Assembly (NCBI GenBank): GCA_937922785.1
Contig: CALAJQ010000006.1
Span: 1-64,000 of the forward strand
Source: an uncultured Acidimicrobiales bacterium
GTDB lineage: Bacteria > Actinomycetota > Acidimicrobiia > Acidimicrobiales > SZUA-35
Direction: 5' to 3'
DNA: 64,000 nucleotides
Below the pieces are notes generated by a model. That model saw nothing but the letters and a program-made list of their open reading frames with translations, searched no databases and was not told the origin of the DNA. This document shows, piece by piece, positions 1 to 64,000 of the stretch (its first letter is position 1; each line of letters begins with the position of its first letter). A program made the position numbers and the translations under genes.

Positions 1-1
1 C

Positions 2-922
2 GGGCCTGCTTTGCAAGCGTTCCGTAGAGAGAAGATGGGAATGGTCTTCCAGCATTTTGCTTTGTTCCCGCACCGCAACGTTATCGATAACACCGGCTAT
101 GGCCTGAAAGTGCAGAAGGTCGCTAAAGCTGAACGCGATAAGGCCTCGTTAAACGCTTTGTCACTGGTCGGTCTTGAGGCTTACGCGCAGAACGCTGTGT
201 CTGAACTTTCTGGTGGTATGCAACAGCGCATCGGGTTGGCTCGTGCGTTGGCTACTGACCCTGACATTCTCCTTATGGATGAGGCTTTCTCGGCGTTGGA
301 TCCTTTGATCCGTCGACAGATGCAGGATGAGATGATGGAGATCCAGAACGAGCTCCACAAAACCATTCTGTTCATCACCCACGATCTGAACGAAGCGCTC
401 CGTATTGGTGACCGGGTGTGCATTATGAAAGATGGCCGGGTTGTGCAGATCGGCACACCCGAAGAAATCCTCACTCAACCAGCCACCGGCTACGTCGCAG
501 AATTTGTTCAAGACGTAGACCAAGGACGAGTCATCCAAGTCACCGAGGTGGCAAGACCACCAGCAGTCGTGCACGCTCGTCTGAACTTGCCAGACGCCCT
601 GGCTGCAATCGGTGACCGATCAGGGGCCTTTGTTGTGGATCGGCACGGTGCGCCGATCGGCTTGGTAACCAAAGAAGACGTGATCAGAGCGGCCGGAGCT
701 GGCTCTAGCAAGATGAGCTTCGCCGTCAGGCCCGACTTTGACCAGACAAGCCCGGCGGCGACTCTCAATGAGATTTACGCAGCGGCCGGGCGAGGCCTAC
801 CGATTGCTGTCGTTGACGAAGAGGGTTTTCTCGTCGGCCAAGTTGAGCCAATGGACGTAATGCGCGAGATGGGCCGGGTCGAATCATTGATCGATGGCTT
901 CGAGCGCGAAGTCTTTATGTAA
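2..922 (+). CDS. proV: Glycine betaine/proline-type ABC transporter ATPase (5' partial)
   Basis: ATPase subunit of an osmoprotectant (betaine/proline) importer, acting on the cytoplasmic face with the permease that follows. The frame is open to the left edge, so the start and the Walker A motif lie outside the window. Visible in order: the Q-loop (GMVFQHFALFPHR), the ABC signature LSGGMQQR, Walker B with D-loop (ILLMDEAFSALD) and the H-loop (ITHDLNEA). A C-terminal region of about 120 residues fits the paired CBS domains of ProV/OpuAA, which sense ionic strength in that family. The first in-window TTG at 11 is internal, not the start. The substrate assignment is by family only, because no binding protein is in view. 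Confidence 0.85.
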   Translation, partial: GPALQAFRREKMGMVFQHFALFPHRNVIDNTGYGLKVQKVAKAERDKASLNALSLVGLEAYAQNAVSELSGGMQQRIGLARALATDPDILLMDEAFSALDPLIRRQMQDEMMEIQNELHKTILFITHDLNEALRIGDRVCIMKDGRVVQIGTPEEILTQPATGYVAEFVQDVDQGRVIQVTEVARPPAVVHARLNLPDALAAIGDRSGAFVVDRHGAPIGLVTKEDVIRAAGAGSSKMSFAVRPDFDQTSPAATLNEIYAAAGRGLPIAVVDEEGFLVGQVEPMDVMREMGRVESLIDGFEREVFM

Positions 923-953
923 ATCCGAAGAATCGCTAAGAAGGGGAGTTGTT

Positions 954-3119
954 GTGAGTTTGTTAGCTCAAGCCGAAGACGTGTCCATCATGGACAATCG
1001 AATACTGGACGAATGGGTGCTGCCGTTTGGGCAGTGGATTGACCAAATGGTGGACTGGATCGACCAGAACATGGGTGGGGTGCTTGACGTAATTCGTTGG
1101 CCCTTTGCGTTCCTGATCGAGAACATGGTCGACAACTTCATTGCGGAGATTTCTTGGGTCTGGGTCTGCCTCGGCTTCTTCTTGATTGGCTCATTGATCC
1201 GAAACGTCAAAGTCGGAGCTACTGCAGCGCTAGCTCTTGCTGGTTGTGGCCTACTTGGCACTAACTACTGGTTCGAGACCGCACGTACCATCGGGATGAT
1301 CATGGTGGCGGTGATTCTGTGTGCCATTGTCGGTATCCCGGTTGGAATTATGTGCGGCCGGTTTGACGGCGTATGGAACGTGGTCAGACCGACGCTTGAT
1401 GCCATGCAGGTTGTGCACCCGTTTGTGTACATGCTGCCAGTCATCTTCTTCTTCAGCTTCGGCGTTGTGCCAGGGACCATGGTGACGATGGTCTTTGCGA
1501 TACCGCCCCTCATCCGGCTTACGAACTTGGGTATTAGACAAGTACCTGAAGACGTCGTCGAGGCTTCCCGCGCTTTCGGCGCTCCAGAACTGCGAGTTCT
1601 AACTGACGTCCAGTTGCCACTAGCTCGCCCTGCCATCATGACCGGGCTCAACCAAACACTGCTTCTTTCAATCTCCATGATCGGCATCGCAGCCATCATG
1701 GGCGCCGGCGGACTTGGACTTCTAGTGTTCCGCGCGGTATCAAACCTCGACGTTGCGCTGGCCGCCTCAGCTGGCCTTGCATTGTTCTTGGTAGCAGTAG
1801 TGCTCGACCGCATCTCACAACCCGAGGCCGATGACGGCGGATCTCTCTACACCCGGATTCAACAAGCTTGGGCTCACCGGTCCGATCCTGAAACCCTTCT
1901 TGATGAGGTTGAAAGCCAAGCGGTTGCGGCTCGAGACGCGGCTGCGGCGAAGGCTCGAGGAGACTACGCACCAATCGATCCCTCCGAACGAGTCGGAATG
2001 GCGGCCGCAGCAGCGGGTGCGGTATTGGCCATGGCCTCTACGTTCATGACGTGGGGTTCAGAAGCTGGAGTCATTACCGGCTATGCCCGGGTTGTTGACC
2101 AGAACGCAACGGGAGACTCAGCTAATCTGTCAGGTCAATCGTTTAACGGGTTTGCGGCATCAGGGGGCTCTTGGTTCGGGTACATAACCTTTGCTGCGGG
2201 CCTCTTTGTTGTGGTTTCAGCCGTTAAGGCCTTCATGACCCCAGGCAAGGGGCCACGTTGGTTCTCCCCTGACGGAGCGATGTATGCAGCCGGCGCAGCA
2301 GTCGGAGCATCGCTTGGGTACTTCCTGGCGGCACCATCGGACTTCTCCACAAATTACGTTCGTGGGCCGGGCGCTCTGTTGGCAGTGATCGGATCACTCA
2401 TTGCGTTGGCTGGCGCCGCCTACTGGCTTACCAACGCTCCGTTTAGCCCCTTCCGCCCACTGGCTCCAGGGGTAGGGGTTGGTCGGTTAATGGGCGGTGC
2501 GGCAGCTGTTGCGCTGGTCGTAATAGCGGTGTTCTCGGGTTGGAGTTTCGACAAGCGAGCCAACACCATCATTTCTGCAGAGCTCCAAGCCGAGCTCGAT
2601 CAGGTCCTGTTGGATGTGGAAAACGGCGTCCTTTCAGAGGCCATTGCCGCTCAGACGATCCAACGACTTAACAACTCCGCTATTAAGTCCGAACTCATCG
2701 TGATAGACGGAAAGGCTTCAGAAGGTGCCGGCCTTGGTCTAGTAACCCTGGGCTTCATCGTCCTGGGCGGATTGCTTTTGATTCCGGCTGCCGGAGTCGG
2801 AGTGACCGACCAGAACAGACAGTGGGTGTGGTCAACGCTTTCGGCCTCGGCCGGGTTTGCGACGATGGCCCTCACGACCGGTTGGGTCGTAACCATCATG
2901 CGGGCGGCGGATCGCCGGTTCTTCTCCGGAGCCGGTGCCTTCTTGGCCTTTGTGGCTGGGTTCTTCATGCTTGCATCCTCCAGAGCCCTGATCGCGGAGT
3001 TCAGACGTCGCAAGGTCTATGAAGAACTCATGGACGAGATCATTGAGGCCGAGATCGCCGGAGTCGATCTAGACGATGCTTTGGAGCCTCAGCTAGTCTC
3101 AGCCGGTGGCGATTTATAG
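954..3119 (+). CDS. proW: Betaine/proline-type ABC permease with long C-terminal membrane extension
   Basis: Membrane subunit of the importer whose ATPase lies 31 bases upstream. I chose GTG 954 because a purine-rich Shine-Dalgarno (AAGGGGAG, 941-948) sits just before it; an in-frame ATG at 990 is possible. The N-terminal 280 residues are a standard ProW/OpuAB permease, with several membrane segments and an EAA loop (EASRAFGAPEL, about residue 203) that contacts the ATPase. ProW proteins usually end soon after this. Here about 430 more residues follow, with several further hydrophobic segments, two soluble stretches and an acidic tail. I do not recognise the extension; it is not an obvious OpuAC-type binding domain. 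Confidence 0.82.
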   Translation: MSLLAQAEDVSIMDNRILDEWVLPFGQWIDQMVDWIDQNMGGVLDVIRWPFAFLIENMVDNFIAEISWVWVCLGFFLIGSLIRNVKVGATAALALAGCGLLGTNYWFETARTIGMIMVAVILCAIVGIPVGIMCGRFDGVWNVVRPTLDAMQVVHPFVYMLPVIFFFSFGVVPGTMVTMVFAIPPLIRLTNLGIRQVPEDVVEASRAFGAPELRVLTDVQLPLARPAIMTGLNQTLLLSISMIGIAAIMGAGGLGLLVFRAVSNLDVALAASAGLALFLVAVVLDRISQPEADDGGSLYTRIQQAWAHRSDPETLLDEVESQAVAARDAAAAKARGDYAPIDPSERVGMAAAAAGAVLAMASTFMTWGSEAGVITGYARVVDQNATGDSANLSGQSFNGFAASGGSWFGYITFAAGLFVVVSAVKAFMTPGKGPRWFSPDGAMYAAGAAVGASLGYFLAAPSDFSTNYVRGPGALLAVIGSLIALAGAAYWLTNAPFSPFRPLAPGVGVGRLMGGAAAVALVVIAVFSGWSFDKRANTIISAELQAELDQVLLDVENGVLSEAIAAQTIQRLNNSAIKSELIVIDGKASEGAGLGLVTLGFIVLGGLLLIPAAGVGVTDQNRQWVWSTLSASAGFATMALTTGWVVTIMRAADRRFFSGAGAFLAFVAGFFMLASSRALIAEFRRRKVYEELMDEIIEAEIAGVDLDDALEPQLVSAGGDL

Positions 3120-3711
3120 ACGGCTTGGTTTAGTCAGAAATCCTTTTGCATGGGTCGACGACGTTGACCCCGGGCCGTTCCTTGACCACTTGGGTCTTGA
3201 AACACCAGAGCCCGGGGCGTCTCGGCTTTTACAGCTCATTGGTGAAAAAGGGGCTGGGAAATCAACACACTTGCGTCACTGGCAGTCGATCACGGGCGGG
3301 CCCTACTACTACGTCGAGCCTGTCGGCCCGGCTGATCCGCCTCTGGGCCCTATCGCGTACTGGGACGAGGCGGACCGAGTTAACGACAGACACCTTCGTA
3401 AGCTCTTCGCCGTTGCGCTGAAGACTGGGGCCACAGTGGTGGCCGGAACCCATCGCGATCTTGCGAAGCCAGCGCAGGCCAGCGGACTGCCAGTTCACAC
3501 GGTGGAGTTCCAAGAGCTAGAAATTGAAGTGCTCAGACAGTGGGCGGAGGCCAGGATCGCCGAGGCCAGCTTTGGCGAACCGCAATTAGTTATCCCCGAC
3601 GAGGTACTGCGCACAGTGATTTCAAGGGTCGAGGCGTCCTTGCGCGAAGCGGGGGACCTCCTCCACATATGGGTAGCCCAACAGGCTAGGGCTGCGGGAG
3701 AGCTGGGATAA
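3106..3711 (+). CDS. Small P-loop ATPase-like protein of unknown function
   Basis: A 201-residue protein starting at a GTG that overlaps the end of the permease gene by 14 bases, so it is probably translationally coupled to the importer. It has a clear Walker A (GEKGAGKST, about residues 46-54) and a Walker B-like stretch (IAYWDEAD, about 83-90), then a segment resembling the lid of AAA/STAND ATPases. The N-terminus (LGLVRNPFAWVDD) recalls ExeA/AAA-type proteins that begin with NPF. I cannot name a function; the overlap suggests a link to the transporter. The reading frame is well supported by the motifs. Confidence 0.7.
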   Translation: MAIYRRLGLVRNPFAWVDDVDPGPFLDHLGLETPEPGASRLLQLIGEKGAGKSTHLRHWQSITGGPYYYVEPVGPADPPLGPIAYWDEADRVNDRHLRKLFAVALKTGATVVAGTHRDLAKPAQASGLPVHTVEFQELEIEVLRQWAEARIAEASFGEPQLVIPDEVLRTVISRVEASLREAGDLLHIWVAQQARAAGELG

Positions 3712-3819
3712 CTGGACACTTATTGTTCCTCCTCCTTAGGTCTGGAGGGGTCTCAGGTCGGATGTCACAGGCTGTCAACGGGCCTATTCGCGGCACCTGC
3801 GTTACTTTGAGACACGTCC

Positions 3820-5067
3820 ATGGCCGCCACTGACTCAAATAGTTCACGCTTCAGCGCGTCCCTTACGTCCTTGCAGATTCCTGAGTACCGGTCGCTTTGG
3901 TGGGCTGGGGTGTTCTCGTTTATGTCGGTCCAGGGTCAGTTTGTTCTGCGAGGACTGCTTGCTTGGGAACTGACCGAACGTGAAGGCGCGCTTGGTCTTG
4001 TGTACTTGGTCTTCGGCTTGTCGATGCTGGTCGGAACCCCCTTCGGTGGCGTTGTTGCTGATCGCTTCGCGAAACGCACGATCCTTGTGCTCACCCAAAC
4101 AATGATCATGTTGGCGGCTTATGGAATGGCCGTCGTGGTATTGGCTGACGTGGTGGAATTCTGGATGCTCTTGGTGGCTTCGGCCACTCAAGGCATTGCG
4201 TTTGCCTTCTATGGCCCGGCCCGGGTTGCGATGGCTTCTGAGCTGGTAGGGCGTGATCAGCTGGGAAATGCAATCACTCTTTCGCTGCTCAGTATGAATG
4301 GCACGCGAGTATTCGCACCGGCTCTTGCTGGGGTATTGGCCGGTTGGGCCCTAGTCGGAATCGGCGGCGCCTACGTATTGTCTGGCGCAATGTCAACGAT
4401 TGCGTTGTTCAAGCTTTGGCGGCTCCCGCACCGGCCAGGCGTAAATCAATCTAAGAAGAACCCTTTCAGCGAGATCGCCGCAGGCGTCCGTTACGTGAAT
4501 TCCCAGCCTCAATTGCGCCGGGTCGTTGTGTCTTCTTTTTTCGTGATCATGTTCGGATTCAACTACGTTGCTTTCATTCCAGCGCTCGTTGAAGGCGTCT
4601 TTGGTCTTAGTGATGCATGGGTTGGATTCGTGAGTTCGGCGAGTGCCATTGGGGCCGTGGCTGTTTCGTTGCCCCTGGCGGCCAAAGCAGACGGTCCCAA
4701 TGCGTTAATGATCATGATTGGATCTGGGCTGGGGTTCGGGGCAACAGTGATGCTGTTGGGCATCGCCCCGACAGTGTTCTTAGCGTTTTTGGTGGTTGTC
4801 CTAATTGGGGGCTGCACAACGGCCTTCCAATCACTGTCAAACACCCTTGCCCTGACGTCGGCTGATGAGGCGATGCAAGGTCGGGTTCAGTCTCTGATGC
4901 AGCTTTCATTCGCTGGCTTCGGAATCGCAGCTGCTCCCTTGGGCGCCCTGGCCGAGGTGATTGGCCTGAGGCCGGCTTTGGTAATCATGGGAGCGGTCGC
5001 CTTCGGGGCTACTGCACTGTTCGCAGTGCTTGACCGAGCCGACCGCTCTGAGCCAGCAATGGTCTGA
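3820..5067 (+). CDS. MFS transporter, enterobactin-exporter (EntS)-like
   Basis: A 415-residue major facilitator with about twelve hydrophobic segments. The loop after TM2 carries GGVVADRFAKR, the usual MFS motif A form (G-x3-D-R-x-x-R/K), and the overall pattern fits the MFS_3/EntS branch of drug or siderophore exporters. The start is ATG 3820; the N-terminus is short and soluble (about 25 residues) before TM1. It stands alone between the ABC importer and groES. The substrate cannot be told from sequence. Confidence 0.8.
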   Translation: MAATDSNSSRFSASLTSLQIPEYRSLWWAGVFSFMSVQGQFVLRGLLAWELTEREGALGLVYLVFGLSMLVGTPFGGVVADRFAKRTILVLTQTMIMLAAYGMAVVVLADVVEFWMLLVASATQGIAFAFYGPARVAMASELVGRDQLGNAITLSLLSMNGTRVFAPALAGVLAGWALVGIGGAYVLSGAMSTIALFKLWRLPHRPGVNQSKKNPFSEIAAGVRYVNSQPQLRRVVVSSFFVIMFGFNYVAFIPALVEGVFGLSDAWVGFVSSASAIGAVAVSLPLAAKADGPNALMIMIGSGLGFGATVMLLGIAPTVFLAFLVVVLIGGCTTAFQSLSNTLALTSADEAMQGRVQSLMQLSFAGFGIAAAPLGALAEVIGLRPALVIMGAVAFGATALFAVLDRADRSEPAMV

Positions 5068-5112
5068 AAGTGGCCCTTTTCATGTTGGCACCCGGAGCCT
5101 GAGGCTTTAGTA

Positions 5113-5139
5113 TTGGCACTCGACCTTGGAGAGTGCCAA
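5113..5139 (+). promoter_or_regulatory. CIRCE operator (HrcA site) upstream of groES
   Basis: A perfect 9-bp inverted repeat, TTGGCACTC, then nine bases, then GAGTGCCAA. It closely matches the CIRCE consensus TTAGCACTC-N9-GAGTGCTAA. It lies 66 bases before the groES start, where HrcA repressors bind to silence chaperonin genes until heat shock. hrcA itself is not in the window. Confidence 0.93.
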
Positions 5140-5204
5140 CGCTCGTTGGTGCCAAACAAGGCAGTTGAGAAGAAGAAAAATCAGGCGCTGAGGAGGCGCG
5201 ATAT

Positions 5205-7128
<1,924 letters not shown>

Positions 7129-7169
7129 AGAAGCGACAGCTTCTTTACTTGCATCGCAAGTATCTGCTC

Positions 7170-7201
7170 AGAGCCGCTGCCCTTGGCAGCGGCTCTTTGC
7201 G
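7170..7201 (+). terminator. Rho-independent terminator after groEL
   Basis: A perfect 12-bp stem, AGAGCCGCTGCC (7170-7181) with GGCAGCGGCTCT (7185-7196), closed by a CTT loop and followed by TTGCGTTTTC. It starts 41 bases after the groEL stop and should separate groESL from the YegP-like gene. Confidence 0.88.
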
Positions 7202-7247
7202 TTTTCAAACTAAGTTGTTCGCGGACGACAATTAGGAGCAACTAGAT

Positions 7248-7577
7248 ATGGGCAAGTTTGTTTTGAACGCAGCTAAGGGCGGCAAGTTCAGATGGAACCT
7301 TCAGGCTGGAAACGGCCAGAACATCCTCACCTCTGAGACCTACAACACTAAGAAGGCAGCCTTAAACGGTGCAGCGTCAGTTGCCAAGAATTGTGGCAAC
7401 GACAAGTGCTTTGATCGCAAGGTAGCGAAGAACGGCAAGCCCTACTTCAACATGAAGTCAACCAACGGCCAGATCATTGGCTCCAGCCAGATGTATGCCA
7501 ACAAGACCAACATGGAAAACGGCATAGCGTCAGTAAAAAAGAACGCCCCAACCGCCCCCATCGACGACCGCTGCTAA
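7248..7577 (+). CDS. YegP-like protein with two DUF1508 repeats
   Basis: A 109-residue cytoplasmic protein made of two similar halves, each with the pattern G-K-F/Y-x-W/F-N-x-x-x-x-N-G-Q-x-I-x-x-S-x-x-Y followed by a lysine-rich helix (about residues 1-48 and 52-100). This is the UPF0339/DUF1508 fold of E. coli YegP, whose role is unknown. GGAG (7233-7236) and the ATG at 7248 are well spaced. It is convergent with the helicase gene, eight bases away. The N-terminal half starts directly at GKFVLN. Confidence 0.85.
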   Translation: MGKFVLNAAKGGKFRWNLQAGNGQNILTSETYNTKKAALNGAASVAKNCGNDKCFDRKVAKNGKPYFNMKSTNGQIIGSSQMYANKTNMENGIASVKKNAPTAPIDDRC

Positions 7578-7584
7578 ACGGGCA

Positions 7585-9621
7585 CTAGTCCCAGAGGCCG
7601 GCGAGCATGTTGTCTACTTCGTGAGTCAGGTTGATTGTTTGATTGGGGGCCGACAGCGGGGACTGTTCGTTGGTACCGGTCGTGACTTCGTTGCAGAGGT
7701 CGCGGCCAACTTCAATGAACCGACTTAGCTGGGCATAGACGTGCCGGTCATCGGTGGCGAACCGGTTCACGTGGAAGCGCATTGGGAAGCTGACGGTCAA
7801 CTCATCCTTGGCGCGAGTGAGCGCCACGTAGGTCAGGCGTAGTTCCTCGGCCAGGCCTTCAGCATCTCCCAGGGCCATGTCCGAAGGCAGGTTGCCGTCG
7901 GCGGCGTGCAGAAGGTACACATTGCGCCACTCCATGCCTTTGGCAGAGTGGATCGTAGACAACGTCAGCCAGTCATCGTCGAGGTAAGGCTCTTGTGCGA
8001 GGTCGCTGGTCTTGCCGGGTGGATCGAGCGTGACCTCGGCGAGAAATCGAGAACGGTTCGAATACGCGCTGGCGGTGGCTCCAAGCTGGCCAAGGTCTGC
8101 AAGACGGGGAAGCGGGTTGTCATAGTTGTTGGGGAACGTCAGCTCGCAGAATCCAAGCAGTCGGTCAATCTGTTCGGCTGGAGCCTGGATTTCTCGACAG
8201 TCGCTCAAGGCAGCACGCAACTCATCAGCCTGGGTTTTGGCCGGCGACGGAAACCGTCCGAGGCCATCAAGGAGGTGATTCAGAGCGTCTGAGGTTTCAT
8301 CAGCAATTCCAAGCTCGGCTTCTAGTCTCCTCGAGGTGGCTGGACCCACCCCCTCCATCGATTTGAGCACTCGGTGCCATGCGAGCGCATCGTCAGGGTT
8401 GTCCAGAATTCGCAATAGGGACATCAGATCTTTGACGTGGGCTGTTTCGAGATATTTGAGCCCTCCGTACTTCACATACGGGATGTCTCTCCTGTGCAGC
8501 TCGAGTTCGAGGCCCTCTGAGTGATGGCCCGCTCTGAACAACACTGCTTGATCTCGCAAATCCATGCCGCGTTCCCTGGCGTCCAGGATTGAATCTGCTA
8601 CCAGTTCAGACTGAGCGCGCTCATCCCAACACGTGGCCAAGGTGGGGCGAGTTCCTTCCGGCTTGTTACCCCAAAGCGTCTTCACAAATGGACGGTCATC
8701 ACTAGGCAATCCGTCAGATAGCACACGGTTAGCAAAGGCAAGTATCGGAGACGTTGAGCGGTAGTTCTGTTCGAGAGTGACAACCTCTGCGCCGGGGAAG
8801 TGTTCGGTAAATGCCCACATGTTGGCCACCGTGGCCGAACGGAACCCGTAGATCGCTTGTGCGTCATCGCCCACGGCGCATAGATCGGTGTCGGGCCGGC
8901 ACATGCCGCGGATGATGTCGTTCTGAATTGGATTGGTGTCTTGATACTCGTCGATGAGGATGTGGTCGAAGTCATTTCGGAGATGCTCTCCAACCGCAGA
9001 TGCGGTTATGCCGCGCCAAAACAGCAACAGGTCGTCGAAGTCAAGAACGCTGTTGGATCGCTTGTGAGCGGTGTAGGAGTTGAAGATCGTCTTAAGGTCT
9101 TCAGCGTGATCAGCGCACCACGGGTAATCGACATCAAGAACATCGCTCAGGTGGGCTTGGCTGTTGACAAGTCTGCTGTAGATGCCGGCCACAGTCTCAG
9201 CTCTAGGGAATCGCTTGCCTCGCTCGCCCATGCCCTCGGCCGTTCTAACCATGCCAAACAGATCCTTGGAGTCAGCGGCATCAAGAACAGTGAAGTTCGC
9301 CGATAGACCGGCAGCAGCTGAATAGTGGCGCAAGAGTCGGTTAGCGACGGCGTGAAAAGTGCCGGCAACAACGTCGCCGTGGCGGCGTCCATTGGACTCT
9401 TCTGCGGCGCGAGCTTTGGCTCGGGCCACCATTTCTGCAGCTGCCCGTCTGGTGAAGGTAAGCAAGAGGATTCTGGATGGATCAGCCCCATCAGCCAGAA
9501 TTCGAGCCACTCGAGCCGCCAGTGTGCGTGTTTTGCCGGTACCGGCTCCGGCAACTATCAGCAGCGGAGATCCCTGGTGATCAACGGCAGCCGCTTGCTG
9601 TGGGTTCAGATCATCGAACAT
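7585..9621 (-). CDS. UvrD/PcrA-type superfamily 1 DNA helicase
   Basis: ATP-dependent 3'-5' DNA helicase of the UvrD/Rep family, 678 residues. Motifs in order: the Q motif (LNPQQAAAV), Walker A AGAGTGKT (24-31), motif II LIDEYQDTN, motif III GDDAQAIYGFR, motif IV QNYRS, motif V TIHSAKGMEW and motif VI YVALTRAKDEL. It is complete, though shorter than the 730-780 residues of UvrD/PcrA, and the C-terminal tail after motif VI is brief. The family acts in repair and in removing stalled replication or transcription complexes. The exact orthology (UvrD1, UvrD2 or PcrA) is uncertain. Confidence 0.93.
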   Translation of the reverse strand: MFDDLNPQQAAAVDHQGSPLLIVAGAGTGKTRTLAARVARILADGADPSRILLLTFTRRAAAEMVARAKARAAEESNGRRHGDVVAGTFHAVANRLLRHYSAAAGLSANFTVLDAADSKDLFGMVRTAEGMGERGKRFPRAETVAGIYSRLVNSQAHLSDVLDVDYPWCADHAEDLKTIFNSYTAHKRSNSVLDFDDLLLFWRGITASAVGEHLRNDFDHILIDEYQDTNPIQNDIIRGMCRPDTDLCAVGDDAQAIYGFRSATVANMWAFTEHFPGAEVVTLEQNYRSTSPILAFANRVLSDGLPSDDRPFVKTLWGNKPEGTRPTLATCWDERAQSELVADSILDARERGMDLRDQAVLFRAGHHSEGLELELHRRDIPYVKYGGLKYLETAHVKDLMSLLRILDNPDDALAWHRVLKSMEGVGPATSRRLEAELGIADETSDALNHLLDGLGRFPSPAKTQADELRAALSDCREIQAPAEQIDRLLGFCELTFPNNYDNPLPRLADLGQLGATASAYSNRSRFLAEVTLDPPGKTSDLAQEPYLDDDWLTLSTIHSAKGMEWRNVYLLHAADGNLPSDMALGDAEGLAEELRLTYVALTRAKDELTVSFPMRFHVNRFATDDRHVYAQLSRFIEVGRDLCNEVTTGTNEQSPLSAPNQTINLTHEVDNMLAGLWD

Positions 9622-9682
9622 ACGTTCGACACTATCTCAACTCATCTACTCATATTGCCCATCGCCGCTCCGATGGAGCCTG

Positions 9683-10030
9683 GTGTCAATCCTTTTCACA
9701 AACTACAAGCAGCTATTGGTTGCTATTTTTGTGATGGTAATTTCTCTCTCCAGCCTTGCTGGATGTGGGTCCGATTCGACCGCGATCGGCATTGAGCCTT
9801 CGCTTGGCACCCCCCAGACTTTGTATCGGGACTCGTCGCCGGTCGTGACTGCAGAACTCGATGTGCTGGGAACTGTGCAGGTTCACAACGAACTAGAGAC
9901 TGACTCCGAGCTAGCAATCGAACCCGTCAGTGACAGCAGCGGTCTGCCACTAATTTGGTTCGGGGTTGTGGGTCTGGGATTGGCTGCGGTTGCGATCACA
10001 TTGCTGGCCGTGGTTCGCGAAGAGGCCTAG
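9683..10030 (+). CDS. Small lipoprotein with C-terminal membrane anchor, unknown function
   Basis: A 115-residue protein with a GTG start. It has a lipoprotein signal peptide ending in the lipobox LAGC (Cys about residue 28), a short polar middle of about 60 residues rich in T, E, D and S, and a C-terminal hydrophobic segment (about residues 89-110, PLIWFGVVGLGLAAVAITLLA) with a short charged tail. So it is probably tethered at both ends to the membrane. I do not recognise it. Its stop overlaps that of the convergent OsmC gene by four bases. Confidence 0.6.
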   Translation: MSILFTNYKQLLVAIFVMVISLSSLAGCGSDSTAIGIEPSLGTPQTLYRDSSPVVTAELDVLGTVQVHNELETDSELAIEPVSDSSGLPLIWFGVVGLGLAAVAITLLAVVREEA

Positions 10031-10455
10031 CCAGCGAACACAGTCTCAGAGAAAACGATGCCCTGCTCGAGGGTCTTGTGGACCGGGCAGCGAACCGCGA
10101 TTTCTTCAAGTCGTTTGCGAGTTGCTTCGTCAAAGTCGCCATCGATGAAGATTCTTGACGTGACCTGATTGATCATTCCGGAGTGGCTGTCATCACATTC
10201 TGCACAGTCGTCCACGTGAACTTTGTCGTACCGGTATTCAACTGACACAGATGAAAGGTCGATGTTCTTGCGTTTGGCGTACAGTGCCAAAGTGATGCTG
10301 GTGCAAGATGCGAGAGCTCCCAGAAGGTAGTCGTAGGGGTTTGGGCCAGTGTTGTCGCCGCCCAGGTCAACGGGTTCGTCCGCTCGCCAAACATGGGTGC
10401 CGTTTGTGATGTCGACCTGATAGTTCTCTTTGAGCTCTGCGGTGATTGAAGTCAT
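10027..10455 (-). CDS. OsmC family protein (thiol peroxidase-like)
   Basis: A 142-residue OsmC/Ohr-fold protein. The family reduces organic hydroperoxides with two cysteines. Visible are GGDNTGPNPYDYLLGALASCTSITL, with the first cysteine in ASCTSI, and VRCPVHKTL with the second, in the family's usual places. An internal CAECDD stretch is extra. The ATG at 10455 lies two bases after the stop of the cyclase-B2 gene upstream, so the two are probably co-transcribed. It may be a passenger of the lasso operon or a housekeeping gene; its role there is unknown. Confidence 0.85.
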   Translation of the reverse strand: MTSITAELKENYQVDITNGTHVWRADEPVDLGGDNTGPNPYDYLLGALASCTSITLALYAKRKNIDLSSVSVEYRYDKVHVDDCAECDDSHSGMINQVTSRIFIDGDFDEATRKRLEEIAVRCPVHKTLEQGIVFSETVFAG

Positions 10456-10457
10456 AG

Positions 10458-12629
10458 CTATAGAACACCACGTCCGGGCCTCGGCATTCCGAATCGGTCT
10501 CGTGGATCGGAGGTGAAGGTGTTCGTGACCGTATAGCGGCGGTAGTCCCGCTGTCCGTTGACGACCGTTTGGCCGACCGCAACCCAGGAATGGGCGGCCA
10601 TCGATTCGGCGCTGCTCGGCGCGTTCAGCCTCACTCCCAGTTTCAACGTCGCTTGAATCCCGCGTCGCCGTAAAAGATGTTGTGTTGCTATTGCCTGCGG
10701 TAAACACAGCGGCCGGTGAGGTAATCGTCTTGACACGCGCTCCACAGCCTGGCCGATCTGCGCTGCAGTTGTCATCGATTCATGATCCGGCGAAGTGCTG
10801 CCGGCGGCCTGGGGTTCGCCAAGCGTTTTTGCAATCGCTGAGAACCTCACAAATCGGACGGCTAAATCGGCGATGAGAACGGCAAAGGTCGCTTGGATGA
10901 GAATTCGCCCGTTTGGTTTGGCCCTAACGTCGAGTGCTCCTTGTTTGGTCACCGAAGACTCAACGTCAGCCTTGGCAATCCCAGTGCATTCAGAATAGGG
11001 CTGCCCCAGCGGGTCATGAACGAACTGCAGGGCAGCTAAGAAGCTTGAGGCGTCTGAACTGGCCTGGTCAATCTGTAGTCGGCTTTGACCCAGGTACCGG
11101 GAGAACATTGCATTGTCGATCAGTGGTATCCGCTCTGGAAGAACCGGAATGTCTAGACCCACTTCTCGGGCTGTCTCGAGTAGGTCCCATGTGTGGCGAG
11201 ATCGCCAAAGATCGGCCTTGTCGTTGTTTAGACGAATTTGTTCGGGCACAACGCCCGACAGCGCATCCCTCATCAGTGTGCGATCTAGAAAGAGATTGTT
11301 GGGCATTGATAAAGCAAACTCGATGAGCCGCCGGTCCAGAAGCGGGTAGGCGTACTGAACGCCGAACCTTGATCCGTGTATTGACCAGGAGTCAGTTCGC
11401 TCGACAATGTGGCCCCGTTCCAGCCTGTCGATCATCCGCTGTCGTGAGGTCTTGGGAGAGTCCCTCCTGGCAACACGTCGCCTTAGCTTGGCTAGGTGGG
11501 CACCTAAGCCATGTCGCAGTCGGGGTGCTCGCAACGAAACAAAGTCATCACCTCCCCAACCAGATGCGATGACCGTGACCCCTTGTTCTTGGGCCCGCCG
11601 CATCACTGGTAGTTCAGTCATCAGTGTCGAGGTAGCGGGCGATGTAACCGGATCAATCGCAAGGAACTCTTCCACGTCTTGGGTGGAGGTGGGAAGGTAG
11701 CTTGGCGTCACCGTGAATGACTCAGCGGTGAGTTGCACTAAAGAACTGTCTATGTCGCGTTGTGCTCCTGGTCTTGGCGGCGGTTGCCAGGCGTAGGTGG
11801 GGGTGGATCGGGGCGAGGCTGTCTGTGTTCCGAAGGCCGTCTGTGTTCCGAAGGCGATGATCGCTGTTGAGTCGAGGCCACCTGACATGTGACAGCCGAT
11901 CCTAGGGTGGATATCGAACACCTCAGCTATGACCGATTTCAATAGCAGCCGAAGTTCGTTGGCCGCCTGAGAACTGTTGATGTCGGATCGCTCGTTGATG
12001 TCGCCTGGGCTCCAGTAGCGACTCACTGACACACCGTCGGGAGCCACTTCTAACAGGTGTGCTGGAGGCAACGGTTTGATGTTGGAGTGCAGGGTCGCCC
12101 AATTGCTTAGGCAGCCGCCAGTCAGGTGTTCTCGAACCGCTCCCAGGTTCAAGCTCTGGTTGGCGGCCGGGGTGAGCGCCTCCACTGTGGTCGCGAAGTG
12201 AACCTCGTTTGGTCTCATCGAATAGAACAGCGGGCGCGTACCCGCCTGGTCTCGGGCCAGAATCAACTTCTGGCGCGTGCGATCGATGATCACAAGAGCC
12301 CAATTGCCCGATAGCTCAGCCAAGAACTCGGTGTCGAACCGGTCGTATAGGTCGGCAACGGTGTGAGCATTGTTGCCAAGGTCGCAGGGCCGTACTCCAA
12401 TTTTGTGAGCCAGGCTGTCGCTATCGCCTAAATGGCCGAACACAGTGGTCTCCAGCCGGGCGGTTTTGTGGACTGTCAGGTGTTGGTGTGCCTTAAGCTC
12501 TTTGTCCACCTGGGAACAGATCTGATCCACTCCGCCGTCGGCGCCGAACTTTACGTAGCCACTTAGAGCCGCCGAACAAGGCCTTGTCGGTGAATTTGTG
12601 AATGTGGCGGTGGCGTGTGAGTTGGTCAT
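10458..12629 (-). CDS. Lasso peptide cyclase (asparagine-synthetase-like) fused to B2 leader peptidase
   Basis: A predicted two-enzyme fusion of 723 residues. Residues about 18-200 resemble the class II amidotransferase domain but lack the N-terminal Cys. The synthetase domain has the PP-loop SGGLDS (249-254) and GWGGDD, as in lasso macrolactam synthetases that adenylate the ring Asp/Glu. From about residue 600 there is a lasso B2 (transglutaminase-fold) domain with the candidate catalytic Cys in CLPQAIA (642) and His in AHSWV (680); the third triad residue is not obvious. B2 removes the leader. I chose ATG 12629, 17 residues before AALSGYVKFG, the usual start of the domain; there is no clear ribosome site. 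Cyclase and B2 are normally separate genes. An 18-bp tandem duplication follows the PP-loop. OsmC follows two bases downstream. Confidence 0.85.
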   Translation of the reverse strand: MTNSHATATFTNSPTRPCSAALSGYVKFGADGGVDQICSQVDKELKAHQHLTVHKTARLETTVFGHLGDSDSLAHKIGVRPCDLGNNAHTVADLYDRFDTEFLAELSGNWALVIIDRTRQKLILARDQAGTRPLFYSMRPNEVHFATTVEALTPAANQSLNLGAVREHLTGGCLSNWATLHSNIKPLPPAHLLEVAPDGVSVSRYWSPGDINERSDINSSQAANELRLLLKSVIAEVFDIHPRIGCHMSGGLDSTAIIAFGTQTAFGTQTASPRSTPTYAWQPPPRPGAQRDIDSSLVQLTAESFTVTPSYLPTSTQDVEEFLAIDPVTSPATSTLMTELPVMRRAQEQGVTVIASGWGGDDFVSLRAPRLRHGLGAHLAKLRRRVARRDSPKTSRQRMIDRLERGHIVERTDSWSIHGSRFGVQYAYPLLDRRLIEFALSMPNNLFLDRTLMRDALSGVVPEQIRLNNDKADLWRSRHTWDLLETAREVGLDIPVLPERIPLIDNAMFSRYLGQSRLQIDQASSDASSFLAALQFVHDPLGQPYSECTGIAKADVESSVTKQGALDVRAKPNGRILIQATFAVLIADLAVRFVRFSAIAKTLGEPQAAGSTSPDHESMTTAAQIGQAVERVSRRLPHRPLCLPQAIATQHLLRRRGIQATLKLGVRLNAPSSAESMAAHSWVAVGQTVVNGQRDYRRYTVTNTFTSDPRDRFGMPRPGRGVL
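11821..11856. repeat. 18-bp in-frame tandem duplication inside the cyclase gene
   Basis: Two adjacent copies of GTCTGTGTTCCGAAGGCC (11821-11838) and GTCTGTGTTCCGAAGGCG (11839-11856), differing only at the last base. In the protein this doubles the six residues AFGTQT directly after the PP-loop helix (residues about 259-270). It looks like a recent slippage event and keeps the frame. Confidence 0.9.
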
Positions 12630-12710
12630 GTAGATCGGCGCAAATAGTCGCAATAGGTTGAAGAAGGTAGATGAAGATTTCTGCAATATGGTTCCATCGG
12701 CCCATACGCC

Positions 12711-12740
12711 TCTATATAAAGGAAATTTGTTCTCAATCAA
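12711..12740 (-). promoter_or_regulatory. Putative promoter for the cyclase-B2 gene
   Basis: On the minus strand a -35-like TTGATT (12740-12735) and a -10-like TATAGA (12716-12711) are 18 bases apart in an AT-rich stretch. The expected transcript would start near 12704 and have a leader of about 75 bases before ATG 12629. The same 160-base gap must also carry the promoter for the precursor gene on the plus strand, which I could not place with confidence. Confidence 0.4.
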
Positions 12741-12789
12741 TTGCAGATGTGGTCGATAGAAGAACATCAACGCACAAGCAGGAGTCGCA

Positions 12790-12945
12790 ATGACTGCGGA
12801 AATTACCAACTCAAAATCGCAACACAAGCAGGTATGGATAACGCCCGCGTTGTCTGAGATCGATGTCGCAAGGCGCACCCAAGGGGCGCTTGTTGACAGC
12901 ACAGTCGAGGACTTGTTGAACAACGACAGCAATCTGCTTTCATAA
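12790..12945 (+). CDS. Lasso peptide precursor
   Basis: A 51-residue peptide beginning MTAEITNSKSQHKQVW. AGGAG (12780-12784) lies five bases before the ATG. The leader carries W16-I-T-P19-A-L21 and T30-Q-G32, matching the leader pattern Y/WxxPxL...T-x-G that the RRE protein and leader peptidase recognise, with Thr at -2. Cleavage after Q31 would give the core GALVDSTVEDLLNNDSNLLS. G1 and E9 can form a nine-residue macrolactam ring, leaving an 11-residue acidic tail that ends in Ser. The C-terminal Ser fits the HPr-kinase-like protein nearby, because paeninodin-type peptides are phosphorylated there. It is divergent from the cyclase gene and convergent with B1. D10 is an unlikely alternative ring acceptor. 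Confidence 0.83.
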   Translation: MTAEITNSKSQHKQVWITPALSEIDVARRTQGALVDSTVEDLLNNDSNLLS

Positions 12946-13025
12946 CAAGTCTCAGAATCGCTTCAGGTGCTCGGTGGTCTTTTGGGCCGCCGGGTACTGG
13001 CGCGTCTAGGGGCTTGTAACTGTGC

Positions 13026-13358
13026 TTATGGGCGGAGTGCAAACGTGCGTTTCTTCACCAGTCCCTTGGCAAGAAGGGTTTCGACGAAGTGTGTGATCTC
13101 GTCGTGGCACTGTTTGGCGTCAATCTCATAGGTCGCCACCAAGGTCTGGACGATCTCTGAAACTCGCTTGGGTTCAGCAAGTTCTTTCCAAATCACTGCA
13201 CCAACGTTGTCCAGGCCAAAGTACGTCGAGAGGTCTATGTCGGTCACAACAACGGCGTATTCGCCAACGTCGGTGGCCAATATGGTGGGGGACTGGACAA
13301 AATGGGGCTCCATCTCATCGGCGGAGGCGTACTCGTTAATGGGCGCTGGATCATGCAT
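13026..13358 (-). CDS. PqqD-like RRE protein (lasso B1)
   Basis: A 110-residue protein of the PqqD/RRE type, a winged-helix fold that binds leader peptides and hands them to maturation enzymes. The strand pattern VVVTDIDLSTYFGLDNVGAVIWKELAEP and the helical C-terminus (VSEIVQTLVATYEID ... ITHFVETLLAKGLV) match PqqD-family members found in lasso clusters. It should deliver the precursor's WxxP leader to the B2 domain. It lies downstream of the kinase gene on the same strand, and its 3' end faces the precursor gene 80 bases away. Confidence 0.88.
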   Translation of the reverse strand: MHDPAPINEYASADEMEPHFVQSPTILATDVGEYAVVVTDIDLSTYFGLDNVGAVIWKELAEPKRVSEIVQTLVATYEIDAKQCHDEITHFVETLLAKGLVKKRTFALRP

Positions 13359-13439
13359 GGCTAGGTCTCAAAGGACTAGTAGGAGTATGGATCAGCAAGG
13401 ATCAACCTTGACTTCATATCCCCAGTCGGTCCGGGAGCG

Positions 13440-14414
13440 CTATTTGTGAATTGCCAAGGCCAATTCTCTTGTAAGGAACTCGCCGAGTTCATTTGGTGGG
13501 CACCCGGTCTCGGGCCTCTGAAGCCGGTACACGGGAACTGAAGTAGCCAGCTCTGACACTCGGGTAAACCACTGCGGCACGATGGTGCTGGCAAGCTCGT
13601 TGCGAAAGTGGTTCTCGGCTACAAACGCAGTTGCGGAAACATCGTCCATTCGTGACATTGCTGGCCGTGTGACCCCACCAGGGGAGACATCGGTGGTTTG
13701 CAAACAGATAATTGCGTTGAGCAATACCGGGGGAGCTTCCGACAGAGCCGCGTCGTCGGTGAACATGTACTTGTCGACATCCTCGCTAACTCGGTGAGCT
13801 TTAGCTGGATCGAAGTTGAAGTCACGGGCGGAGTGGGCCCACAGCCGGAACGAGCCAGGGCCTCGGTGAAGCTGGTGGTGGCCATCTCGGTCGGTTGTAA
13901 CGGCGCCCAAGTTGTCACAGATCCGGGCGCTTCCGCTGCTAGCCAAAGCGGTAACCAGGCTGGACTTGCCGGCCCCATTCTCGCCGCAAATCGCGATCGC
14001 TCCAAGGGTCGGGTGGTCGAATGCAGCTGCGTGGAGCACTAGAAAGTCCCGTTGCATAAGAATGGTGGCCACCGGTATGCCGGCCAATACCGTCAGCAAT
14101 CGCGCCGACTGGTCAGGAGCGTCGATAATGATCGAATTGCCGTCGGTCACCAAGTATCGGCCCAGGTTTGGGGCGGTTAGAAGCATTTCTGACCGATTTG
14201 CGACCCAAAGAGGCCCGACCACCGTTGGGTTGTTGAGCTCGCTGGCGACGGGCCCAAATGTGACCCGAACCTGCGGCTCGTCCTCAGTTTGGGTGAAGCC
14301 CGATATTGGGATTGGAGATTGGAAGACCGTGCTGTAGGCCTTGTAGCTCGCTTCAGGCGCCGTCACTTGACCGACACTAGTCAGTGCGGTGACTGGGTGT
14401 TGAGTGTTGAACAA
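13440..14414 (-). CDS. HPr-kinase-like lasso tailoring kinase
   Basis: A 324-residue protein with a degenerate N-terminal half and an HprK-like C-terminal half. The P-loop is GENGAGKS (144-151), preceded by VLHAAAF with a conserved His (128), as in HprK-type kinases of paeninodin clusters, which phosphorylate the C-terminal Ser of the lasso precursor. The precursor here ends in Ser, so it is the expected substrate. It probably shares a transcript with the B1 gene 81 bases downstream and is divergent from the nucleotidyltransferase. A true HPr kinase is less likely, as no HPr gene is near and the lasso neighbours are complete. Confidence 0.82.
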   Translation of the reverse strand: MFNTQHPVTALTSVGQVTAPEASYKAYSTVFQSPIPISGFTQTEDEPQVRVTFGPVASELNNPTVVGPLWVANRSEMLLTAPNLGRYLVTDGNSIIIDAPDQSARLLTVLAGIPVATILMQRDFLVLHAAAFDHPTLGAIAICGENGAGKSSLVTALASSGSARICDNLGAVTTDRDGHHQLHRGPGSFRLWAHSARDFNFDPAKAHRVSEDVDKYMFTDDAALSEAPPVLLNAIICLQTTDVSPGGVTRPAMSRMDDVSATAFVAENHFRNELASTIVPQWFTRVSELATSVPVYRLQRPETGCPPNELGEFLTRELALAIHK

Positions 14415-14533
14415 CCTATTTGTTCCAATTGGGGTGCTGGGCCAGCCAGGCCTGGCCGGTTACGATTCGCAAGCGGCCCACTTTCGGGCTCCACTGCCAC
14501 ACACCACTTCTACCCCGCTAGGGCAAGCCTTCA

Positions 14534-15709
14534 TTGTCACAGACCGAAAGTCACAGACACCCAGCAGACGAGAGCCTTCTGGTTCTGGCCCGTACCGGCT
14601 CGTTACCAGTAGAGACTGCGGTTGACGCTCACTTGCTAGATCGGTCCCGAGATCACCGAATGTCAGCGCTTGTCCATCACGCTGTTCAGGACCAAAAGCT
14701 AGCCGGTGATCCTGAGGTGCTTCGGATACTGGCTGCTGACTCTTTACGCGCCGCCAGCCGGTCAAAGATCGCCGCTGATGCTCTCCGGCAGATCGTCGAC
14801 GCCGCCGATGGTCAGTTTCAGATTGGCCTTGCCAAAGGGGTCGCATTCGACCTTTCGCTCTATGCCGGCAGGGCCGTCCGGGAATTCGCGGACTTGGACA
14901 TTTTCCTCAATCGGCAAGAGCTGTTCAGGTTTGGTGAGATCCTGCGCACACTCGGCGACGTCGAAGTGGACGTAGCGTTGGTCAACAGAATCGCTTCTTC
15001 TGGTCGAACTTATGAGCATGCGGTTCGGGTGGGGTCGATCTGGGTTGATGTGCACAACGACATCATGAACTTCGTCTTGCCAATTCGTCAGCACGACTTG
15101 TTTTGGTCCCGCTTGATTCCGATCGAGGAGATTTCTGCCAAGCCTGATCAGTGGGCTGGCAAGGTTTCGAGTGCTGGGCGAGCAACAGTTCTGCTGCTTG
15201 ACGCCGAGCTCATGGTGATCCAAGCCTTGGCGAACTACGCACGAGATCTGTTTACCGACCTTCGGCACTTGAACGACTTTCGGGTCATGTTCGAAGGTGA
15301 CATCGATTGGGACTTCGTTGCTTCCTTTGCGGAGGCGGAGGGCTGGTATGACCTCGTCGCATCAAGCCTCGACGTTGTTTGCAGTTATTTGGAGGTGCCT
15401 TCCCCGCTCCCAATTCGATCCAAATCTGCCCACATGCTGGCAACGCAGGTTCTTTGGCCCGAGCGACATCGGCTTCGAGGGAGATCCCGAATCGGTGGTG
15501 TCCGTACGGGGCAGGCGAGAGCGTCGCTACTGATCTCGGGCCGGCGGGCTGAGTTGGTTCGAGAGATCTACCGGCGAATCATTCCACCGAAGGAACTGCT
15601 CGACCTGTTGGACTATCCAGCCCCCGGACCGCGTGTGTGGAGGGTTTTGCGGTACCGCTGGAATCAGACCAAGACGCTTTCGGCAAACCGAAAGGCCCTA
15701 GCTAGATAG
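14534..15709 (+). CDS. NTP_transf_5-type nucleotidyltransferase, lasso tailoring
   Basis: A 391-residue protein of the 'uncharacterised nucleotidyltransferase' family (NTP_transf_5). The signature is present: a Gly-Lys (G99-LAK101) strand followed by REFADLDIFL with D120-L-D122 as the probable metal ligands. Such genes accompany HprK-like kinases in paeninodin/pseudomycoidin lasso clusters, where the transferase is reported to modify the phosphorylated C-terminus further. That role here is inference. The start is a TTG at 14534; an internal ATG at 14659 would cut only the variable N-terminus. Its 3' end overlaps the convergent LysM gene by 12 bases. Confidence 0.8.
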   Translation: MSQTESHRHPADESLLVLARTGSLPVETAVDAHLLDRSRDHRMSALVHHAVQDQKLAGDPEVLRILAADSLRAASRSKIAADALRQIVDAADGQFQIGLAKGVAFDLSLYAGRAVREFADLDIFLNRQELFRFGEILRTLGDVEVDVALVNRIASSGRTYEHAVRVGSIWVDVHNDIMNFVLPIRQHDLFWSRLIPIEEISAKPDQWAGKVSSAGRATVLLLDAELMVIQALANYARDLFTDLRHLNDFRVMFEGDIDWDFVASFAEAEGWYDLVASSLDVVCSYLEVPSPLPIRSKSAHMLATQVLWPERHRLRGRSRIGGVRTGQARASLLISGRRAELVREIYRRIIPPKELLDLLDYPAPGPRVWRVLRYRWNQTKTLSANRKALAR

Positions 15710-16516
15710 CTCGGGTTCTGGTAGCGCCAGAATTTCGCCGGGGTAGATGAGATTGGGATTCCCCGAAGCGATCGAGTCGCGGCTGGCAAGTATTAACTGG
15801 CGCCAATAGATCCCAACTTCGGAGCTAGTTGGCTTATGTTCGAGCCGCACAAGCAGAGTGTTTTCGGCGATAGACCAGAGATTGTCGCCAGCGCGCACCT
15901 CGTAGTTGGGGAGTGGGGCAGCTGTGTCTGGACTGTCCTCAAGCCGGTCTTTGGGGTATTCCTGGTTGGGTGGGCGGTTGCCGGTGGTGTCTCGAGTGTC
16001 GTCGACGTTGCTGGCTGGTGGCGATTCACCTGGAGGGCTGACGTCATTGCGGGAGGTCGCGCTGGAGGTAGCACGGGAGACAGTGCTTGGGACCGTGCTC
16101 GAAGTGCTCGTTGGCTGTTCGGGGGCGGCGCCAACATAGCTAAGCGTCGGGGCCTCGGTAGTCGGGCCAATCGAGCATGCGCCGGCTCCCAGAATTAGCG
16201 ACAGGGCAAGCGTAGATTCGGCCAGTTTGCGGGTTCCGGGCATAGCGACGCGGCTGGTAAAGGTGGTCAGGCGTCTTGAGGGCGCTCTCAAGGCAACTCT
16301 CCACATTAGGACGGAGCCAACAAGCCAGATTGATAGCAGTGCGCATGCCCACCAGGTGATGAAAACGACTCCATCCTCAAGAGTGGCAGGAGTAGTTAGT
16401 GGCAAGACCACCCGACTACTTAGCGCCACAGCAGCTCCGGCCATGATCACGGTGAGAAGGAAGGTGCTGGAACCCATGGCGCCTGTTTGCACGCGAGGTT
16501 TGCGGTTGCTTGTCAT
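15698..16516 (-). CDS. Membrane-anchored LysM domain protein
   Basis: A 272-residue protein with two hydrophobic segments near the N-terminus (SSTFLLTVIMAGAAVAL and FITWWACALLSIWLVG), a third further on (LALSLILGAGACSI, resembling a lipobox), then a long Ser/Thr/Pro-rich linker and a C-terminal LysM domain (YEVRAGDNLWSIA ... NLIYPGEILALP). LysM binds peptidoglycan or chitin-like glycans. The start ATG 16516 is chosen because a promoter-like TTGACA box lies just upstream and the N-terminus then begins before the first membrane segment. Similar proteins next to Flp pilus loci occur in actinobacteria; a role in pilus assembly is only inference. Confidence 0.75.
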   Translation of the reverse strand: MTSNRKPRVQTGAMGSSTFLLTVIMAGAAVALSSRVVLPLTTPATLEDGVVFITWWACALLSIWLVGSVLMWRVALRAPSRRLTTFTSRVAMPGTRKLAESTLALSLILGAGACSIGPTTEAPTLSYVGAAPEQPTSTSSTVPSTVSRATSSATSRNDVSPPGESPPASNVDDTRDTTGNRPPNQEYPKDRLEDSPDTAAPLPNYEVRAGDNLWSIAENTLLVRLEHKPTSSEVGIYWRQLILASRDSIASGNPNLIYPGEILALPEPELSS

Positions 16517-16523
16517 ATTTAAG

Positions 16524-16552
16524 AGTAAATAAGAGTATTTAACCTTTGTCAA
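16524..16552 (-). promoter_or_regulatory. Putative promoter for the LysM gene, possibly leaderless
   Basis: A consensus -35, TTGACA, reads on the minus strand at 16552-16547. TTTACT at 16529-16524, 17 bases on, is a moderate -10. Transcription would begin about 16517, at the ATG, so the message may lack a leader. The region also holds AAGAGTA twice, ten bases apart (16521 and 16531). Confidence 0.4.
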
Positions 16553-16625
16553 CCGATGGCAGACTTGCCTGCAATTTCTGGAGTTCGAAGTGAAGCCTTC
16601 AGGTATTTGGACCGATAGCAATTAG

Positions 16626-17141
16626 GTGCTCGCAGACGACAAAGAACTAAGACGAATTCGGCTCGAGGCTAGAGCCAATCTCGAAGAAGCCGAAGCTGCA
16701 GTTGGTGAAGTGGCGGCGGCATCTCGTTCGATGATTGACATCATCGGTGATCTCGGTCGGCTTGGTGTTTCGGTGGCCGTTGACGTTCCGGGCCGCCAGA
16801 TCCATGGCCGAATAATCCATGTCGGAGTTGCAATGTGTCAGCTCCAAACGCCGGGCGAAGATGTCTTCGATATCGCAGTTGCTGCGATCGCAGGCATTCG
16901 GTCAAGTGGTGAGAGTCTTGGTCCGGCCAAGATTGGCAAAGGTCACCCCGACACATTGATCTCGCGATGTCGAGAACTGGCAGTCAACCAAGATCGCATC
17001 ACACTGGCCCGTTACTTTGGTTCCGAACTGGTCGGCAACATCATGATCGCCGGCGTTAACCATATTCAGTTAGAAGACAACCAGTCCAAGATGTGGTTCG
17101 TTCCAATCAAGGCCGTTGCTTGGATTGGGCCTCCCCACTAA
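16626..17141 (+). CDS. Conserved hypothetical protein, unknown
   Basis: A 171-residue soluble protein starting with GTG. It begins with a charged helix (DDKELRRIRLEARANLEEAEAAV) that could form a coiled coil, followed by a beta-rich part (VSVAVDVPGRQIHGRIIHVGVAMCQLQTPGEDVFDIAVAAIAGI) that looks like a small barrel and a second one (GSELVGNIMIAGVNHIQLED). No signal peptide or membrane segment. It ends 25 bases before the stop of a convergent BldC-like gene. I do not recognise the family. Confidence 0.65.
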   Translation: MLADDKELRRIRLEARANLEEAEAAVGEVAAASRSMIDIIGDLGRLGVSVAVDVPGRQIHGRIIHVGVAMCQLQTPGEDVFDIAVAAIAGIRSSGESLGPAKIGKGHPDTLISRCRELAVNQDRITLARYFGSELVGNIMIAGVNHIQLEDNQSKMWFVPIKAVAWIGPPH

Positions 17142-17166
17142 CGGCGCTGTCACTAGGGCCCTCGTT

Positions 17167-17418
17167 TCAGTGAGCTGAGGACTCTTCGGTCTCTGAAGTT
17201 TCTGAGACCAGATTCTCTTTCAAAGTGTCGATAACACTTTCGAGGACAAAGTGGAACTTGCGTGAACCTTTCAGGCGGCTGGCCGGAAGTCGTCCGTCCC
17301 CAGCCATCACCAAAACCGTTCTAGGGTTTAGGTCAAGAAGCTCTGCAACCTGAGCGGTGTTGAGTATGGGTGGGTACTGCTCACGCAGGGAGTCGTAGCC
17401 ATCTGCTTTGTCAGCCAT
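17167..17418 (-). CDS. BldC-like / excisionase-type helix-turn-helix regulator
   Basis: An 83-residue DNA-binding protein. Residues about 17-65 (ILNTAQVAELLDLNPRTVLVMAGDG-R-LPASRLKGSRKFHF) form a MerR-like winged helix of the HTH_17/excisionase type, as in actinobacterial BldC. The C-terminal tail is acidic (ETSETEESSAH). It is divergent from the Flp pilus operon, and the gap between them holds two perfect palindromes, so it is a good candidate for the pilus regulator, perhaps with autoregulation. That link is inference. Confidence 0.78.
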   Translation of the reverse strand: MADKADGYDSLREQYPPILNTAQVAELLDLNPRTVLVMAGDGRLPASRLKGSRKFHFVLESVIDTLKENLVSETSETEESSAH

Positions 17419-17465
17419 GGCTCAAAGCTAGCATTCTTCTACCCTTAAGTCATGCTACAGTGCTT

Positions 17466-17506
17466 AGAATCACCTGATTCTCGCGAGGCTTCGGGTGATA
17501 CATCAC
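17466..17506. promoter_or_regulatory. Two palindromes, candidate operators before the pilus operon
   Basis: AGAATCA-CC-TGATTCT (17466-17481) is a perfect 7-bp inverted repeat, and GTGAT-AC-ATCAC (17495-17506) is a perfect 5-bp one. Both have a two-base spacer and lie between the divergent regulator and the pilus operon. They could bind the BldC-like protein or another dimeric regulator. Confidence 0.45.
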
Positions 17507-17513
17507 AACATCC

Positions 17514-17529
17514 GGGGCCGTTTGGCCCC
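17514..17529. other. GC-rich hairpin in the regulator-pilus gap
   Basis: GGGGCC (17514-17519), loop GTTT, GGCCCC (17524-17529). It has no T-tract on either side, so it is not a typical intrinsic terminator; it may be a leader hairpin for the pilus transcript or chance. Confidence 0.35.
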
Positions 17530-17612
17530 TAGGTCAGCCTCGCCTTCGTTCGTTACTTTCAGGATCGGACGGATAACGCTGAACGTGTGGTTCAGCTGAG
17601 CTAAGGCGACGG

Positions 17613-18281
17613 ATGCGACAATCAAAAACGCCCTCAAAGCTGACCCTGGCCCATGCCTTAATGGTGGTGGCCGGGCTCGTGACCTTTGTTTTGGTTTCGG
17701 CAGTGCTTCGAGATCGCAGCGAGACGGCGACGGTACTTGTGGCTACAGTTTCGGCGCCTGCTGGTTCTGAGGCATCGGCGCTGGGGCTCACACCATTAGA
17801 AGTGCCGGCTTCGCACGCATTATCAGAGCAATTTGTAGCGTCGGGCACGGTCAGCGGCACCGAAAGAATCGCTCGCGACGTGGTTTCAGGTCAGCCACTG
17901 CTTAAGAACGACTTGTTGGCGCCCGAGCAAAGGGTTGCGACGAGGACCTTCGCAATCGCAGTTGATGATCTTGTTTTGCGGGGCTTGGGCTTACGAGTCG
18001 CTGATCGCGTTGACCTGATAGGCCAAGACGACGAAGGCAATGTGTACTACGTCGTGACCGATGTTGCCGTTGCATCGCGTTCCCAGATTGCAACCGACTC
18101 AGGATTTGCAGCTAGCAGCGGCAGCTTCCTAACGGTGGAAGTTACTGACGCCGAGGCGTTGGCGATCTCGGCTGCTTTGCGGTCATCTCCAGTTGACGTG
18201 GTGCGATCGACGGGCGCCCAGGCAATCGACTTAGCGGCGCCGCAAGACACAGCTATGGCAGATCTGGAGGCAGGGGAGTGA
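17613..18281 (+). CDS. cpaB: Flp pilus assembly protein CpaB/RcpC-like (SAF domain)
   Basis: A 222-residue protein with one N-terminal membrane segment (about residues 13-30) and a SAF-like domain (about 40-110, VLVATVSAPAGSEAS ... ISGQPLLKNDLL pattern) followed by an RcpC-like beta region (VADRVDLIGQDDEGNVYYVVTDVAV). CpaB/RcpC proteins occur at the start of Tad operons and sit at the outer face of the membrane; their exact role is unclear. It is the first gene of a seven-gene run in which most junctions overlap by four bases. Confidence 0.78.
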   Translation: MRQSKTPSKLTLAHALMVVAGLVTFVLVSAVLRDRSETATVLVATVSAPAGSEASALGLTPLEVPASHALSEQFVASGTVSGTERIARDVVSGQPLLKNDLLAPEQRVATRTFAIAVDDLVLRGLGLRVADRVDLIGQDDEGNVYYVVTDVAVASRSQIATDSGFAASSGSFLTVEVTDAEALAISAALRSSPVDVVRSTGAQAIDLAAPQDTAMADLEAGE

Positions 18282-19546
18282 TTGTTGGCCCGATCTCGGT
18301 TGCGCTCGCCTTGTCCGGACGTGAGTGGCGCAGTTCGCTTCAGCGTCACTGTCGCGACTATGTCGCGGACATTGCTGTTCAGCTCGTTCGAGATGGCCGC
18401 CAGGCCCTTGACCCCTCCATTTCGGTCGTGGTTCTCGATGACGACACGAGCTGGCTTTCCACTCCATTCCTCAACGCTGCTCGCGAGCGCGGCATTCCAG
18501 TCATTGGTCTGTATGACCCGCTCGAGTCCGACGGTCATGGACAACGACATCTTCAACGGCTCGGGGTCGACGCTGTCCTGTCCGCTGCCATCTCAACCGA
18601 GCAGCTCCTTGAGGGAATAAGGGACCTGACTCCGAACGTGGAGACGTTTGACCGCTTCATCGAGGCAATCGAGGGCGTTGATGACCGCATTCGGCAATCG
18701 AAGCGCCAGATAGTTGCCGTAGGGGGACCGGCAGGAGCTGGTGCGACTGAGGTATCAATTGGGTTTCTGCAGACTGCTCCGGGGGCTCGGGGCATTCTGA
18801 TCGACGTTGATGAGACTCATCCCAGCATCGCAAGAAGACTCGGGCTGGCCATCCACCCTCACATCGTCACAGCGATCGAGTCACTTCGCCGCGAACGCAT
18901 CCGTCCGGATGGCACACAAAGAACCGAGCTGGAGGACTGCCTGGCCATCCCGGCGCTTAACAACTCCCTACCGTTTGATGTCATCACTGGTCTTGCGTCG
19001 CGAGATGACTGGACGTTACTGAGGGCAGATGATGTTGTTGACCTTGTCACCGAACTCACGGCCCGCTGGCCAGTTGTAGTTGCTCGAGTAGGTCCACAGC
19101 TTGAAGACCTAACTCGCTGGGCCGATCGGTACGAAGTCTCCCGAAGTGTGGTCCGCAATTCGACCCGGATCATTGGGGTTTGCGAGGCCACTTCTCTTGG
19201 CGTGCTGAGGTTCGTTGATTGGTTAGTGGACGTCGTTGGGTTGGTTGATGAGACACCGATTGACGTTGTTCTGAATCGAGTCCCCAAATCACCTGCTGCT
19301 CGTTCTGAGCTGGTTACTCAGATTCGCGAAATCGCCGGAGATCGCATCGGGGAGATCGTTTGCGTTGCCGAAGACAAGCGGGTAAAGCGAGCTTCTTGGG
19401 ATGCCAAGATCGTCACCAAGGGCCAGTTCGTGAAGAACTTGGCCAGACTTCACCAGCTTAAGACTGGATCGCCGGGCGAAGCTCAGGAGCCTCAAAGCCG
19501 TGTCTCGGATCTGGCACCCGAGTATGAGAGTGGGGCATTGCTATGA
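18278..19546 (+). CDS. tadZ: TadZ/CpaE-like ParA/MinD-family protein
   Basis: A 422-residue protein with an N-terminal receiver-like domain (about 1-125; VVVLDDDTSWL, GIPVIGLYDPLE) and a C-terminal ParA/MinD-like domain starting at IVAVGGPAGAGATEVSIGF (about residue 147). The deviant P-loop lacks the usual Lys (GAGAT instead of GKGGxGKT). TadZ proteins place the pilus machine at the cell pole and several have atypical P-loops. The start GTG overlaps the cpaB stop by four bases. Confidence 0.8.
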   Translation: MIVGPISVALALSGREWRSSLQRHCRDYVADIAVQLVRDGRQALDPSISVVVLDDDTSWLSTPFLNAARERGIPVIGLYDPLESDGHGQRHLQRLGVDAVLSAAISTEQLLEGIRDLTPNVETFDRFIEAIEGVDDRIRQSKRQIVAVGGPAGAGATEVSIGFLQTAPGARGILIDVDETHPSIARRLGLAIHPHIVTAIESLRRERIRPDGTQRTELEDCLAIPALNNSLPFDVITGLASRDDWTLLRADDVVDLVTELTARWPVVVARVGPQLEDLTRWADRYEVSRSVVRNSTRIIGVCEATSLGVLRFVDWLVDVVGLVDETPIDVVLNRVPKSPAARSELVTQIREIAGDRIGEIVCVAEDKRVKRASWDAKIVTKGQFVKNLARLHQLKTGSPGEAQEPQSRVSDLAPEYESGALL

Positions 19547-20862
19547 CCATCGTGGCCAATGGCCAAAGCCTCTCGACGCCTGATGTTTATGAGGAACTGC
19601 GCCAGCAGGCGCTCAGCGACATTCGAAACCGATCTATCAACACCGATGACTCAGCTGAAGTCCTAAGCCTGCTGAGGTTCTTAGTAAGCGGCTATCAGGC
19701 GAATGCAACTTCAGGAGGCTCTCACCGGCCCCTGCACGATCCTCCGGCAATGGTCGATCGGCTAGCCCAATCGATCTTGGCCTATGGCCCACTGACTCCC
19801 TTTCTGGACGGTTCGATTCACTATGAAGAGCTGATCATCCATGGGGGCGAGGTCAACTACATCGACGGTCGTGGCCAACTAGTCGCCTACCCCGAACCTG
19901 TCACAGAACAAGAAGTCACTCACGTTGTTCAGAAGCTGCTCGCCAGCGTTGGAGCATCGGTAGATGAGTCTCGGCCTGTGATCCAGACTCAGATTTTGGA
20001 CGGATCGGCTCGCCTCGGCGTAGTCATGCCCCCCATCGCTGACAAAATCGATGTGACAATTCGGCGCTATCTCGCGAAACGAGAGACATTCCACGAACTC
20101 ATCGGCTGGGACGCAATTAATCCTGCTGCTGCCTCTCTGCTTGCGGCCATGTTACGAACTCCAACTGGAATGATCGTCACCGGCCAGCCCGGTTCGGGCA
20201 AAACCACACTGGTCAACGCGTTACTGCGGGCCGCTCCCCAGAACATCAGACTGATCGCGTGTGAAGACACTCCAGAACTCTCAGTTGAACACCTCAACGC
20301 AGCACGTTGGAAGACACGGGTTGCCGGACCTGATGGCACCGGAGAGATCTCTTTACGGCATCTAGTTCGGATGTCGTTGGGAATGCGGCCAGACATCATC
20401 GTTGTTGGTGAGGTCCGGGGTGAAGAGGCATATGAGCTGACCCGCGCCGGAAACGCCGGTTGTGGAATGCTCTCCACAATTCACTCAAACGGCGCCCGGC
20501 AAGGACTTCAAGCCCTCGTCTCGACTGCAACAATGGCAGGCCCAAACGTTGCGGCAGACCAGGTACGGTCGGTATTCAGCTCGATTGTGGATGTGGTCGT
20601 CCACGTCGCCAAGGAGCCAGGCGCTCCCACTCACAGGCCGGCCCGCCGGCAGGTCATGGAGGTGGCGTGTATCCCACCTATGCAGGGTTCTGAAACCGAC
20701 TTTACGGTTGAACCCATATTTGTCCGTGACGACTTCGGGGCACCCCTTCAATGGACTGGCAGTCCGCTCCCATTGGATCTCGAAACCCGCATTGGCCGGG
20801 TTCTTCGGCCTCTCAAGATCACCGTCAATGACATTCTCGATGGAACGAGGGTTCTTGTATGA
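19543..20862 (+). CDS. tadA: Flp pilus assembly ATPase TadA/CpaF
   Basis: The secretion ATPase that drives Flp pilus assembly, 439 residues. Walker A is GQPGSGKTT (about residue 214). An Asp box (LIACEDTPEL), Walker B-like GMRPDIIVVGEVRGEEAYEL and a His box (GMLSTIHSNGA) follow in the order usual for the CpaF branch of VirB11-type ATPases. The N-terminal domain contains YGPLTPFLDGSIHYEELIIHGG, typical for CpaF. ATG overlaps the previous stop by four bases. Confidence 0.95.
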   Translation: MTIVANGQSLSTPDVYEELRQQALSDIRNRSINTDDSAEVLSLLRFLVSGYQANATSGGSHRPLHDPPAMVDRLAQSILAYGPLTPFLDGSIHYEELIIHGGEVNYIDGRGQLVAYPEPVTEQEVTHVVQKLLASVGASVDESRPVIQTQILDGSARLGVVMPPIADKIDVTIRRYLAKRETFHELIGWDAINPAAASLLAAMLRTPTGMIVTGQPGSGKTTLVNALLRAAPQNIRLIACEDTPELSVEHLNAARWKTRVAGPDGTGEISLRHLVRMSLGMRPDIIVVGEVRGEEAYELTRAGNAGCGMLSTIHSNGARQGLQALVSTATMAGPNVAADQVRSVFSSIVDVVVHVAKEPGAPTHRPARRQVMEVACIPPMQGSETDFTVEPIFVRDDFGAPLQWTGSPLPLDLETRIGRVLRPLKITVNDILDGTRVLV

Positions 20863-21737
20863 GGCTTCTCGCTGGTCTTTTTGCAGGATCGTTCGCCTAT
20901 CTAGCCCTCGGTTCGCTCGTCGGCATTAGTCCGGCTTGGCTCAAACGTGATCGCGGCACTCGCCGCCCGGGTGCGCGAGCCCAAGACTGGCTGAACCAGG
21001 CTGGAGCCGACGTGACGCCGATGCAGTTTGTGGTTGCTTCGGTGTCGGGAGCGGTTGTTAGCGCATTCCTTGTGTTCAGCCTTACCAAGGTTCCAGCTCT
21101 GGCCTTTGTTGCTTGCGGCCTTGCTCTGGCTGCACCACGATTGTTCTACTCAAAGCGTCGCGCTACAGCTACCGCAGAACGGCTAGACGCTTGGCCTGAC
21201 GTGATCAGAGATTTGACCGCTCACCTGCGTGCTTCGATGTCTGTGCACGCCGCGCTTTGCGAAGTGGGACGCACGGGTCCGCTTCCGCTTAGGCCCTTCT
21301 TCAACCGGTATGCGGGCTTGTCCGCAACTCTGGACCACCGCAGTTCGCTTGAAGTTGTACGAGAGGAGCTGGCGGATCCGCTAAGTGACCGGATCATCGA
21401 GGTGATTCTTGTTGCGTTTGAGCAAGGGACGTCGGTTGTTATGGACGTTCTGGACGACTTGGCCGCTTCCACTACTGCGGACCTACGCCTTACCGAACAA
21501 ATTCGCACCTCCCAGCTCGAGACAAAACTTGAGTCACGGGGAGCAGCTGTTTTGCCCTTCGCTGTGTTGGCGTTGCTTTGCAGTTCGACCGGTGGTTATC
21601 GAGAGTTTTACAGCACCCCGGCGGGCTGGGTGATCGTCATTCTTGGCGGGATCATGGCTCTGGGCGGGATGCTCGCCATCAATCGCCTGGGCGTGATTCC
21701 TAGTGAGCAAAGGATTCTTGCCGGAGGCGAGAGGTGA
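20859..21737 (+). CDS. tadB: Flp pilus inner-membrane platform protein TadB
   Basis: A 292-residue T2SF-domain membrane protein. Hydrophobic segments lie at the N-terminus, around residues 58-95, and two near the C-terminus (LPFAVLALLCSS, GWVIVILGGIMALGGML). The central cytoplasmic part (DAWPDVIRDLTAHLRASMSVHAALCEVGR) is typical for TadB. It forms the membrane platform with TadC. It is joined to both neighbours by four-base overlaps. Confidence 0.88.
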   Translation: MRLLAGLFAGSFAYLALGSLVGISPAWLKRDRGTRRPGARAQDWLNQAGADVTPMQFVVASVSGAVVSAFLVFSLTKVPALAFVACGLALAAPRLFYSKRRATATAERLDAWPDVIRDLTAHLRASMSVHAALCEVGRTGPLPLRPFFNRYAGLSATLDHRSSLEVVREELADPLSDRIIEVILVAFEQGTSVVMDVLDDLAASTTADLRLTEQIRTSQLETKLESRGAAVLPFAVLALLCSSTGGYREFYSTPAGWVIVILGGIMALGGMLAINRLGVIPSEQRILAGGER

Positions 21738-22675
21738 CCTTCCAGGTCTTCCTTGCGGCCCTGGCTGCAACTGCTCTCGCTGTTTCGGTGAGCCGGCAGT
21801 TGGTTCCACCGCGCCGGTCGCTAAATGTTCGACTGCGCCCTTACGCCGCACTATCAAGATCTCGGCTTGGTACTGGCTATGCCGACGTTTCGGTCAGTGC
21901 CATCACCCGAGTTGATGAGCGTTCGTCGTTAATGCGGGTCTTTGGACCGGTACTAGAAATAATGGCCGAGAAGCTTGGAAACGTTGTCGACGCAGCCGAT
22001 GCGGAGACCCTTTCGCTTCGCCTCCGCCAAGCTGGGTTTCGTGACGTCAGGCCCGAGCAGTATCGGATGCGTCAGTTGGTATACGCCTTGGCCGGACTGG
22101 TCATAGGAGTATTCATCGGACTTACTGTTATGAAGAGCTTTGCTGGGGTCGCCCTAATGGCATTCTGCTTCGGCTTTCCCGGCGCAACCATTCAACGGAC
22201 CCGAGTTCAGAAGGCCATCGACGTCCGGCGAGACCGGATGCGAAGTGAGGCCTACACGGTTGCCCAGTTGCTAGCTGTTCACGTTAGGACAGGTCACGGC
22301 CCAGTGGAAGCAGTGAGGTCAGTCTGTGCACTTGGGCGTGGGCCAGTTGTGGCCGAGCTAAGAGAGGCGCTGACTTGGATAAGCGGTGGCACCAGCCCTC
22401 AGCGGGCTTATGAGAAGCTGGCCGAATCTACGCCGGAACCATCGGCTAGCCGTCTGTACCGGCTGCTGTCAGCATCATCTCGCTCAGGCGGCGACATCGG
22501 CCGAGCCCTTCTGGCAATAAGCAATGACCTTCGGGCCGAACGGCGCGAAGAGCTTGCGCGCCATGCGCTCAAACGAGGTTCTGCGATGTTGATCCCGCTG
22601 ATCATCTTTATTGCCCCAGTCATGGTCCTGTTTGTGGGGGCGGCGATCCCTCATCTGATCTTTGGCGGCAATTAG
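21734..22675 (+). CDS. tadC: Flp pilus inner-membrane platform protein TadC
   Basis: A 313-residue partner of TadB. It has an N-terminal membrane segment, a pair about residues 117-150, the T2SF core (YTVAQLLAVHVRTGHGPVEAVRSV ... SRSGGDIGRALLAISNDLRAERREE) and a C-terminal membrane segment (MLIPLIIFIAPVMVLFVGAA). The start GTG overlaps tadB by four bases. Downstream, 81 AT-rich bases separate it from the pilin gene, which could allow separate or stronger expression of the pilin. Confidence 0.87.
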   Translation: MTFQVFLAALAATALAVSVSRQLVPPRRSLNVRLRPYAALSRSRLGTGYADVSVSAITRVDERSSLMRVFGPVLEIMAEKLGNVVDAADAETLSLRLRQAGFRDVRPEQYRMRQLVYALAGLVIGVFIGLTVMKSFAGVALMAFCFGFPGATIQRTRVQKAIDVRRDRMRSEAYTVAQLLAVHVRTGHGPVEAVRSVCALGRGPVVAELREALTWISGGTSPQRAYEKLAESTPEPSASRLYRLLSASSRSGGDIGRALLAISNDLRAERREELARHALKRGSAMLIPLIIFIAPVMVLFVGAAIPHLIFGGN

Positions 22676-22756
22676 ATCTACTAAGTATCAGCTTTACAAA
22701 GAAATCTCAGCTCTAACAAATATGAAAGTTCAACAAATGAAAGATGCGGTGGAAAA

Positions 22757-22954
22757 ATGTTGATGTACCAAGCAATAAGTCAGACAGATGGTCCGACAGT
22801 AGACAGTGAGGTTCGGTCAGAGCGTGGCGCAGGCGTGGTCGAGTGGCTTGCCATATCTGCGCTGTCGGTAGGACTGATCGTGGGAATAAACCAGGCATTT
22901 GACGGAATCATCACGCAGCTGATCACGCGAATTCAAGGCCTACTAGGTCTCTAG
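22757..22954 (+). CDS. flp: Flp-type pilin precursor
   Basis: A 65-residue prepilin: a charged leader (SEVRSERG), then A-G-V-V-E and a 22-residue hydrophobic helix (WLAISALSVGLIVGINQAF), ending in a short amphipathic tail. Cleavage after the Gly would place Glu at +5, the hallmark of Flp/type IV-like pilins. It is the likely main pilus subunit. ATG 22757 and a second ATG six bases on are both possible starts. A 13-codon reading frame (22722-22763) overlaps the start and is probably not real. Confidence 0.75.
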   Translation: MLMYQAISQTDGPTVDSEVRSERGAGVVEWLAISALSVGLIVGINQAFDGIITQLITRIQGLLGL

Positions 22955-22962
22955 CTATCGCC

Positions 22963-23358
22963 GTGTCGCGAGGCCAGCGAAGAGCAATAGCACAGCGAGG
23001 AGCTGGGGCAATAGAAACAATCATTGGCCTCGGGCTTGTGATGTTCCTTCTCATCGTGATGGTCCAGTTCACTATGTGGCAGTACGTGAAGGCCTCCGTG
23101 CGAGTGGCTGCTTTAGACGCGGCCAGAGCTGCGTCGGTAGTGGACGCAACTCCAGCCGACTGTGCTGTCGCGTTCGAGCGCGCCGCCAGTGATCTGCTTG
23201 CCGGACCGATGGGTGACGGAGTTGGGGCACCGGTTTGCACCAAGGGCGCAGAAGAGGTGACGGTCGTGGTGAACGTTCACCTGGAGCCTGGTCTAGTGGT
23301 AATGCCGGCCTGGGACTTTGTCGTTACCGCGGTCGCCCAGACTGAGCGCATCGAATGA
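22963..23358 (+). CDS. TadE-like minor pilin 1
   Basis: A 131-residue pseudopilin starting with GTG eight bases after the pilin stop. R-G-A-G-A-I-E-T follows a basic leader, with Glu at +5 after the predicted cleavage, and then a hydrophobic helix (IIGLGLVMFLLIVMVQFTMW). The rest is a small soluble domain with two Cys (about residues 52 and 85) that could form a disulfide outside the cell. TadE-like proteins are minor pilus parts. It overlaps the next gene by four bases. Confidence 0.75.
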   Translation: MSRGQRRAIAQRGAGAIETIIGLGLVMFLLIVMVQFTMWQYVKASVRVAALDAARAASVVDATPADCAVAFERAASDLLAGPMGDGVGAPVCTKGAEEVTVVVNVHLEPGLVVMPAWDFVVTAVAQTERIE

Positions 23359-23786
23359 TGTCGACAACAGCTCTACCACAATCGGAAGGCGCTGAACGGG
23401 GAGCGGCGGCAATAGAGGTCGGCCTGATCATGGCCTTCATTCTGATCCCGGTGATGATGCTGATGCTGGTCGTTCCAACTTGGATCGAACGCCAAACCGC
23501 TGGTCGCGATGCCGCTAGCGAGGCTGCCCGCGCGCTGGTCTTAAGCAAAGGCGATCTCGCAGCTGCTCAATCGGTAGTGGCAACAGTTGAGCGAGGTTAT
23601 GAGCTGCCAGCGGGCACTATCAGCCTCAGCTCGGTCTCGCCGTTGGCGGTAGGCGAACAATTCACGGTTGTGGTGACAGTGCGCCAGCCCGCGCTCGCGC
23701 TACCGGGCCTTGGCCAACTTGCCGGCTGGACCTATGACGCCGAACACGTCGAGTACTTCGGCGAATACAGCGAGCTAATGCCTTAG
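23355..23786 (+). CDS. TadE-like minor pilin 2
   Basis: A 143-residue pseudopilin, last gene of the pilus run. The leader ends E-R-G-A-A-A-I-E, again with Glu at +5, followed by a hydrophobic helix (VGLIMAFILIPVMMLMLVV). The C-terminal domain (about residues 70-135) is predicted to be beta-rich. It is convergent with the SCO1664-type gene 11 bases away. No prepilin peptidase (TadV/CpaA) follows, so processing needs an enzyme encoded elsewhere. Confidence 0.75.
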   Translation: MMSTTALPQSEGAERGAAAIEVGLIMAFILIPVMMLMLVVPTWIERQTAGRDAASEAARALVLSKGDLAAAQSVVATVERGYELPAGTISLSSVSPLAVGEQFTVVVTVRQPALALPGLGQLAGWTYDAEHVEYFGEYSELMP

Positions 23787-23797
23787 GCGAGTCGCGG

Positions 23798-24523
23798 TTA
23801 GACGAGGGGCCAAGGCCAACGGTGGCCGTCGGTTTCATCTGCCGGAAAGTGGCCTTCGGTCAGGACTGCTTTGGCGCGAGTCTGCAGGGCGTCTTGTTCG
23901 AAGACGTTGAGCAGCGCGCAGATTGAAACGTCGGGACCGTCGTTAACGAGACGCTCAACGTCGGCCAAGATGTCGGCCGGAATCGGCTGGCCTACGTAGT
24001 CCCACATGACGGTGCGAAGCTTCCACTCGGCATGAAAAGCAAGACCGTGGTCAATTCCGTAAACCCGCCCGTCTGCGCCAAGCAAGCAATGACCAGACTT
24101 GCGATCGGTGTTGTTGGCGATCAGATCGAGAACACACAACCGCTGAAGATCTTCAGTTCCTACGCCGTCTTCATGCAAGGTGAAATAATGCTGAGCAAAG
24201 TCAGCATCGACGAACGCCTGAACTGAACCAATTCCAAACGGCCCCTCAGCCAAGGCCGTGGGCGGAATGACTTTCCAACCCAACTGGTCTGCCAAGCGAA
24301 ACATAGCCACTTCGCGCTTATAGAGACCGTCAGGAAAGTCCCATAAAGGCCGTTCGCCCTGGTGTGGTTTGTAGATGGCCTTATGCGACTTTGCGCCTTC
24401 TGTGACGTTCACAAGGAGGGTCGCGTTTGAGCTGTAGGGCATGCGTCCTTCGACCTCGTACTCGCCCTCCAGAAACAGCGGGATTAGCTCGGATCTGTCC
24501 AACTCGAATGCGGTCGAGGTCAT
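23798..24523 (-). CDS. SCO1664-type protein (PI3/4-kinase-like fold)
   Basis: A 241-residue protein of the actinobacterial SCO1664 family, distantly related to phosphatidylinositol kinases. Visible are KAIYKPHQGERPLWDFP (the nucleotide-contacting Lys region), LCVLDLIANNTDRKSGHCLL (catalytic loop with D and N) and VYGIDHGLAFH (metal-binding D). ATG 24523 overlaps the DUF3090 stop (TGATG), so the pair is translationally coupled. Substrate unknown. This gene, DUF3090 and the phosphatase are a conserved actinobacterial trio. Confidence 0.85.
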   Translation of the reverse strand: MTSTAFELDRSELIPLFLEGEYEVEGRMPYSSNATLLVNVTEGAKSHKAIYKPHQGERPLWDFPDGLYKREVAMFRLADQLGWKVIPPTALAEGPFGIGSVQAFVDADFAQHYFTLHEDGVGTEDLQRLCVLDLIANNTDRKSGHCLLGADGRVYGIDHGLAFHAEWKLRTVMWDYVGQPIPADILADVERLVNDGPDVSICALLNVFEQDALQTRAKAVLTEGHFPADETDGHRWPWPLV

Positions 24524-25050
24524 CAATTCAACCGGGGGCAGGCGTGACCGTTGGGATCTTCGGGAAAACCACAGAGCCGACAGGGTGGTCGGCTGGAACT
24601 CATTAGTTCCCGCGCCCCCTGGAGAAACGAAGATGCTTGCTGAAGCGTAATGTGAACTCTCATTCGAGAGCCCTCATCTTCACCCATGTCGAGGCCAAGG
24701 TCTTGCAGTAGTGGATCAAGCTCGTCATCGTCGGGGAGAACGAATTCTTCCACCATCAATACAAAGCCCGTCTCAACTTCGTTCTCTCCTATTGAAATCT
24801 GCCCGGCCACAAAGGTTGGTTCGTCAACTTCAACTAGCGCCTCAGGCCGAGGCACAAAGTCTGGAGTCGGCAGATCTTCCATGGCGGTCGACAGGAATTG
24901 AGCGAGAGCCTGAACGTGTTGCTTCTCACACTTGATCGACGTCATTCCGTATTCGTCGCCGGCCTGGATAAAAAACGTCCGGTTCCCAGGCTCGCCTATT
25001 GCACCGGCGGTGAAGTGGGTTGGTTCTCGGTAATCGAACAGTTCTGACAT
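24523..25050 (-). CDS. DUF3090 family protein
   Basis: A 175-residue cytoplasmic protein of the DUF3090 family. The N-terminus FDYREPTHFTAGAIGEPGNRTFFIQA and the C-terminal zinc-ribbon-like CRLCGFPEDPNGHAC-P (Cys-x2-Cys ... His-x-Cys) are typical. Function unknown. It is the middle gene of the trio and lies 11 bases downstream of the phosphatase gene. Confidence 0.88.
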   Translation of the reverse strand: MSELFDYREPTHFTAGAIGEPGNRTFFIQAGDEYGMTSIKCEKQHVQALAQFLSTAMEDLPTPDFVPRPEALVEVDEPTFVAGQISIGENEVETGFVLMVEEFVLPDDDELDPLLQDLGLDMGEDEGSRMRVHITLQQASSFLQGARELMSSSRPPCRLCGFPEDPNGHACPRLN

Positions 25051-25061
25051 CGGAATCCGCC

Positions 25062-25715
25062 TTAAGAAGGCACCAAGGTTGTGAGGTCGTCACCGGTGGA
25101 GTTAATAGCGAGGACCGTCGGTCCGGTGGCTCCGTAAGCGATAACACTAATCGAGCACTGCCCAATAACAATTCGCTGGAATAGGTCGAGGTGGGTGCCA
25201 AGGGCGTCAGCAACTGCGGCCTTAATCGTGTCAGCGTGAGAGACCGCAACGATTGCTTCACCCGGGTGTTTGGCAACCAGTTCGGCGATGGCTCCGGTCA
25301 TGCGGCTTTGCATTTCGGTAAAGCTCTCGCCCTTGGGGAACCGGAAACCGGATGGATACTGCTGGACGGTCTTCCACTCGGGCTTTTTGTACAGCTGGCT
25401 GAGTTTCTTGCCGGTCCACTCGCCAAAATCTGCTTCGATCAGACCCTTGTGGGTCCTAGTTCTTAGACCGAGCGCCTTTGATATCGGCGCTGCAGTCTCT
25501 TGAGTGCGTTCCATCGGAGATGCGTAGACAGCCTTGATGCGGCCTTTGCCCAAACCCGCAAGCCGCTCGCCGGCTGCCGTCGCCTGTTCGATTCCAGCCG
25601 GAGCCAGGTGTAGGCCTTTTGCCCGACCAGGCAGAACTTTGCCGGTAGTAGGGGTGCGGCCGTGCCGGACCAGAAAGACAACTGTGGGCCCGGTATTAGA
25701 TTTCTTTGGTGCCAT
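25062..25715 (-). CDS. Histidine phosphatase family protein (MSMEG_4193-type)
   Basis: A 217-residue member of the phosphoglycerate-mutase-like histidine phosphatases. The catalytic motif LVRHGRTP (His about residue 18), the second Arg in YASPMERTQETA, the acid in GLIEADFGEWTG and the second His in AVSHADTIKAAVAD are all present, so it should be active. The MSMEG_4193-type branch is linked with DUF3090 and SCO1664 genes in actinobacteria. Substrate not known. It is first in the three-gene run and divergent from the UDG gene. Confidence 0.88.
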   Translation of the reverse strand: MAPKKSNTGPTVVFLVRHGRTPTTGKVLPGRAKGLHLAPAGIEQATAAGERLAGLGKGRIKAVYASPMERTQETAAPISKALGLRTRTHKGLIEADFGEWTGKKLSQLYKKPEWKTVQQYPSGFRFPKGESFTEMQSRMTGAIAELVAKHPGEAIVAVSHADTIKAAVADALGTHLDLFQRIVIGQCSISVIAYGATGPTVLAINSTGDDLTTLVPS

Positions 25716-25745
25716 TAGCTCACACGTTATCTAGCGTCGGTTGTC

Positions 25746-26429
25746 ATGAACGATTCGAGGGCAACAACTCGCCTTGATCTGATCGGTGAAGAGGTCAGTG
25801 TCTGTCGCAAATGTCCGCGGCTGGTTGAGTGGCGAGAAGAGGTTGCTAGGACCAAGCGGGCCGCGTATGCGGACTTTGAATATTGGGGTCAGGGCGTGCC
25901 TGCCTTTGGGACCGATGATGCAAAGGTCGTAGTAGTTGGGTTGGCTCCAGCAGCCCACGGTGCGAACAGGACTGGTCGGATGTTTACCGGCGATCGCAGC
26001 GGGGACTGGTTGTTCCGGGCGATGCACAAGGCCGGATTCGCCAATCAACCAACCAGCGTAGATATTGATGATGGCCTAGTCCTCAACCAGGCCTTGGTTA
26101 CGTCGCCTGTTAAGTGCGCTCCGCCTCAAAACAAGCCAACACCAGCTGAACGGGACAACTGTGCTCCCTTTATGGAGCGTGAACTCGAGGTGGTTGGTGC
26201 GAAAGTCTTTGTGGTTCTTGGTGGATTTGGTTACCAGGCTCTATGTGCCCACCTGGGAGTTAAACCTCGGCCAAAGTTTGGACATGGTGTGGAGGTTGAG
26301 CTTGAGGACGGGGGAGTCATAATTTGCAGCTATCACGTATCTCAACAGAACACCTTCACCGGCCGGTTGACCGAGGAAATGCTTGATGCGGTCTTTAGCC
26401 GGGCCCGTGTGTTGGCAGGGCTGGACTAA
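25746..26429 (+). CDS. Uracil-DNA glycosylase, family 5 (UdgB)-like
   Basis: A 227-residue DNA repair enzyme. Four Cys fit an Fe-S cluster as in family 4/5 UDGs (CRKCPR at the N-terminus, a Cys in PVKCAPP and one in RDNCAPF). Motif A is GLAPAAHGANRTGRMF, the UdgB form without the catalytic Asp or Glu of families 1 and 4, and motif B is HVSQQNTFTGRL. UdgB removes uracil and some other deaminated bases. It stands alone, divergent from the phosphatase gene. Confidence 0.87.
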   Translation: MNDSRATTRLDLIGEEVSVCRKCPRLVEWREEVARTKRAAYADFEYWGQGVPAFGTDDAKVVVVGLAPAAHGANRTGRMFTGDRSGDWLFRAMHKAGFANQPTSVDIDDGLVLNQALVTSPVKCAPPQNKPTPAERDNCAPFMERELEVVGAKVFVVLGGFGYQALCAHLGVKPRPKFGHGVEVELEDGGVIICSYHVSQQNTFTGRLTEEMLDAVFSRARVLAGLD

Positions 26430-26439
26430 CGTGAGGCTA

Positions 26440-26769
26440 ATGCGGCGCATCCTTCGGTCTGGTCTGTCTGCAGCCCTTGTGGCGGTGGCGGTCTTGGCCT
26501 CTGCATGTGGCACGGACGAACCACCAGTCACCTTCTCAGCCGAGCTTCGAAGCGATTTCCTCCGGGCCTGTAATGACGGCTTGGGCGACCCTGAAATCGT
26601 GGGGGAGGTATGCAAGTGCGTCTTCGATAAGTCCCAGCGCGAGCTAAGCATCTCGGTTTTTGCCAGCTATGAAACTGCTTTGAAGAACGACCCAAATGGC
26701 GATCTGCCTGAGGTCCTTCAGGAGATGATGGCCACGTGTGTATTGGAGGAGTCGGGTCTCGGGGGGTAG
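26440..26769 (+). CDS. Small secreted lipoprotein, unknown function
   Basis: A 109-residue lipoprotein. The signal peptide (MRRILRSGLSAALVAVAVL) ends at the lipobox ASAC. The mature part has four further Cys, including CKC at VGEVCKCVF and one near the C-terminus (ATCVLEE), suggesting two disulfides. I chose ATG 26440; a GTG at 26431 is also in frame. It follows the UDG stop by ten bases and is nine bases before the Fe-S protein gene. I do not recognise the family. Confidence 0.65.
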   Translation: MRRILRSGLSAALVAVAVLASACGTDEPPVTFSAELRSDFLRACNDGLGDPEIVGEVCKCVFDKSQRELSISVFASYETALKNDPNGDLPEVLQEMMATCVLEESGLGG

Positions 26770-26778
26770 CTTCAAGGG

Positions 26779-27927
26779 GTGACCGACGTAGCGCCAAAAC
26801 CACGGTGGAAGTTCCAATGGGCCGAGCTGTATGACGAAGTCATCACCTCGGGACTCTGTACCGGCTGTGCAGGATGCGTTATTGCTTGCCCTCATGACGT
26901 AATTGGCTACAAGCACGAACCGGGCGCGTACAAGCCCTTTCATCTAGAAGAAGACTTTGGAGCGTCGGACTGTGGCCACGGTCAAAAAGGCTGCACCTCT
27001 TGCACTCGAGCTTGCCCTCGCTTTCGCAATTGGGAGACCGAAGCGGATGAGCATCTGTTCGGCAGGGCTCGCAAAGAAGACGAAATGTCAGGCGTCTACC
27101 GAGACATTCTCTTAGTTAGAGCCTCTGACGACCGCATTTATGAGAACGGACAAGACGGTGGCCTGGTCAGCGCCATCTTGATCTGGTGCTTGGAGAACAA
27201 CATCATCGACGGCGCATTGGTTTCGATGCTCGAAGGTGACACCGGTGGCTGGAAGGCAATGCCAGGTGTGGCAACAAATGTTGATGAGGTGTTAGCTAGC
27301 GCCGGAAGTCGTTACACGTACTCGGCAAACACGATTGCTTACGACGAGGCAATTGACCGGGGACTCAAGGACCTTGCATTGGTGGGGATGAGCTGTCAAA
27401 CATCGATTGCACCAGTCATGTGGCATCGCAAAGTTGGCAAAGTTTCCAAGCCGATCAAATTGAACATCGGCTTATTGTGCTCAAAGAGCTTTGACGATTC
27501 GTTGTTTGATGAGCTGTTCACCCTTAAGTACGGGATCGCAAAAGACCAGATCGCCAAGATGAATATCAAGGGCGTGTTCCAGGTCTGGATGAAGAATGGC
27601 GACTATCACGAGATCCCGCTGAAGGAGTGCCACGCGTGGACCCGTGAAGGCTGCAACTACTGCCCGGATTTCGCAGCCGAACACGCTGATATCTCAACAG
27701 GTGGTATCGGCAACGAGACCGACTGGACGTTAACCGTTGTTCGAACCGAACTGGGCCGGGCCATCATTCAGGCAATGATGGCTGACGGTGTCATCGACAC
27801 CCGTCCTGGCGATGACGATCCGGCCGCAATTGCTTTGATGCACCGTCTGGCTGAGAAGAGTCGAGCCCGGTGGCCAGAGTGGGCCAATGGCGAAGCCCGA
27901 GTCGGCATCACCAAAAAGAAAAAGTAG
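26779..27927 (+). CDS. FrhB/FdhB-family iron-sulfur flavoprotein (F420 hydrogenase beta-like)
   Basis: A 382-residue oxidoreductase of the coenzyme F420 hydrogenase/dehydrogenase beta subunit family. An N-terminal ferredoxin-like part has CTGCAGCVIACP and a second Cys group CGHGQKGCTSCTRACP, enough for two 4Fe-4S clusters. The FrhB N- and C-domains follow (GQDGGLVSAILIWCLEN; VGMSCQTSIAPV; CNYCPDFAAEHADISTGGIG). Family members use FAD and often F420, which actinobacteria make; the substrate here is unknown. The GTG start follows a GGGG run. Confidence 0.83.
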   Translation: MTDVAPKPRWKFQWAELYDEVITSGLCTGCAGCVIACPHDVIGYKHEPGAYKPFHLEEDFGASDCGHGQKGCTSCTRACPRFRNWETEADEHLFGRARKEDEMSGVYRDILLVRASDDRIYENGQDGGLVSAILIWCLENNIIDGALVSMLEGDTGGWKAMPGVATNVDEVLASAGSRYTYSANTIAYDEAIDRGLKDLALVGMSCQTSIAPVMWHRKVGKVSKPIKLNIGLLCSKSFDDSLFDELFTLKYGIAKDQIAKMNIKGVFQVWMKNGDYHEIPLKECHAWTREGCNYCPDFAAEHADISTGGIGNETDWTLTVVRTELGRAIIQAMMADGVIDTRPGDDDPAAIALMHRLAEKSRARWPEWANGEARVGITKKKK

Positions 27928-27939
27928 AAGATCTAGAAA

Positions 27940-29421
27940 TCAGCGCTTGCGCTGGGGGAGTGCTTTACGGCTTTCCGGGCGCTTGATGTGATCGGGCACG
28001 GCAATTTCAGGCTTGGCTTCGACTCGGGCAGATGGTGAAGGGCCCTGAGCTTGAGGCGACGCTGCGTGGGCAATGTGTCGAGCGGCGTCGACCGCCATCG
28101 ACGCCGACATGCCGGCAGGGGTAGCACGGCCGTTGATTGTCTTACCCCTTCGGAAGTCCATAAGCGCCCCGCTGCCGTCAGGCCTTAGCTCCATAACAGT
28201 GCCGCAGATTGAAGGCAGGTCGCCTAGTTCAGACTCAATTACGATGGCGCCCAAATTGGTGGTCTCGGCCAGCATCGCTCGTAACTCATTTGCTCCGACT
28301 TGGGCCAACCCATCAATCATCAGAAGTGGCATCGCCGACGAATCTGAGTTTCCAGGCTGGGCATGGGGTAACAGCTCAGCCCACTGCCAGTCTTGGGCGG
28401 TTGTGCTGTCGGCCATAATGGCAAGCTCGATATCGCGAGGCGAGGTCGTAATACAGAATCCGATTCCGATGTGGCGCGCAACGGCTAGAGCGGTGTCTCG
28501 GGGCCCAACAATACCTAAGGCGTTGCGCTGCATATCGAGGGTGATGGGAACCGTTGGAAGCTCTAGGAATTGGTTGACGGCGTACGCGGCCTCATCGCGA
28601 ATCTTGTCAGGCCGGTCATAGGGGGGAGTCCATGGAATCTCTCCGTAGGCGACCGTTGTGTGCCCAAACTGCTGATCGCTCTTGTCGATGTTCCAGATAT
28701 GCGATCGACCCAGTCTGACTCTGTTCAGCAACTCGGCCATGTCAGGATTGAGCATCCGGATCCGACGGATCTTGCGAGCCCGCGCTTGGAGTACGGCTCG
28801 CGTCAACTCGGGAAACTCCTCCGGGGTCCTGTTTCGTTTGTTCTTGCTGCGTCGCTTGGTCTTGTGTTCAATTGACGCCCCCTTGATTTCGCTAACCGGA
28901 ATCTTCTGGGTGGGCAATGCAGCGTTGATCTGGGCACTCGTCGGAGCGGGTCTGGGGTTTGGGTTAGGAGGTCCCAGCACAAATCGGGCTGAGTATGCGT
29001 CAATATGGCCGCCCTTAAGGCGAAGGCCGTCAGCAATCTGGCGCCCATCAACGGCAACGGGGTGAGTGATCGTAGTCAGAACAACGTCATTGCTAGGCCC
29101 TACCGTGAGGCGGAACGACACCATCTGAGGGTCCGCGTTGCCGGGCATGCCGGGTGGAGAAGTCGTGGGTCCAATGTCATATGTACCAGGAGTCAACAAG
29201 ACCCGCTGCCCAGCTCCTCGGCCGGCGATCTGGCATAGCTCAAGAGGCTCAACGGTGGTCTTTGAAGCCCGTTTGGGGCTCTGCTGATCACCCTGAGGAC
29301 TTCCGGGCGCAGCATCGGGTTCCAATGCCGCGTCTGGCGTGGCCAGCGAACCCAGTATTTGGTTGAGGTCACCTCCCAGTTGGGAGGCAACCTGGCGTGC
29401 CAGATCGGCCGATTCAGTCAT
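27940..29421 (-). CDS. FHA-like / EccC-FtsK N-terminal-like protein without motor domains
   Basis: A 493-residue cytoplasmic protein. Residues about 58-155 (LCQIAGRGAGQRVLLTPGTYDIGP ... VDGRQIADGLRLKGGHI) look like a divergent FHA domain. Residues about 215-340 (RKIRRIRMLNPDMAELLNRVRLGRSHIWNIDKSD ... VPITLDMQRNALGIVGPR) follow the pattern that precedes the first ATPase domain in EccC/EssC and FHA-FtsK fusions. Then only a part of an ATPase-like fold follows, and the Walker A expected after GIVGPR is missing. No ESX genes are nearby. It may be a regulator derived from such an ATPase. Confidence 0.6.
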   Translation of the reverse strand: MTESADLARQVASQLGGDLNQILGSLATPDAALEPDAAPGSPQGDQQSPKRASKTTVEPLELCQIAGRGAGQRVLLTPGTYDIGPTTSPPGMPGNADPQMVSFRLTVGPSNDVVLTTITHPVAVDGRQIADGLRLKGGHIDAYSARFVLGPPNPNPRPAPTSAQINAALPTQKIPVSEIKGASIEHKTKRRSKNKRNRTPEEFPELTRAVLQARARKIRRIRMLNPDMAELLNRVRLGRSHIWNIDKSDQQFGHTTVAYGEIPWTPPYDRPDKIRDEAAYAVNQFLELPTVPITLDMQRNALGIVGPRDTALAVARHIGIGFCITTSPRDIELAIMADSTTAQDWQWAELLPHAQPGNSDSSAMPLLMIDGLAQVGANELRAMLAETTNLGAIVIESELGDLPSICGTVMELRPDGSGALMDFRRGKTINGRATPAGMSASMAVDAARHIAHAASPQAQGPSPSARVEAKPEIAVPDHIKRPESRKALPQRKR

Positions 29422-29443
29422 CTCTGACTAAAACGGTCAGTTG

Positions 29444-30121
29444 CTAGGAACTCTTGAGACCTTTGATGGCCGTTGTTGCGCCTTGTTGGGCAATTTGGGC
29501 AGTTTCGTAGCAAAAGCAACTGGTTAAGTGGTCATTTACTACGCCCATTGCCTGCATCGCCGCATAAGCCGTGGTGGGTCCAACAAATTTGAATCCAAGC
29601 CGTTTTAGCTCCTTCGCAAGCGCCTTGGACTCATCTGTCGTGGCCGGCACTTCAGAAATCGTGGTTCTTGGAGTGTGGCTTGTGGGCTTATGGCTCCACA
29701 TCAACTCGGCCAAGGTGCGTCCGCTGCTGTAAAGGTCCAACGTGGCCTGTGCGTTGTTGATGGTTGCTGTGATTTTGCCTCTGTGGCGCACGATTCGTGA
29801 GTCTTGCAGTAGAGCAAGAACATCTTCTTCGGTATAGGCCGCGACGGTCTCGGCGTCGAAGTTGGCAAATACCTCTCTGAATGCTGGACGCTTTCGCAGA
29901 ATTGTCAGCCACGAGAGCCCAGACTGAAAGCCCTCAAGGCAGAGCTTTTCGAACAACACCCTTTCAAACTTTGCCGGATCGAACTCCACCGAGCCGTCAG
30001 AAGCGCCATCGGTCAGCTGAGGAATTCCCCACTCAAGGTCGTGGTAGTCCATGTAGTCCGTTGGGCCCTGCCCCCAGTCGCAGCGAGACTCTGTGGCGTT
30101 ATTGCTGACATCGTCGACCAT
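29444..30121 (-). CDS. tag: DNA-3-methyladenine glycosylase I
   Basis: Removes 3-methyladenine from DNA in base excision repair; 225 residues. The zinc-snap ligands fit: Cys in RCDWG, His in YHDLEWG, and His and Cys in NDHLTSCFCY. The catalytic segment is CLEGFQSGLSWLTIL with the conserved Glu, and the FVGPTTAYAAMQAMG helix is typical. The N-terminus has about 13 extra residues. It is divergent from the DUF6958-like gene. Together with the UDG four kilobases away it forms a loose repair neighbourhood, probably by chance. Confidence 0.93.
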   Translation of the reverse strand: MVDDVSNNATESRCDWGQGPTDYMDYHDLEWGIPQLTDGASDGSVEFDPAKFERVLFEKLCLEGFQSGLSWLTILRKRPAFREVFANFDAETVAAYTEEDVLALLQDSRIVRHRGKITATINNAQATLDLYSSGRTLAELMWSHKPTSHTPRTTISEVPATTDESKALAKELKRLGFKFVGPTTAYAAMQAMGVVNDHLTSCFCYETAQIAQQGATTAIKGLKSS

Positions 30122-30139
30122 CCCTGGGAAGATAGTCCA

Positions 30140-30457
30140 GTGAACGATGCTGAACGGATCTCGCTTGAGAACCCAAACACCGGTGGGAACCTACGGATCC
30201 GAAAGCTCTACTATGACCACGTTAGAGATGCGATTCTTCATGCCATCAACGAGGCGGGCGAGTTGAAGTTCTCCGATTTGGCTAACCAAGTTTTGGCGCG
30301 AACTCCTACCGAACTTTGGGCCGATGCCTCTGTTGGCTGGTATGCAACTTCGGTCAAGCTGGACCTGGAAGCCAAAGGACTGATTGCCAAGGAGGGTTCC
30401 CCACAGTTCATGTGGCTCACCCCGGCCGGTAAAGCGACCTTGAACACTGACCGCTGA
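30140..30457 (+). CDS. DUF6958-like winged-helix protein
   Basis: A 105-residue protein. I chose GTG 30140; upstream in-frame codons would run into the divergent tag gene. The sequence LENPNTGGNLRIRKLYYDHVRDAIL ... TELWADASVGWYATSVKLDLEAKGLIAKE fits a small family I recall as DUF6958 (pattern VENVNxPG ... KAGWWxKxVQLDLEAKG). It looks like a winged helix and may bind DNA. No partner is obvious; the LCP gene follows 89 bases later. Confidence 0.6.
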   Translation: MNDAERISLENPNTGGNLRIRKLYYDHVRDAILHAINEAGELKFSDLANQVLARTPTELWADASVGWYATSVKLDLEAKGLIAKEGSPQFMWLTPAGKATLNTDR

Positions 30458-30546
30458 AGAATCAACTTCGCAAAAGGCCTGTATCAAGAGCAAAACCTGG
30501 GCATGCCACCGACCAGGCGTCCGCGAAGGCTAATTTCGAGTCTTCT

Positions 30547-32046
30547 ATGTCTGTTGTTGAAGCGCCTCGCCAGACGCCGGTCAGAACTGAACAGCCAATC
30601 GTTGAACCTGGCACGGGTCGTCAAGGTCCCCCTCCGCCGTCGGGTCGTCGTTCGCGCATCCAAAGGATTCTCCTAGGCCTTGGGTGTGGCCTTTGCGCCC
30701 TGCTTTTGGCGCTTGCCCTCGCCATCAGTGAGGGATTGTTGGTCCTCGGGGGAGTCACAAAACCGTTCGAGAGTTTGTTCGCGGCCCCAGTCGATGAGCC
30801 AACAAATTGGCTTTTGGTTGGCAGCGACTCGCGCGACGGAATCGACGCAGATGACCCCAACGCCGGCTACTTCCGAGACGGAGAGCTTCCAGTCGGTAAG
30901 CGAACCGACACGATGATTCTTGCCCGGGTAGATGCGATCAGCGGAGAGATCGACATGTTGCCGATTCCCCGAGATCTTTGGGTCGATATTTATGGCGCCG
31001 ATCGCAGCGGCCGAATCAACTCAGCATTTGCCTCTGAAGACGGCGAAGAACGATTAATCCAGACTGTGCAACAGAACCTCGGAGTAGAGATTCATCGGTA
31101 TGCCGAGATCAACTTCGTGGGGTTCCAGCAAGTTGTTGATGAAATCGGTGGAGTCGACATGTGGTTCGACACGCCAATGCGAGACCCTGCTTCGGGACTG
31201 TTCATCAACCAAACTGGCTGCGTCAACCTGAACGGTTTTGACGCGTTGGCTCTTGCCAGAAGTAGGACCCTTGAGTTTCAGCGCACCGACGGCAGGTGGA
31301 CAACAGATGCCACTGGAGACCTCGGACGAATCAGCCGCCAACAGTACTTTCTTAAGCGAATAGTGGATTCCGCAGCCTCCCTGAGCCTCACGGACGTAGG
31401 AACCATCAGGGGACTCGTTGGCGCAGTTGGGGACAACCTAGTCATCAGCGAAATGAACATTGATGAGATGGTGGAGCTGGCCAGGGCTTTCAAGGACTTC
31501 AGTGGCGAAGACATCACCAGCCATAGCTTGCCAGTTGTTCCGTTCCGAACTGAATCGCGAGCAGCAGTTCTAGCCATGCAGCCTGCAGAGGCGAACCAGG
31601 TGCTGGCGATCTTCAGAGGCGAAGATCCGGAGCCGATTGCTCCCACCGAAGCAGCGGTTGAGCTAGCGATCCTGAACGGTTCTAGAACCCCTGGCCAGGC
31701 AAAGTCGGTTGAAGGCCTTCTCGGTTCCCACGGTTTCGAAATTTCAGAAATCGACAACGGCCCGACTTCGGAACGCACCACACTCACCTACGGGCCTGGA
31801 TTTGAAGCCGCCGCCAACCGGGTTGCCCGATATCTAGAGGTCGCTCCTGTGTTTGAACCAGACGCAGATCACGAAGGACTAACCCTTCTGACGGGCATCG
31901 ACTATGAGGGAATTCGATCCGAGCCGCTTGCGCCCGGAGCGTTTGATGCCCCTGCAGCGCCCGGTAAGGCGCCAGAGATTGCTGCGCCAGCACCTGAGCC
32001 GGTTGGAGTTCTGCCCGGTAGCGATGATCGTGGAGCATGTTCTTAG
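30547..32046 (+). CDS. LytR-CpsA-Psr (LCP) family glycopolymer ligase
   Basis: A 499-residue enzyme that attaches glycopolymers to peptidoglycan from undecaprenyl-linked precursors, outside the membrane. A Pro-rich cytoplasmic tail is followed by one membrane segment (about residues 40-62), the LCP domain (WLLVGSDSRDG, RTDTMILARVDA, IPRDLWVDI and RINSAF with the conserved Arg and Asp residues) and a C-terminal LytR_C domain (about 377-435, VELAILNGSRTPGQAKSVEGLL). It heads the polysaccharide region and is the likely ligase for it. Confidence 0.93.
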   Translation: MSVVEAPRQTPVRTEQPIVEPGTGRQGPPPPSGRRSRIQRILLGLGCGLCALLLALALAISEGLLVLGGVTKPFESLFAAPVDEPTNWLLVGSDSRDGIDADDPNAGYFRDGELPVGKRTDTMILARVDAISGEIDMLPIPRDLWVDIYGADRSGRINSAFASEDGEERLIQTVQQNLGVEIHRYAEINFVGFQQVVDEIGGVDMWFDTPMRDPASGLFINQTGCVNLNGFDALALARSRTLEFQRTDGRWTTDATGDLGRISRQQYFLKRIVDSAASLSLTDVGTIRGLVGAVGDNLVISEMNIDEMVELARAFKDFSGEDITSHSLPVVPFRTESRAAVLAMQPAEANQVLAIFRGEDPEPIAPTEAAVELAILNGSRTPGQAKSVEGLLGSHGFEISEIDNGPTSERTTLTYGPGFEAAANRVARYLEVAPVFEPDADHEGLTLLTGIDYEGIRSEPLAPGAFDAPAAPGKAPEIAAPAPEPVGVLPGSDDRGACS

Positions 32047-32054
32047 CTCCTTTG

Positions 32055-32083
32055 GATATCGCTTTTGATATAGCTCTGGATAT
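32055..32083. repeat. Three GATAT motifs at exact 12-bp spacing
   Basis: GATAT occurs at 32055, 32067 and 32079, in three related 12-mers (GGATATCGCTTT, TGATATAGCTCT, GGATATTGAACG). The array lies in the AT-rich 115-base gap before the Wzz-like gene and may be a regulator site or a short slippage repeat. Confidence 0.5.
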
Positions 32084-32161
32084 TGAACGCGGCAGCAAAT
32101 TTTAGCTAAATACGCCTGCTTATCGGCCGATTGAATACCAAGCAACCCCCCGTTTCAGAAG

Positions 32162-33772
32162 GTGACACCCAAGCTCATGGCCGGCGACACAACAGTCAAT
32201 TTTAGCGAATACACCGACGCAATCTCTACGAGGTGGCCGCTCGTTGTAGCGTCCACCCTTATTGGAGCCGTGCTTGGTTTTGGGCTGCTCAGCACCCGGG
32301 GAACGGCCTATGAGAGTGTTTCTCGTGTGGAAGTACAGCCCCTGATCTCAGAAGGTGACTCACCTAATCTTGATGTCGCCCGCCAAGTGAACACCACAAC
32401 TGAGCGTGCAATCGCAATCTCCCAACGCGTAGCAGAACGCGCAGAACAACTGATCAGGGCATCAGCTGACCTCGGAATTACTGACTTCGATGACCCGGCA
32501 GTAGAAACAGCGGCTTTTTCAGGTGACTACGTCTTGTCAGACGAGGACAAGCAGAGAATCAACAACAATCGCGAGTTCGTGGAAGTCACCATCCCGAACG
32601 ACACAGAGATTTTGGAGTTCACTGCGAGCGCCGGGACTGCGGCCAAGGCCCAAGAACGAGCTAAGTCAGTAGCCCACGCCTACCTAGATTTTCGCCGGGA
32701 CAACGGTCTCAGTGGCGTCAACGACGCCCGCGACCGACTTGTAGAGCGGGAGCAGGAACTTCTTAGCGAACTGACTCAGCTGGCTTCTGACATTGCGGCC
32801 GCAGAGGCTCGCGAGGACGAAGCTCGAGTTCAAGGACTGAGCTATGAAGACATTTCTAAGCGAGAAGAACTTGCCGGAATCGGTGCTCGACTAGCCAACA
32901 TCGACGCAATTAGTGTTCGAGCTGGAACGATCCTGGACGATGCCGATCTTCCAGAAGCACCTAGCGGGTTGCCGGTTGCTGCCGGGCCGATATCGGGTGC
33001 TCTTCTCGGCCTGATCGCCGGCATCGGATTCGCACTGGTCAAGAACCGCAGCGATGACCGGGTTCGTGACCCACGTTCTGAGCTTTCCGGAATGGGACTC
33101 AACGTGTTTGGCTCAGTGCCAATCCTTTCCAAGGGCAAGGAAGGACGCGGTATTGCTTTGTTCCCCGTCGACGACGCTGGCACAGAGGCCTACCGACGAG
33201 TCCAGGGCGGACTGTTGTTCGATCTTGATAACGCAGACAAGTCCGTTGTTCTTGTTGCGGGCACCACTGATGGCGCATCCGCTACAACTGTGGCTGCAAA
33301 CTTGGCAATCGCTGCGTCTCGCGGTGGACGACGAGTGCTGCTTGTAGGCGCCGATCTGCGAGACGCAACCCTGCACGACCGCCTTGGTATCAAGAACACG
33401 AGAGGTCTTAGCGACGTCTTGTTGGGCGAGGTGAGCCTCACTGAGGCAATGGTCGAGCTTCCAGAGCTACCAAACCTCAAGGTTGTTACCGCTGGCAAGA
33501 TTGTTCGTCTTCCGACCTCGCTCTTGCAGGGGGCCGGCCTGGGTCGTGTTGTTTCGATGGCAAAGGCTAACTTTGACCTTGTGGTCTTTGAAGCCCCTCC
33601 AGTACTGACTGTTGCTGACGCCGTTGATCTTGGCCGATTCTGCGAAGGAGCGGTGCTTGTTGTCGACCCTGTCGTTGCAACCCGGTCCGACGTTGCTGAC
33701 TCAGTCGAGCAGCTCCGCCGAGTAGGCACCGACGTTCTAGGCACAATATTGGCTGAACGTGCAGGCGGCTAG
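32162..33772 (+). CDS. Wzz / BY-kinase-like polysaccharide chain-length protein with degenerate ATPase
   Basis: A 536-residue membrane protein that should help set chain length in Wzy-dependent polymer export. TM1 lies at about 25-45, then a periplasmic Wzz-like helical region (about 50-270), TM2 (about 275-297), then a cytoplasmic CpsD/BY-kinase-like domain (from about 358). The ATPase motifs are broken. Walker A reads GTTDGASATT with Ala for the Lys, Walker A' reads LLVGADLR with Gly for the first Asp, and Walker B reads LVVFEAPP with Glu for Asp. No C-terminal Tyr cluster. It is probably a pseudo-kinase. The start is GTG 32162; ATG 32177 is an alternative. Confidence 0.83.
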   Translation: MTPKLMAGDTTVNFSEYTDAISTRWPLVVASTLIGAVLGFGLLSTRGTAYESVSRVEVQPLISEGDSPNLDVARQVNTTTERAIAISQRVAERAEQLIRASADLGITDFDDPAVETAAFSGDYVLSDEDKQRINNNREFVEVTIPNDTEILEFTASAGTAAKAQERAKSVAHAYLDFRRDNGLSGVNDARDRLVEREQELLSELTQLASDIAAAEAREDEARVQGLSYEDISKREELAGIGARLANIDAISVRAGTILDDADLPEAPSGLPVAAGPISGALLGLIAGIGFALVKNRSDDRVRDPRSELSGMGLNVFGSVPILSKGKEGRGIALFPVDDAGTEAYRRVQGGLLFDLDNADKSVVLVAGTTDGASATTVAANLAIAASRGGRRVLLVGADLRDATLHDRLGIKNTRGLSDVLLGEVSLTEAMVELPELPNLKVVTAGKIVRLPTSLLQGAGLGRVVSMAKANFDLVVFEAPPVLTVADAVDLGRFCEGAVLVVDPVVATRSDVADSVEQLRRVGTDVLGTILAERAGG

Positions 33773-35049
33773 TGACTGCGGTAGCTCTTCGGCCCGATGA
33801 GACAAGGGCAGTTGCTAAGGCTGAACTGAAATCGTGGCCATTCGTGGGCATGGTCGCACTATTTCCTTTGTGGTTCTTGCTTGGCTTGAACGGATTCATG
33901 TGGGTCGTGCTTGCGGTTCCTATGACCATCTCGCTGTTGCAGCGTGAGAACATCGTGGTGCCTAAAGGATTTGGTCTGTGGGCCATCTTCCTGGTTGGAG
34001 CAACGGGCTCAGTTGTCAGTATCGACGGCGTTCCTCGACTGGCAGGCTGGGCTCTGCGATACGGCTACTACATCGCCGCTACGGCCTTTTTGATCTACCT
34101 GATCAATGGCGGCAAGTCATTGTCAGTGCCCAAAATCGTGCGAGCCTTCACCCAGCTTTGGATGGCAACCGTTATTGGCGGCTACCTGGCGTTTGTGATC
34201 GGTAGCGTTCGATACACGGCGCCGCTGGGTTACGTATTTCCCGCAGCACTTCTCGAGAACGAGCTCATCAACACGCTGGTGAATCCAAGTTTCGCTGACG
34301 TTCAGGACATCTTGGATCAGGGCACTTTGTTGCCTCGGCCCAAAGCGCCGTTTAACTACACCAACCAGTGGGGTTCAATGCTGGCGCTGATGACGCCTTT
34401 TGCACTGATGGCTCGCTCGAGTATCGATACTGGTCTTTCGCGCCGGGCCATCAACATCATGTTGGCGGCATCAGTCATCCCTGCAGTCTTGTCACTCAAT
34501 CGCGGTCTCTGGCTAAGTCTGGGAATGGGCCTCATCTACGCCGGTCTCCGGTTGGGCATAGGCGGAAAAGCGGAACTAGCGCTAAAAGCGGCGCTTGGTT
34601 TGGCGATTGCGGGAACGCTCTTGTGGCTCAGTCCACTCGGTGACCTCATTCAGACCAGGCTTGATACAGGGCACTCGAACGAGGATCGCTTCTCACTTGT
34701 TGTTGCGGCTTTGGAAGGTGCGGCTGAGCGTCCGCTGTTCGGTTGGGGTGCGCCTCGTCCGAACCCCAATCCAAATCTCCCGTCGGTGGGAACTCACGGC
34801 CAAATGTGGTTCATCTTGTTCTCCTACGGGATAGTCGGAGCCATCGGTTATGTGGGCTTTATGGCCAACCTGGGAATCCGAACGCTGCGACAAACATCCA
34901 CTGCGGGAATCTTGGCGAACACCATTCTTCTCATCGGTGGAATACAATTCTTCTTCTATCTACATGTTCCGGTGCAGATGTTCACCATGCTTGCGGCAGG
35001 CGCCGTAGCGGTGAGACTTCAACAGCACCCGGAGGAAGCTAAAGGTTGA
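33772..35049 (+). CDS. O-antigen ligase / Wzy polymerase-like membrane protein
   Basis: A 425-residue protein with about eleven hydrophobic segments and a large outer loop about residues 150-215, the layout of Wzy/WaaL O-antigen ligases. The family's conserved region is seen at RGLWLSLGMGLI and, before the last segments, GWGAPRPNPNPNLPSVGTHGQMWFILFSYGIVG (the His and Gly of the WaaL-type loop). The GTG start overlaps the previous stop by one base, so it shares an operon with the Wzz-like gene. Confidence 0.82.
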   Translation: MTAVALRPDETRAVAKAELKSWPFVGMVALFPLWFLLGLNGFMWVVLAVPMTISLLQRENIVVPKGFGLWAIFLVGATGSVVSIDGVPRLAGWALRYGYYIAATAFLIYLINGGKSLSVPKIVRAFTQLWMATVIGGYLAFVIGSVRYTAPLGYVFPAALLENELINTLVNPSFADVQDILDQGTLLPRPKAPFNYTNQWGSMLALMTPFALMARSSIDTGLSRRAINIMLAASVIPAVLSLNRGLWLSLGMGLIYAGLRLGIGGKAELALKAALGLAIAGTLLWLSPLGDLIQTRLDTGHSNEDRFSLVVAALEGAAERPLFGWGAPRPNPNPNLPSVGTHGQMWFILFSYGIVGAIGYVGFMANLGIRTLRQTSTAGILANTILLIGGIQFFFYLHVPVQMFTMLAAGAVAVRLQQHPEEAKG

Positions 35050-36161
35050 AGAAAAAGTCATGTGCGGCGGCACTCATAGTGATGCTGACGGCCTGTACCC
35101 CAGGGCCTTCTTCAGACGAAGCAGTCACTTCTTCCGCGACCGAACTCACCAGCGCTACCGAACCCGCTGAGTCGAACCCGTCTACAAGTGGGCCTACTGT
35201 CCCCACAACAACCACTACAGAGCCCACCACAACAACCACCGAACCACCTGAGCCTTTGCCTGTGGGTTCTTTTGGTATTGCGGTCCCCGAAGGCAGGGCA
35301 AGCCGTGTATTTGAAGTGGAGCAAAGCCTAGGCAATCAGTTTGATCTGGTTCGATGGTTTGCCCGGTGGGACACTCCGATTCCCAATGCCGAACTTGATG
35401 AGCTGGTTCGCTCGGGTCACGCAATCCACATCTCGGTTCGTCCCAGAACTGACAACGGGACTGACATCTTGTGGGCCGATATCGCTGCAGCTCGACCTGG
35501 CGATGATCTTTACAGCCAGCTAGAGACGATGATCGACAACGTCGCTTCGATCGGTCCGAATGTCTACTTCACGTTTAACCACGAAGCCGAAACTCGAGAC
35601 TCTGAATCAAACGGAACCGCTGCTGAGTTTGTGGAGGCCTGGCGCGTTGTCTATCAGATTCTGCGTGAGCGCACTGGTCCTATGACCGATCCAAGTGATC
35701 CGAACCAGATTGCTGCGATTTACACCGTTGGCAATTCTGGGTTCACCGACGGTCGGGCGGAAGCGTTCTACCCAGGCGATGAGTACGTGGACGTCGTCGG
35801 GGCCGATATCTACAACTGGTACACGTGCCAAGGATCCGAACGTGACTGGATCCAGTTCGACGAACTTTTGCAACCTGGTCTGGCCTTCGCTCGAGCCCGC
35901 AACAAGCCTCTTGCAATCCCTGAGTTCGGGTCGGCCGAAGATCCCGAAAACCCCAATGCAAAGGGTGACTGGATGCGTAACGCAGCGGCCACCCTGAACT
36001 CACCCGAAATCGCTTCGGAGATTCTTTTCTCTGCTTGGTTTGACGTAACTGCACCCGGGGGAGCCTGGCCGAACTGCGTTTGGGATCACGACTCGAGCTT
36101 TGAGACCTTCGAAGGCTTTAACGACCTACTTGGGGCCACCACGAAGAGCGGCCAGCCCTAA
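35046..36161 (+). CDS. GH26-like secreted lipoprotein glycoside hydrolase
   Basis: A 371-residue protein, TTG start overlapping the previous stop by four bases. The signal peptide ends at the lipobox MLTAC. A Thr/Pro-rich linker (about 20-75, TTTTTEP repeats) leads to a TIM-barrel-like domain. The candidate acids are in FTFNHEAE (acid/base) and IPEFGS (nucleophile), as in GH26 mannanases and related enzymes, with DVVGADIYNWY between them. Being in the polymer operon, it may trim or release the polysaccharide. The last 36 bases overlap the convergent flippase gene. Confidence 0.78.
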   Translation: MKKKSCAAALIVMLTACTPGPSSDEAVTSSATELTSATEPAESNPSTSGPTVPTTTTTEPTTTTTEPPEPLPVGSFGIAVPEGRASRVFEVEQSLGNQFDLVRWFARWDTPIPNAELDELVRSGHAIHISVRPRTDNGTDILWADIAAARPGDDLYSQLETMIDNVASIGPNVYFTFNHEAETRDSESNGTAAEFVEAWRVVYQILRERTGPMTDPSDPNQIAAIYTVGNSGFTDGRAEAFYPGDEYVDVVGADIYNWYTCQGSERDWIQFDELLQPGLAFARARNKPLAIPEFGSAEDPENPNAKGDWMRNAAATLNSPEIASEILFSAWFDVTAPGGAWPNCVWDHDSSFETFEGFNDLLGATTKSGQP

Positions 36162-37613
36162 CAGGTCTCGGTTCAGGAAGATCCAGCCCAGCAGAAGCGG
36201 GACCGCAATCACCCCGGCGATCACCAGCCCAGTGAAGGTCTGAGGTGTCAGCAGCGCGACTGGCACAACTATCAATGTTGCTCCGATCGCAGCGACGATT
36301 GAAGGTCTTCCAGGGCCGAAGAGCCCACCGTGCTTGCGGGTGAGGATTGTGGCGATGCCGTTCTGTACCGCTACCGCAGCAGCCCATGCCAGGGCGGCCC
36401 CGACAAGACCGAGCCAAGGAGTGAGCAAAAGCACGAGGATTATGTCGGTTGCGAACGCTGACGCGGTGCCCCACAGCGATGCCTTGGATTTGCCTAGCAT
36501 CAGTAGCGTGAGATCTACGGGGCCGGCTGCTGCGCTGGCCATCATTCCCAGGCCCAAGACGGTGAGCGCACTTGTGCCTTCGAGCAGGCTCGGATTGTTG
36601 AACAAACCAGCCATCGCTTCTGACTTGAGGGCGACAATTAGGAAGTAAGGCCAAGCGATCATGACCATCCAGGCTGTGGCCTGGCGAACCTGAGTGCGTG
36701 CTGAGGTCCACTTCTCGCTAGCGATAGCTTTGCGCAGATTGGGGGAGATGGCTTGGGCGACAGAGAAAATCAGGAAGTTGCCAGCCGTCGCGAATCTCGA
36801 AACCGAGCTGTAAATACCAGCTGGCCCCTTGCCCAAAATGGCGGTGATCAGCAGCACGTCGATTCGTTCCAAGCCAATTTGAAGCGCTCCGCTGACTGCC
36901 CGTGGCCGCGTATAGGTCCAGAATTCTGAACTAGAGACCTCGCCTTCAGAGCCGTTGCTTTGTAAACCACCCATCCGGCTGACCGCCATGACAGTAAGGA
37001 CTCCGGCTGCGATTACCGGCCACACCCAGGCGACTGCGACCTTTGCCGCGCTGGGCTGATCCGAGAAAAGAATAACCCCAGCGATGCCAAGGGTCTGCGC
37101 CCCGGGTCTGAAGATCTGGCTAATGGCAACGGTGGGGGTCATCGAACCGAGACCGCGAGTGGCGCCTAACAACGACACTGTGATTGCCAGGCCGAATATG
37201 CCTGGGGCCAAGATTCGCAACATCGTCTGGATTTCGGTACCGGTCTCGCCGTCGCGCAACAGAAAATTGTTGATGGTCGGAGCCAGCAGAAACAGCGCAA
37301 CGCTGAATGCTGCGGCTAGTGGCGCAACGACCTTCACCACGTTCTTCACCAACGCTCGTGTGTTGGATCCGCCATCCCGGAGGGCCTGAGGCATGAAGTA
37401 GACCAGACCGGTGTTAGAACCCAGCGCAGAGCTTGTGCCCACGATCATGATGATCGCCGTGGCCGCCCAAAAGGCTCCGGCGAACTCTTCGCTGTCTTTG
37501 ACCACTAAGAAAGCAATTGCGAAGTTTGAAACCATCGTTACGACGGCTCCAACTAGCGCAATACCTGAAGCCGCAGCGCTTGACTGGTTCTTCTGCGGAA
37601 CCGTCGAGGTCAT
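36126..37613 (-). CDS. Polysaccharide flippase (Wzx/MurJ-like)
   Basis: A 495-residue membrane protein with about fourteen hydrophobic segments of the MVF/MATE-like flippase fold, expected to move the lipid-linked repeat unit across the membrane. N-terminal features such as GSNTGLVYFMPQALRDG fit the Wzx type. It ends inside the 3' end of the GH26-like gene on the other strand (36-base overlap). Its ATG overlaps the stop of the kinase-like gene by four bases, so these two form an operon. Confidence 0.83.
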   Translation of the reverse strand: MTSTVPQKNQSSAAASGIALVGAVVTMVSNFAIAFLVVKDSEEFAGAFWAATAIIMIVGTSSALGSNTGLVYFMPQALRDGGSNTRALVKNVVKVVAPLAAAFSVALFLLAPTINNFLLRDGETGTEIQTMLRILAPGIFGLAITVSLLGATRGLGSMTPTVAISQIFRPGAQTLGIAGVILFSDQPSAAKVAVAWVWPVIAAGVLTVMAVSRMGGLQSNGSEGEVSSSEFWTYTRPRAVSGALQIGLERIDVLLITAILGKGPAGIYSSVSRFATAGNFLIFSVAQAISPNLRKAIASEKWTSARTQVRQATAWMVMIAWPYFLIVALKSEAMAGLFNNPSLLEGTSALTVLGLGMMASAAAGPVDLTLLMLGKSKASLWGTASAFATDIILVLLLTPWLGLVGAALAWAAAVAVQNGIATILTRKHGGLFGPGRPSIVAAIGATLIVVPVALLTPQTFTGLVIAGVIAVPLLLGWIFLNRDLLGLAALRGGPK

Positions 37614-38749
37614 GTCAGACGGCGTATCAGTTCTTGGGTGACGACCTGATCGAGAGGTCCGAGGTTTCTTGGCTCCCAGCCCTCGCCCGCCAGTCGGACT
37701 TCGCGGGCGAGAAGTTCAAGTAGATAAAGGTCGATCATGGCCTCGGTGTTCTGGCCCAGACCAGCAACGAGAGACTCAGTTTCTTGGACGATCGTTTTGA
37801 CCGCAGCTTCTTCGTTTGATGGAGCGGCCCGTCGCACTGTTTCGAAGCGGATGTGCATGGCATCAAACCCAACAGGGCGATGACCACCGGCAAATTCCCA
37901 ATCCCAGATAGACGTGCCATCAAGGTTGGTGGCGGTGTTCCAAGGGGTCAGGTCACCGTGCCACATGGCAGTCTCAAGTTCTGTGTCACCGTGACGGTCG
38001 ATGATGGTTTGAACGGGCACAAGATGACTAACGGCATTGACCGCAGCCTCCTTAACCTGTGGCAGATCCCTAACGATTTCGCGTTCAGACCCGTTGCACC
38101 GGGCCAGTTCGACGATCTTGTCTAGTCCTAGTGGCTCACGCCGCCTCGACAGTGGCCCGGTTTCGAGCGGGCCGGTCACAACGATGCTGCAGTCAGTGGC
38201 GGACCCGGCGGCGGTTAGCACAGGACCCTCAAACAAGACCTTGGGTGCGATTAGGCCCTTGGGCATTTTTCCGTCGACCCGCTTTAGCCAATGGCCCTCG
38301 TTCTGGATCAACTCGTGGGTAAATGGCGACCACGCGACTTTCACAAAACCAACAGACTCACCGTTGGCTCGAAGTAGCTGTACAACTGGCTTGCGGTTGC
38401 GTCGAGGTGGCCCTATGGCAATCGCTGCGCTTAGTTCTGGTTCGTTTAGGACGCGGGCCAACTGTTGCACCATGGCAAAGGGCTCGAGGTCTACTCGTTC
38501 GCCCGGCCCGCGTTCGAGCAGGCCCAACCGGGCAACAGTTTGAGCGGCCACGCCGACCAGCCGCTCCTTGACGGATCGGTTGTCGTGGTAGCGGTGAAGA
38601 GCAGAGCTCGCGACGGCGCCCGAAACTAGGGGTATCAACAGATGAGGTTCTGCGGCAGAGGGTCTGGCGAGGTACGCCTCGTCCGGTCCGGTTCCCGCGC
38701 CGCCAAGTACGCCGCGAAGCCATTCCATTTCGTTTGTTGGCTCTTGCAT
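37610..38749 (-). CDS. APH-fold (aminoglycoside phosphotransferase-like) small-molecule kinase
   Basis: A 379-residue protein with a C-terminal APH/choline-kinase fold. The catalytic loop is AMWHGDLTPWNTAT (Asp in HGD) and the metal-binding site is SIWDWEFAGG. The N-terminal domain (PVVQLLRANGESVGFVKVAW) holds the nucleotide-binding Lys. I chose ATG 38749 because the longer frame would read through the tRNA gene. It is coupled to the flippase gene, so the substrate may be a polymer sugar or precursor; an antibiotic is less likely. That is inference. Confidence 0.75.
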   Translation of the reverse strand: MQEPTNEMEWLRGVLGGAGTGPDEAYLARPSAAEPHLLIPLVSGAVASSALHRYHDNRSVKERLVGVAAQTVARLGLLERGPGERVDLEPFAMVQQLARVLNEPELSAAIAIGPPRRNRKPVVQLLRANGESVGFVKVAWSPFTHELIQNEGHWLKRVDGKMPKGLIAPKVLFEGPVLTAAGSATDCSIVVTGPLETGPLSRRREPLGLDKIVELARCNGSEREIVRDLPQVKEAAVNAVSHLVPVQTIIDRHGDTELETAMWHGDLTPWNTATNLDGTSIWDWEFAGGHRPVGFDAMHIRFETVRRAAPSNEEAAVKTIVQETESLVAGLGQNTEAMIDLYLLELLAREVRLAGEGWEPRNLGPLDQVVTQELIRRLT

Positions 38750-38805
38750 AACTCGCAAAGCGTAGGGGACCGGTGCTTTGGTCCGATGCCAACTTGCAAA
38801 AGATG

Positions 38806-38877
38806 TGCCCTCGGCAGGATTCGAACCTGCGCTCACGCCTCCGGAGGGCGATGCTCTATCCCCTGAGCTACGAGGGC
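38806..38877 (-). tRNA. tRNA-Arg (anticodon CCG)
   Basis: A 72-base cloverleaf on the minus strand. The acceptor stem is GCCCTCG with CGAGGGC and discriminator A, the D-arm stem GCTC with GAGC, the anticodon loop CTCCGGA (anticodon CCG), and the T-arm GCAGG-TTCGAAT-CCTGC. The first anticodon-stem pair is T-T. The 3' CCA is not encoded. It reads the rare Arg codon CGG. Confidence 0.95.
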
Positions 38878-38888
38878 CTAACCTAATC

Positions 38889-39647
38889 CTAGAGCCTCTG
38901 CGGCGTGGATAAGTGTGGCAGCTGACCAACGATCACAGCTAGCGCCAACATGATTACCACTAGCTTGACTGCCAACAGGCTCACTGGCTCAGCCGAATTT
39001 GATCCTGCCAGTGATTGGTTCGCCTCAGCCACGTCGTCGGCCAGAGCCTCTATCTCTGCCACCGATTCGCGTAACTCGATGGCCACCTCTCGCAATTCCA
39101 GTGCTAGCTGACGACTTTGAGGACCAAGTGCTTGGGCATCCAGCGCAAGCTGGTCAAGAGATGCCTCGGCCTCGGCTAAGTCCTCCAGAAGCGGGTCTAC
39201 TTCTAGCAGAGGATCCAGGTCGTCGCTCAAGCCGTCGGTATCGATTCCAACGTCAAATGGGAGACTGTCCAGTACTTCTTCCACAGCCTTTACCGTGTTG
39301 TCGACCCGGCGTAGGCCAACTGAAACCGACTCGATTACCGGCGGCAGGGTGGCTGTAACATCTGAAACGTCGCCCGCTACTTGGGCCACCGAGTCTGAAG
39401 ACTGTGCTGCCCCATCGGCTGAGACTGCGGCGGCGTCAAGGGCATCGGCGGTGGCGCTAGCTACATCGGTTGACTGCCGCAGCGAGTTCTCGACGGAGGT
39501 GAGCGCGTCAGTGGCCTGGGTAAGGGATTCGGAAGCACCAACCTCGAGCGAGTTGATCATGAACCACCCCGCCGCAGCAGCCACCACGGCTAGAGCCACA
39601 GAGATCCAGGCAGTTGTCTGTCTTGCTTGGGCTGTGTGGAGATCCAT
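38889..39647 (-). CDS. Membrane protein with coiled-coil ectodomain, unknown
   Basis: A 252-residue protein. One membrane segment lies near the N-terminus (about residues 14-32, WISVALAVVAAAAGWFMI) and one near the C-terminus (about 223-243, SLLAVKLVVIMLALAVIVG). Between them are about 190 residues rich in A, S, D and L with heptad-like spacing, a likely coiled coil. It begins seven bases after the S9 peptidase stop, so it is probably co-transcribed. ATG 39647 is chosen over upstream starts inside the peptidase gene. No family recognised. Confidence 0.68.
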   Translation of the reverse strand: MDLHTAQARQTTAWISVALAVVAAAAGWFMINSLEVGASESLTQATDALTSVENSLRQSTDVASATADALDAAAVSADGAAQSSDSVAQVAGDVSDVTATLPPVIESVSVGLRRVDNTVKAVEEVLDSLPFDVGIDTDGLSDDLDPLLEVDPLLEDLAEAEASLDQLALDAQALGPQSRQLALELREVAIELRESVAEIEALADDVAEANQSLAGSNSAEPVSLLAVKLVVIMLALAVIVGQLPHLSTPQRL

Positions 39648-39654
39648 TGCCTGG

Positions 39655-41664
39655 CTAGGCCAGTTTTTCGGCGAACCAGTCGAGGATGATTTCGGCGCGC
39701 TGCACCCGGTGAACAGGAGAACCGCCCCTGGAGAGTTCGTGGTTCTCGCCGGGGAAGCGGTAGAAGTCGACTTCCTTGCCCAGGAGGCGAAGGGCAATCC
39801 AAAGCTCTTCAGCTTGAACGATTGGGCAGCGATAGTCCTCTTCAGAGTGAATCAACAACATCGGCTTGTCGATGTTGTGCACGCTCTCAATTGGTGAGAC
39901 GGCTCGGTAGACCTCGGGATCTTCGATGTGACTTGGACCGTGTTCGGTGCGGAACGCCGTAGCGATGTCGGAGTTCCATTCTTCGGACAACACGTTGTTG
40001 ACCGCGCGTTCAGAACAGAAAGCCCGGAACTTCTCGCCATGGTGCCCAGCTAGCCAAGTAGCCATGAAGCCGCCGTAAGAACCGCCCAACATGCCAACCC
40101 GGTCCGGGTCGCAGAATGAGTACCGCTCGAGACTGCCGTCAAGAATCGACATCACATCGTCCGCGTCCAGGCCGCCCCAACCCGATCCCGGTTTGTGCTG
40201 ATGCTTGGTGCCAAGAATCGATTGGCCCCAGTAAGTGTCTCGTCCGCTACCGCCTCTGGGGTTGCCCATTAGAACAACAAAGCCCGCAGCAGCTTGCATC
40301 TGACCTTCGTCGAAGAAGTATTCGCCGTACTGGGTAAAAGGGCCGCCGTGCACGTTGAGTAAAACGGGGTAGGTCTTGGACTCGTCGAAGTCGACTGGGC
40401 GAATGATCCAGCAGTCGATCTCGTGATCGCCGTCCGCTGTTGGGACTGTGAACTTCTCCCACTCTTGAAGGCCATCTGCATAAGCAGCTGTTACATGAGT
40501 TTGGCGTTCCCCGTCGATGTACAACTCAGGAGGTTGAGTAACCGTTGTCTGGATGGTCGCAATCGTTCCTGCGGCCCCGTCATAGGTGGCCACAGTGATC
40601 GGGCCCGAAGTGACGGGAGTCGGTGTTGTTGAGCCGTCGGCGGCGAACCGGTACAGATGGGTATCGCCTCGGTCTTCGGCGATCGCCAGAAGCGAGTCGT
40701 TACTTTCCCAAACCGGGGGTCGGCCGCCGAAGGTGGGGAAGAAGGTCCGATCTAGGCCGGTGGTGACCCAGGTGATGTCATCAAAACCGGCTCCATCGGC
40801 GTTGAAGTCGAGAATGCCCACTGCAGCGTTCTGCGGGAACGTGTCCAACTGGCCGTGACCAATCACGGCCACCTTGGTGCCGTCGGGTGAGATTGAAGGC
40901 TGACTGTAATCACCGTCATGGGCCGTCAAGCAGCGGATGTCGGCATCGTTGAACGCGCCGTCTTCCAGATCGACCGGCGTTGGGCCGTTCTCACCAGCTG
41001 TGATTGGAACGAAATAGACATCGCCTGACAAATCGATGTCCCAGTCATCGTGTCGTGATGCGTTTGTGAGGACTCCAGAAGAGTCAGGAGCCCAAGTAAC
41101 GCCACTGTGCTGGAACTCGCCAGGCGTCAGGTTCTTGGGCCCGCCGGTCCCGTCGGCAAGAACTGCAAAGACATGTTGCGGACGGTCATAGACCCAGTCT
41201 TCCCCATTCAGGCGGGCAAAGAACCGCTCTACCTTCCTCGGCGCTTGCCAGCTGACGTCTTTTTCGGTGTAACGCTTGTGTTGAGTCCGGCTGGTGAAAC
41301 CAATCCAACGACCGTCGGGACTCCAAGCAACATCGCCAAGTCCATCGGGCATTGTGCAAACGGTTCGACACTCACCCGGACCATCAACCGGCAACACGTG
41401 CAGCGTCGAGTCGCCCTTTTTTTCTCCGCGGCGAGAAGTGAAAGCCAGGTAACGCCCATCAGGTGACCAAGCGGGGTTTCCGTCATGGTCGCCCGCAGTG
41501 ACCGGAGCATCATCAAGCCAGACCCGACTCTTAGTTGTGTTGTTTTCCAGATCTGTGGTGGCAACAACAAAGGCCACCCGTTTGCCATCAGGCGAAAGCG
41601 CTGGCTGGCCAACGCCACTTCTAGAGTCAATCAGGCGTGCGGCGATCTCAGTTGATTTGGTCAC
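39655..41664 (-). CDS. S9 family serine peptidase (acylaminoacyl-peptidase/DPP-like)
   Basis: A 669-residue prolyl-oligopeptidase-family enzyme. The N-terminal half is a beta-propeller with repeated WSPDGRY-like blades (WSPDGRYLAFTSRR, WSPDGRWIGFTSRT, SPDGTKVAVIG). The C-terminal alpha/beta-hydrolase domain has the nucleophile in GGSYGGF, the Asp in HSEEDYRCP and the His in PGENHELS. No signal peptide is seen, so it acts in the cytoplasm on short peptides. It is upstream of the coiled-coil protein gene. Confidence 0.92.
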   Translation of the reverse strand: MTKSTEIAARLIDSRSGVGQPALSPDGKRVAFVVATTDLENNTTKSRVWLDDAPVTAGDHDGNPAWSPDGRYLAFTSRRGEKKGDSTLHVLPVDGPGECRTVCTMPDGLGDVAWSPDGRWIGFTSRTQHKRYTEKDVSWQAPRKVERFFARLNGEDWVYDRPQHVFAVLADGTGGPKNLTPGEFQHSGVTWAPDSSGVLTNASRHDDWDIDLSGDVYFVPITAGENGPTPVDLEDGAFNDADIRCLTAHDGDYSQPSISPDGTKVAVIGHGQLDTFPQNAAVGILDFNADGAGFDDITWVTTGLDRTFFPTFGGRPPVWESNDSLLAIAEDRGDTHLYRFAADGSTTPTPVTSGPITVATYDGAAGTIATIQTTVTQPPELYIDGERQTHVTAAYADGLQEWEKFTVPTADGDHEIDCWIIRPVDFDESKTYPVLLNVHGGPFTQYGEYFFDEGQMQAAAGFVVLMGNPRGGSGRDTYWGQSILGTKHQHKPGSGWGGLDADDVMSILDGSLERYSFCDPDRVGMLGGSYGGFMATWLAGHHGEKFRAFCSERAVNNVLSEEWNSDIATAFRTEHGPSHIEDPEVYRAVSPIESVHNIDKPMLLIHSEEDYRCPIVQAEELWIALRLLGKEVDFYRFPGENHELSRGGSPVHRVQRAEIILDWFAEKLA

Positions 41665-41736
41665 AGGCCGAAACTACAACCCAGGTGAATGGCGTTCCAA
41701 GCGAGTTAAAACTGTCACATGCAGCCGCTTCCCGGA

Positions 41737-43512
41737 TCACATTCGGTTGGGCACCTCAATAGTCAGAACGTCAAGCGCCGTCACCAGCAGCCGTTCCGTT
41801 AGCTCAACCAGCCCAAGCCAAGATTGTTGTGTAACCGGATCAGGTTCGCTCAAGATGTGGCAAGCGTCGTAGAAGCGGTTGAAGACTCCCGACAGTTCAT
41901 AAGCGAACTCCGCAATTGTGTTTGGACTGTGGGTTTCAAGAGCGCGTTCGACTGTCTCGGGCCAACGGAGAAGGGCCAGTTGAAGATGACGCTCCGCATC
42001 ATGCTTTGCAGGAGCGAATGCGCCAGGGTGAAGGTCCGCAGCGGCTGCTCTGGCCAAGATCGACTTCGTTCGAACCGCCACGTACTGAAGGTAGGGGCCG
42101 GTGCGTCCTTGAAGCTGGGTAAACCGGTCAAGATCGAAGCTGTAGTTAGTGGTGCGATGGTTTGACAGCTCGCCGAACTTCAACGCTCCAAGCCCGACAA
42201 GGCGGGCGATCTCGATCCGTTCTTCGGCTGGAAGTTCGCTAGCAAGGTTGTTCTCGTTAAGCCGCTTCATGGCCAACTCAACAACTTCATCGACCAAGTC
42301 ACTTAGCCTCGGCAAGTTTCCTTGACGAGTCTTAAAGGGCTTGCCGTCAGGTCCGTTTACGGTTCCGTTGCCGGAATGAGTGAGGATGACCTCGGGTCCT
42401 GCAATGTTGGCAAGGCGTGCAGCACGAAAGACTTGGGTGAAGTGAAGCGATTGGCGCAGGTCCACGATGTAAACGACCTCGTCGACCTTGTAGTCTTCAA
42501 CGCGCTCCACGATGGTGGCTAAATCGGTTGTGGCATAAGTCGAGCCACCGCGTGAGTTGCGCAGCATCAAAGGTGGGATCTCGACAGTGTCGGATTCTTC
42601 AGCAACCTCAATTACAACAGCGCCATCGCTTTCAATCGCAATTGACTCGGCCTGAAGCCTGTTGACTAGCGGGTCAAGAAGCTCAGAGACTGACGCTTCA
42701 CCGAGCCAAAGTTCGAAGTTGACCCCAAGCCGGTCATAAGTGGCCTTCATCGCTTCGACCGAAACCTCACGAAAGTGGGACCAAAGAGCGCGATAACCCG
42801 CGTGGCCATCTTGGAGGGCCACCGTTGCTGCCCGCGCCCGCTCCTGGAACTCGAGCTCTTGTTTCGAACGAGCCGAAGCCTTGGGGTAGAGCTCTTGAAG
42901 ATCTTCAACCGTTACCGGCGACTCGTCGCCAAACTCAGAGCCATCAACTGAAGAGGCAACATTGAAGTAGGGGAGATCAGGGTGGGCTTCTTCTAAGGCA
43001 GCAATTAGTTGGCCCATCGGTAGGCCCCAGTCACCTAGGTGCACGTCACCAACTGCGTTATGGCCAACTGTTCGATACAGCTTCTTAAGGCTCTCGCCGA
43101 TCAGACCGGTGCGGATGTGGCCGACATGAAGGTCTTTTGCGACATTCGGGCCGCCGTAGTCGATCAGGACCGATCTGGGCTTGGTTGTCTGATGAACACC
43201 TAAGTTGGGGTCCGCGGCAGTTTCGTTGAGCCACTGGGCCAGGTGAGCATCAGTCACCCTTAGGTTCAAAAAGCCAGGTCCTGCGACGTCCACCGAAGCA
43301 ATTCGTGGATCATTGGCAACGTCAGCGGCAACATCGGTGGCGATGTCGCGCGGGGCCCGTTTGGCGGCTTTGGCCGCAGCCATCGCGCCGTTGCATTGGA
43401 ACTGGGCGAGGTCGGGTCGGTCCGACACCGCAACGGCGCCCAGCGCCGGGTCGAGCCCGAGGGAAGCAAATGACTCACCCACACGGGCCGAGAGCTCGGT
43501 CAACAGAGACAT
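41737..43512 (-). CDS. argS: Arginyl-tRNA synthetase
   Basis: Charges tRNA-Arg; 591 residues. The start ATG 43512 is placed at MSLLTELSARVGE, the usual ArgRS N-terminal (tRNA D-loop contacting) domain. The HIGH motif appears as HVGHIRTGLIG, and the Rossmann fold and the C-terminal anticodon-binding DALR domain (SFDLDRFTQLQGRTGPYLQYVAVR ... ) are seen. A tRNA-Arg gene lies 2.9 kb downstream on the same strand. It is divergent from lysA, 45 bases away. Confidence 0.97.
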   Translation of the reverse strand: MSLLTELSARVGESFASLGLDPALGAVAVSDRPDLAQFQCNGAMAAAKAAKRAPRDIATDVAADVANDPRIASVDVAGPGFLNLRVTDAHLAQWLNETAADPNLGVHQTTKPRSVLIDYGGPNVAKDLHVGHIRTGLIGESLKKLYRTVGHNAVGDVHLGDWGLPMGQLIAALEEAHPDLPYFNVASSVDGSEFGDESPVTVEDLQELYPKASARSKQELEFQERARAATVALQDGHAGYRALWSHFREVSVEAMKATYDRLGVNFELWLGEASVSELLDPLVNRLQAESIAIESDGAVVIEVAEESDTVEIPPLMLRNSRGGSTYATTDLATIVERVEDYKVDEVVYIVDLRQSLHFTQVFRAARLANIAGPEVILTHSGNGTVNGPDGKPFKTRQGNLPRLSDLVDEVVELAMKRLNENNLASELPAEERIEIARLVGLGALKFGELSNHRTTNYSFDLDRFTQLQGRTGPYLQYVAVRTKSILARAAAADLHPGAFAPAKHDAERHLQLALLRWPETVERALETHSPNTIAEFAYELSGVFNRFYDACHILSEPDPVTQQSWLGLVELTERLLVTALDVLTIEVPNRM

Positions 43513-43557
43513 GGGGGCTGAGGTTACCCGCTTGTACCGCCCGCTACCCTCACCAGG

Positions 43558-44829
43558 ATGAGTCCTGTGCCCTGGCATTTGCTGCCTGAAAACGCTTCTG
43601 TTGGAGACAACGGACACTTGTACATCGGTGGCTGTGACACGGTTGAGGTTGCCCAGGAGTTTGGCACCCCGGTGTTCATCTATGACGAGGATCATCTTCG
43701 GGCCCGCTGTCGCGAGGCCGTTCGCAGCTTCGGCAATAGCGCCACCTATGCAACCAAAGCATTCCTGTGTAAGGCGATGGCCAAGTTGGTCCACTCAGAA
43801 GGCATGAAGCTTGATGTTGCGACCGGTGGAGAACTCCACGTTGCTCTGGCCGCCGGGGTTCCAGGACCTGATCTTGTGATGCACGGAAACAACAAAAGCG
43901 AATCCGAACTCAGTGAAGCGCTTGCCGCCGAGGTTGGCCACATCGTTGTCGACAGCTTCGAAGAGTTGGATCGCATCGAGAGACTTGTTGCCGCCGGTAG
44001 CCCTCCCGCCAGGATTCTCCTACGAGTCACCCCAGGGGTTGAGGCCCACACCCACGAGTTCATTTCAACCGGCCAGGACGATTCGAAGTTTGGATTCACT
44101 GTAAGCACTGGCGTTGCTGCTGCGGCGGTTGCCAGAGCTATGGCGTCAGACGCCGTCGAACTGGTTGGCATCCACGCCCACATCGGGAGCCAAGTGTTCC
44201 GAGTCGATAGTTTCGCAAAGGCATTAGAAGTACTTGCTGGATTCGCTGAGCCTTACGGCCTTGAGCATTTGGTAATCGGCGGGGGCTTGGGCGTTCCCTA
44301 TGTGGAAGGAGAGGAGGCGCCCAGCATCTCCCAGTGGGGCAAGATCCTCATCCAGGCGGCCCAGGATGTAGGCATCAAAGCGAAGCTCGGAATCGAACCG
44401 GGACGATCAATTGCCGCTGCAGCCGCCATCACTGTTTACACAGTTGGAACTGTCAAGCAGCTTGAAGGCATACGCACCTACATCGCTGTTGACGGCGGGA
44501 TGAGTGACAATCCGCGCCCGGTTCTGTACGGCAGTGGGTACGAAGGTTTCCTGCCGGCTGATCCGCTTGCGGAACGAACTATCACTGCCCGAGTCGTGGG
44601 TAAGCATTGCGAGACCGGCGATCTGCTCATTAGGGACGCAGCCCTACCGGCCAGCACCGCTGTCGGTGACTTGTTAGCAACGCCAGTAACCGGTGCCTAT
44701 GGCCACTCGATGGGGTCCAATTACAACAAGGTCTTGCGACCACCGATCGTCTTCTGTCGTGACGGCGATGCTCGGCTGGTTGTTCGCCGAGAGACCTACG
44801 CTGACCTACTGCAAACCGACCTCAGCTAG
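43558..44829 (+). CDS. lysA: Diaminopimelate decarboxylase
   Basis: Makes L-lysine from meso-diaminopimelate with PLP; 423 residues. The PLP Lys is in YATKAFLCKAM, the PLP-phosphate Gly-rich loop is GGGLGVPY, and the active-site Cys is in KHCETGDLL. The EPGRSIAAAAA segment and the C-terminal GAYGHSMGSNYN are characteristic. It starts the lysA ... hom-thrC amino-acid run, a common order in actinobacteria (argS-lysA-hom-thrC), here interrupted by a glycosyltransferase-like fusion gene. Confidence 0.97.
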   Translation: MSPVPWHLLPENASVGDNGHLYIGGCDTVEVAQEFGTPVFIYDEDHLRARCREAVRSFGNSATYATKAFLCKAMAKLVHSEGMKLDVATGGELHVALAAGVPGPDLVMHGNNKSESELSEALAAEVGHIVVDSFEELDRIERLVAAGSPPARILLRVTPGVEAHTHEFISTGQDDSKFGFTVSTGVAAAAVARAMASDAVELVGIHAHIGSQVFRVDSFAKALEVLAGFAEPYGLEHLVIGGGLGVPYVEGEEAPSISQWGKILIQAAQDVGIKAKLGIEPGRSIAAAAAITVYTVGTVKQLEGIRTYIAVDGGMSDNPRPVLYGSGYEGFLPADPLAERTITARVVGKHCETGDLLIRDAALPASTAVGDLLATPVTGAYGHSMGSNYNKVLRPPIVFCRDGDARLVVRRETYADLLQTDLS

Positions 44830-44854
44830 ATGAGAGCAGCCAATCATCTGAGGA

Positions 44855-44892
44855 CCGGCTAGAACAACCGGCTAAAACAACGGCTAAAACAA
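44855..44892. repeat. Three tandem CCGGCTAAAACAA-like repeats before an ATG
   Basis: CCGGCTAGAACAA (44855-44867), CCGGCTAAAACAA (44868-44880) and CGGCTAAAACAA (44881-44892), ending one base before ATG 44894. They replace the usual ribosome-binding region. Copy number could vary by slippage. Confidence 0.8.
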
Positions 44893-44893
44893 C

Positions 44894-46360
44894 ATGGTGA
44901 AATCGCCCCGCCCGATCAAGTCGCTCCTTGCCGGTGCCAGTAACAAGCTAAAGCTCGGTTCTGGCGCGCAATCCAAACCAATTGTTGTCTATTGCTCGAT
45001 TTTGGGTGGTTATGACGATCTCCCAACTTTTTCCCACACTGATCCTGAAATAGTGAAGGTTTGTTTTACTGACACACCCGAAATGTTTGCCTCCACCCAA
45101 GGTTGGAAGATCGTTCCCGTCGAGTCAGCGTTTTTAGACCCGAAGCTTATGAACGGCTATTTGAAGTCAAACTCCCACCGGCTCTTTGGGCACAACACAA
45201 CTGCGATCTGGGTGGATGGAAACCTGAAAGATCTTCATCTGACCAGCGCACTTGTAGATGAGGTTCTAACGCATGGTCCGGCTGCCACTCCAGCTCACGT
45301 GCATCGCTACAGGGTCCGTGATGAAATTGAGGCTGTCCTTGCCGAGGGGCTCGAGAGCCAGGCTTCTGCGGACCGTATCGCAGCGCTATTAGCCACCGAC
45401 GGTTTTCCCGACGAGCGTCCCTTGTCGGCGACCATGATGGTCGTGCGTGACAACAGCGATGAGGCCCTCCGAAACGCCAATGAGCTGTGGCAACAACTGA
45501 TTTGCTCAGGGATTCGTAGAGATCAGTTGACCTTTGATTACGCCCTTTGGTCCCAAGGCATCAAGGCCGCAAGGATCGATGTCGATTGGCGAGTTCCCAA
45601 CCGCATCTTCAATCGCGTCCCTCATCGCAACGAAACTGTGCGCCCTGCACCAAAAGCCTCGCGAAAGTCGGCGCCCAATGAACTTCACATGCCGAACCTC
45701 CCTTCCGATTACCCAACTGGAGTTCAATGGGTGTTCGAAACACAATCAGCAGGCGAAGCAGATGTTCAACGCCAACTAAATGAGGTTGTGGCCACAACAG
45801 CGCCGGGAGGGAAGGTCGAGGGCAACTATTGCCATATGAATGGAGCCGTCCTGAAGCGCGAGACCCCAGCCGATCCTCGTCGTTCCTGGAAGCGGCAGTA
45901 TCTACGAGGAGCGGTCAAAGGTTCGAAGCGGGCTTTGGAGATTGGCTTCAACGCGGGTCACAGCGCTGTATTGATGTTGGAAGCCGAACCAAAGCTGAAA
46001 CTGACATCAATAGACATCGCGATCCACGACTATGTGAGGCCTTGTGGCGAAGTTTTGAAGAAGGCCTACCGCAAGCGTTTCGATTTGGTGGCCGATGACA
46101 GCCTGAACGCGATACGCGAAATCGACCTGTCAAAGTTCGACTTCGTCCACATCGACGGCGGCCATGGGGCTGAGGTATTTATTCCCGAACTTGACTGGTT
46201 CTGCGCCAATGCCACCTCGGGAACCCGGATGGTCGTTGATGACTGCTACGTGAGCTACATCCGTGCCGCGATTGATCGCAAGATTGAGCTAGGACTGATC
46301 AAGTCCGAAAAGAATGAGTTGCCGACCTCGGGTGAAAACGAGCTTTTTGTTCGCAGCTGA
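44894..46360 (+). CDS. DUF616-like glycosyltransferase fused to class I methyltransferase
   Basis: A 488-residue protein. The N-terminal part (about 30-225, VVYCSILGGYDDLPTFSH ... NGYLKSNSHRLFG ... IWVDGNL) resembles the DUF616/TOD1-MUCI70 glycosyltransferase-like domain. The C-terminal part (about 310-488) looks like a Methyltransf_24 class I SAM-dependent enzyme: RALEIGFNAGHSAVLMLE is the SAM motif, LTSIDIAIHD and FDFVHIDGGHG follow. It has no signal peptide. It is inserted between lysA and hom and is probably foreign to that run. The ATG start lies behind tandem repeats and has no clear Shine-Dalgarno. Confidence 0.72.
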   Translation: MVKSPRPIKSLLAGASNKLKLGSGAQSKPIVVYCSILGGYDDLPTFSHTDPEIVKVCFTDTPEMFASTQGWKIVPVESAFLDPKLMNGYLKSNSHRLFGHNTTAIWVDGNLKDLHLTSALVDEVLTHGPAATPAHVHRYRVRDEIEAVLAEGLESQASADRIAALLATDGFPDERPLSATMMVVRDNSDEALRNANELWQQLICSGIRRDQLTFDYALWSQGIKAARIDVDWRVPNRIFNRVPHRNETVRPAPKASRKSAPNELHMPNLPSDYPTGVQWVFETQSAGEADVQRQLNEVVATTAPGGKVEGNYCHMNGAVLKRETPADPRRSWKRQYLRGAVKGSKRALEIGFNAGHSAVLMLEAEPKLKLTSIDIAIHDYVRPCGEVLKKAYRKRFDLVADDSLNAIREIDLSKFDFVHIDGGHGAEVFIPELDWFCANATSGTRMVVDDCYVSYIRAAIDRKIELGLIKSEKNELPTSGENELFVRS

Positions 46361-46444
46361 ACGAGTGCGCATAAAGGAACGGGTGCGTACAAAGACCGAA
46401 TAAACCTTGCGGCCTAAGTTTTGGCAGGCGTTACAGTCTTTGGG

Positions 46445-47743
46445 ATGGCAGACGTCGTCAAGATAGGCCTTTTGGGCTGTGGAACTGTAGGTGGGTCGCT
46501 AGTTGGCCTGATACACAAACGCCGATCCGCAATCGAGCACACCACTGGCATCACGCTTGAGATCGTGAAGGTGGCGGTTCGGAGTGCAAGCCGGGAGCGG
46601 TCGTGTCCGCTTGACCCAGATACCGTCACCACCGACGCATCCCAGGTCGTTCAAGATCCCAGCGTTGACATTGTCGTAGAAGTAATCGGTGGAATCGAAC
46701 CAGCGCGCACACTGATTCTTGATGCGCTTGCCGCTGGCAAACCAGTAGTTACCGCGAACAAGGAGTTGTTGGCAAACTGCGGGGCCGAGCTGTACGCGGC
46801 CGCCGACAAAGCAGGTGTTGACCTGCTGTTTGAAGCCTCAGCGGCTGGGGCAATCCCTATTGTCCGTCCGCTACGGGAGTCGTTGCTGGCCGAAGACCTA
46901 AGCCGGGTTATGGGCATCGTGAACGGCACAACGAACTTCATCCTTTCGAAGATGTCGCTTGAGGGCTCTAGCTACGGCGATGCGCTGGCTGAAGCCCAGC
47001 GTCTGGGTTACGCCGAGCGTGATCCGACTGCCGATGTTGAAGGCTTTGATGCAGGGGCCAAGGCTGCGATCATGGCCGGGATCGCGTTTGGAGCACGAGT
47101 TGTTGCCGGTGATGTGTACCACGAGGGAATCAGTCAGCTGACTGCTGCCGACATCAGCTTTGCCAAGCGACTTGGCTACTCGATCAAGCTGCTAGCGATT
47201 GCTGAGAAATTTGGAACAGCCGATGACGGCACCTCAGAAATTGGCGTCAGAGTTCACCCGACCATGGTTCCAAATGATCATCCTCTTGCATCAGTAAACG
47301 GCAGTTTCAACGCAGTGTTCGTTGAAGGCGCAGCATCAGGTGAGCTGATGTTCTACGGACGGGGAGCCGGTGGTGACCCCACTGCTAGTGCGGTACTGGG
47401 CGATGTCGTAGACGCCGCACTCAACTTGCGGCAAGGCAACTATCGACGCGTTCCGTCGGGCCCGAAGGCAAAGATCCGCTCGATTGATCAGCTCGAGTCA
47501 GCGTTTTATCTCAACGTTGAAGTAGAGGATCTTCCGGGAGTCTTGTCTCAAGTGGCCGGAGTGATTGGCGGCCACGGACTAAGCATCGAGAGCATGGAAC
47601 AGCACGGAACTGGTTCGGGCGCTCGACTTGTATTCATTACTCATGCTGCAGCCGAACACGCCATGCAAGGCGCCATTGCTGAACTCAAGAAGACTTCGGT
47701 AGTCAAAGGGGTCGCCGGATTCCTACGGGTCCTGGGCGAGTGA
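46445..47743 (+). CDS. hom: Homoserine dehydrogenase
   Basis: Reduces aspartate semialdehyde to homoserine, feeding threonine and methionine; 432 residues. VKIGLLGCGTVGGSL is the NAD(P) loop. The catalytic region (VMGIVNGTTNFILSKM; YAERDPTADVEGFDAGAKAAIMA) and a C-terminal ACT domain (YLNVEVEDLPGVLSQVAGVIGGHGLSIESMEQ) that binds the feedback inhibitor threonine are present. I chose ATG 46445, which puts the dinucleotide-binding strand at the start; a TTG at 46421 adds eight residues. thrC overlaps its stop by four bases. Confidence 0.96.
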   Translation: MADVVKIGLLGCGTVGGSLVGLIHKRRSAIEHTTGITLEIVKVAVRSASRERSCPLDPDTVTTDASQVVQDPSVDIVVEVIGGIEPARTLILDALAAGKPVVTANKELLANCGAELYAAADKAGVDLLFEASAAGAIPIVRPLRESLLAEDLSRVMGIVNGTTNFILSKMSLEGSSYGDALAEAQRLGYAERDPTADVEGFDAGAKAAIMAGIAFGARVVAGDVYHEGISQLTAADISFAKRLGYSIKLLAIAEKFGTADDGTSEIGVRVHPTMVPNDHPLASVNGSFNAVFVEGAASGELMFYGRGAGGDPTASAVLGDVVDAALNLRQGNYRRVPSGPKAKIRSIDQLESAFYLNVEVEDLPGVLSQVAGVIGGHGLSIESMEQHGTGSGARLVFITHAAAEHAMQGAIAELKKTSVVKGVAGFLRVLGE

Positions 47744-49140
47744 ATCAACCACTTCGATACCTGTCCACTCGAGGTGTAGCGCCTGAGCTGGACTTCGGAG
47801 AGGCACTGGTTACCGGTCTGGCAACTGACGGTGGTCTGTATTGCCCCGAGTCGGTGCCGGCCATGCCGCAATTGCCACCGCTGGACGCGCCTTACCACGA
47901 AGTTGCCTATTCGGTAACCAAGCCGTTCGTGGAAGGAGTCATCGACGACGGCGAGTATCGCGCCATGACCGAAGATGCCTACCGAAGCTTCAGGCACGTC
48001 GACGTTGCACCGGTTATGAGTCTTGGTGGAAACACCTACATGGCTGACCTAAGCAAAGGTCCGACGTTGGCTTTCAAGGACTTTGCGCTGCAACTGGTCG
48101 GTCGACTGCTCGATCATGAGCTGGAAAAGCACGACCGTCGGGTCACGGTAATTGGGGCGACATCGGGAGATACCGGCTCTGCCGCCATAGAAGCCTTGGC
48201 GAATCGAAACCGCGTCGACGTCGTGATCTTGCACCCCGAAGGCCGGGTCAGTGAGGTTCAAAGACGACAGATGACAACCGTCGTTGCACCGAATATCCGA
48301 AACGTGGCCGTTGATGGCACCTTTGACGATTGTCAGGACCTTGTGAAGGCAGCTTTCGCAGACGCTGACCTTCGGGCCAAGTTCAACTTGGCAGCGGTCA
48401 ACAGCATCAACTGGGGTCGAGTTATGGCCCAGATCGTCTACTACGTAACGGCATGGCGAGCAGTCGCTCCAGACGGGGGACCAGTTAGCTTCTCAGTTCC
48501 GACGGGGAACTTTGGCAACATTTTGTCAGCTTGGTACGCCAAACGAATGGGCGTACCGATCTCCAAACTCATTGTTGCCAGTAATCGCAACGACGTCTTG
48601 ACGCGTTTCTTCGAGACCGGTCGTCTGACCGCTGAAACCGTTGTGCCATCACTGAGCCCAAGCATGGACATTCAAGTGAGTTCAAACTTTGAGCGCCTGT
48701 TGTGGGAAGCAAGCAACAGAGACGGCGAATCTGTTGCCGCACTACTGGCAGAGTTCAGGGCTGAAGGTGATGTTGAAGTTCCTGAATCCTGGGTAGATGC
48801 GATTCGCTCTGAGTTCGCGGCATCGCGACTCAGCGACGAAGGCACTCTGGCCGAGATACGCCGAGTCCATGACGAACTTGGTCTGATTGTCGATCCGCAC
48901 ACGGCGGTGGGCATTCATGGAGCACGGAAATACGCGTCGCTTGAGGCTGAGATCCCGATGGTGGTCATGGGAACAGCTGATCCGGCCAAGTTCGGTGACG
49001 CAGTTGAAAGCGCGATCGGTCTGCGTCCTGAGTTGCCAAGCTTCCTATCGGAGCTGTTTGCACGGCAAGAGGTCTATGGCCGATCTTTGGCTGATCTAGA
49101 GTCGATTGTGGGCTTTCTCGACGACGTTTCACGCTCGTAA
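47740..49140 (+). CDS. thrC: Threonine synthase
   Basis: PLP enzyme that converts O-phosphohomoserine to threonine; 466 residues, the long (class I) form. The N-terminus has YLSTRGVAPELDFGEALVTGLATDGGLYCPE, the PLP-Lys is in GPTLAFKDFALQ, and the phosphate-binding loop is VIGATSGDTGSAAIEAL. GTG overlaps the hom stop. The C-terminal region DPHTAVGIHGARKY is typical. Confidence 0.97.
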   Translation: MNQPLRYLSTRGVAPELDFGEALVTGLATDGGLYCPESVPAMPQLPPLDAPYHEVAYSVTKPFVEGVIDDGEYRAMTEDAYRSFRHVDVAPVMSLGGNTYMADLSKGPTLAFKDFALQLVGRLLDHELEKHDRRVTVIGATSGDTGSAAIEALANRNRVDVVILHPEGRVSEVQRRQMTTVVAPNIRNVAVDGTFDDCQDLVKAAFADADLRAKFNLAAVNSINWGRVMAQIVYYVTAWRAVAPDGGPVSFSVPTGNFGNILSAWYAKRMGVPISKLIVASNRNDVLTRFFETGRLTAETVVPSLSPSMDIQVSSNFERLLWEASNRDGESVAALLAEFRAEGDVEVPESWVDAIRSEFAASRLSDEGTLAEIRRVHDELGLIVDPHTAVGIHGARKYASLEAEIPMVVMGTADPAKFGDAVESAIGLRPELPSFLSELFARQEVYGRSLADLESIVGFLDDVSRS

Positions 49141-49285
49141 GAGCCAAAAACGCTCTAACCCGCTACTATTTAGCCAGCCGAGTTCTTTCGAATCCAGAAC
49201 GAACTCCAACAGGCGGCCAGTCGGCCTTCACCCCTGGGGTAAGCATCAACGAGCGCACAAGAGTGCTTGGGAGAACTAAGAAACA

Positions 49286-51076
49286 ATGAGCGGTGACCGC
49301 GCAAGTCTTGAGAAGAAGGACAAAGGCGAGCTTTCGACCATCATCGAAGCTTTAGGTGGCAAGTCCACTGCCAGGGCCAAAAAGGCCGACCTGATTGACA
49401 AAATCATGGAGCTGTCAGGGGCGCCAGCGTCATCTGGCACAAAATCTTCAGAAACAGCGCCCCCGGAAACAGCGCCCTCAGGTAAAAAGTCCGAAGCCAA
49501 GAAGGCCTCTAGCGGGGCCCAAGCCGAAGGCGCTTCAGAAACCAGTGAACGCTCGGGCTCGGGCTCGGATACGGACCAACGAACCAACCGCGAGTCAAAG
49601 ACGGGATCTGACTCCAACGACAGTTCCTCAAAAGACAGCCAGCAAGGTGGCTCTAAAAAGTCTCAGAATGCCAGGTCTGGAAATGACAATCGCCAGAAGT
49701 CCGGTGGCAGGAACGGCGGCAACAAGGCTGACGGTGGCACCAATGATTCGTCCCAGTCTGGCAACGGGGGCAATAGCAACCGAGGCAACAACGGTGGCAA
49801 CGGAAACGGTGGCGGTAACAACGCTGACCCCGGCAACGAAAAAGATTCGAACGAAAAGCGCGAAGACGAGGACGGCAATCGCCGTCGGAGGCGAGGCAGG
49901 GGTAGAGGTCGTGACCGTGAAGAAGACGGAGTCAAGACAGATCCTGAGCCGGTAGCTGGCTATCTTGATCTCCGAGACGAAGGCTATGGATTCCTGCGGG
50001 TTGACGGGTACTTACCAACCAAGGAAGACATCTACGTTTCTGTAAAGCAGGTCCGAGTTTCGGCTTTGCGTCGCGGTGACTATCTAACCGGCACCGCCCG
50101 GCCAGCTTCGCGAAACGAGAAGAACGCTGCACTTCACAGCCTGGACACAATAAACGGCAAGAAGCCCGAAGAGCTCGCTGATCGGCCGTTGTTTGACAGT
50201 CTGACTCCAGTCATTCCTAGCGAGCAGCTAGTTATGGAGCGCAAAGATGCCGACAATCCAACTGGGCGTGTAATCGATCTTCTTGCTCCTATCGGCAAAG
50301 GGCAGCGAGGCCTCATCGTTTCTCCCCCTCAAGCTGGCAAGACCTCGACGTTGTTAGAAATTGCCAAGTCGATCGAGGCGAACTCGCCAGACACCGAGCT
50401 AATTGTCTTACTAGTTGACGAACGACCTGAGGAAGTTACAGAGATTCGTCGCCAACTTGAGAACGCCGACGTCATGGCTTCTACCTTTGATCGCCCGCCA
50501 GAGGAACATACGGCGATAGCGGAGCTCACTTTGGCTCGAGCGCAGAGAGTTGTGGAAGAAGGTCAGGACGTATGCGTTCTGATAGACGGCATAACTCGTC
50601 TGGCCCGGGCATACAACCAGTCGGTTTCCCATACGGGACGTTCCCTAGGTGGAGGGCTTGACGCGGGTGCCATTCACCCAACAAAACGACTGTTTGGCTC
50701 GGCTAGAAAGCTAGAAGAGGGAGGCTCGCTAACCGTTATTGCAACTGTGGCTGTTGAAACCGGAGCCGAACTTGACCAGATGATCTACACAGAGTTCAGT
50801 GGCACCGCCAACATGGAACTTCGTCTTGACCGCGAGCTTGCCGCCAAGCGCGTCTACCCCGCTGTTGACGTAGTCGCATCACGCACAACTTCTGAAGACC
50901 GAATCTTTGGCGAGAAGGACATGGCCGCTGTTTCTGAGCTTCGCAAGGCACTTGTGGAGGCAGACGAGGCAAATGGTCGCGGAGCCGGAATGGCGGCGCT
51001 TGCCGCTGTTGTGGCTAAGACCAAGTCCAACAGTGAAATTTTGACCGCAGCAGCGAAAGGAAAGCCGCTGGGCTAG
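49286..51076 (+). CDS. rho: Transcription termination factor Rho
   Basis: Hexameric RNA helicase that ends transcription; 596 residues. The Rho_N part (LEKKDKGELSTIIEALGGKSTARAKKADLIDKI) is followed by a long low-complexity region (about 50-215) rich in N, G, S, K and R, common in actinobacterial Rho. Then come the RNA-binding cold-shock-like domain (GYLDLRDEGYGFLRVDGY), Walker A (SPPQAGKTSTLLEIA), VLLVDERPEEVTEI and the Q/R-loop region. The start ATG lies in a 145-base leader that could carry autoregulation, as in other rho genes. Confidence 0.95.
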   Translation: MSGDRASLEKKDKGELSTIIEALGGKSTARAKKADLIDKIMELSGAPASSGTKSSETAPPETAPSGKKSEAKKASSGAQAEGASETSERSGSGSDTDQRTNRESKTGSDSNDSSSKDSQQGGSKKSQNARSGNDNRQKSGGRNGGNKADGGTNDSSQSGNGGNSNRGNNGGNGNGGGNNADPGNEKDSNEKREDEDGNRRRRRGRGRGRDREEDGVKTDPEPVAGYLDLRDEGYGFLRVDGYLPTKEDIYVSVKQVRVSALRRGDYLTGTARPASRNEKNAALHSLDTINGKKPEELADRPLFDSLTPVIPSEQLVMERKDADNPTGRVIDLLAPIGKGQRGLIVSPPQAGKTSTLLEIAKSIEANSPDTELIVLLVDERPEEVTEIRRQLENADVMASTFDRPPEEHTAIAELTLARAQRVVEEGQDVCVLIDGITRLARAYNQSVSHTGRSLGGGLDAGAIHPTKRLFGSARKLEEGGSLTVIATVAVETGAELDQMIYTEFSGTANMELRLDRELAAKRVYPAVDVVASRTTSEDRIFGEKDMAAVSELRKALVEADEANGRGAGMAALAAVVAKTKSNSEILTAAAKGKPLG

Positions 51077-51136
51077 TGAGTATCTGGAATCGGAAGTTGT
51101 TCCGTTTTCAAATCCTCCCGCTAGCCTTGTACTGCT

Positions 51137-51445
51137 ATGAGAGCCGACATTCACCCCAACTATCGCCCAGTCGTATTCCAGGATCCGTCGGCCGAGTTCG
51201 CTTTTCTAACCAAGAGCACTATCGAGACCAGCGAAACCATCGAGTGGGAAGACGGCGAGACCTACCCTCTTTACAAGGTAGAGATCTCCAGCGCGAGCCA
51301 CCCATTCTTCACCGGTCAGATGAAGATCATCGACACTGCCGGTCGTGTTGAGCGCTTCGAGCGTCGCTTTGGACGTCGTCAAGGCGCTGCCTCAAGCGAT
51401 AGCGCAGCAGGCGACAGCGCAGCAGGCGACAAAGCTGAAAGCTAG
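51137..51445 (+). CDS. rpmE: 50S ribosomal protein L31, type B (zinc-free)
   Basis: A 102-residue L31. The sequence [16 protein letters not shown] ... [39 protein letters not shown] is the type B (rpmE2) form, which has no zinc-binding Cys. Such forms often replace the Cys type under zinc limitation, but here it may be the only one. The C-terminal extension [17 protein letters not shown] comes from a short 15-bp repeat. Its place next to prfA and rho is usual for rpmE. Confidence 0.93.
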
Positions 51446-51448
51446 CTA

Positions 51449-52459
51449 GTGGCCACTTCGGCCTCCAGCTCAGTCAATCCAGCGCTGCTTTCAGCCAAGC
51501 TAGACGCGCTAGTTCGCGATCTTGGGGTGCCTGATGCGCCCCCTGCTAGCGGAGGTGGCGGGGGCTCGGTGACATGCCACGACGGGGTTGGCTACGTTCT
51601 CACGTCTCCTGCATCTAAAGTTCGCGCGCTTGGCCCGGCTTGGCTTTGGGCTCTTAAGAACGGCCTCAGCGAGCTGGTTATGTTCGACGATGATCATGCC
51701 CCTGATCTAGCGCGACGAGCGGCACTTTTGAACACCATCAAGACCAGTGTCCGCCAGATAGCCGGTACGTCCAGCCAGGTTGCGGTGAGTAACTTGTTGC
51801 CTTCGCCTCCGAGTCTCGATCACAAGGTTCTGGATTTGTCAGACGCGTTCGCGCAAGCTGGGGCAATTCCTGTTGATGACTATGGTCGTCTTGTCGCCGA
51901 GGTCAATGGCCTTGAGGTGGCACGGGCGTTCATCGATGACTCTGCCGAAGCCGAAATGGCTGGCCGGGCTGAAGGTTTAGTGATCGAAGTTGGAGTCGGT
52001 CAGGCAGATCGAGAGCTTCATCAGCTGGTTCATTCAAACCTTGGGACTGTCGAAGCCGTTTCACGAGCAGCGGAGATGGTCAGTGCGATCCGTTCGCCTG
52101 GAGCAGAACCTCACCCTTTGAATCGGCTAGGTCGTGCTAGGTGGTTGCGATCTGAGGCTGTCGCTGACCCTGGAATCGTCGGCGTTGGATCTCTGACGCC
52201 AGTGCCTCCGCTGCGATGGCGAGACACAGTGCTTGGTATTGAACCAGCATGTGCAGTCAGCGAATCATCGGTGGTCGTGTTTTCCGCGGGCGTCGACCCT
52301 GACCTAGTTCCAGAGGCTTTGGAGTATCGCTATCGGGCCAACCCAGATGCCGAATTGGTCATCGTCATGGCTGAACGTGACGTGTTGCCAACTGTTGATC
52401 GATTAATCCAGTTGTGCCCCAATGCTCAGCTAATGACTGTAACTACTCCATGGTCTTGA
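51449..52459 (+). CDS. Hypothetical protein between rpmE and prfA, unknown
   Basis: A 336-residue soluble protein with a GTG start three bases after the rpmE stop. The first 70 residues contain a Gly-rich loop (ASGGGGGSVTCHDGVGYVL), then alternating strands and helices of an alpha/beta fold (LVIEVGVGQADRELHQLVHSNLGTVEAVSRAAEMVSAIRSPG; ELVIVMAERDVLPTVDRLIQL). No membrane segment. The position in a ribosome-factor operon suggests a translation-linked or co-transcribed role. I do not recognise the family. Confidence 0.72.
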   Translation: MATSASSSVNPALLSAKLDALVRDLGVPDAPPASGGGGGSVTCHDGVGYVLTSPASKVRALGPAWLWALKNGLSELVMFDDDHAPDLARRAALLNTIKTSVRQIAGTSSQVAVSNLLPSPPSLDHKVLDLSDAFAQAGAIPVDDYGRLVAEVNGLEVARAFIDDSAEAEMAGRAEGLVIEVGVGQADRELHQLVHSNLGTVEAVSRAAEMVSAIRSPGAEPHPLNRLGRARWLRSEAVADPGIVGVGSLTPVPPLRWRDTVLGIEPACAVSESSVVVFSAGVDPDLVPEALEYRYRANPDAELVIVMAERDVLPTVDRLIQLCPNAQLMTVTTPWS

Positions 52460-52484
52460 GTACCGAGTAGTAGTCTCAGACGCT

Positions 52485-53567
52485 GTGGCCGACAACACCT
52501 TGCTATCTCGTCTCGACTCTTTGGAGTCCGAATACTCCGAGATCGAGGCGCGCCTTGGCGACCCTAACGTTGCCGCTGACAACAAGAAGTTCATCGAGCT
52601 AACCCGTCGCTACAGCGATCTTGGCGAGCTTGTGCGCGTCGGCCGCGCCCTTCGGGCTCGAGTCGATGACTTCGAGGTAGCCAAGATGCTAGTGTCCGAA
52701 GCCACTGCCGAAGAGCGTGATGAGCTGCGGGCTGAGGCGAATGAGGCCGAGGCCGACATCGAGCGGCTAGAAGCCGAACTAAAGATTCTCTTGCTGCCTA
52801 AAGACCCAATGGCAGGTCGCAATGTAATTGTTGAGATTCGTGGTGCCGAAGGCGGCGAAGAGGCCAACCTGTTCGCTCGTGAGCTGTATTCGATGTATAC
52901 CACTTACGCCCCGAAGCTCGGCTGGAAGATCGAAGGCCTTGATTCACAGGAATCGGATATGGGTGGGTTTGCCAGCGTGACGTTCAAGGTGACAGGCGAA
53001 GATGCCTGGACCCGTTTGAAGTTCGAAGCCGGGCCTCACCGGGTACAGCGGGTGCCAGTTACTGAAAGCCAAGGACGCGTCCACACCAGCTCGGCCACGG
53101 TTGCTGTTTTGCCCGAAGCCGATGAAGTCGATGTATCAATTGACGCTGGTGATCTGCAATATGACACTTTCCGAGCCTCGGGTGCCGGAGGTCAGCACGT
53201 AAACAAGACCGACTCGGCCGTAAGGCTTACGCACAAGCCGAGTGGGCTAGTGGTCAGCATGCAGGACTCAAAAAGCCAAGGCGTTAACCGTCAGAAGGCG
53301 TTGGAAGTGCTGCGATCGAGACTTCTTCAATTGGAGCTTCAGAAGGCCCAAGACGAAGCGTCTGCTGCTCGGAAAGATCAGGTTGGTGGCGGAGGTCGTA
53401 GCGAGAAGGTTCGGACCTACAACTTCAAAGAAAACAGAGTCAGTGATCATCGCATCGGGCTCACCGTCTACAACCTCGACAAAGTCTTGGCCGGTGACCT
53501 CGAAGAGATCAGCGATGCTTTGCTGGCTGAAGAAAGAACCAGCCAGCTGTCTGAAACTGTGGACTAA
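52485..53567 (+). CDS. prfA: Peptide chain release factor 1
   Basis: Reads UAA and UAG stop codons; 360 residues, GTG start. The tripeptide of RF1 appears as PVT in RVQRVPVTESQGRVHTSSATVAV (PAT in E. coli RF1), and the peptidyl-tRNA hydrolysis motif GGQ is in RASGAGGQHVNKTDSAVR. The N-terminal coiled-coil and the C-terminal region with DHRIGLTVYNLD are as usual. prmC, which methylates the GGQ Gln, follows three bases later. Confidence 0.97.
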   Translation: MADNTLLSRLDSLESEYSEIEARLGDPNVAADNKKFIELTRRYSDLGELVRVGRALRARVDDFEVAKMLVSEATAEERDELRAEANEAEADIERLEAELKILLLPKDPMAGRNVIVEIRGAEGGEEANLFARELYSMYTTYAPKLGWKIEGLDSQESDMGGFASVTFKVTGEDAWTRLKFEAGPHRVQRVPVTESQGRVHTSSATVAVLPEADEVDVSIDAGDLQYDTFRASGAGGQHVNKTDSAVRLTHKPSGLVVSMQDSKSQGVNRQKALEVLRSRLLQLELQKAQDEASAARKDQVGGGGRSEKVRTYNFKENRVSDHRIGLTVYNLDKVLAGDLEEISDALLAEERTSQLSETVD

Positions 53568-53570
53568 GGC

Positions 53571-54488
53571 ATGGCCGACTTTCAAGATGGACCTGAAGGA
53601 GCTGAAGAGCCAGAAGACCTAGAAGAACACACGGTCTCCTGGGCCGAATTGCTGGCCGAAACCCAAGGTCGCCTCGAGGCAGCCGGGGATGACAACCCGA
53701 TCTACTGCGCTCGCCTAATAACCGAAGAAGCATCTGGCTATGAGGGTGCGGAGTTCATAGTGGCCCAGACAGAGCCTGCCACCGTTAGGGGAGTGGCCAA
53801 GCTTGACGCAATGGTGGCTCGGCGCCTAGCGGGTGAACCAATCCAATATGTGATCAGGCACTGGCCGTTTCGCACCCTGGATCTATTTGTCGACAGGCGG
53901 GTCCTGATTCCTCGACCTGAAACTGAAGTTGTGGCCGGGGCAGCAATCGACCTTGTGCTCGATATGGGCGCCGGAGCCCTAGTCGCGGACCTCGGCACAG
54001 GTTCTGGAGCTGTTGGCCTGTCGATCGCGGCCGAGATTCCTGAAACCAAAGTGTGGCTCACAGACAAGTCGTCCGAAGCGTTGGATGTTGCCAGGGCAAA
54101 CCTGGCGGGCATCGGTCAAGGCGCCCAAAACGTTTTGATAAGCCATGGGTCTTGGTTCGAAGCACTGCCAGCTGAGATGCAGGGTCAAATGGATTTGATC
54201 GTGTCTAACCCTCCATATGTGTCCACCACTGATGAACTTGGGCCCGAAGTCGTTGACTGGGAACCGTCTATGGCTCTCCTCGCCGGAACTGACGGCTTGG
54301 ACGATCTGCGAATCATTGTTGCCGAGTCCCCTAGGTGGCTTAGTAAGAGCGGGGCTCTGGTTTTGGAGATGGCACCTTGGCAAATAGCAACCGTGGTCGG
54401 GCTTTGTGCCCAGATCTTTTCAGACGTGAAAGTCATCAAGGATTTAGCGGGGCTGGATAGGGCAGTAGTGGCCAGATTTCCTAGCTAG
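53571..54488 (+). CDS. prmC: Release factor glutamine methyltransferase PrmC
   Basis: Methylates the Gln of the GGQ motif in release factors; 305 residues. The SAM motif is ADLGTGSGAVGLSIA and the catalytic NPPY motif is LIVSNPPYVST, with the N-terminal helical domain (EPIQYVIRHWPFRTLDLFVDRRVLIPRPETE) typical for PrmC. The N-terminal ~30 residues are an acidic extension. It overlaps functionally and by position with prfA (three-base gap). Confidence 0.96.
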   Translation: MADFQDGPEGAEEPEDLEEHTVSWAELLAETQGRLEAAGDDNPIYCARLITEEASGYEGAEFIVAQTEPATVRGVAKLDAMVARRLAGEPIQYVIRHWPFRTLDLFVDRRVLIPRPETEVVAGAAIDLVLDMGAGALVADLGTGSGAVGLSIAAEIPETKVWLTDKSSEALDVARANLAGIGQGAQNVLISHGSWFEALPAEMQGQMDLIVSNPPYVSTTDELGPEVVDWEPSMALLAGTDGLDDLRIIVAESPRWLSKSGALVLEMAPWQIATVVGLCAQIFSDVKVIKDLAGLDRAVVARFPS

Positions 54489-54510
54489 AGCGTTACAGGG
54501 TGAGTTTTGA

Positions 54511-54978
54511 GTGGCTCAATTAGTGCTTGTGAACTACCGTGTTCAGGTGTTTGGAAACAGCGGCAATCTCGATCTTGACTGGCTATCTAAAGTGGGGGTC
54601 TTCAAAGGCTTTTCCCGCGATGAGCTGGAACAGGTAGCTGAATTGGGCCAGCGCGTGGATGCTGAGCCTGGCGCAGTCCTCACCGATCAGGGCCGGTTCG
54701 GCGACACGGCTTACCTGATCATCGAAGGTGAAGCCAACGTTTACATGAACGGCGAATACGTCACGAACGTCGCCGCAGAGACCTTGGTTGGCGAGATGGC
54801 CTTAGTTGAGCACCGCCCGCGCAATGCAACCGTTGTTGCCGAAACAGACATGGTCTTGGTCGGATTCGGAATTTCGGAGTTCGGCGAATTGCTTGAAAAG
54901 AACCCTTCGGCCAGAGAGGCCGTGATGGGCCTTCTTGGGCGACGAGTTCAAGAGAACGACGCCCGAAGAAACGAATAA
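54511..54978 (+). CDS. Cyclic-nucleotide-binding domain protein
   Basis: A 155-residue stand-alone CRP-like sensor domain (about 28-140). FKGFSRDELEQVAELGQRVDAEPGAVLTDQG and the phosphate-binding region VGEMALVEHRPRNATVVAE follow the CAP effector domain, with the Arg and Glu of cNMP-binding proteins. There is no helix-turn-helix, so it is not a transcription factor by itself. GTG start. It may act as a partner of another protein; neighbours give no clue. Confidence 0.85.
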   Translation: MAQLVLVNYRVQVFGNSGNLDLDWLSKVGVFKGFSRDELEQVAELGQRVDAEPGAVLTDQGRFGDTAYLIIEGEANVYMNGEYVTNVAAETLVGEMALVEHRPRNATVVAETDMVLVGFGISEFGELLEKNPSAREAVMGLLGRRVQENDARRNE

Positions 54979-55101
54979 GGGCTCATCCTGCTCCCAAGCG
55001 TTGAAAGATCGCTAGTTATTTCGGCTCAATCAGTCAACTGGGTATGGCTATCTTTGTGATTCATTGCCACAATTTGTCATCCCCTTATCAGGAGTTAGCT
55101 C

Positions 55102-56343
55102 ATGCCTTGGTCAAACGTTGAAGACACCGAATACTCCGCGCTCGAAGCAGCTGAGGTAGATCGTCAGAACACTGCGCTTCAGTTGATTGCGTCAGAGAAC
55201 TTTGCTTCGCCAGCAGTAATGTCGGCCACTGGTTCGGTCTTTACCAACAAGTACTCCGAGGGTTACCCGGGGCGTCGTTACTACGGCGGCAACTCTGTTG
55301 TGGATCAAGTTGAGAGTCTGGCGATCGAACGCATCTGCGCCCTCTTCGGAGCAGAGCATGCAAATGTTCAGCCGCACGCCGGCGCCAACGCGAATATGGC
55401 GGTTTACCAAGCCTTGCTTGAGCCAGGAGACACTGTGTTGGGCCTGAGCCTCGATCATGGTGGCCACCTAACTCATGGTTCGCCAGTTAATGCGTCGGGC
55501 AAGATGTACAACTTCGTTGGTTACGGACTCACTGAAAGCGATGAACGGATAGACATCGATCAGGTGCAACAGCTAGCTACCGAACACAAGCCCAAGCTGA
55601 TCGTCACCGGCGCCACCGCTTACCCTCGAAGCATAGATGCTCGCCCTTTTCGCGAAATCGCTGACTCAGTTGGAGCGCTTCTCATGTTCGATGCCGCTCA
55701 CATCGCTGGGCTCATCGCCGGTGGAGCACACCCGAACCCGGTTCCCTATTGCGACATAGTTACCTTCACCACGCACAAGACATTGCGCGGCCCACGGGGA
55801 GGTTGCATTCTTTCTACCGCCGATCTCGCAAAGAAGATCGACTCCGCAGTGTTCCCTGGGCAACAAGGTGGCCCGCAGGAGCACAGCATTGCTGCCAAGG
55901 CGGTCGCATTCCTCGAGGCCGCCCAGCCCGAGTTTGCTACCTACTCAGCGCAAATCGTTGCTAACGCTCAGGCGCTGGCTAAGCAGCTTTCCGAAGAAGG
56001 GTTCCGACTTGTCTCGGGCGGAACCGACAACCACCTGTTGCTAGTTGACTTGCGACCCTTCGACGCCGAACTCGACGGCAAGGTTGCACAGATCGTCCTA
56101 GACGAGGCCGGAATAACCCTGAACCGCAACTCGATTCCCGATGACCCTCGCTCTCCGTTTGTCACCTCAGGTATTCGAATTGGCACGCCGGCAGTTACCA
56201 CCCAGGGCATGACCGAGGAACACATGGTCACCATCGGCCAGCTAATTGCCCGAACGCTCCGCAACCGAGATGACGATGCAGTGGTTGCAGAAATCCGCGA
56301 AGAAGTCCGCGCTTTGTGCGTTCCCTTCGCTCCGTACCCATAA
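55102..56343 (+). CDS. glyA: Serine hydroxymethyltransferase
   Basis: Interconverts serine and glycine with tetrahydrofolate and PLP; 413 residues. The PLP-Lys is in [15 protein letters not shown], the N-terminal motif is [38 protein letters not shown] (positions about 27-63), and [12 protein letters not shown] follows. AGGAG sits about six bases before the ATG. The gap before it (54979-55101) has no recognised riboswitch. Its 3' end faces a convergent MFS gene across a strong hairpin. Confidence 0.97.
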
Positions 56344-56387
56344 CCCACTACGGTTTTGGCCGCATAGGCCGTCACCCCGAGACGCTT

Positions 56388-56427
56388 TGGCCGCATAACC
56401 CGTCGTTCCTGACGACGTATGCGGCCA
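56388..56427. terminator. Hairpin between convergent glyA and MFS gene
   Basis: TGGCCGCATA (56388-56397) pairs with TATGCGGCCA (56418-56427), and CGTCG (56401-56405) with CGACG (56413-56417), giving about 15 bp with a three-base bulge and a seven-base loop. It has no clear T-tract, so it may act in either direction as a weak or bidirectional terminator. A second, partial copy, TTTTGGCCGCATA, occurs at 56354-56366. Confidence 0.6.
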
Positions 56428-56437
56428 GAAGCTGATG

Positions 56438-57649
56438 CTAGGAACCCGATGTCGCTACCAGCGGCAGCGCCGTTTTCATTCCTGGCAGCTGGGCCACGCC
56501 AGTTCTTAGCCACACGAGAGACAAGGCAATCAGGCCAGCCAGAACTACGTACATCGTTCGGAAGCCTGCAGTGTCGGCGATGATGCCCAATACCGGGATG
56601 GCAGCCGTCGACCCGAGGTCGTTGGCAAGCACCAGAGTTGAAACGACCCTGGCCCGAACTCCTGGCGGCCGGCTGTCGGTGGCAATCAACATAAAGATCG
56701 GTGTGGCGTAGGCCGATCCGATTCCCATAACGACGGCACCCGCAAACAACCAAACGATGTTCTGCGCGGCGGCAAGAATTAGCGAAGCAACGGCCAGCAG
56801 AATCACCGAGCCGCTGGAAACCATCAAGCGGTCACCGTCCAACAACTTGGATCCGAACGCCCTTAACAGGAGCGCCACAACTGCATAGGTCGAGATGATC
56901 GAACCGACCTCGACCACCCCGAGCTCTTCTCCCCAGGGCTGAATGAAGCCTTGGAAACCCATGAATCCTGCGATCGCGACGAACGAGGTCAGTCCGACTT
57001 TCAGTGCAGTGGCATCGAACATGTCAGAAAGCCCACCCAAGTTTGGGTTGACGTCGGGGGGTCGAGTCTCGGGAAGGACAAAGCCAGCAATAGCACTTGT
57101 AAGTGCAAAGGCTGACGCTCCGAGGTAAGCCTGCGAAAAGTTGTCGGTGCCAAGTAAGAACTCCCCGGCAACCGGTCCGATCGCAAATCCAGCAAACGTG
57201 GAGGCAGCGAACCATCCGAATACTTGTGCCCTGCGTTCAGGCGAGGGCATCTCGGTGGCGATCGTCGCTAATCCCACGTACATGACAGATCCGAATAGTC
57301 CAGCCAGAAAGCGCGCCGAGTAGAGGTAGTTGAGGCCAGCCTCGGCTGCGGGGACGTGGGTGAACTGGGCAACAGCGGCACCCAGGCCGCCCAGCACGAC
57401 CATGGGACTTCGGCCAAACCTGTCGTTGAGGTACCCGACGAATGGCCTGCCGGCCAAAAGTCCGAACCCGAAGAACGAGAACGCTAAGCCAATCTCGGTG
57501 TTGCCGCCGCCGGGGACGTCTTTGACAAGTTGGGGCAGGACTCGAAACGAGACCCCAGCAGTGGCGAAGTAAGTGACGCTTGCGAGAATTACAGCAGTGG
57601 TGGCGAAGAAGCTGTCGTTGTGTGGTGTTTCGCCGACGGGTTGGGACAA
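56438..57649 (-). CDS. MFS transporter
   Basis: A 403-residue major facilitator with about twelve hydrophobic segments. Motif A-like GYLNDRFGRSP lies after TM2 (about residue 75). The start is a TTG at 57649, chosen because longer frames would overlap the upstream phosphatase gene; the first residues read MSQPVGETPHND. The branch of the family is not clear and the substrate is unknown. It is 47 bases downstream of the alkaline-phosphatase-like gene and may share its transcript. Confidence 0.8.
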   Translation of the reverse strand: MSQPVGETPHNDSFFATTAVILASVTYFATAGVSFRVLPQLVKDVPGGGNTEIGLAFSFFGFGLLAGRPFVGYLNDRFGRSPMVVLGGLGAAVAQFTHVPAAEAGLNYLYSARFLAGLFGSVMYVGLATIATEMPSPERRAQVFGWFAASTFAGFAIGPVAGEFLLGTDNFSQAYLGASAFALTSAIAGFVLPETRPPDVNPNLGGLSDMFDATALKVGLTSFVAIAGFMGFQGFIQPWGEELGVVEVGSIISTYAVVALLLRAFGSKLLDGDRLMVSSGSVILLAVASLILAAAQNIVWLFAGAVVMGIGSAYATPIFMLIATDSRPPGVRARVVSTLVLANDLGSTAAIPVLGIIADTAGFRTMYVVLAGLIALSLVWLRTGVAQLPGMKTALPLVATSGS

Positions 57650-57696
57650 GCCACTGACGTTAGGGCCAGCTGACCCAAGCTCAAACTTGGGCGAGT

Positions 57697-58719
57697 CTAG
57701 ATCCCGAGCAGCCTTGAGATGAGGGGGGCGTAAGTGAGCGTGGTTGGCTGTTCTGTCTCGAATTGACTCGCCAACTCTGGAACGATCGAGTGACCGCCCG
57801 AAACGATCGCCAGCTGGGTTCGACACCTTGGGCTCCCGTGATTACCCATCGTGTAGCGTTCGCGCTTGCCGAACATGAAGCCCGGTTCTGTCCACGCCAA
57901 CACGGTTTGGTCATCAGCTCGGGTTGCGCCGCCAACACCATCGACCGATGCGATCTGCTCCGGAGTCACATCGCCAACAACAATTGCGCCTGTGCCGTCG
58001 TGAGCGACCACCGCCTGCCAACCGTTCGATTCGACCGCCCCGCGAAGATTGATTGCCTGTTCTTCGGTGATCTGTTCTTGGGTGTGGTCACTGATGGTGA
58101 ACAGGACTGTGTTGTCCCAGCCCTCTGCCAACAGTGAAACGAGCTCTGAATATGACTGGTCGCTGGCCTTGATCTGAGCCAAGGCCTCTTCGCTGTCGGG
58201 CCCGAAAACGTGCAAGGTGGTGTCCGGCTCGTTGAGGTGTAACACCACCAGGTCAGCGGACAGATCTACCGCAGACGCCGCGGCAACTACTGCGGAGTCT
58301 GCGGCGTACCCGTAGGCATCCAATTCTGTTCCAGCAGGCACCTCCGGAGTCGGCGGCCAGCATGCCGTGGCCGACTGAGCGCCAATGGCGGTAACGATGT
58401 GGTGGTCGCCAACTACGGCCACGCTACGTAGCCCTGCGTTGTTGCATTTGTCGAACAGGGTTTCGCCCCTGGGGCCAAGTTCGGCGGTGGGGCTGAACTT
58501 GTTGTCGACCCAGCCGGCGTTTCCCCAAAGCTTGGTTTCGACAGGGTCAAGCCCTGTGACGAAGGCAGCATGGTTGGAGTAGGTGACCGAAATCGGCAGC
58601 GATAGACCGCCCTCTGGCGCCCGGCCTCCGGCGCACGCTTGGGCCCAGATGTTTGGCGTGTCGGTGGCGTTGACCATCGAATGAGGCATTGAATCCATGA
58701 TGAGCAGCACTACTCGCAT
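57697..58719 (-). CDS. Alkaline-phosphatase superfamily protein (nucleotide pyrophosphatase-like)
   Basis: A 340-residue protein of the type I phosphodiesterase/nucleotide pyrophosphatase group. LLIMDSMPHSM holds the first metal Asp, SNHAAF a likely nucleophile region (YSNHAAFVTG), and VLHLNEPDTTLHVFGP and LFTISDHTQEQ hold the second-site Asp and His residues. A further His is in YTMGNHGSP. No signal peptide, so it is probably cytoplasmic. The nucleophile Thr or Ser is not certain. Confidence 0.78.
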   Translation of the reverse strand: MRVVLLIMDSMPHSMVNATDTPNIWAQACAGGRAPEGGLSLPISVTYSNHAAFVTGLDPVETKLWGNAGWVDNKFSPTAELGPRGETLFDKCNNAGLRSVAVVGDHHIVTAIGAQSATACWPPTPEVPAGTELDAYGYAADSAVVAAASAVDLSADLVVLHLNEPDTTLHVFGPDSEEALAQIKASDQSYSELVSLLAEGWDNTVLFTISDHTQEQITEEQAINLRGAVESNGWQAVVAHDGTGAIVVGDVTPEQIASVDGVGGATRADDQTVLAWTEPGFMFGKRERYTMGNHGSPRCRTQLAIVSGGHSIVPELASQFETEQPTTLTYAPLISRLLGI

Positions 58720-58807
58720 GAGCGAACGTTATCCGGGTCGCTCTTACCAGCGCTCGTAGTGATGGGCTCGCTAGTGATGATCGTCGCCATCGTGTTAACG
58801 TCACTGC

Positions 58808-60034
58808 GTGCCAGCGACCCTTACCTCATATGCAATTGTGGGTGGAGTGGCCGCTGCGGTGACGGTCTTGACGGTGCCAGTGTTCCGCGTAATAGCCGAA
58901 ACAAAGGGAATGACCGCAACTCCGAACGAGCGCGATGCCCACGACCGGCCGACCGCAAACATCGGCGGGGGAGCGATGCTTGTTGGTTTTATCGTGGCCT
59001 ACGGAGTGGCATGGCTTAGTGGAATGTTTGACTCAGTCTTCACCGACTCCACCGACCCGATCGGAATCTTGTTCTGTGCAGTTCTGGCCTATGTGGTTGG
59101 CTTGCGTGACGATGTGCGAGCAATTTCAGCCCCGGCAAAGATCGCTGGTCTTGTGCTGGCCGGATCGATCCTTGCTGTCAGCGGTGTTTCAATAATTTGG
59201 TTCCGGATTCCGTTTGTGGATCCGATCGTTTTGGACCCAAGCCTTAGCTTTTTGATTTCGGTCATTTGGATCTTGGTGATGGCCAACGCAGTTAACTTCA
59301 TTGACGGGTTGGATGGCCTTGCTGCGGGCATCGTCGGAATCGGTGCGATCTCCTTCTTTGCCTACTCGCTGCGGCTCACCTCGGTCGACATTCTTGAGGC
59401 AAACAATGTTGGACCGCTAGTGGCGGTAATCGTGGCTGGTATGTGTCTGGGATTTCTGCCCTGGAACACCCATCCGGCAAAGATCTTTATGGGAGATGGT
59501 GGGTCCCTGTTGCTCGGCTCGATGATGGCGGCCTCCACTATGGCGGTCGGCGGCCGAATCGACGATCCTTACTCGGGTCAAACCTTCTTCTTTTACGCTC
59601 CGCTGGTTATTCCAGTAGTGATTCTCGGTGTGCCAATTTTGGATACGGCTTTCGCCATCATTCGCCGTGCCAGCCGCGGTCAGGCATTGTCCACCGCAGA
59701 CAAGGACCATCTTCATCATCGTTTGATGCGTCTCGGACACGGGCACAGAACTTCTGTGAACATATTGTGGGCTTGGACTGCATTGCTGAGCGGGTTTGTT
59801 TTGTGGCCGGTTTACAACAACGGCCAGCTTGACGCCATCGTGCCTGGAGGCGTAGTCGCATTGGCGTTGATCCTCTACATGTTGTTCAAACCAGGCTTGG
59901 CGCGCGATCGTCGCAGTGCTCCCCGAGGCGGTCGGCGGACCACCGATGGGCCGCCTAAGGAAGAGGCCGAGCCGGTTGCTCATCCACGACCTCGGCTTGT
60001 GCCAGACCCGGACTCAAAGCGTCAGGCATCATAA
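58808..60034 (+). CDS. Undecaprenyl-phosphate sugar-1-P transferase (WecA/TagO/MraY family)
   Basis: A 408-residue polytopic membrane enzyme that starts lipid-linked glycopolymers by adding a sugar-1-phosphate to undecaprenyl phosphate. Motifs: RDAHDRPTANIGGGAMLVG, NAVNFIDGLDGLAAGI with the Asp pair, and FMGDGGSLLLGS. The HLHHRLMRLGHGHR segment is of the WecA/TagO type rather than MraY. A charged C-terminal tail of about 45 residues is extra. It may start the polymer exported by the 30-38 kb genes. GTG start. Confidence 0.92.
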   Translation: MPATLTSYAIVGGVAAAVTVLTVPVFRVIAETKGMTATPNERDAHDRPTANIGGGAMLVGFIVAYGVAWLSGMFDSVFTDSTDPIGILFCAVLAYVVGLRDDVRAISAPAKIAGLVLAGSILAVSGVSIIWFRIPFVDPIVLDPSLSFLISVIWILVMANAVNFIDGLDGLAAGIVGIGAISFFAYSLRLTSVDILEANNVGPLVAVIVAGMCLGFLPWNTHPAKIFMGDGGSLLLGSMMAASTMAVGGRIDDPYSGQTFFFYAPLVIPVVILGVPILDTAFAIIRRASRGQALSTADKDHLHHRLMRLGHGHRTSVNILWAWTALLSGFVLWPVYNNGQLDAIVPGGVVALALILYMLFKPGLARDRRSAPRGGRRTTDGPPKEEAEPVAHPRPRLVPDPDSKRQAS

Positions 60035-60099
60035 GGTTGCATTGGCCGTCCTGGCCCCCTATCGTTCTGCCGTTGCAGCGTGCATTTTTGCGCGCGTAA

Positions 60100-60357
60100 G
60101 TGAAGACCACCGTGGAACAAACCTCGCCCCCTCTTAGTGAACATCTCAACCAAAGCGCCGGCTCGTTTGAGCTAGTGCTTTCGGCAGTGATTTTCGGTTT
60201 GTTTGGTCTTTGGTTAGACACCAAGTTCGGAATCCGTCCTTGGCTAACAGTTGCGTTTACGGTTCTCGGTTTCATCGGTTCATGTGGTTCGATGTACTAC
60301 AGGTACAAGCATCGCATTTCGCTACTCAACGAGGCTCGGGAGGTGACACCCAAATGA
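60100..60357 (+). CDS. AtpZ/AtpI-like membrane protein
   Basis: An 85-residue protein with two membrane segments (about residues 22-40 and 45-63), the pattern of AtpZ-like (F0F1-ATPase accessory) proteins found at the front of ATP synthase operons. It probably helps with c-ring assembly or ion supply. The start given is GTG 60100; a GTG nine bases on is also possible. Its TGA overlaps the next ATG by four bases. Confidence 0.75.
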   Translation: MKTTVEQTSPPLSEHLNQSAGSFELVLSAVIFGLFGLWLDTKFGIRPWLTVAFTVLGFIGSCGSMYYRYKHRISLLNEAREVTPK

Positions 60358-60812
60358 CCGCATTCACTGATCGGCTAGAGGGACCGTCGCCCGCTGCTGA
60401 AATTGCCAGAGACATGGTTAAGCGTGGCGTTCCAATGATTCCTGTTGGTCTGGTCATTGGTGCAATTTGGGCTGGTTCGAACGGCGCTTTGTCTGTTGGA
60501 TACGCAATGGTCCTGATCCTGTTTAACTTCTTGCTTTCGGCCTACCTACTGGGTTGGGCTGCTCAGATCTCATTTGCCATGGTGGCCGCAGCGTCACTTG
60601 GTGGTTACCTTCTGCGTCTTGCGATTGTCTTCGCTGCGGTTTACCTAGTTAAAGACATGTCGTGGGTAGCGCTGGTTCCAATGTGCATTGCCATTATCGT
60701 GACCCATCTTGGGTTATTGATTTGGGAGCTCCGTTACGTGAGCGCCTCAATGGCCTATCCCGGTTTGAAACCGTCTACAGACGGACGATCGGTCGCTAAC
60801 AGCGTCCGTTAA
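60354..60812 (+). CDS. atpI: ATP synthase operon membrane protein (AtpI-like)
   Basis: A 152-residue membrane protein with four hydrophobic segments. Its place directly before atpB and the topology fit AtpI, which helps assemble the c-ring and keep Mg in the membrane in other bacteria. The start ATG 60354 overlaps the previous stop by four bases, so the longer upstream frame is not used. The sequence is divergent and the assignment rests mainly on context. Confidence 0.7.
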   Translation: MTAFTDRLEGPSPAAEIARDMVKRGVPMIPVGLVIGAIWAGSNGALSVGYAMVLILFNFLLSAYLLGWAAQISFAMVAAASLGGYLLRLAIVFAAVYLVKDMSWVALVPMCIAIIVTHLGLLIWELRYVSASMAYPGLKPSTDGRSVANSVR

Positions 60813-60828
60813 TTTAGGAGCATTACTA

Positions 60829-61584
60829 GTGTTCGCACTTGAATTCCCATCAATTGACAACTTGGTTAAGTGGCCTGAGTACCTCTTCGAGGGAACCTTT
60901 GCTGGCTTTAACAAGATCTCGCTGATTCTTGTCTTGGCGATGCTGATCCCCACGGTCCTATTCTTGCTCGCAAAGCGCGACTTGGTACCGCGGGGTATTC
61001 AGAACATCGTTGAGAGCATCGTCGAGTTCGTTGAGAACCAGATCATCATGGCCGCAATTGGTCCGGAAGGCATGAAGTACCTGCCGCTTCTGTTGAGTAT
61101 TTTCCTGTTTGTCTTCTTCGGGAACATCTTCGAGGTAATTCCAACCTTCCAGATGCCTGCCAACGCTCGCATGGCAAACCCGCTCATTCTTGCCGTCGTT
61201 GTCTGGGTCACCTTTATCGGCGCAGGCATCAAGGCCCAGGGCTTTGGTGGATTTATGAAGTCCAGCTTGGTTCCCCCGGGCACACCAGCCGCTCTTCTTC
61301 CACTGATGATGCTGATCGAGTTCATCTCGACTTTCCTTCTTCGCCCCTTCGGCCTAGCGGTTCGTCTTTTCGCCAACATGTTGGCTGGCCACATTTTGCT
61401 GGTCACCTTCGGCGTGCTTTGTATAACCCTTTGGACGCTCAGCCCACTAGTGGTTGTCTTGCCGTTCAGCTTCGGAATGTTGGTCGCACTGACCGGCTTC
61501 GAAATGATGGTGGCTTTCCTTCAGGCATTCATTTTCGCCCTGTTGGCAGCGGTCTACATCAACCTTTCGATCCACGCTCACTAG
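60829..61584 (+). CDS. atpB: ATP synthase F0 subunit a
   Basis: The stator part of the proton channel, 251 residues, in the membrane. The essential Arg lies in RPFGLAVRLFANMLAGH, and the C-terminal helix (MMVAFLQAFIFALLAAVYI) forms the second half channel with the conserved Gln. GTG start, after GGAG (60816-60819). Confidence 0.95.
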   Translation: MFALEFPSIDNLVKWPEYLFEGTFAGFNKISLILVLAMLIPTVLFLLAKRDLVPRGIQNIVESIVEFVENQIIMAAIGPEGMKYLPLLLSIFLFVFFGNIFEVIPTFQMPANARMANPLILAVVVWVTFIGAGIKAQGFGGFMKSSLVPPGTPAALLPLMMLIEFISTFLLRPFGLAVRLFANMLAGHILLVTFGVLCITLWTLSPLVVVLPFSFGMLVALTGFEMMVAFLQAFIFALLAAVYINLSIHAH

Positions 61585-61622
61585 AGCGTCGATTAGTTAA
61601 CCAGCAATCAATAATTCTCTAA

Positions 61623-61940
<318 letters not shown>

Positions 61941-61952
61941 GCAGGAGCGCAC

Positions 61953-62486
61953 ATGTCGCTACTCCTAATCATTGCAGCGGAAGGGCCCGCCAAAGAGGCG
62001 GACAACCCGATTCTGCCGGTGGTTCCAGAGCTTTTCTGGAGCGCCCTGACTTTTGCTGCGTTCTTTTTGCTGATCAAATTCGTGCTCTTGCCTCCGGTTA
62101 AGCGCACGATGGATCTGCGAGCCGAGGCCATCCGCTCTGATCTCGATGCCGCTGAAGCAGCCAAGGCGTCCGCGTCTTCGGCAGCTGGTGACGTTGATGA
62201 TCAGCTTGCTGGCGCCCGCGCAGAGGCTGCGGCCGTTATCGACGCAGCTCGATCAGAAGCAGAAACCGAACGTCAAAGCATCTTGGCTCAGGCAAACGCC
62301 GAAGTTGCCAAGATGAAAGAGCTAGCCGAGGCTGATTTGGCGGCTGCTCGCTCCCAGGCAATGGATCAAGTTCGACCCAAGGTGGCCGAGCTTGCTACAT
62401 CGGCAGCTTCAAAAGCGATGGACCGAACCATCGACGTCGAAGCCGCCCGCCCAATTGTTGATTCTTACCTGTCTAACTCGAACTAA
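61953..62486 (+). CDS. atpF: ATP synthase F0 subunit b
   Basis: The peripheral stalk subunit, 177 residues, with one N-terminal membrane helix (PELFWSALTFAAFFLLIKFVLLPPV) and a long charged coiled coil that reaches up to F1. It lies 12 bases after atpE and ten before a second b-type gene. Confidence 0.93.
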   Translation: MSLLLIIAAEGPAKEADNPILPVVPELFWSALTFAAFFLLIKFVLLPPVKRTMDLRAEAIRSDLDAAEAAKASASSAAGDVDDQLAGARAEAAAVIDAARSEAETERQSILAQANAEVAKMKELAEADLAAARSQAMDQVRPKVAELATSAASKAMDRTIDVEAARPIVDSYLSNSN

Positions 62487-62496
62487 AGGCTGATTC

Positions 62497-63018
62497 ATGC
62501 TTTCCATCCTCGCTGCCGAAGCGCCCAACGGGCCGCAACTCGCTGGTGACATAAACGAGGTCTACTGGGGTTCCGTAGCGTTCTTCGTCGTAGTGGGCTT
62601 GCTCTACAAGTTTGCTTACCCAGCGGCGCGAGACGGTCTCAAAGGTCGAAGCGACCGTATCTCAGCCGAGTTGTCGGCTGCTGCGTTGGCCCGATCTGAA
62701 GCAGAGACTGCACTCACCGCATCGACCCAGGACCTCCCTGACGTTTCGATGGAAGCGAACAAGCTTCGTGAAGAGTCCCACGCAACTGCTGCCAAGTTGA
62801 AGGCCGACATTGTCGCCAAGGCCCACAGCGATGCCGAGGATCTCAAGGTCAGGGCCGCAAGCGATATCTCGAACCAGACCAGTCAGGCACTGGCCGACAT
62901 TCGAGACGAAGTCGCACGCCTTACTCGGGGAGCAACTGAGAAAGTCGTCGAGGGCAATCTCAACCCTGCTTCTCAATCAGACTTGATCGATGCTTACATC
63001 ACAAAGGTTGGTGGCTAA
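62497..63018 (+). CDS. Second b-type (b') subunit of ATP synthase
   Basis: A 173-residue b-like protein: one membrane helix near the N-terminus (VYWGSVAFFVVVGLLYKFAYPAA), then a coiled coil with few gaps. With the atpF product it would make a b/b' heterodimer stalk. It overlaps the atpH start by one base. Mycobacteria have a b-delta fusion instead; here b' and delta are separate proteins. Confidence 0.88.
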   Translation: MLSILAAEAPNGPQLAGDINEVYWGSVAFFVVVGLLYKFAYPAARDGLKGRSDRISAELSAAALARSEAETALTASTQDLPDVSMEANKLREESHATAAKLKADIVAKAHSDAEDLKVRAASDISNQTSQALADIRDEVARLTRGATEKVVEGNLNPASQSDLIDAYITKVGG

Positions 63019-63536
63019 TGAGCGTTCAAGGCTACGCAGACGCACTTCTAGCAGTTGCGTCATCCGAAGGCGACCTCGCCAACACAAAGGCCCAGCTACT
63101 GGATGTTGCTCGGGCTGTAGATGGCAACGAGGAACTCCGCTCGTCTTTGTCCAATAACCTTTTGCCGTCGGCTGTACGAGGCCAGATCGTTTCTGACCTC
63201 TTGGCCAACAAGGCATCAACCACTGTCCAAGCGCTGGTATCGCTCATCGTCACCGGCGGCAAGGGCGCTCAGCTTGGCGAGATTGTCAACGCATTTGCAG
63301 CTAACGCTGCAACCGCTGGCGGTAAGAACCTTGCAGTAGTGCGAACGGCTGTTCCACTTAGCGATTCTCAGCGAACCCGCTTGGCCGCCGCCCTGGCATC
63401 AACTGCCGGTGGCGAAGTTGAGATTCAAGAAGAAATTGATCCTTCGGTTGTTGGCGGCGTCGTCACCACCATTGGCGACACTGTCATTGACGGTTCGCTC
63501 CGTACCCGCCTTAACCAGATTCGTGAAGCCCTCTAG
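63018..63536 (+). CDS. atpH: ATP synthase F1 subunit delta
   Basis: Joins the b stalk to the top of F1; 172 residues. The N-terminal helical domain (GYADALLAVASSEGDLANTKAQL) and the C-terminal region (VVRTAVPLSDSQRTRLAAALASTAGGEVEIQEEIDPSVVGGVVTTIGDTVIDGSLRTRLNQIREAL) match OSCP/delta. The ATG overlaps the previous stop. Confidence 0.95.
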   Translation: MSVQGYADALLAVASSEGDLANTKAQLLDVARAVDGNEELRSSLSNNLLPSAVRGQIVSDLLANKASTTVQALVSLIVTGGKGAQLGEIVNAFAANAATAGGKNLAVVRTAVPLSDSQRTRLAAALASTAGGEVEIQEEIDPSVVGGVVTTIGDTVIDGSLRTRLNQIREAL

Positions 63537-63570
63537 GGCAGCCGGCACCAGAAAAAGAGACTAAGAAACC

Positions 63571-64000
63571 ATGTCACTAACATTTGATCCGTCCGACATC
63601 ACAGGTGCTCTTGAGAAGAGCCTTGCCAGCTTCGAAGCAGACGTTTCGTCAAAGACCGTTGGCCGCGTAACCGAGGTGGGCGACGGTATTGCTCGAGTAG
63701 CTGGTCTTCCCGACGCTGCTGTTAACGAGATGCTTCGCTTCCAGGACGGCACCATTGGTTTGGCGCTGAACTTGGATGAAGACAGTATCGGCGCTGTTGT
63801 TCTCGGTGGCGTTGACTCCATCGAAGAGGGCCAGACCGTTGAGGGCACTGGCGACATCTTGTCGGTCCCAGTTGGAGACGGCATGCTCGGGCGTGTTGTT
63901 GACACATTGGGTAACCCGATTGATGGCAAGGGTCCCCTCACTAACGTTCAGAACCGCCGTATTGAGATTCAGGCTCCGGGTATTCTCGGCCGTAAGCCAG
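63571..64000 (+). CDS. atpA: ATP synthase F1 subunit alpha (3' partial)
   Basis: The first 143 codons of the alpha subunit are visible before the window ends. The start ATG 63571 follows AAGAGACTAAGAAACC. VGRVTEVGDGIARVAGLPDAAVNEMLRF is the beta-barrel domain and LSVPVGDGMLGRVVDTLGNPIDGKG the start of the nucleotide-binding domain. The catalytic-site P-loop lies beyond the edge. Confidence 0.95.
   Translation, partial: MSLTFDPSDITGALEKSLASFEADVSSKTVGRVTEVGDGIARVAGLPDAAVNEMLRFQDGTIGLALNLDEDSIGAVVLGGVDSIEEGQTVEGTGDILSVPVGDGMLGRVVDTLGNPIDGKGPLTNVQNRRIEIQAPGILGRKP

Follow-up and report, generated by a model that had tools for sequence, protein, structure and literature searches.

A candidate lasso peptide cassette with fused cyclase and leader protease in an uncultured Acidimicrobiales bacterium

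The window, a 64-kb stretch of DNA from an uncultured Acidimicrobiales bacterium that we analysed as a whole, carries what its gene content makes a nearly certain lasso peptide cassette. The cassette covers positions 10458 to 15709 (5.25 kb), between an OsmC-like gene and a LysM gene that are neighbours in relatives. A 51-codon open reading frame (ORF) within it is highly likely to encode the precursor (A) that this five-gene cassette would turn into a lasso peptide. The cyclase (C) and the leader protease (B2) are read as a single protein, which appears to be an unusual and new enzyme architecture, with an assembly error at the joint as a possible source. The peptide itself is a new, ordinary member of the large and known lasso class.

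The C-B2 ORF (10458-12629, minus strand) encodes 723 residues from an ATG at 12629, our choice of start. It matches the Pfam families GATase_7 (2.1e-13), Asn_synthase (4.5e-17) and Transglut_core3 (5.7e-23), and is the single Transglut_core3 match in the host genome at E<=0.001. The Asn-synthase domain, predicted to form the macrolactam, occupies residues 239-535 (11025-11915, minus strand) with SGGLDS at 249-254, and the B2 cysteine protease domain occupies residues 576-705 (10515-10904, minus strand) with Cys642, His680, and Trp682. For the cyclase, PF00733 and PF13537 are over their Pfam cut-offs; the lasso model NF033535 is its best NCBIfam match (4.5e-40), yet the 137.8 bits fall far below the cut-off of 525. 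B2 scores 88.8 bits with the lasso model NF033537, over the cut-off of 33. B1, a PqqD-type RiPP recognition element of 110 residues (13026-13358, minus strand; PqqD 5.8e-16), reaches 59 bits with PF05402, over 23.4, and 62.7 bits with the lasso-specific NF033536, below its cut-off of 80. Among PDB entries it matches 9x90, of the lasso PqqD family (4.2e-10), and TbiB1, 5v1u (3.9e-9), which we take to be a lasso B1 protein. An HprK-like kinase of 324 residues (13440-14414, minus strand; TTG start, uncertain) has a weak match to TIGR04352 (2.1e-4, 20.5 bits, far below the cut-off of 200) and no Pfam family over its cut-off. The last gene (14534-15709, plus strand; 391 residues) encodes a nucleotidyltransferase of family NTP_transf_5 (PF14907, 1.2e-17, 64.8 bits, over 31.2), with KG and DxD kept in 17 of 17 aligned rows; it is PsmN-like, PsmN presumably belonging to the same family. 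Thus C, B2, B1, and the nucleotidyltransferase are over Pfam cut-offs and B2 is over its NCBIfam cut-off as well, supporting a lasso cassette and confirming by family models (Pfam, NCBIfam) what an earlier note on this DNA had claimed, that the small gene lies inside a set of lasso maturation genes. None of the five cassette genes encodes an exporter or transporter, and a lasso cluster lacking a D gene has already been described (PMC10368454).

The precursor ORF, MTAEITNSKSQHKQVWITPALSEIDVARRTQGALVDSTVEDLLNNDSNLLS, runs from 12790 to 12945 on the plus strand and encodes 51 residues. An AGGAG ribosome-binding site (12780-12784, plus strand) stands five bases 5' of its ATG, the good ribosome site previously claimed. 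The coordinates and translation claimed for the 51-codon gene are exact. The C-B2 ORF begins 160 bases away on the opposite strand; the precursor is thus divergent from C-B2, and it is convergent on B1. The 31-residue leader, MTAEITNSKSQHKQVWITPALSEIDVARRTQ (12790-12882, plus strand), has W16xxP19xL21 and T30 at -2, and the predicted core, GALVDSTVEDLLNNDSNLLS (12883-12942, plus strand), comprises G32 to S51, all as the earlier note had described. Isopeptide formation requires an acidic residue at positions 7-9, which E9 provides, making a G1-E9 isopeptide likely and the nine-residue ring proposed before the likeliest geometry on sequence grounds. S51 is the last residue, giving a core with a C-terminal Ser. 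We computed a monoisotopic mass of 2070.0117 for the core minus one water and 2149.978 with HPO3, in agreement with the 2070.0 and 2150.0 Da put forward earlier.

No described match to the precursor was found among PDB chains of at least 20 residues (phmmer, E<=10), a set that leaves shorter lasso chains outside, or in 72,556 plasmids (tblastn, E<=10), and a text search of open-licence papers with 12 letters of the core gave none. The suggestion that no described lasso peptide has this sequence therefore held across the PDB, plasmids and open-licence papers. An undescribed core is the usual outcome for a mined lasso cluster. A search of open-licence papers for "lasso peptide" together with "acidimicrobi" found neither term in the title or abstract of any paper listed. 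The host genome holds two further matches to the precursor, both weak (E 0.1 and 0.7). A search for a sigma-70-type promoter gave no match, which says little as shuffles give 0.8. The ORF is real and very probably a lasso peptide precursor. Many known lasso peptides are antibacterials or enzyme inhibitors; that this one is likewise either is, by analogy, a guess of low confidence.

Gene content, fusion, motifs, and insertion site are read from the sequence; the chemical steps, threading, and cut site we infer. B1 would bind the leader through W-x-x-P-x-L and present it to the B2 domain, which would cut after Q31, so that Thr stands at -2. Using ATP, the C domain of this one chain would then activate Glu9 and link it to the new N-terminal Gly1, so that a nine-residue ring closes about the tail. 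The basic product would have a mass of 2070.01 Da and a free C-terminal Ser. In pseudomycoidin the C-terminal Ser is first phosphorylated and then glycosylated by an enzyme pair that the kinase and nucleotidyltransferase of the cassette resemble; here the phosphorylation would be doubtful, given a changed residue in the kinase.

The fusion is the feature that sets the cassette apart. Catalytic residues are kept in both halves: SGGLDS, G357, D361, and K471 in C, and Cys, His, and Trp in B2, with the Cys and His present in 44 of 44 aligned rows. An AlphaFold model of the whole chain, made with 12 C homologues, has a mean pLDDT of 61.5. Its C part is mostly well defined over residues 50-470 and matches asparagine synthetase B, beta-lactam synthetase, and related enzymes; the B2 part is undefined in this model, for which the alignment held no B2 homologues. 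Modelled alone with 13 homologues, the B2 domain reached a mean pLDDT of 86.2 and had no PDB match by Foldseek at E<=0.001. A mixed alignment of C and B2 (A3) was rejected for folding because the C rows slid onto the B2 region, and A1 and A2 were used for the separate models instead. Two B2 alignments were too divergent and were dropped as scan profiles.

We looked for the fusion elsewhere. Lasso B2 matches at E<=0.001 occur in 17 of 247 genomes of the class, searched with PF13471 (13 over the family cut-off), 51 of 396 of the phylum (48 over), 42 of 397 of the order (33 over), and at least 134 of 293 genomes of the order to which genome G460 belongs (at least 133 over). The class, phylum, and order samples include the window's own genome, and the samples overlap, so that the distinct genomes are fewer than the sum. 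The fetched loci gave 43 B2 matches at 40 distinct places, and no C match was in the reading frame of any of them. Twelve candidates outside the window were examined for their long frames: 11 that, among the matches listed, were over the family cut-off with a frame of more than 600 residues (G138, G538, G460, and eight more genomes from the order that contains G460), together with G095 (541 residues). All 12 were rejected as fusions, since C and B2 occupy different frames; L101, L102, and L051 are among the loci where separate C and B2 frames were seen. Outside these 12 stand G194, G048, G064, and G096:C148, with frames of more than 600 residues and scores below the cut-off. Searches with the whole C-B2 protein gave matches in 18 of 39 genomes of the family, its own included, and in 79 of the 247 searched from the order; among the matches listed, those to the B2 part outside the window lay in frames of at most 366 (family) and 541 residues (order). 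On plasmids, 273 of the 72,556 records match, none with one place covering 80% of the query. A contig scan with the fused protein, which needs exact 8-residue stretches and is weak evidence of absence, found no relative, and a phrase search of open-licence papers, which can miss it, found no C-B2 fusion.

Fusions within lasso clusters have been reported, namely B1-B2, B2-nucleotidyltransferase, and B-ABC transporter (PMC5067487, PMC8498205, PMC7533575). As in the window, these join maturation enzymes in one chain; none, as far as those accounts go, joins cyclase to protease. The fusilassin/fuscanodin cluster of Thermobifida fusca (A, B1, B2, C) is likewise actinobacterial with a split B (PMC13352647), but there B2 and C are separate genes, and the four genes that this source names include neither a kinase nor a nucleotidyltransferase. 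One-chain coupling of protease and cyclase is plausible. McjB and McjC are active only together (PMC5067487, PMC13352647), and the hand-over of the cut, pre-folded peptide from B to C is unsettled; a natural one-chain enzyme would argue for direct transfer at a fixed 1:1 ratio. We tentatively raise the possibility, which we hold to be rather less than even, that C-B2 is a working lasso synthetase in cis with B1 as the sole other essential protein, and that the kinase homologue, lacking phosphotransfer, has another role, such as binding the nucleotidyltransferase. If this is true, the new N-terminus would leave the protease site and directly enter that of the cyclase. A natural one-chain C-B2 would also give a simpler two-protein system (B1 and C-B2) for in vitro work.

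For tailoring, the closest comparison is the pseudomycoidin (psm) cluster of Bacillus pseudomycoides, which likewise has a lasso precursor with a C-terminal Ser, maturation genes, HprK-like kinase, and nucleotidyltransferase (PMC9266682, PMC8498205). The window differs in having C and B2 as one protein, an Asn for a conserved Asp in the kinase, and an actinobacterial host. The paeninodin (pade) cluster of Paenibacillus dendritiformis shares the split B with a separate B1; its kinase acts on the C-terminal Ser and its protease depends on B1 (PMC5067487, PMC9266682). Unlike the window, pade has PadeB2 and PadeC as separate proteins and includes a D transporter gene, which the window cassette lacks. 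We aligned the window kinase and 34 sequences of related loci; 33 of the rows, the window's among them, extend over the key columns. All 33 share His128 and Lys150; at Asp167, 30 rows have Asp and 3 have Glu. One column on, 32 rows have Asp and the window alone has Asn (30 of 31 rows after removal of two repeated places), the Asn168 codon AAC standing at 13911-13913 on the minus strand. Pade-type lasso kinases are reported with a full His-Lys-Asp-Asp set, the importance of which has been shown by mutation (PMC9266682). On our mapping, the columns of H128, K150, D167, and N168 would correspond to this set, with the fourth residue changed and the set incomplete, suggesting that the window kinase is probably impaired. 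PADLOC gave two matches to the kinase, both weak (E about 0.003), over the P-loop stretch.

These observations bear on whether the cassette performs working pseudomycoidin-like tailoring, in which a core Ser would be phosphorylated and one or two hexoses added (2149.98 Da, then steps of +162.05 Da). The kinase and nucleotidyltransferase gene pair and a C-terminal Ser like that of paeninodin-type precursors argue for it, as does the activity of PsmK and PsmN (PMC9266682, PMC8498205). Against it, the fourth position of the His-Lys-Asp-Asp set, as we map it, is taken by Asn168, and we regard full tailoring as somewhat unlikely. Phosphorylation of the peptide by itself we rate as unlikely to moderately likely. 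The 2150.0 Da phosphopeptide of the earlier note stands as arithmetic; the phosphate is doubtful because the kinase carries Asn for an otherwise invariant Asp. The site of any phosphorylation is not certain either, since another lasso kinase acts on Ser3 (PMC10368454).

The cut site was considered by comparing the leader with precursors at distant loci. Genome searches found no close homologue of the cassette. A scan of 29 loci for precursor-like ORFs gave 20, of which 10, from nine loci, were kept as precursors. The 10 left out were two at locus L054 (rejected for a Trp at the Tyr position and a locus with no C or B2 match), one at L108 (rejected as part of the B2 gene inside which it lies), and seven judged by eye to be chance. 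The earlier note named the presence of a similar small gene in homologous loci as a check; at these distant loci an ORF of the same plan was picked in 9 of 29, none with a related core by eye. Under the parsing used, core positions 7-10 of the kept L048 ORF include no acidic residue. All 10 kept precursors have Tyr at the start of the motif, where the window leader has Trp, and all 10 have, by eye, a Gly four residues past the motif that is absent from the window leader. The spacer from motif to Thr is nine residues in 9 of the 10 and eight in L103, as in the window. With Thr at -2, the window motif lies at -16 to -11, one residue off the -17 to -12 that is usual for YxxPxL (PMC10368454).

A cut after G32 would instead leave the core ALVDSTVEDLLNNDSNLLS, with an Ala1-Glu8 ring and a mass of 2012.99 Da (2070.0117 minus one Gly residue). 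Such a core, starting at A33, would set the motif at the usual span and give the nine-residue spacer of 9 of the 10 kept precursors. It would also put Thr at -3, whereas Thr(-2) is found, according to PMC10368454, in all precursors reported before that study, which describes an exception with Ile(-2); moreover, a spacer of eight with Thr(-2) occurs in L103 too. We therefore consider the cut after G32 improbable, and prefer, from the sequence, a cut after Q31 with a G1-E9 linkage. A nine-residue ring remains the likely outcome.

The borders of the cassette can be set by comparison with relatives. At its C-B2 end it adjoins the OsmC-like gene (10027-10455, minus strand): the C-B2 stop lies two bases before the OsmC-like start codon on the same strand (10453-10460), so that read-through from the cassette may now extend into the resident OsmC-like gene. 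At the other end, the nucleotidyltransferase and LysM genes overlap tail to tail by 12 bases (15698-15709). The OsmC-like query gave 24 named loci of 4.2 to 18.4 kb, 21 of them from MAGs labelled Acidimicrobiales, Acidimicrobiaceae, Acidimicrobiia, or Actinomycetes and the remaining three, at 40-48% identity, from Kouleothrix, Thalassospira, and Owenweeksia. By this kinship the host belongs with the Acidimicrobiales. In 15 of the 24, the ends of the OsmC-like and LysM matches are separated by 40 to 1805 bp; LysM was not found in the other nine. Nine of these 15 are the same places as nine taken from family genomes, and in 4 of 15 the OsmC-like and LysM order is swapped relative to UvrD. In the window the two genes (LysM stop at 15698) are 5,242 bp apart, and the cassette fills the gap. 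No lasso-gene HMM match at E<=1e-5 was found in the 24 OsmC-like loci. Either the cassette was acquired at this site in the window, or the sampled relatives have lost it. Its G+C is 0.566 against 0.565 for the window, and third-position G+C is 0.62-0.65 for the five cassette genes, 0.63 for UvrD and OsmC, and 0.53-0.58 for four other neighbours; composition therefore neither shows nor excludes a foreign origin. A repeat search found nothing pairing the two cassette ends. Other B2 genes of the family (G255, G283) lie on contigs other than that of the OsmC gene. Past the right neighbours of the cassette, at 17613-22675, the window has by eye Tad/Flp-type pilus-like genes (CpaB-, CpaE-, TadA-, and TadB/C-like).

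The absence of the cassette from the OsmC-LysM site in every sampled relative, the Asn168 of the kinase, and a gene set with no exporter would all fit a cassette in decay, its kinase without a catalytic residue and nothing made. However, the five ORFs are intact, and the catalytic residues of C, B2, and the nucleotidyltransferase are kept; a decaying cassette would surprise us. The preferred reading, a cassette that makes a lasso peptide from the 51-codon ORF, also agrees with the motif statistics. We used a strict pattern (Y/W/F-x-x-P-x-aliphatic, 5-14 residues, T-x, then G/A/S/C with D/E at core 8 or 9). It is found in one ORF of the 64-kb window, the precursor ORF situated between enzyme genes. 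In 60 order-2 Markov copies, it occurs with any start 0.32 times per 64-kb copy and with ATG and ribosome site not at all, against one in the window. A looser pattern is weak evidence: with any start it gives 8 ORFs in the window against 5.65 per Markov copy, and with ATG and ribosome site 1 against 0.2. The test is post hoc because the pattern was written after the peptide was seen. That the true substrate is encoded elsewhere and this small ORF is spurious, as its leader oddities and its divergence from the C-B2 gene might suggest, is very hard to credit for the only strict-motif ORF in 64 kb, which lies between enzyme genes with an ATG and a ribosome site.

Several of the related loci have arrangements of their own. 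L055 (G087:C11:17000-30000) has matches to PqqD, HprK-like kinase, and NTP_transf_5 at 4275-6747; neither C nor B2 is matched there. In L054 (G199:C10:90000-103000), the same three families are found, with no C or B2 match in its 13 kb; its features lie at 5233-5658 (minus), 6819-7169 (minus), 7105-9318 (minus), and 8074-9300 (plus). Three tandem paralogous small peptides with W-x-RPS-x-TPLTNPDSRSD-x-PDV adjoin its tailoring genes, and the locus may be a cyclase-free peptide-tailoring system. In L128 (G687), a B2 protease domain and an HprK-like kinase match share one frame of 510 residues (1402-2931, plus strand), possibly a B2-kinase fusion. L110 (G383:C82:47000-61359) has two lasso-type cyclase matches, at 987-2864 and 12019-13911, together with one match each to B2, kinase, nucleotidyltransferase, and B1.
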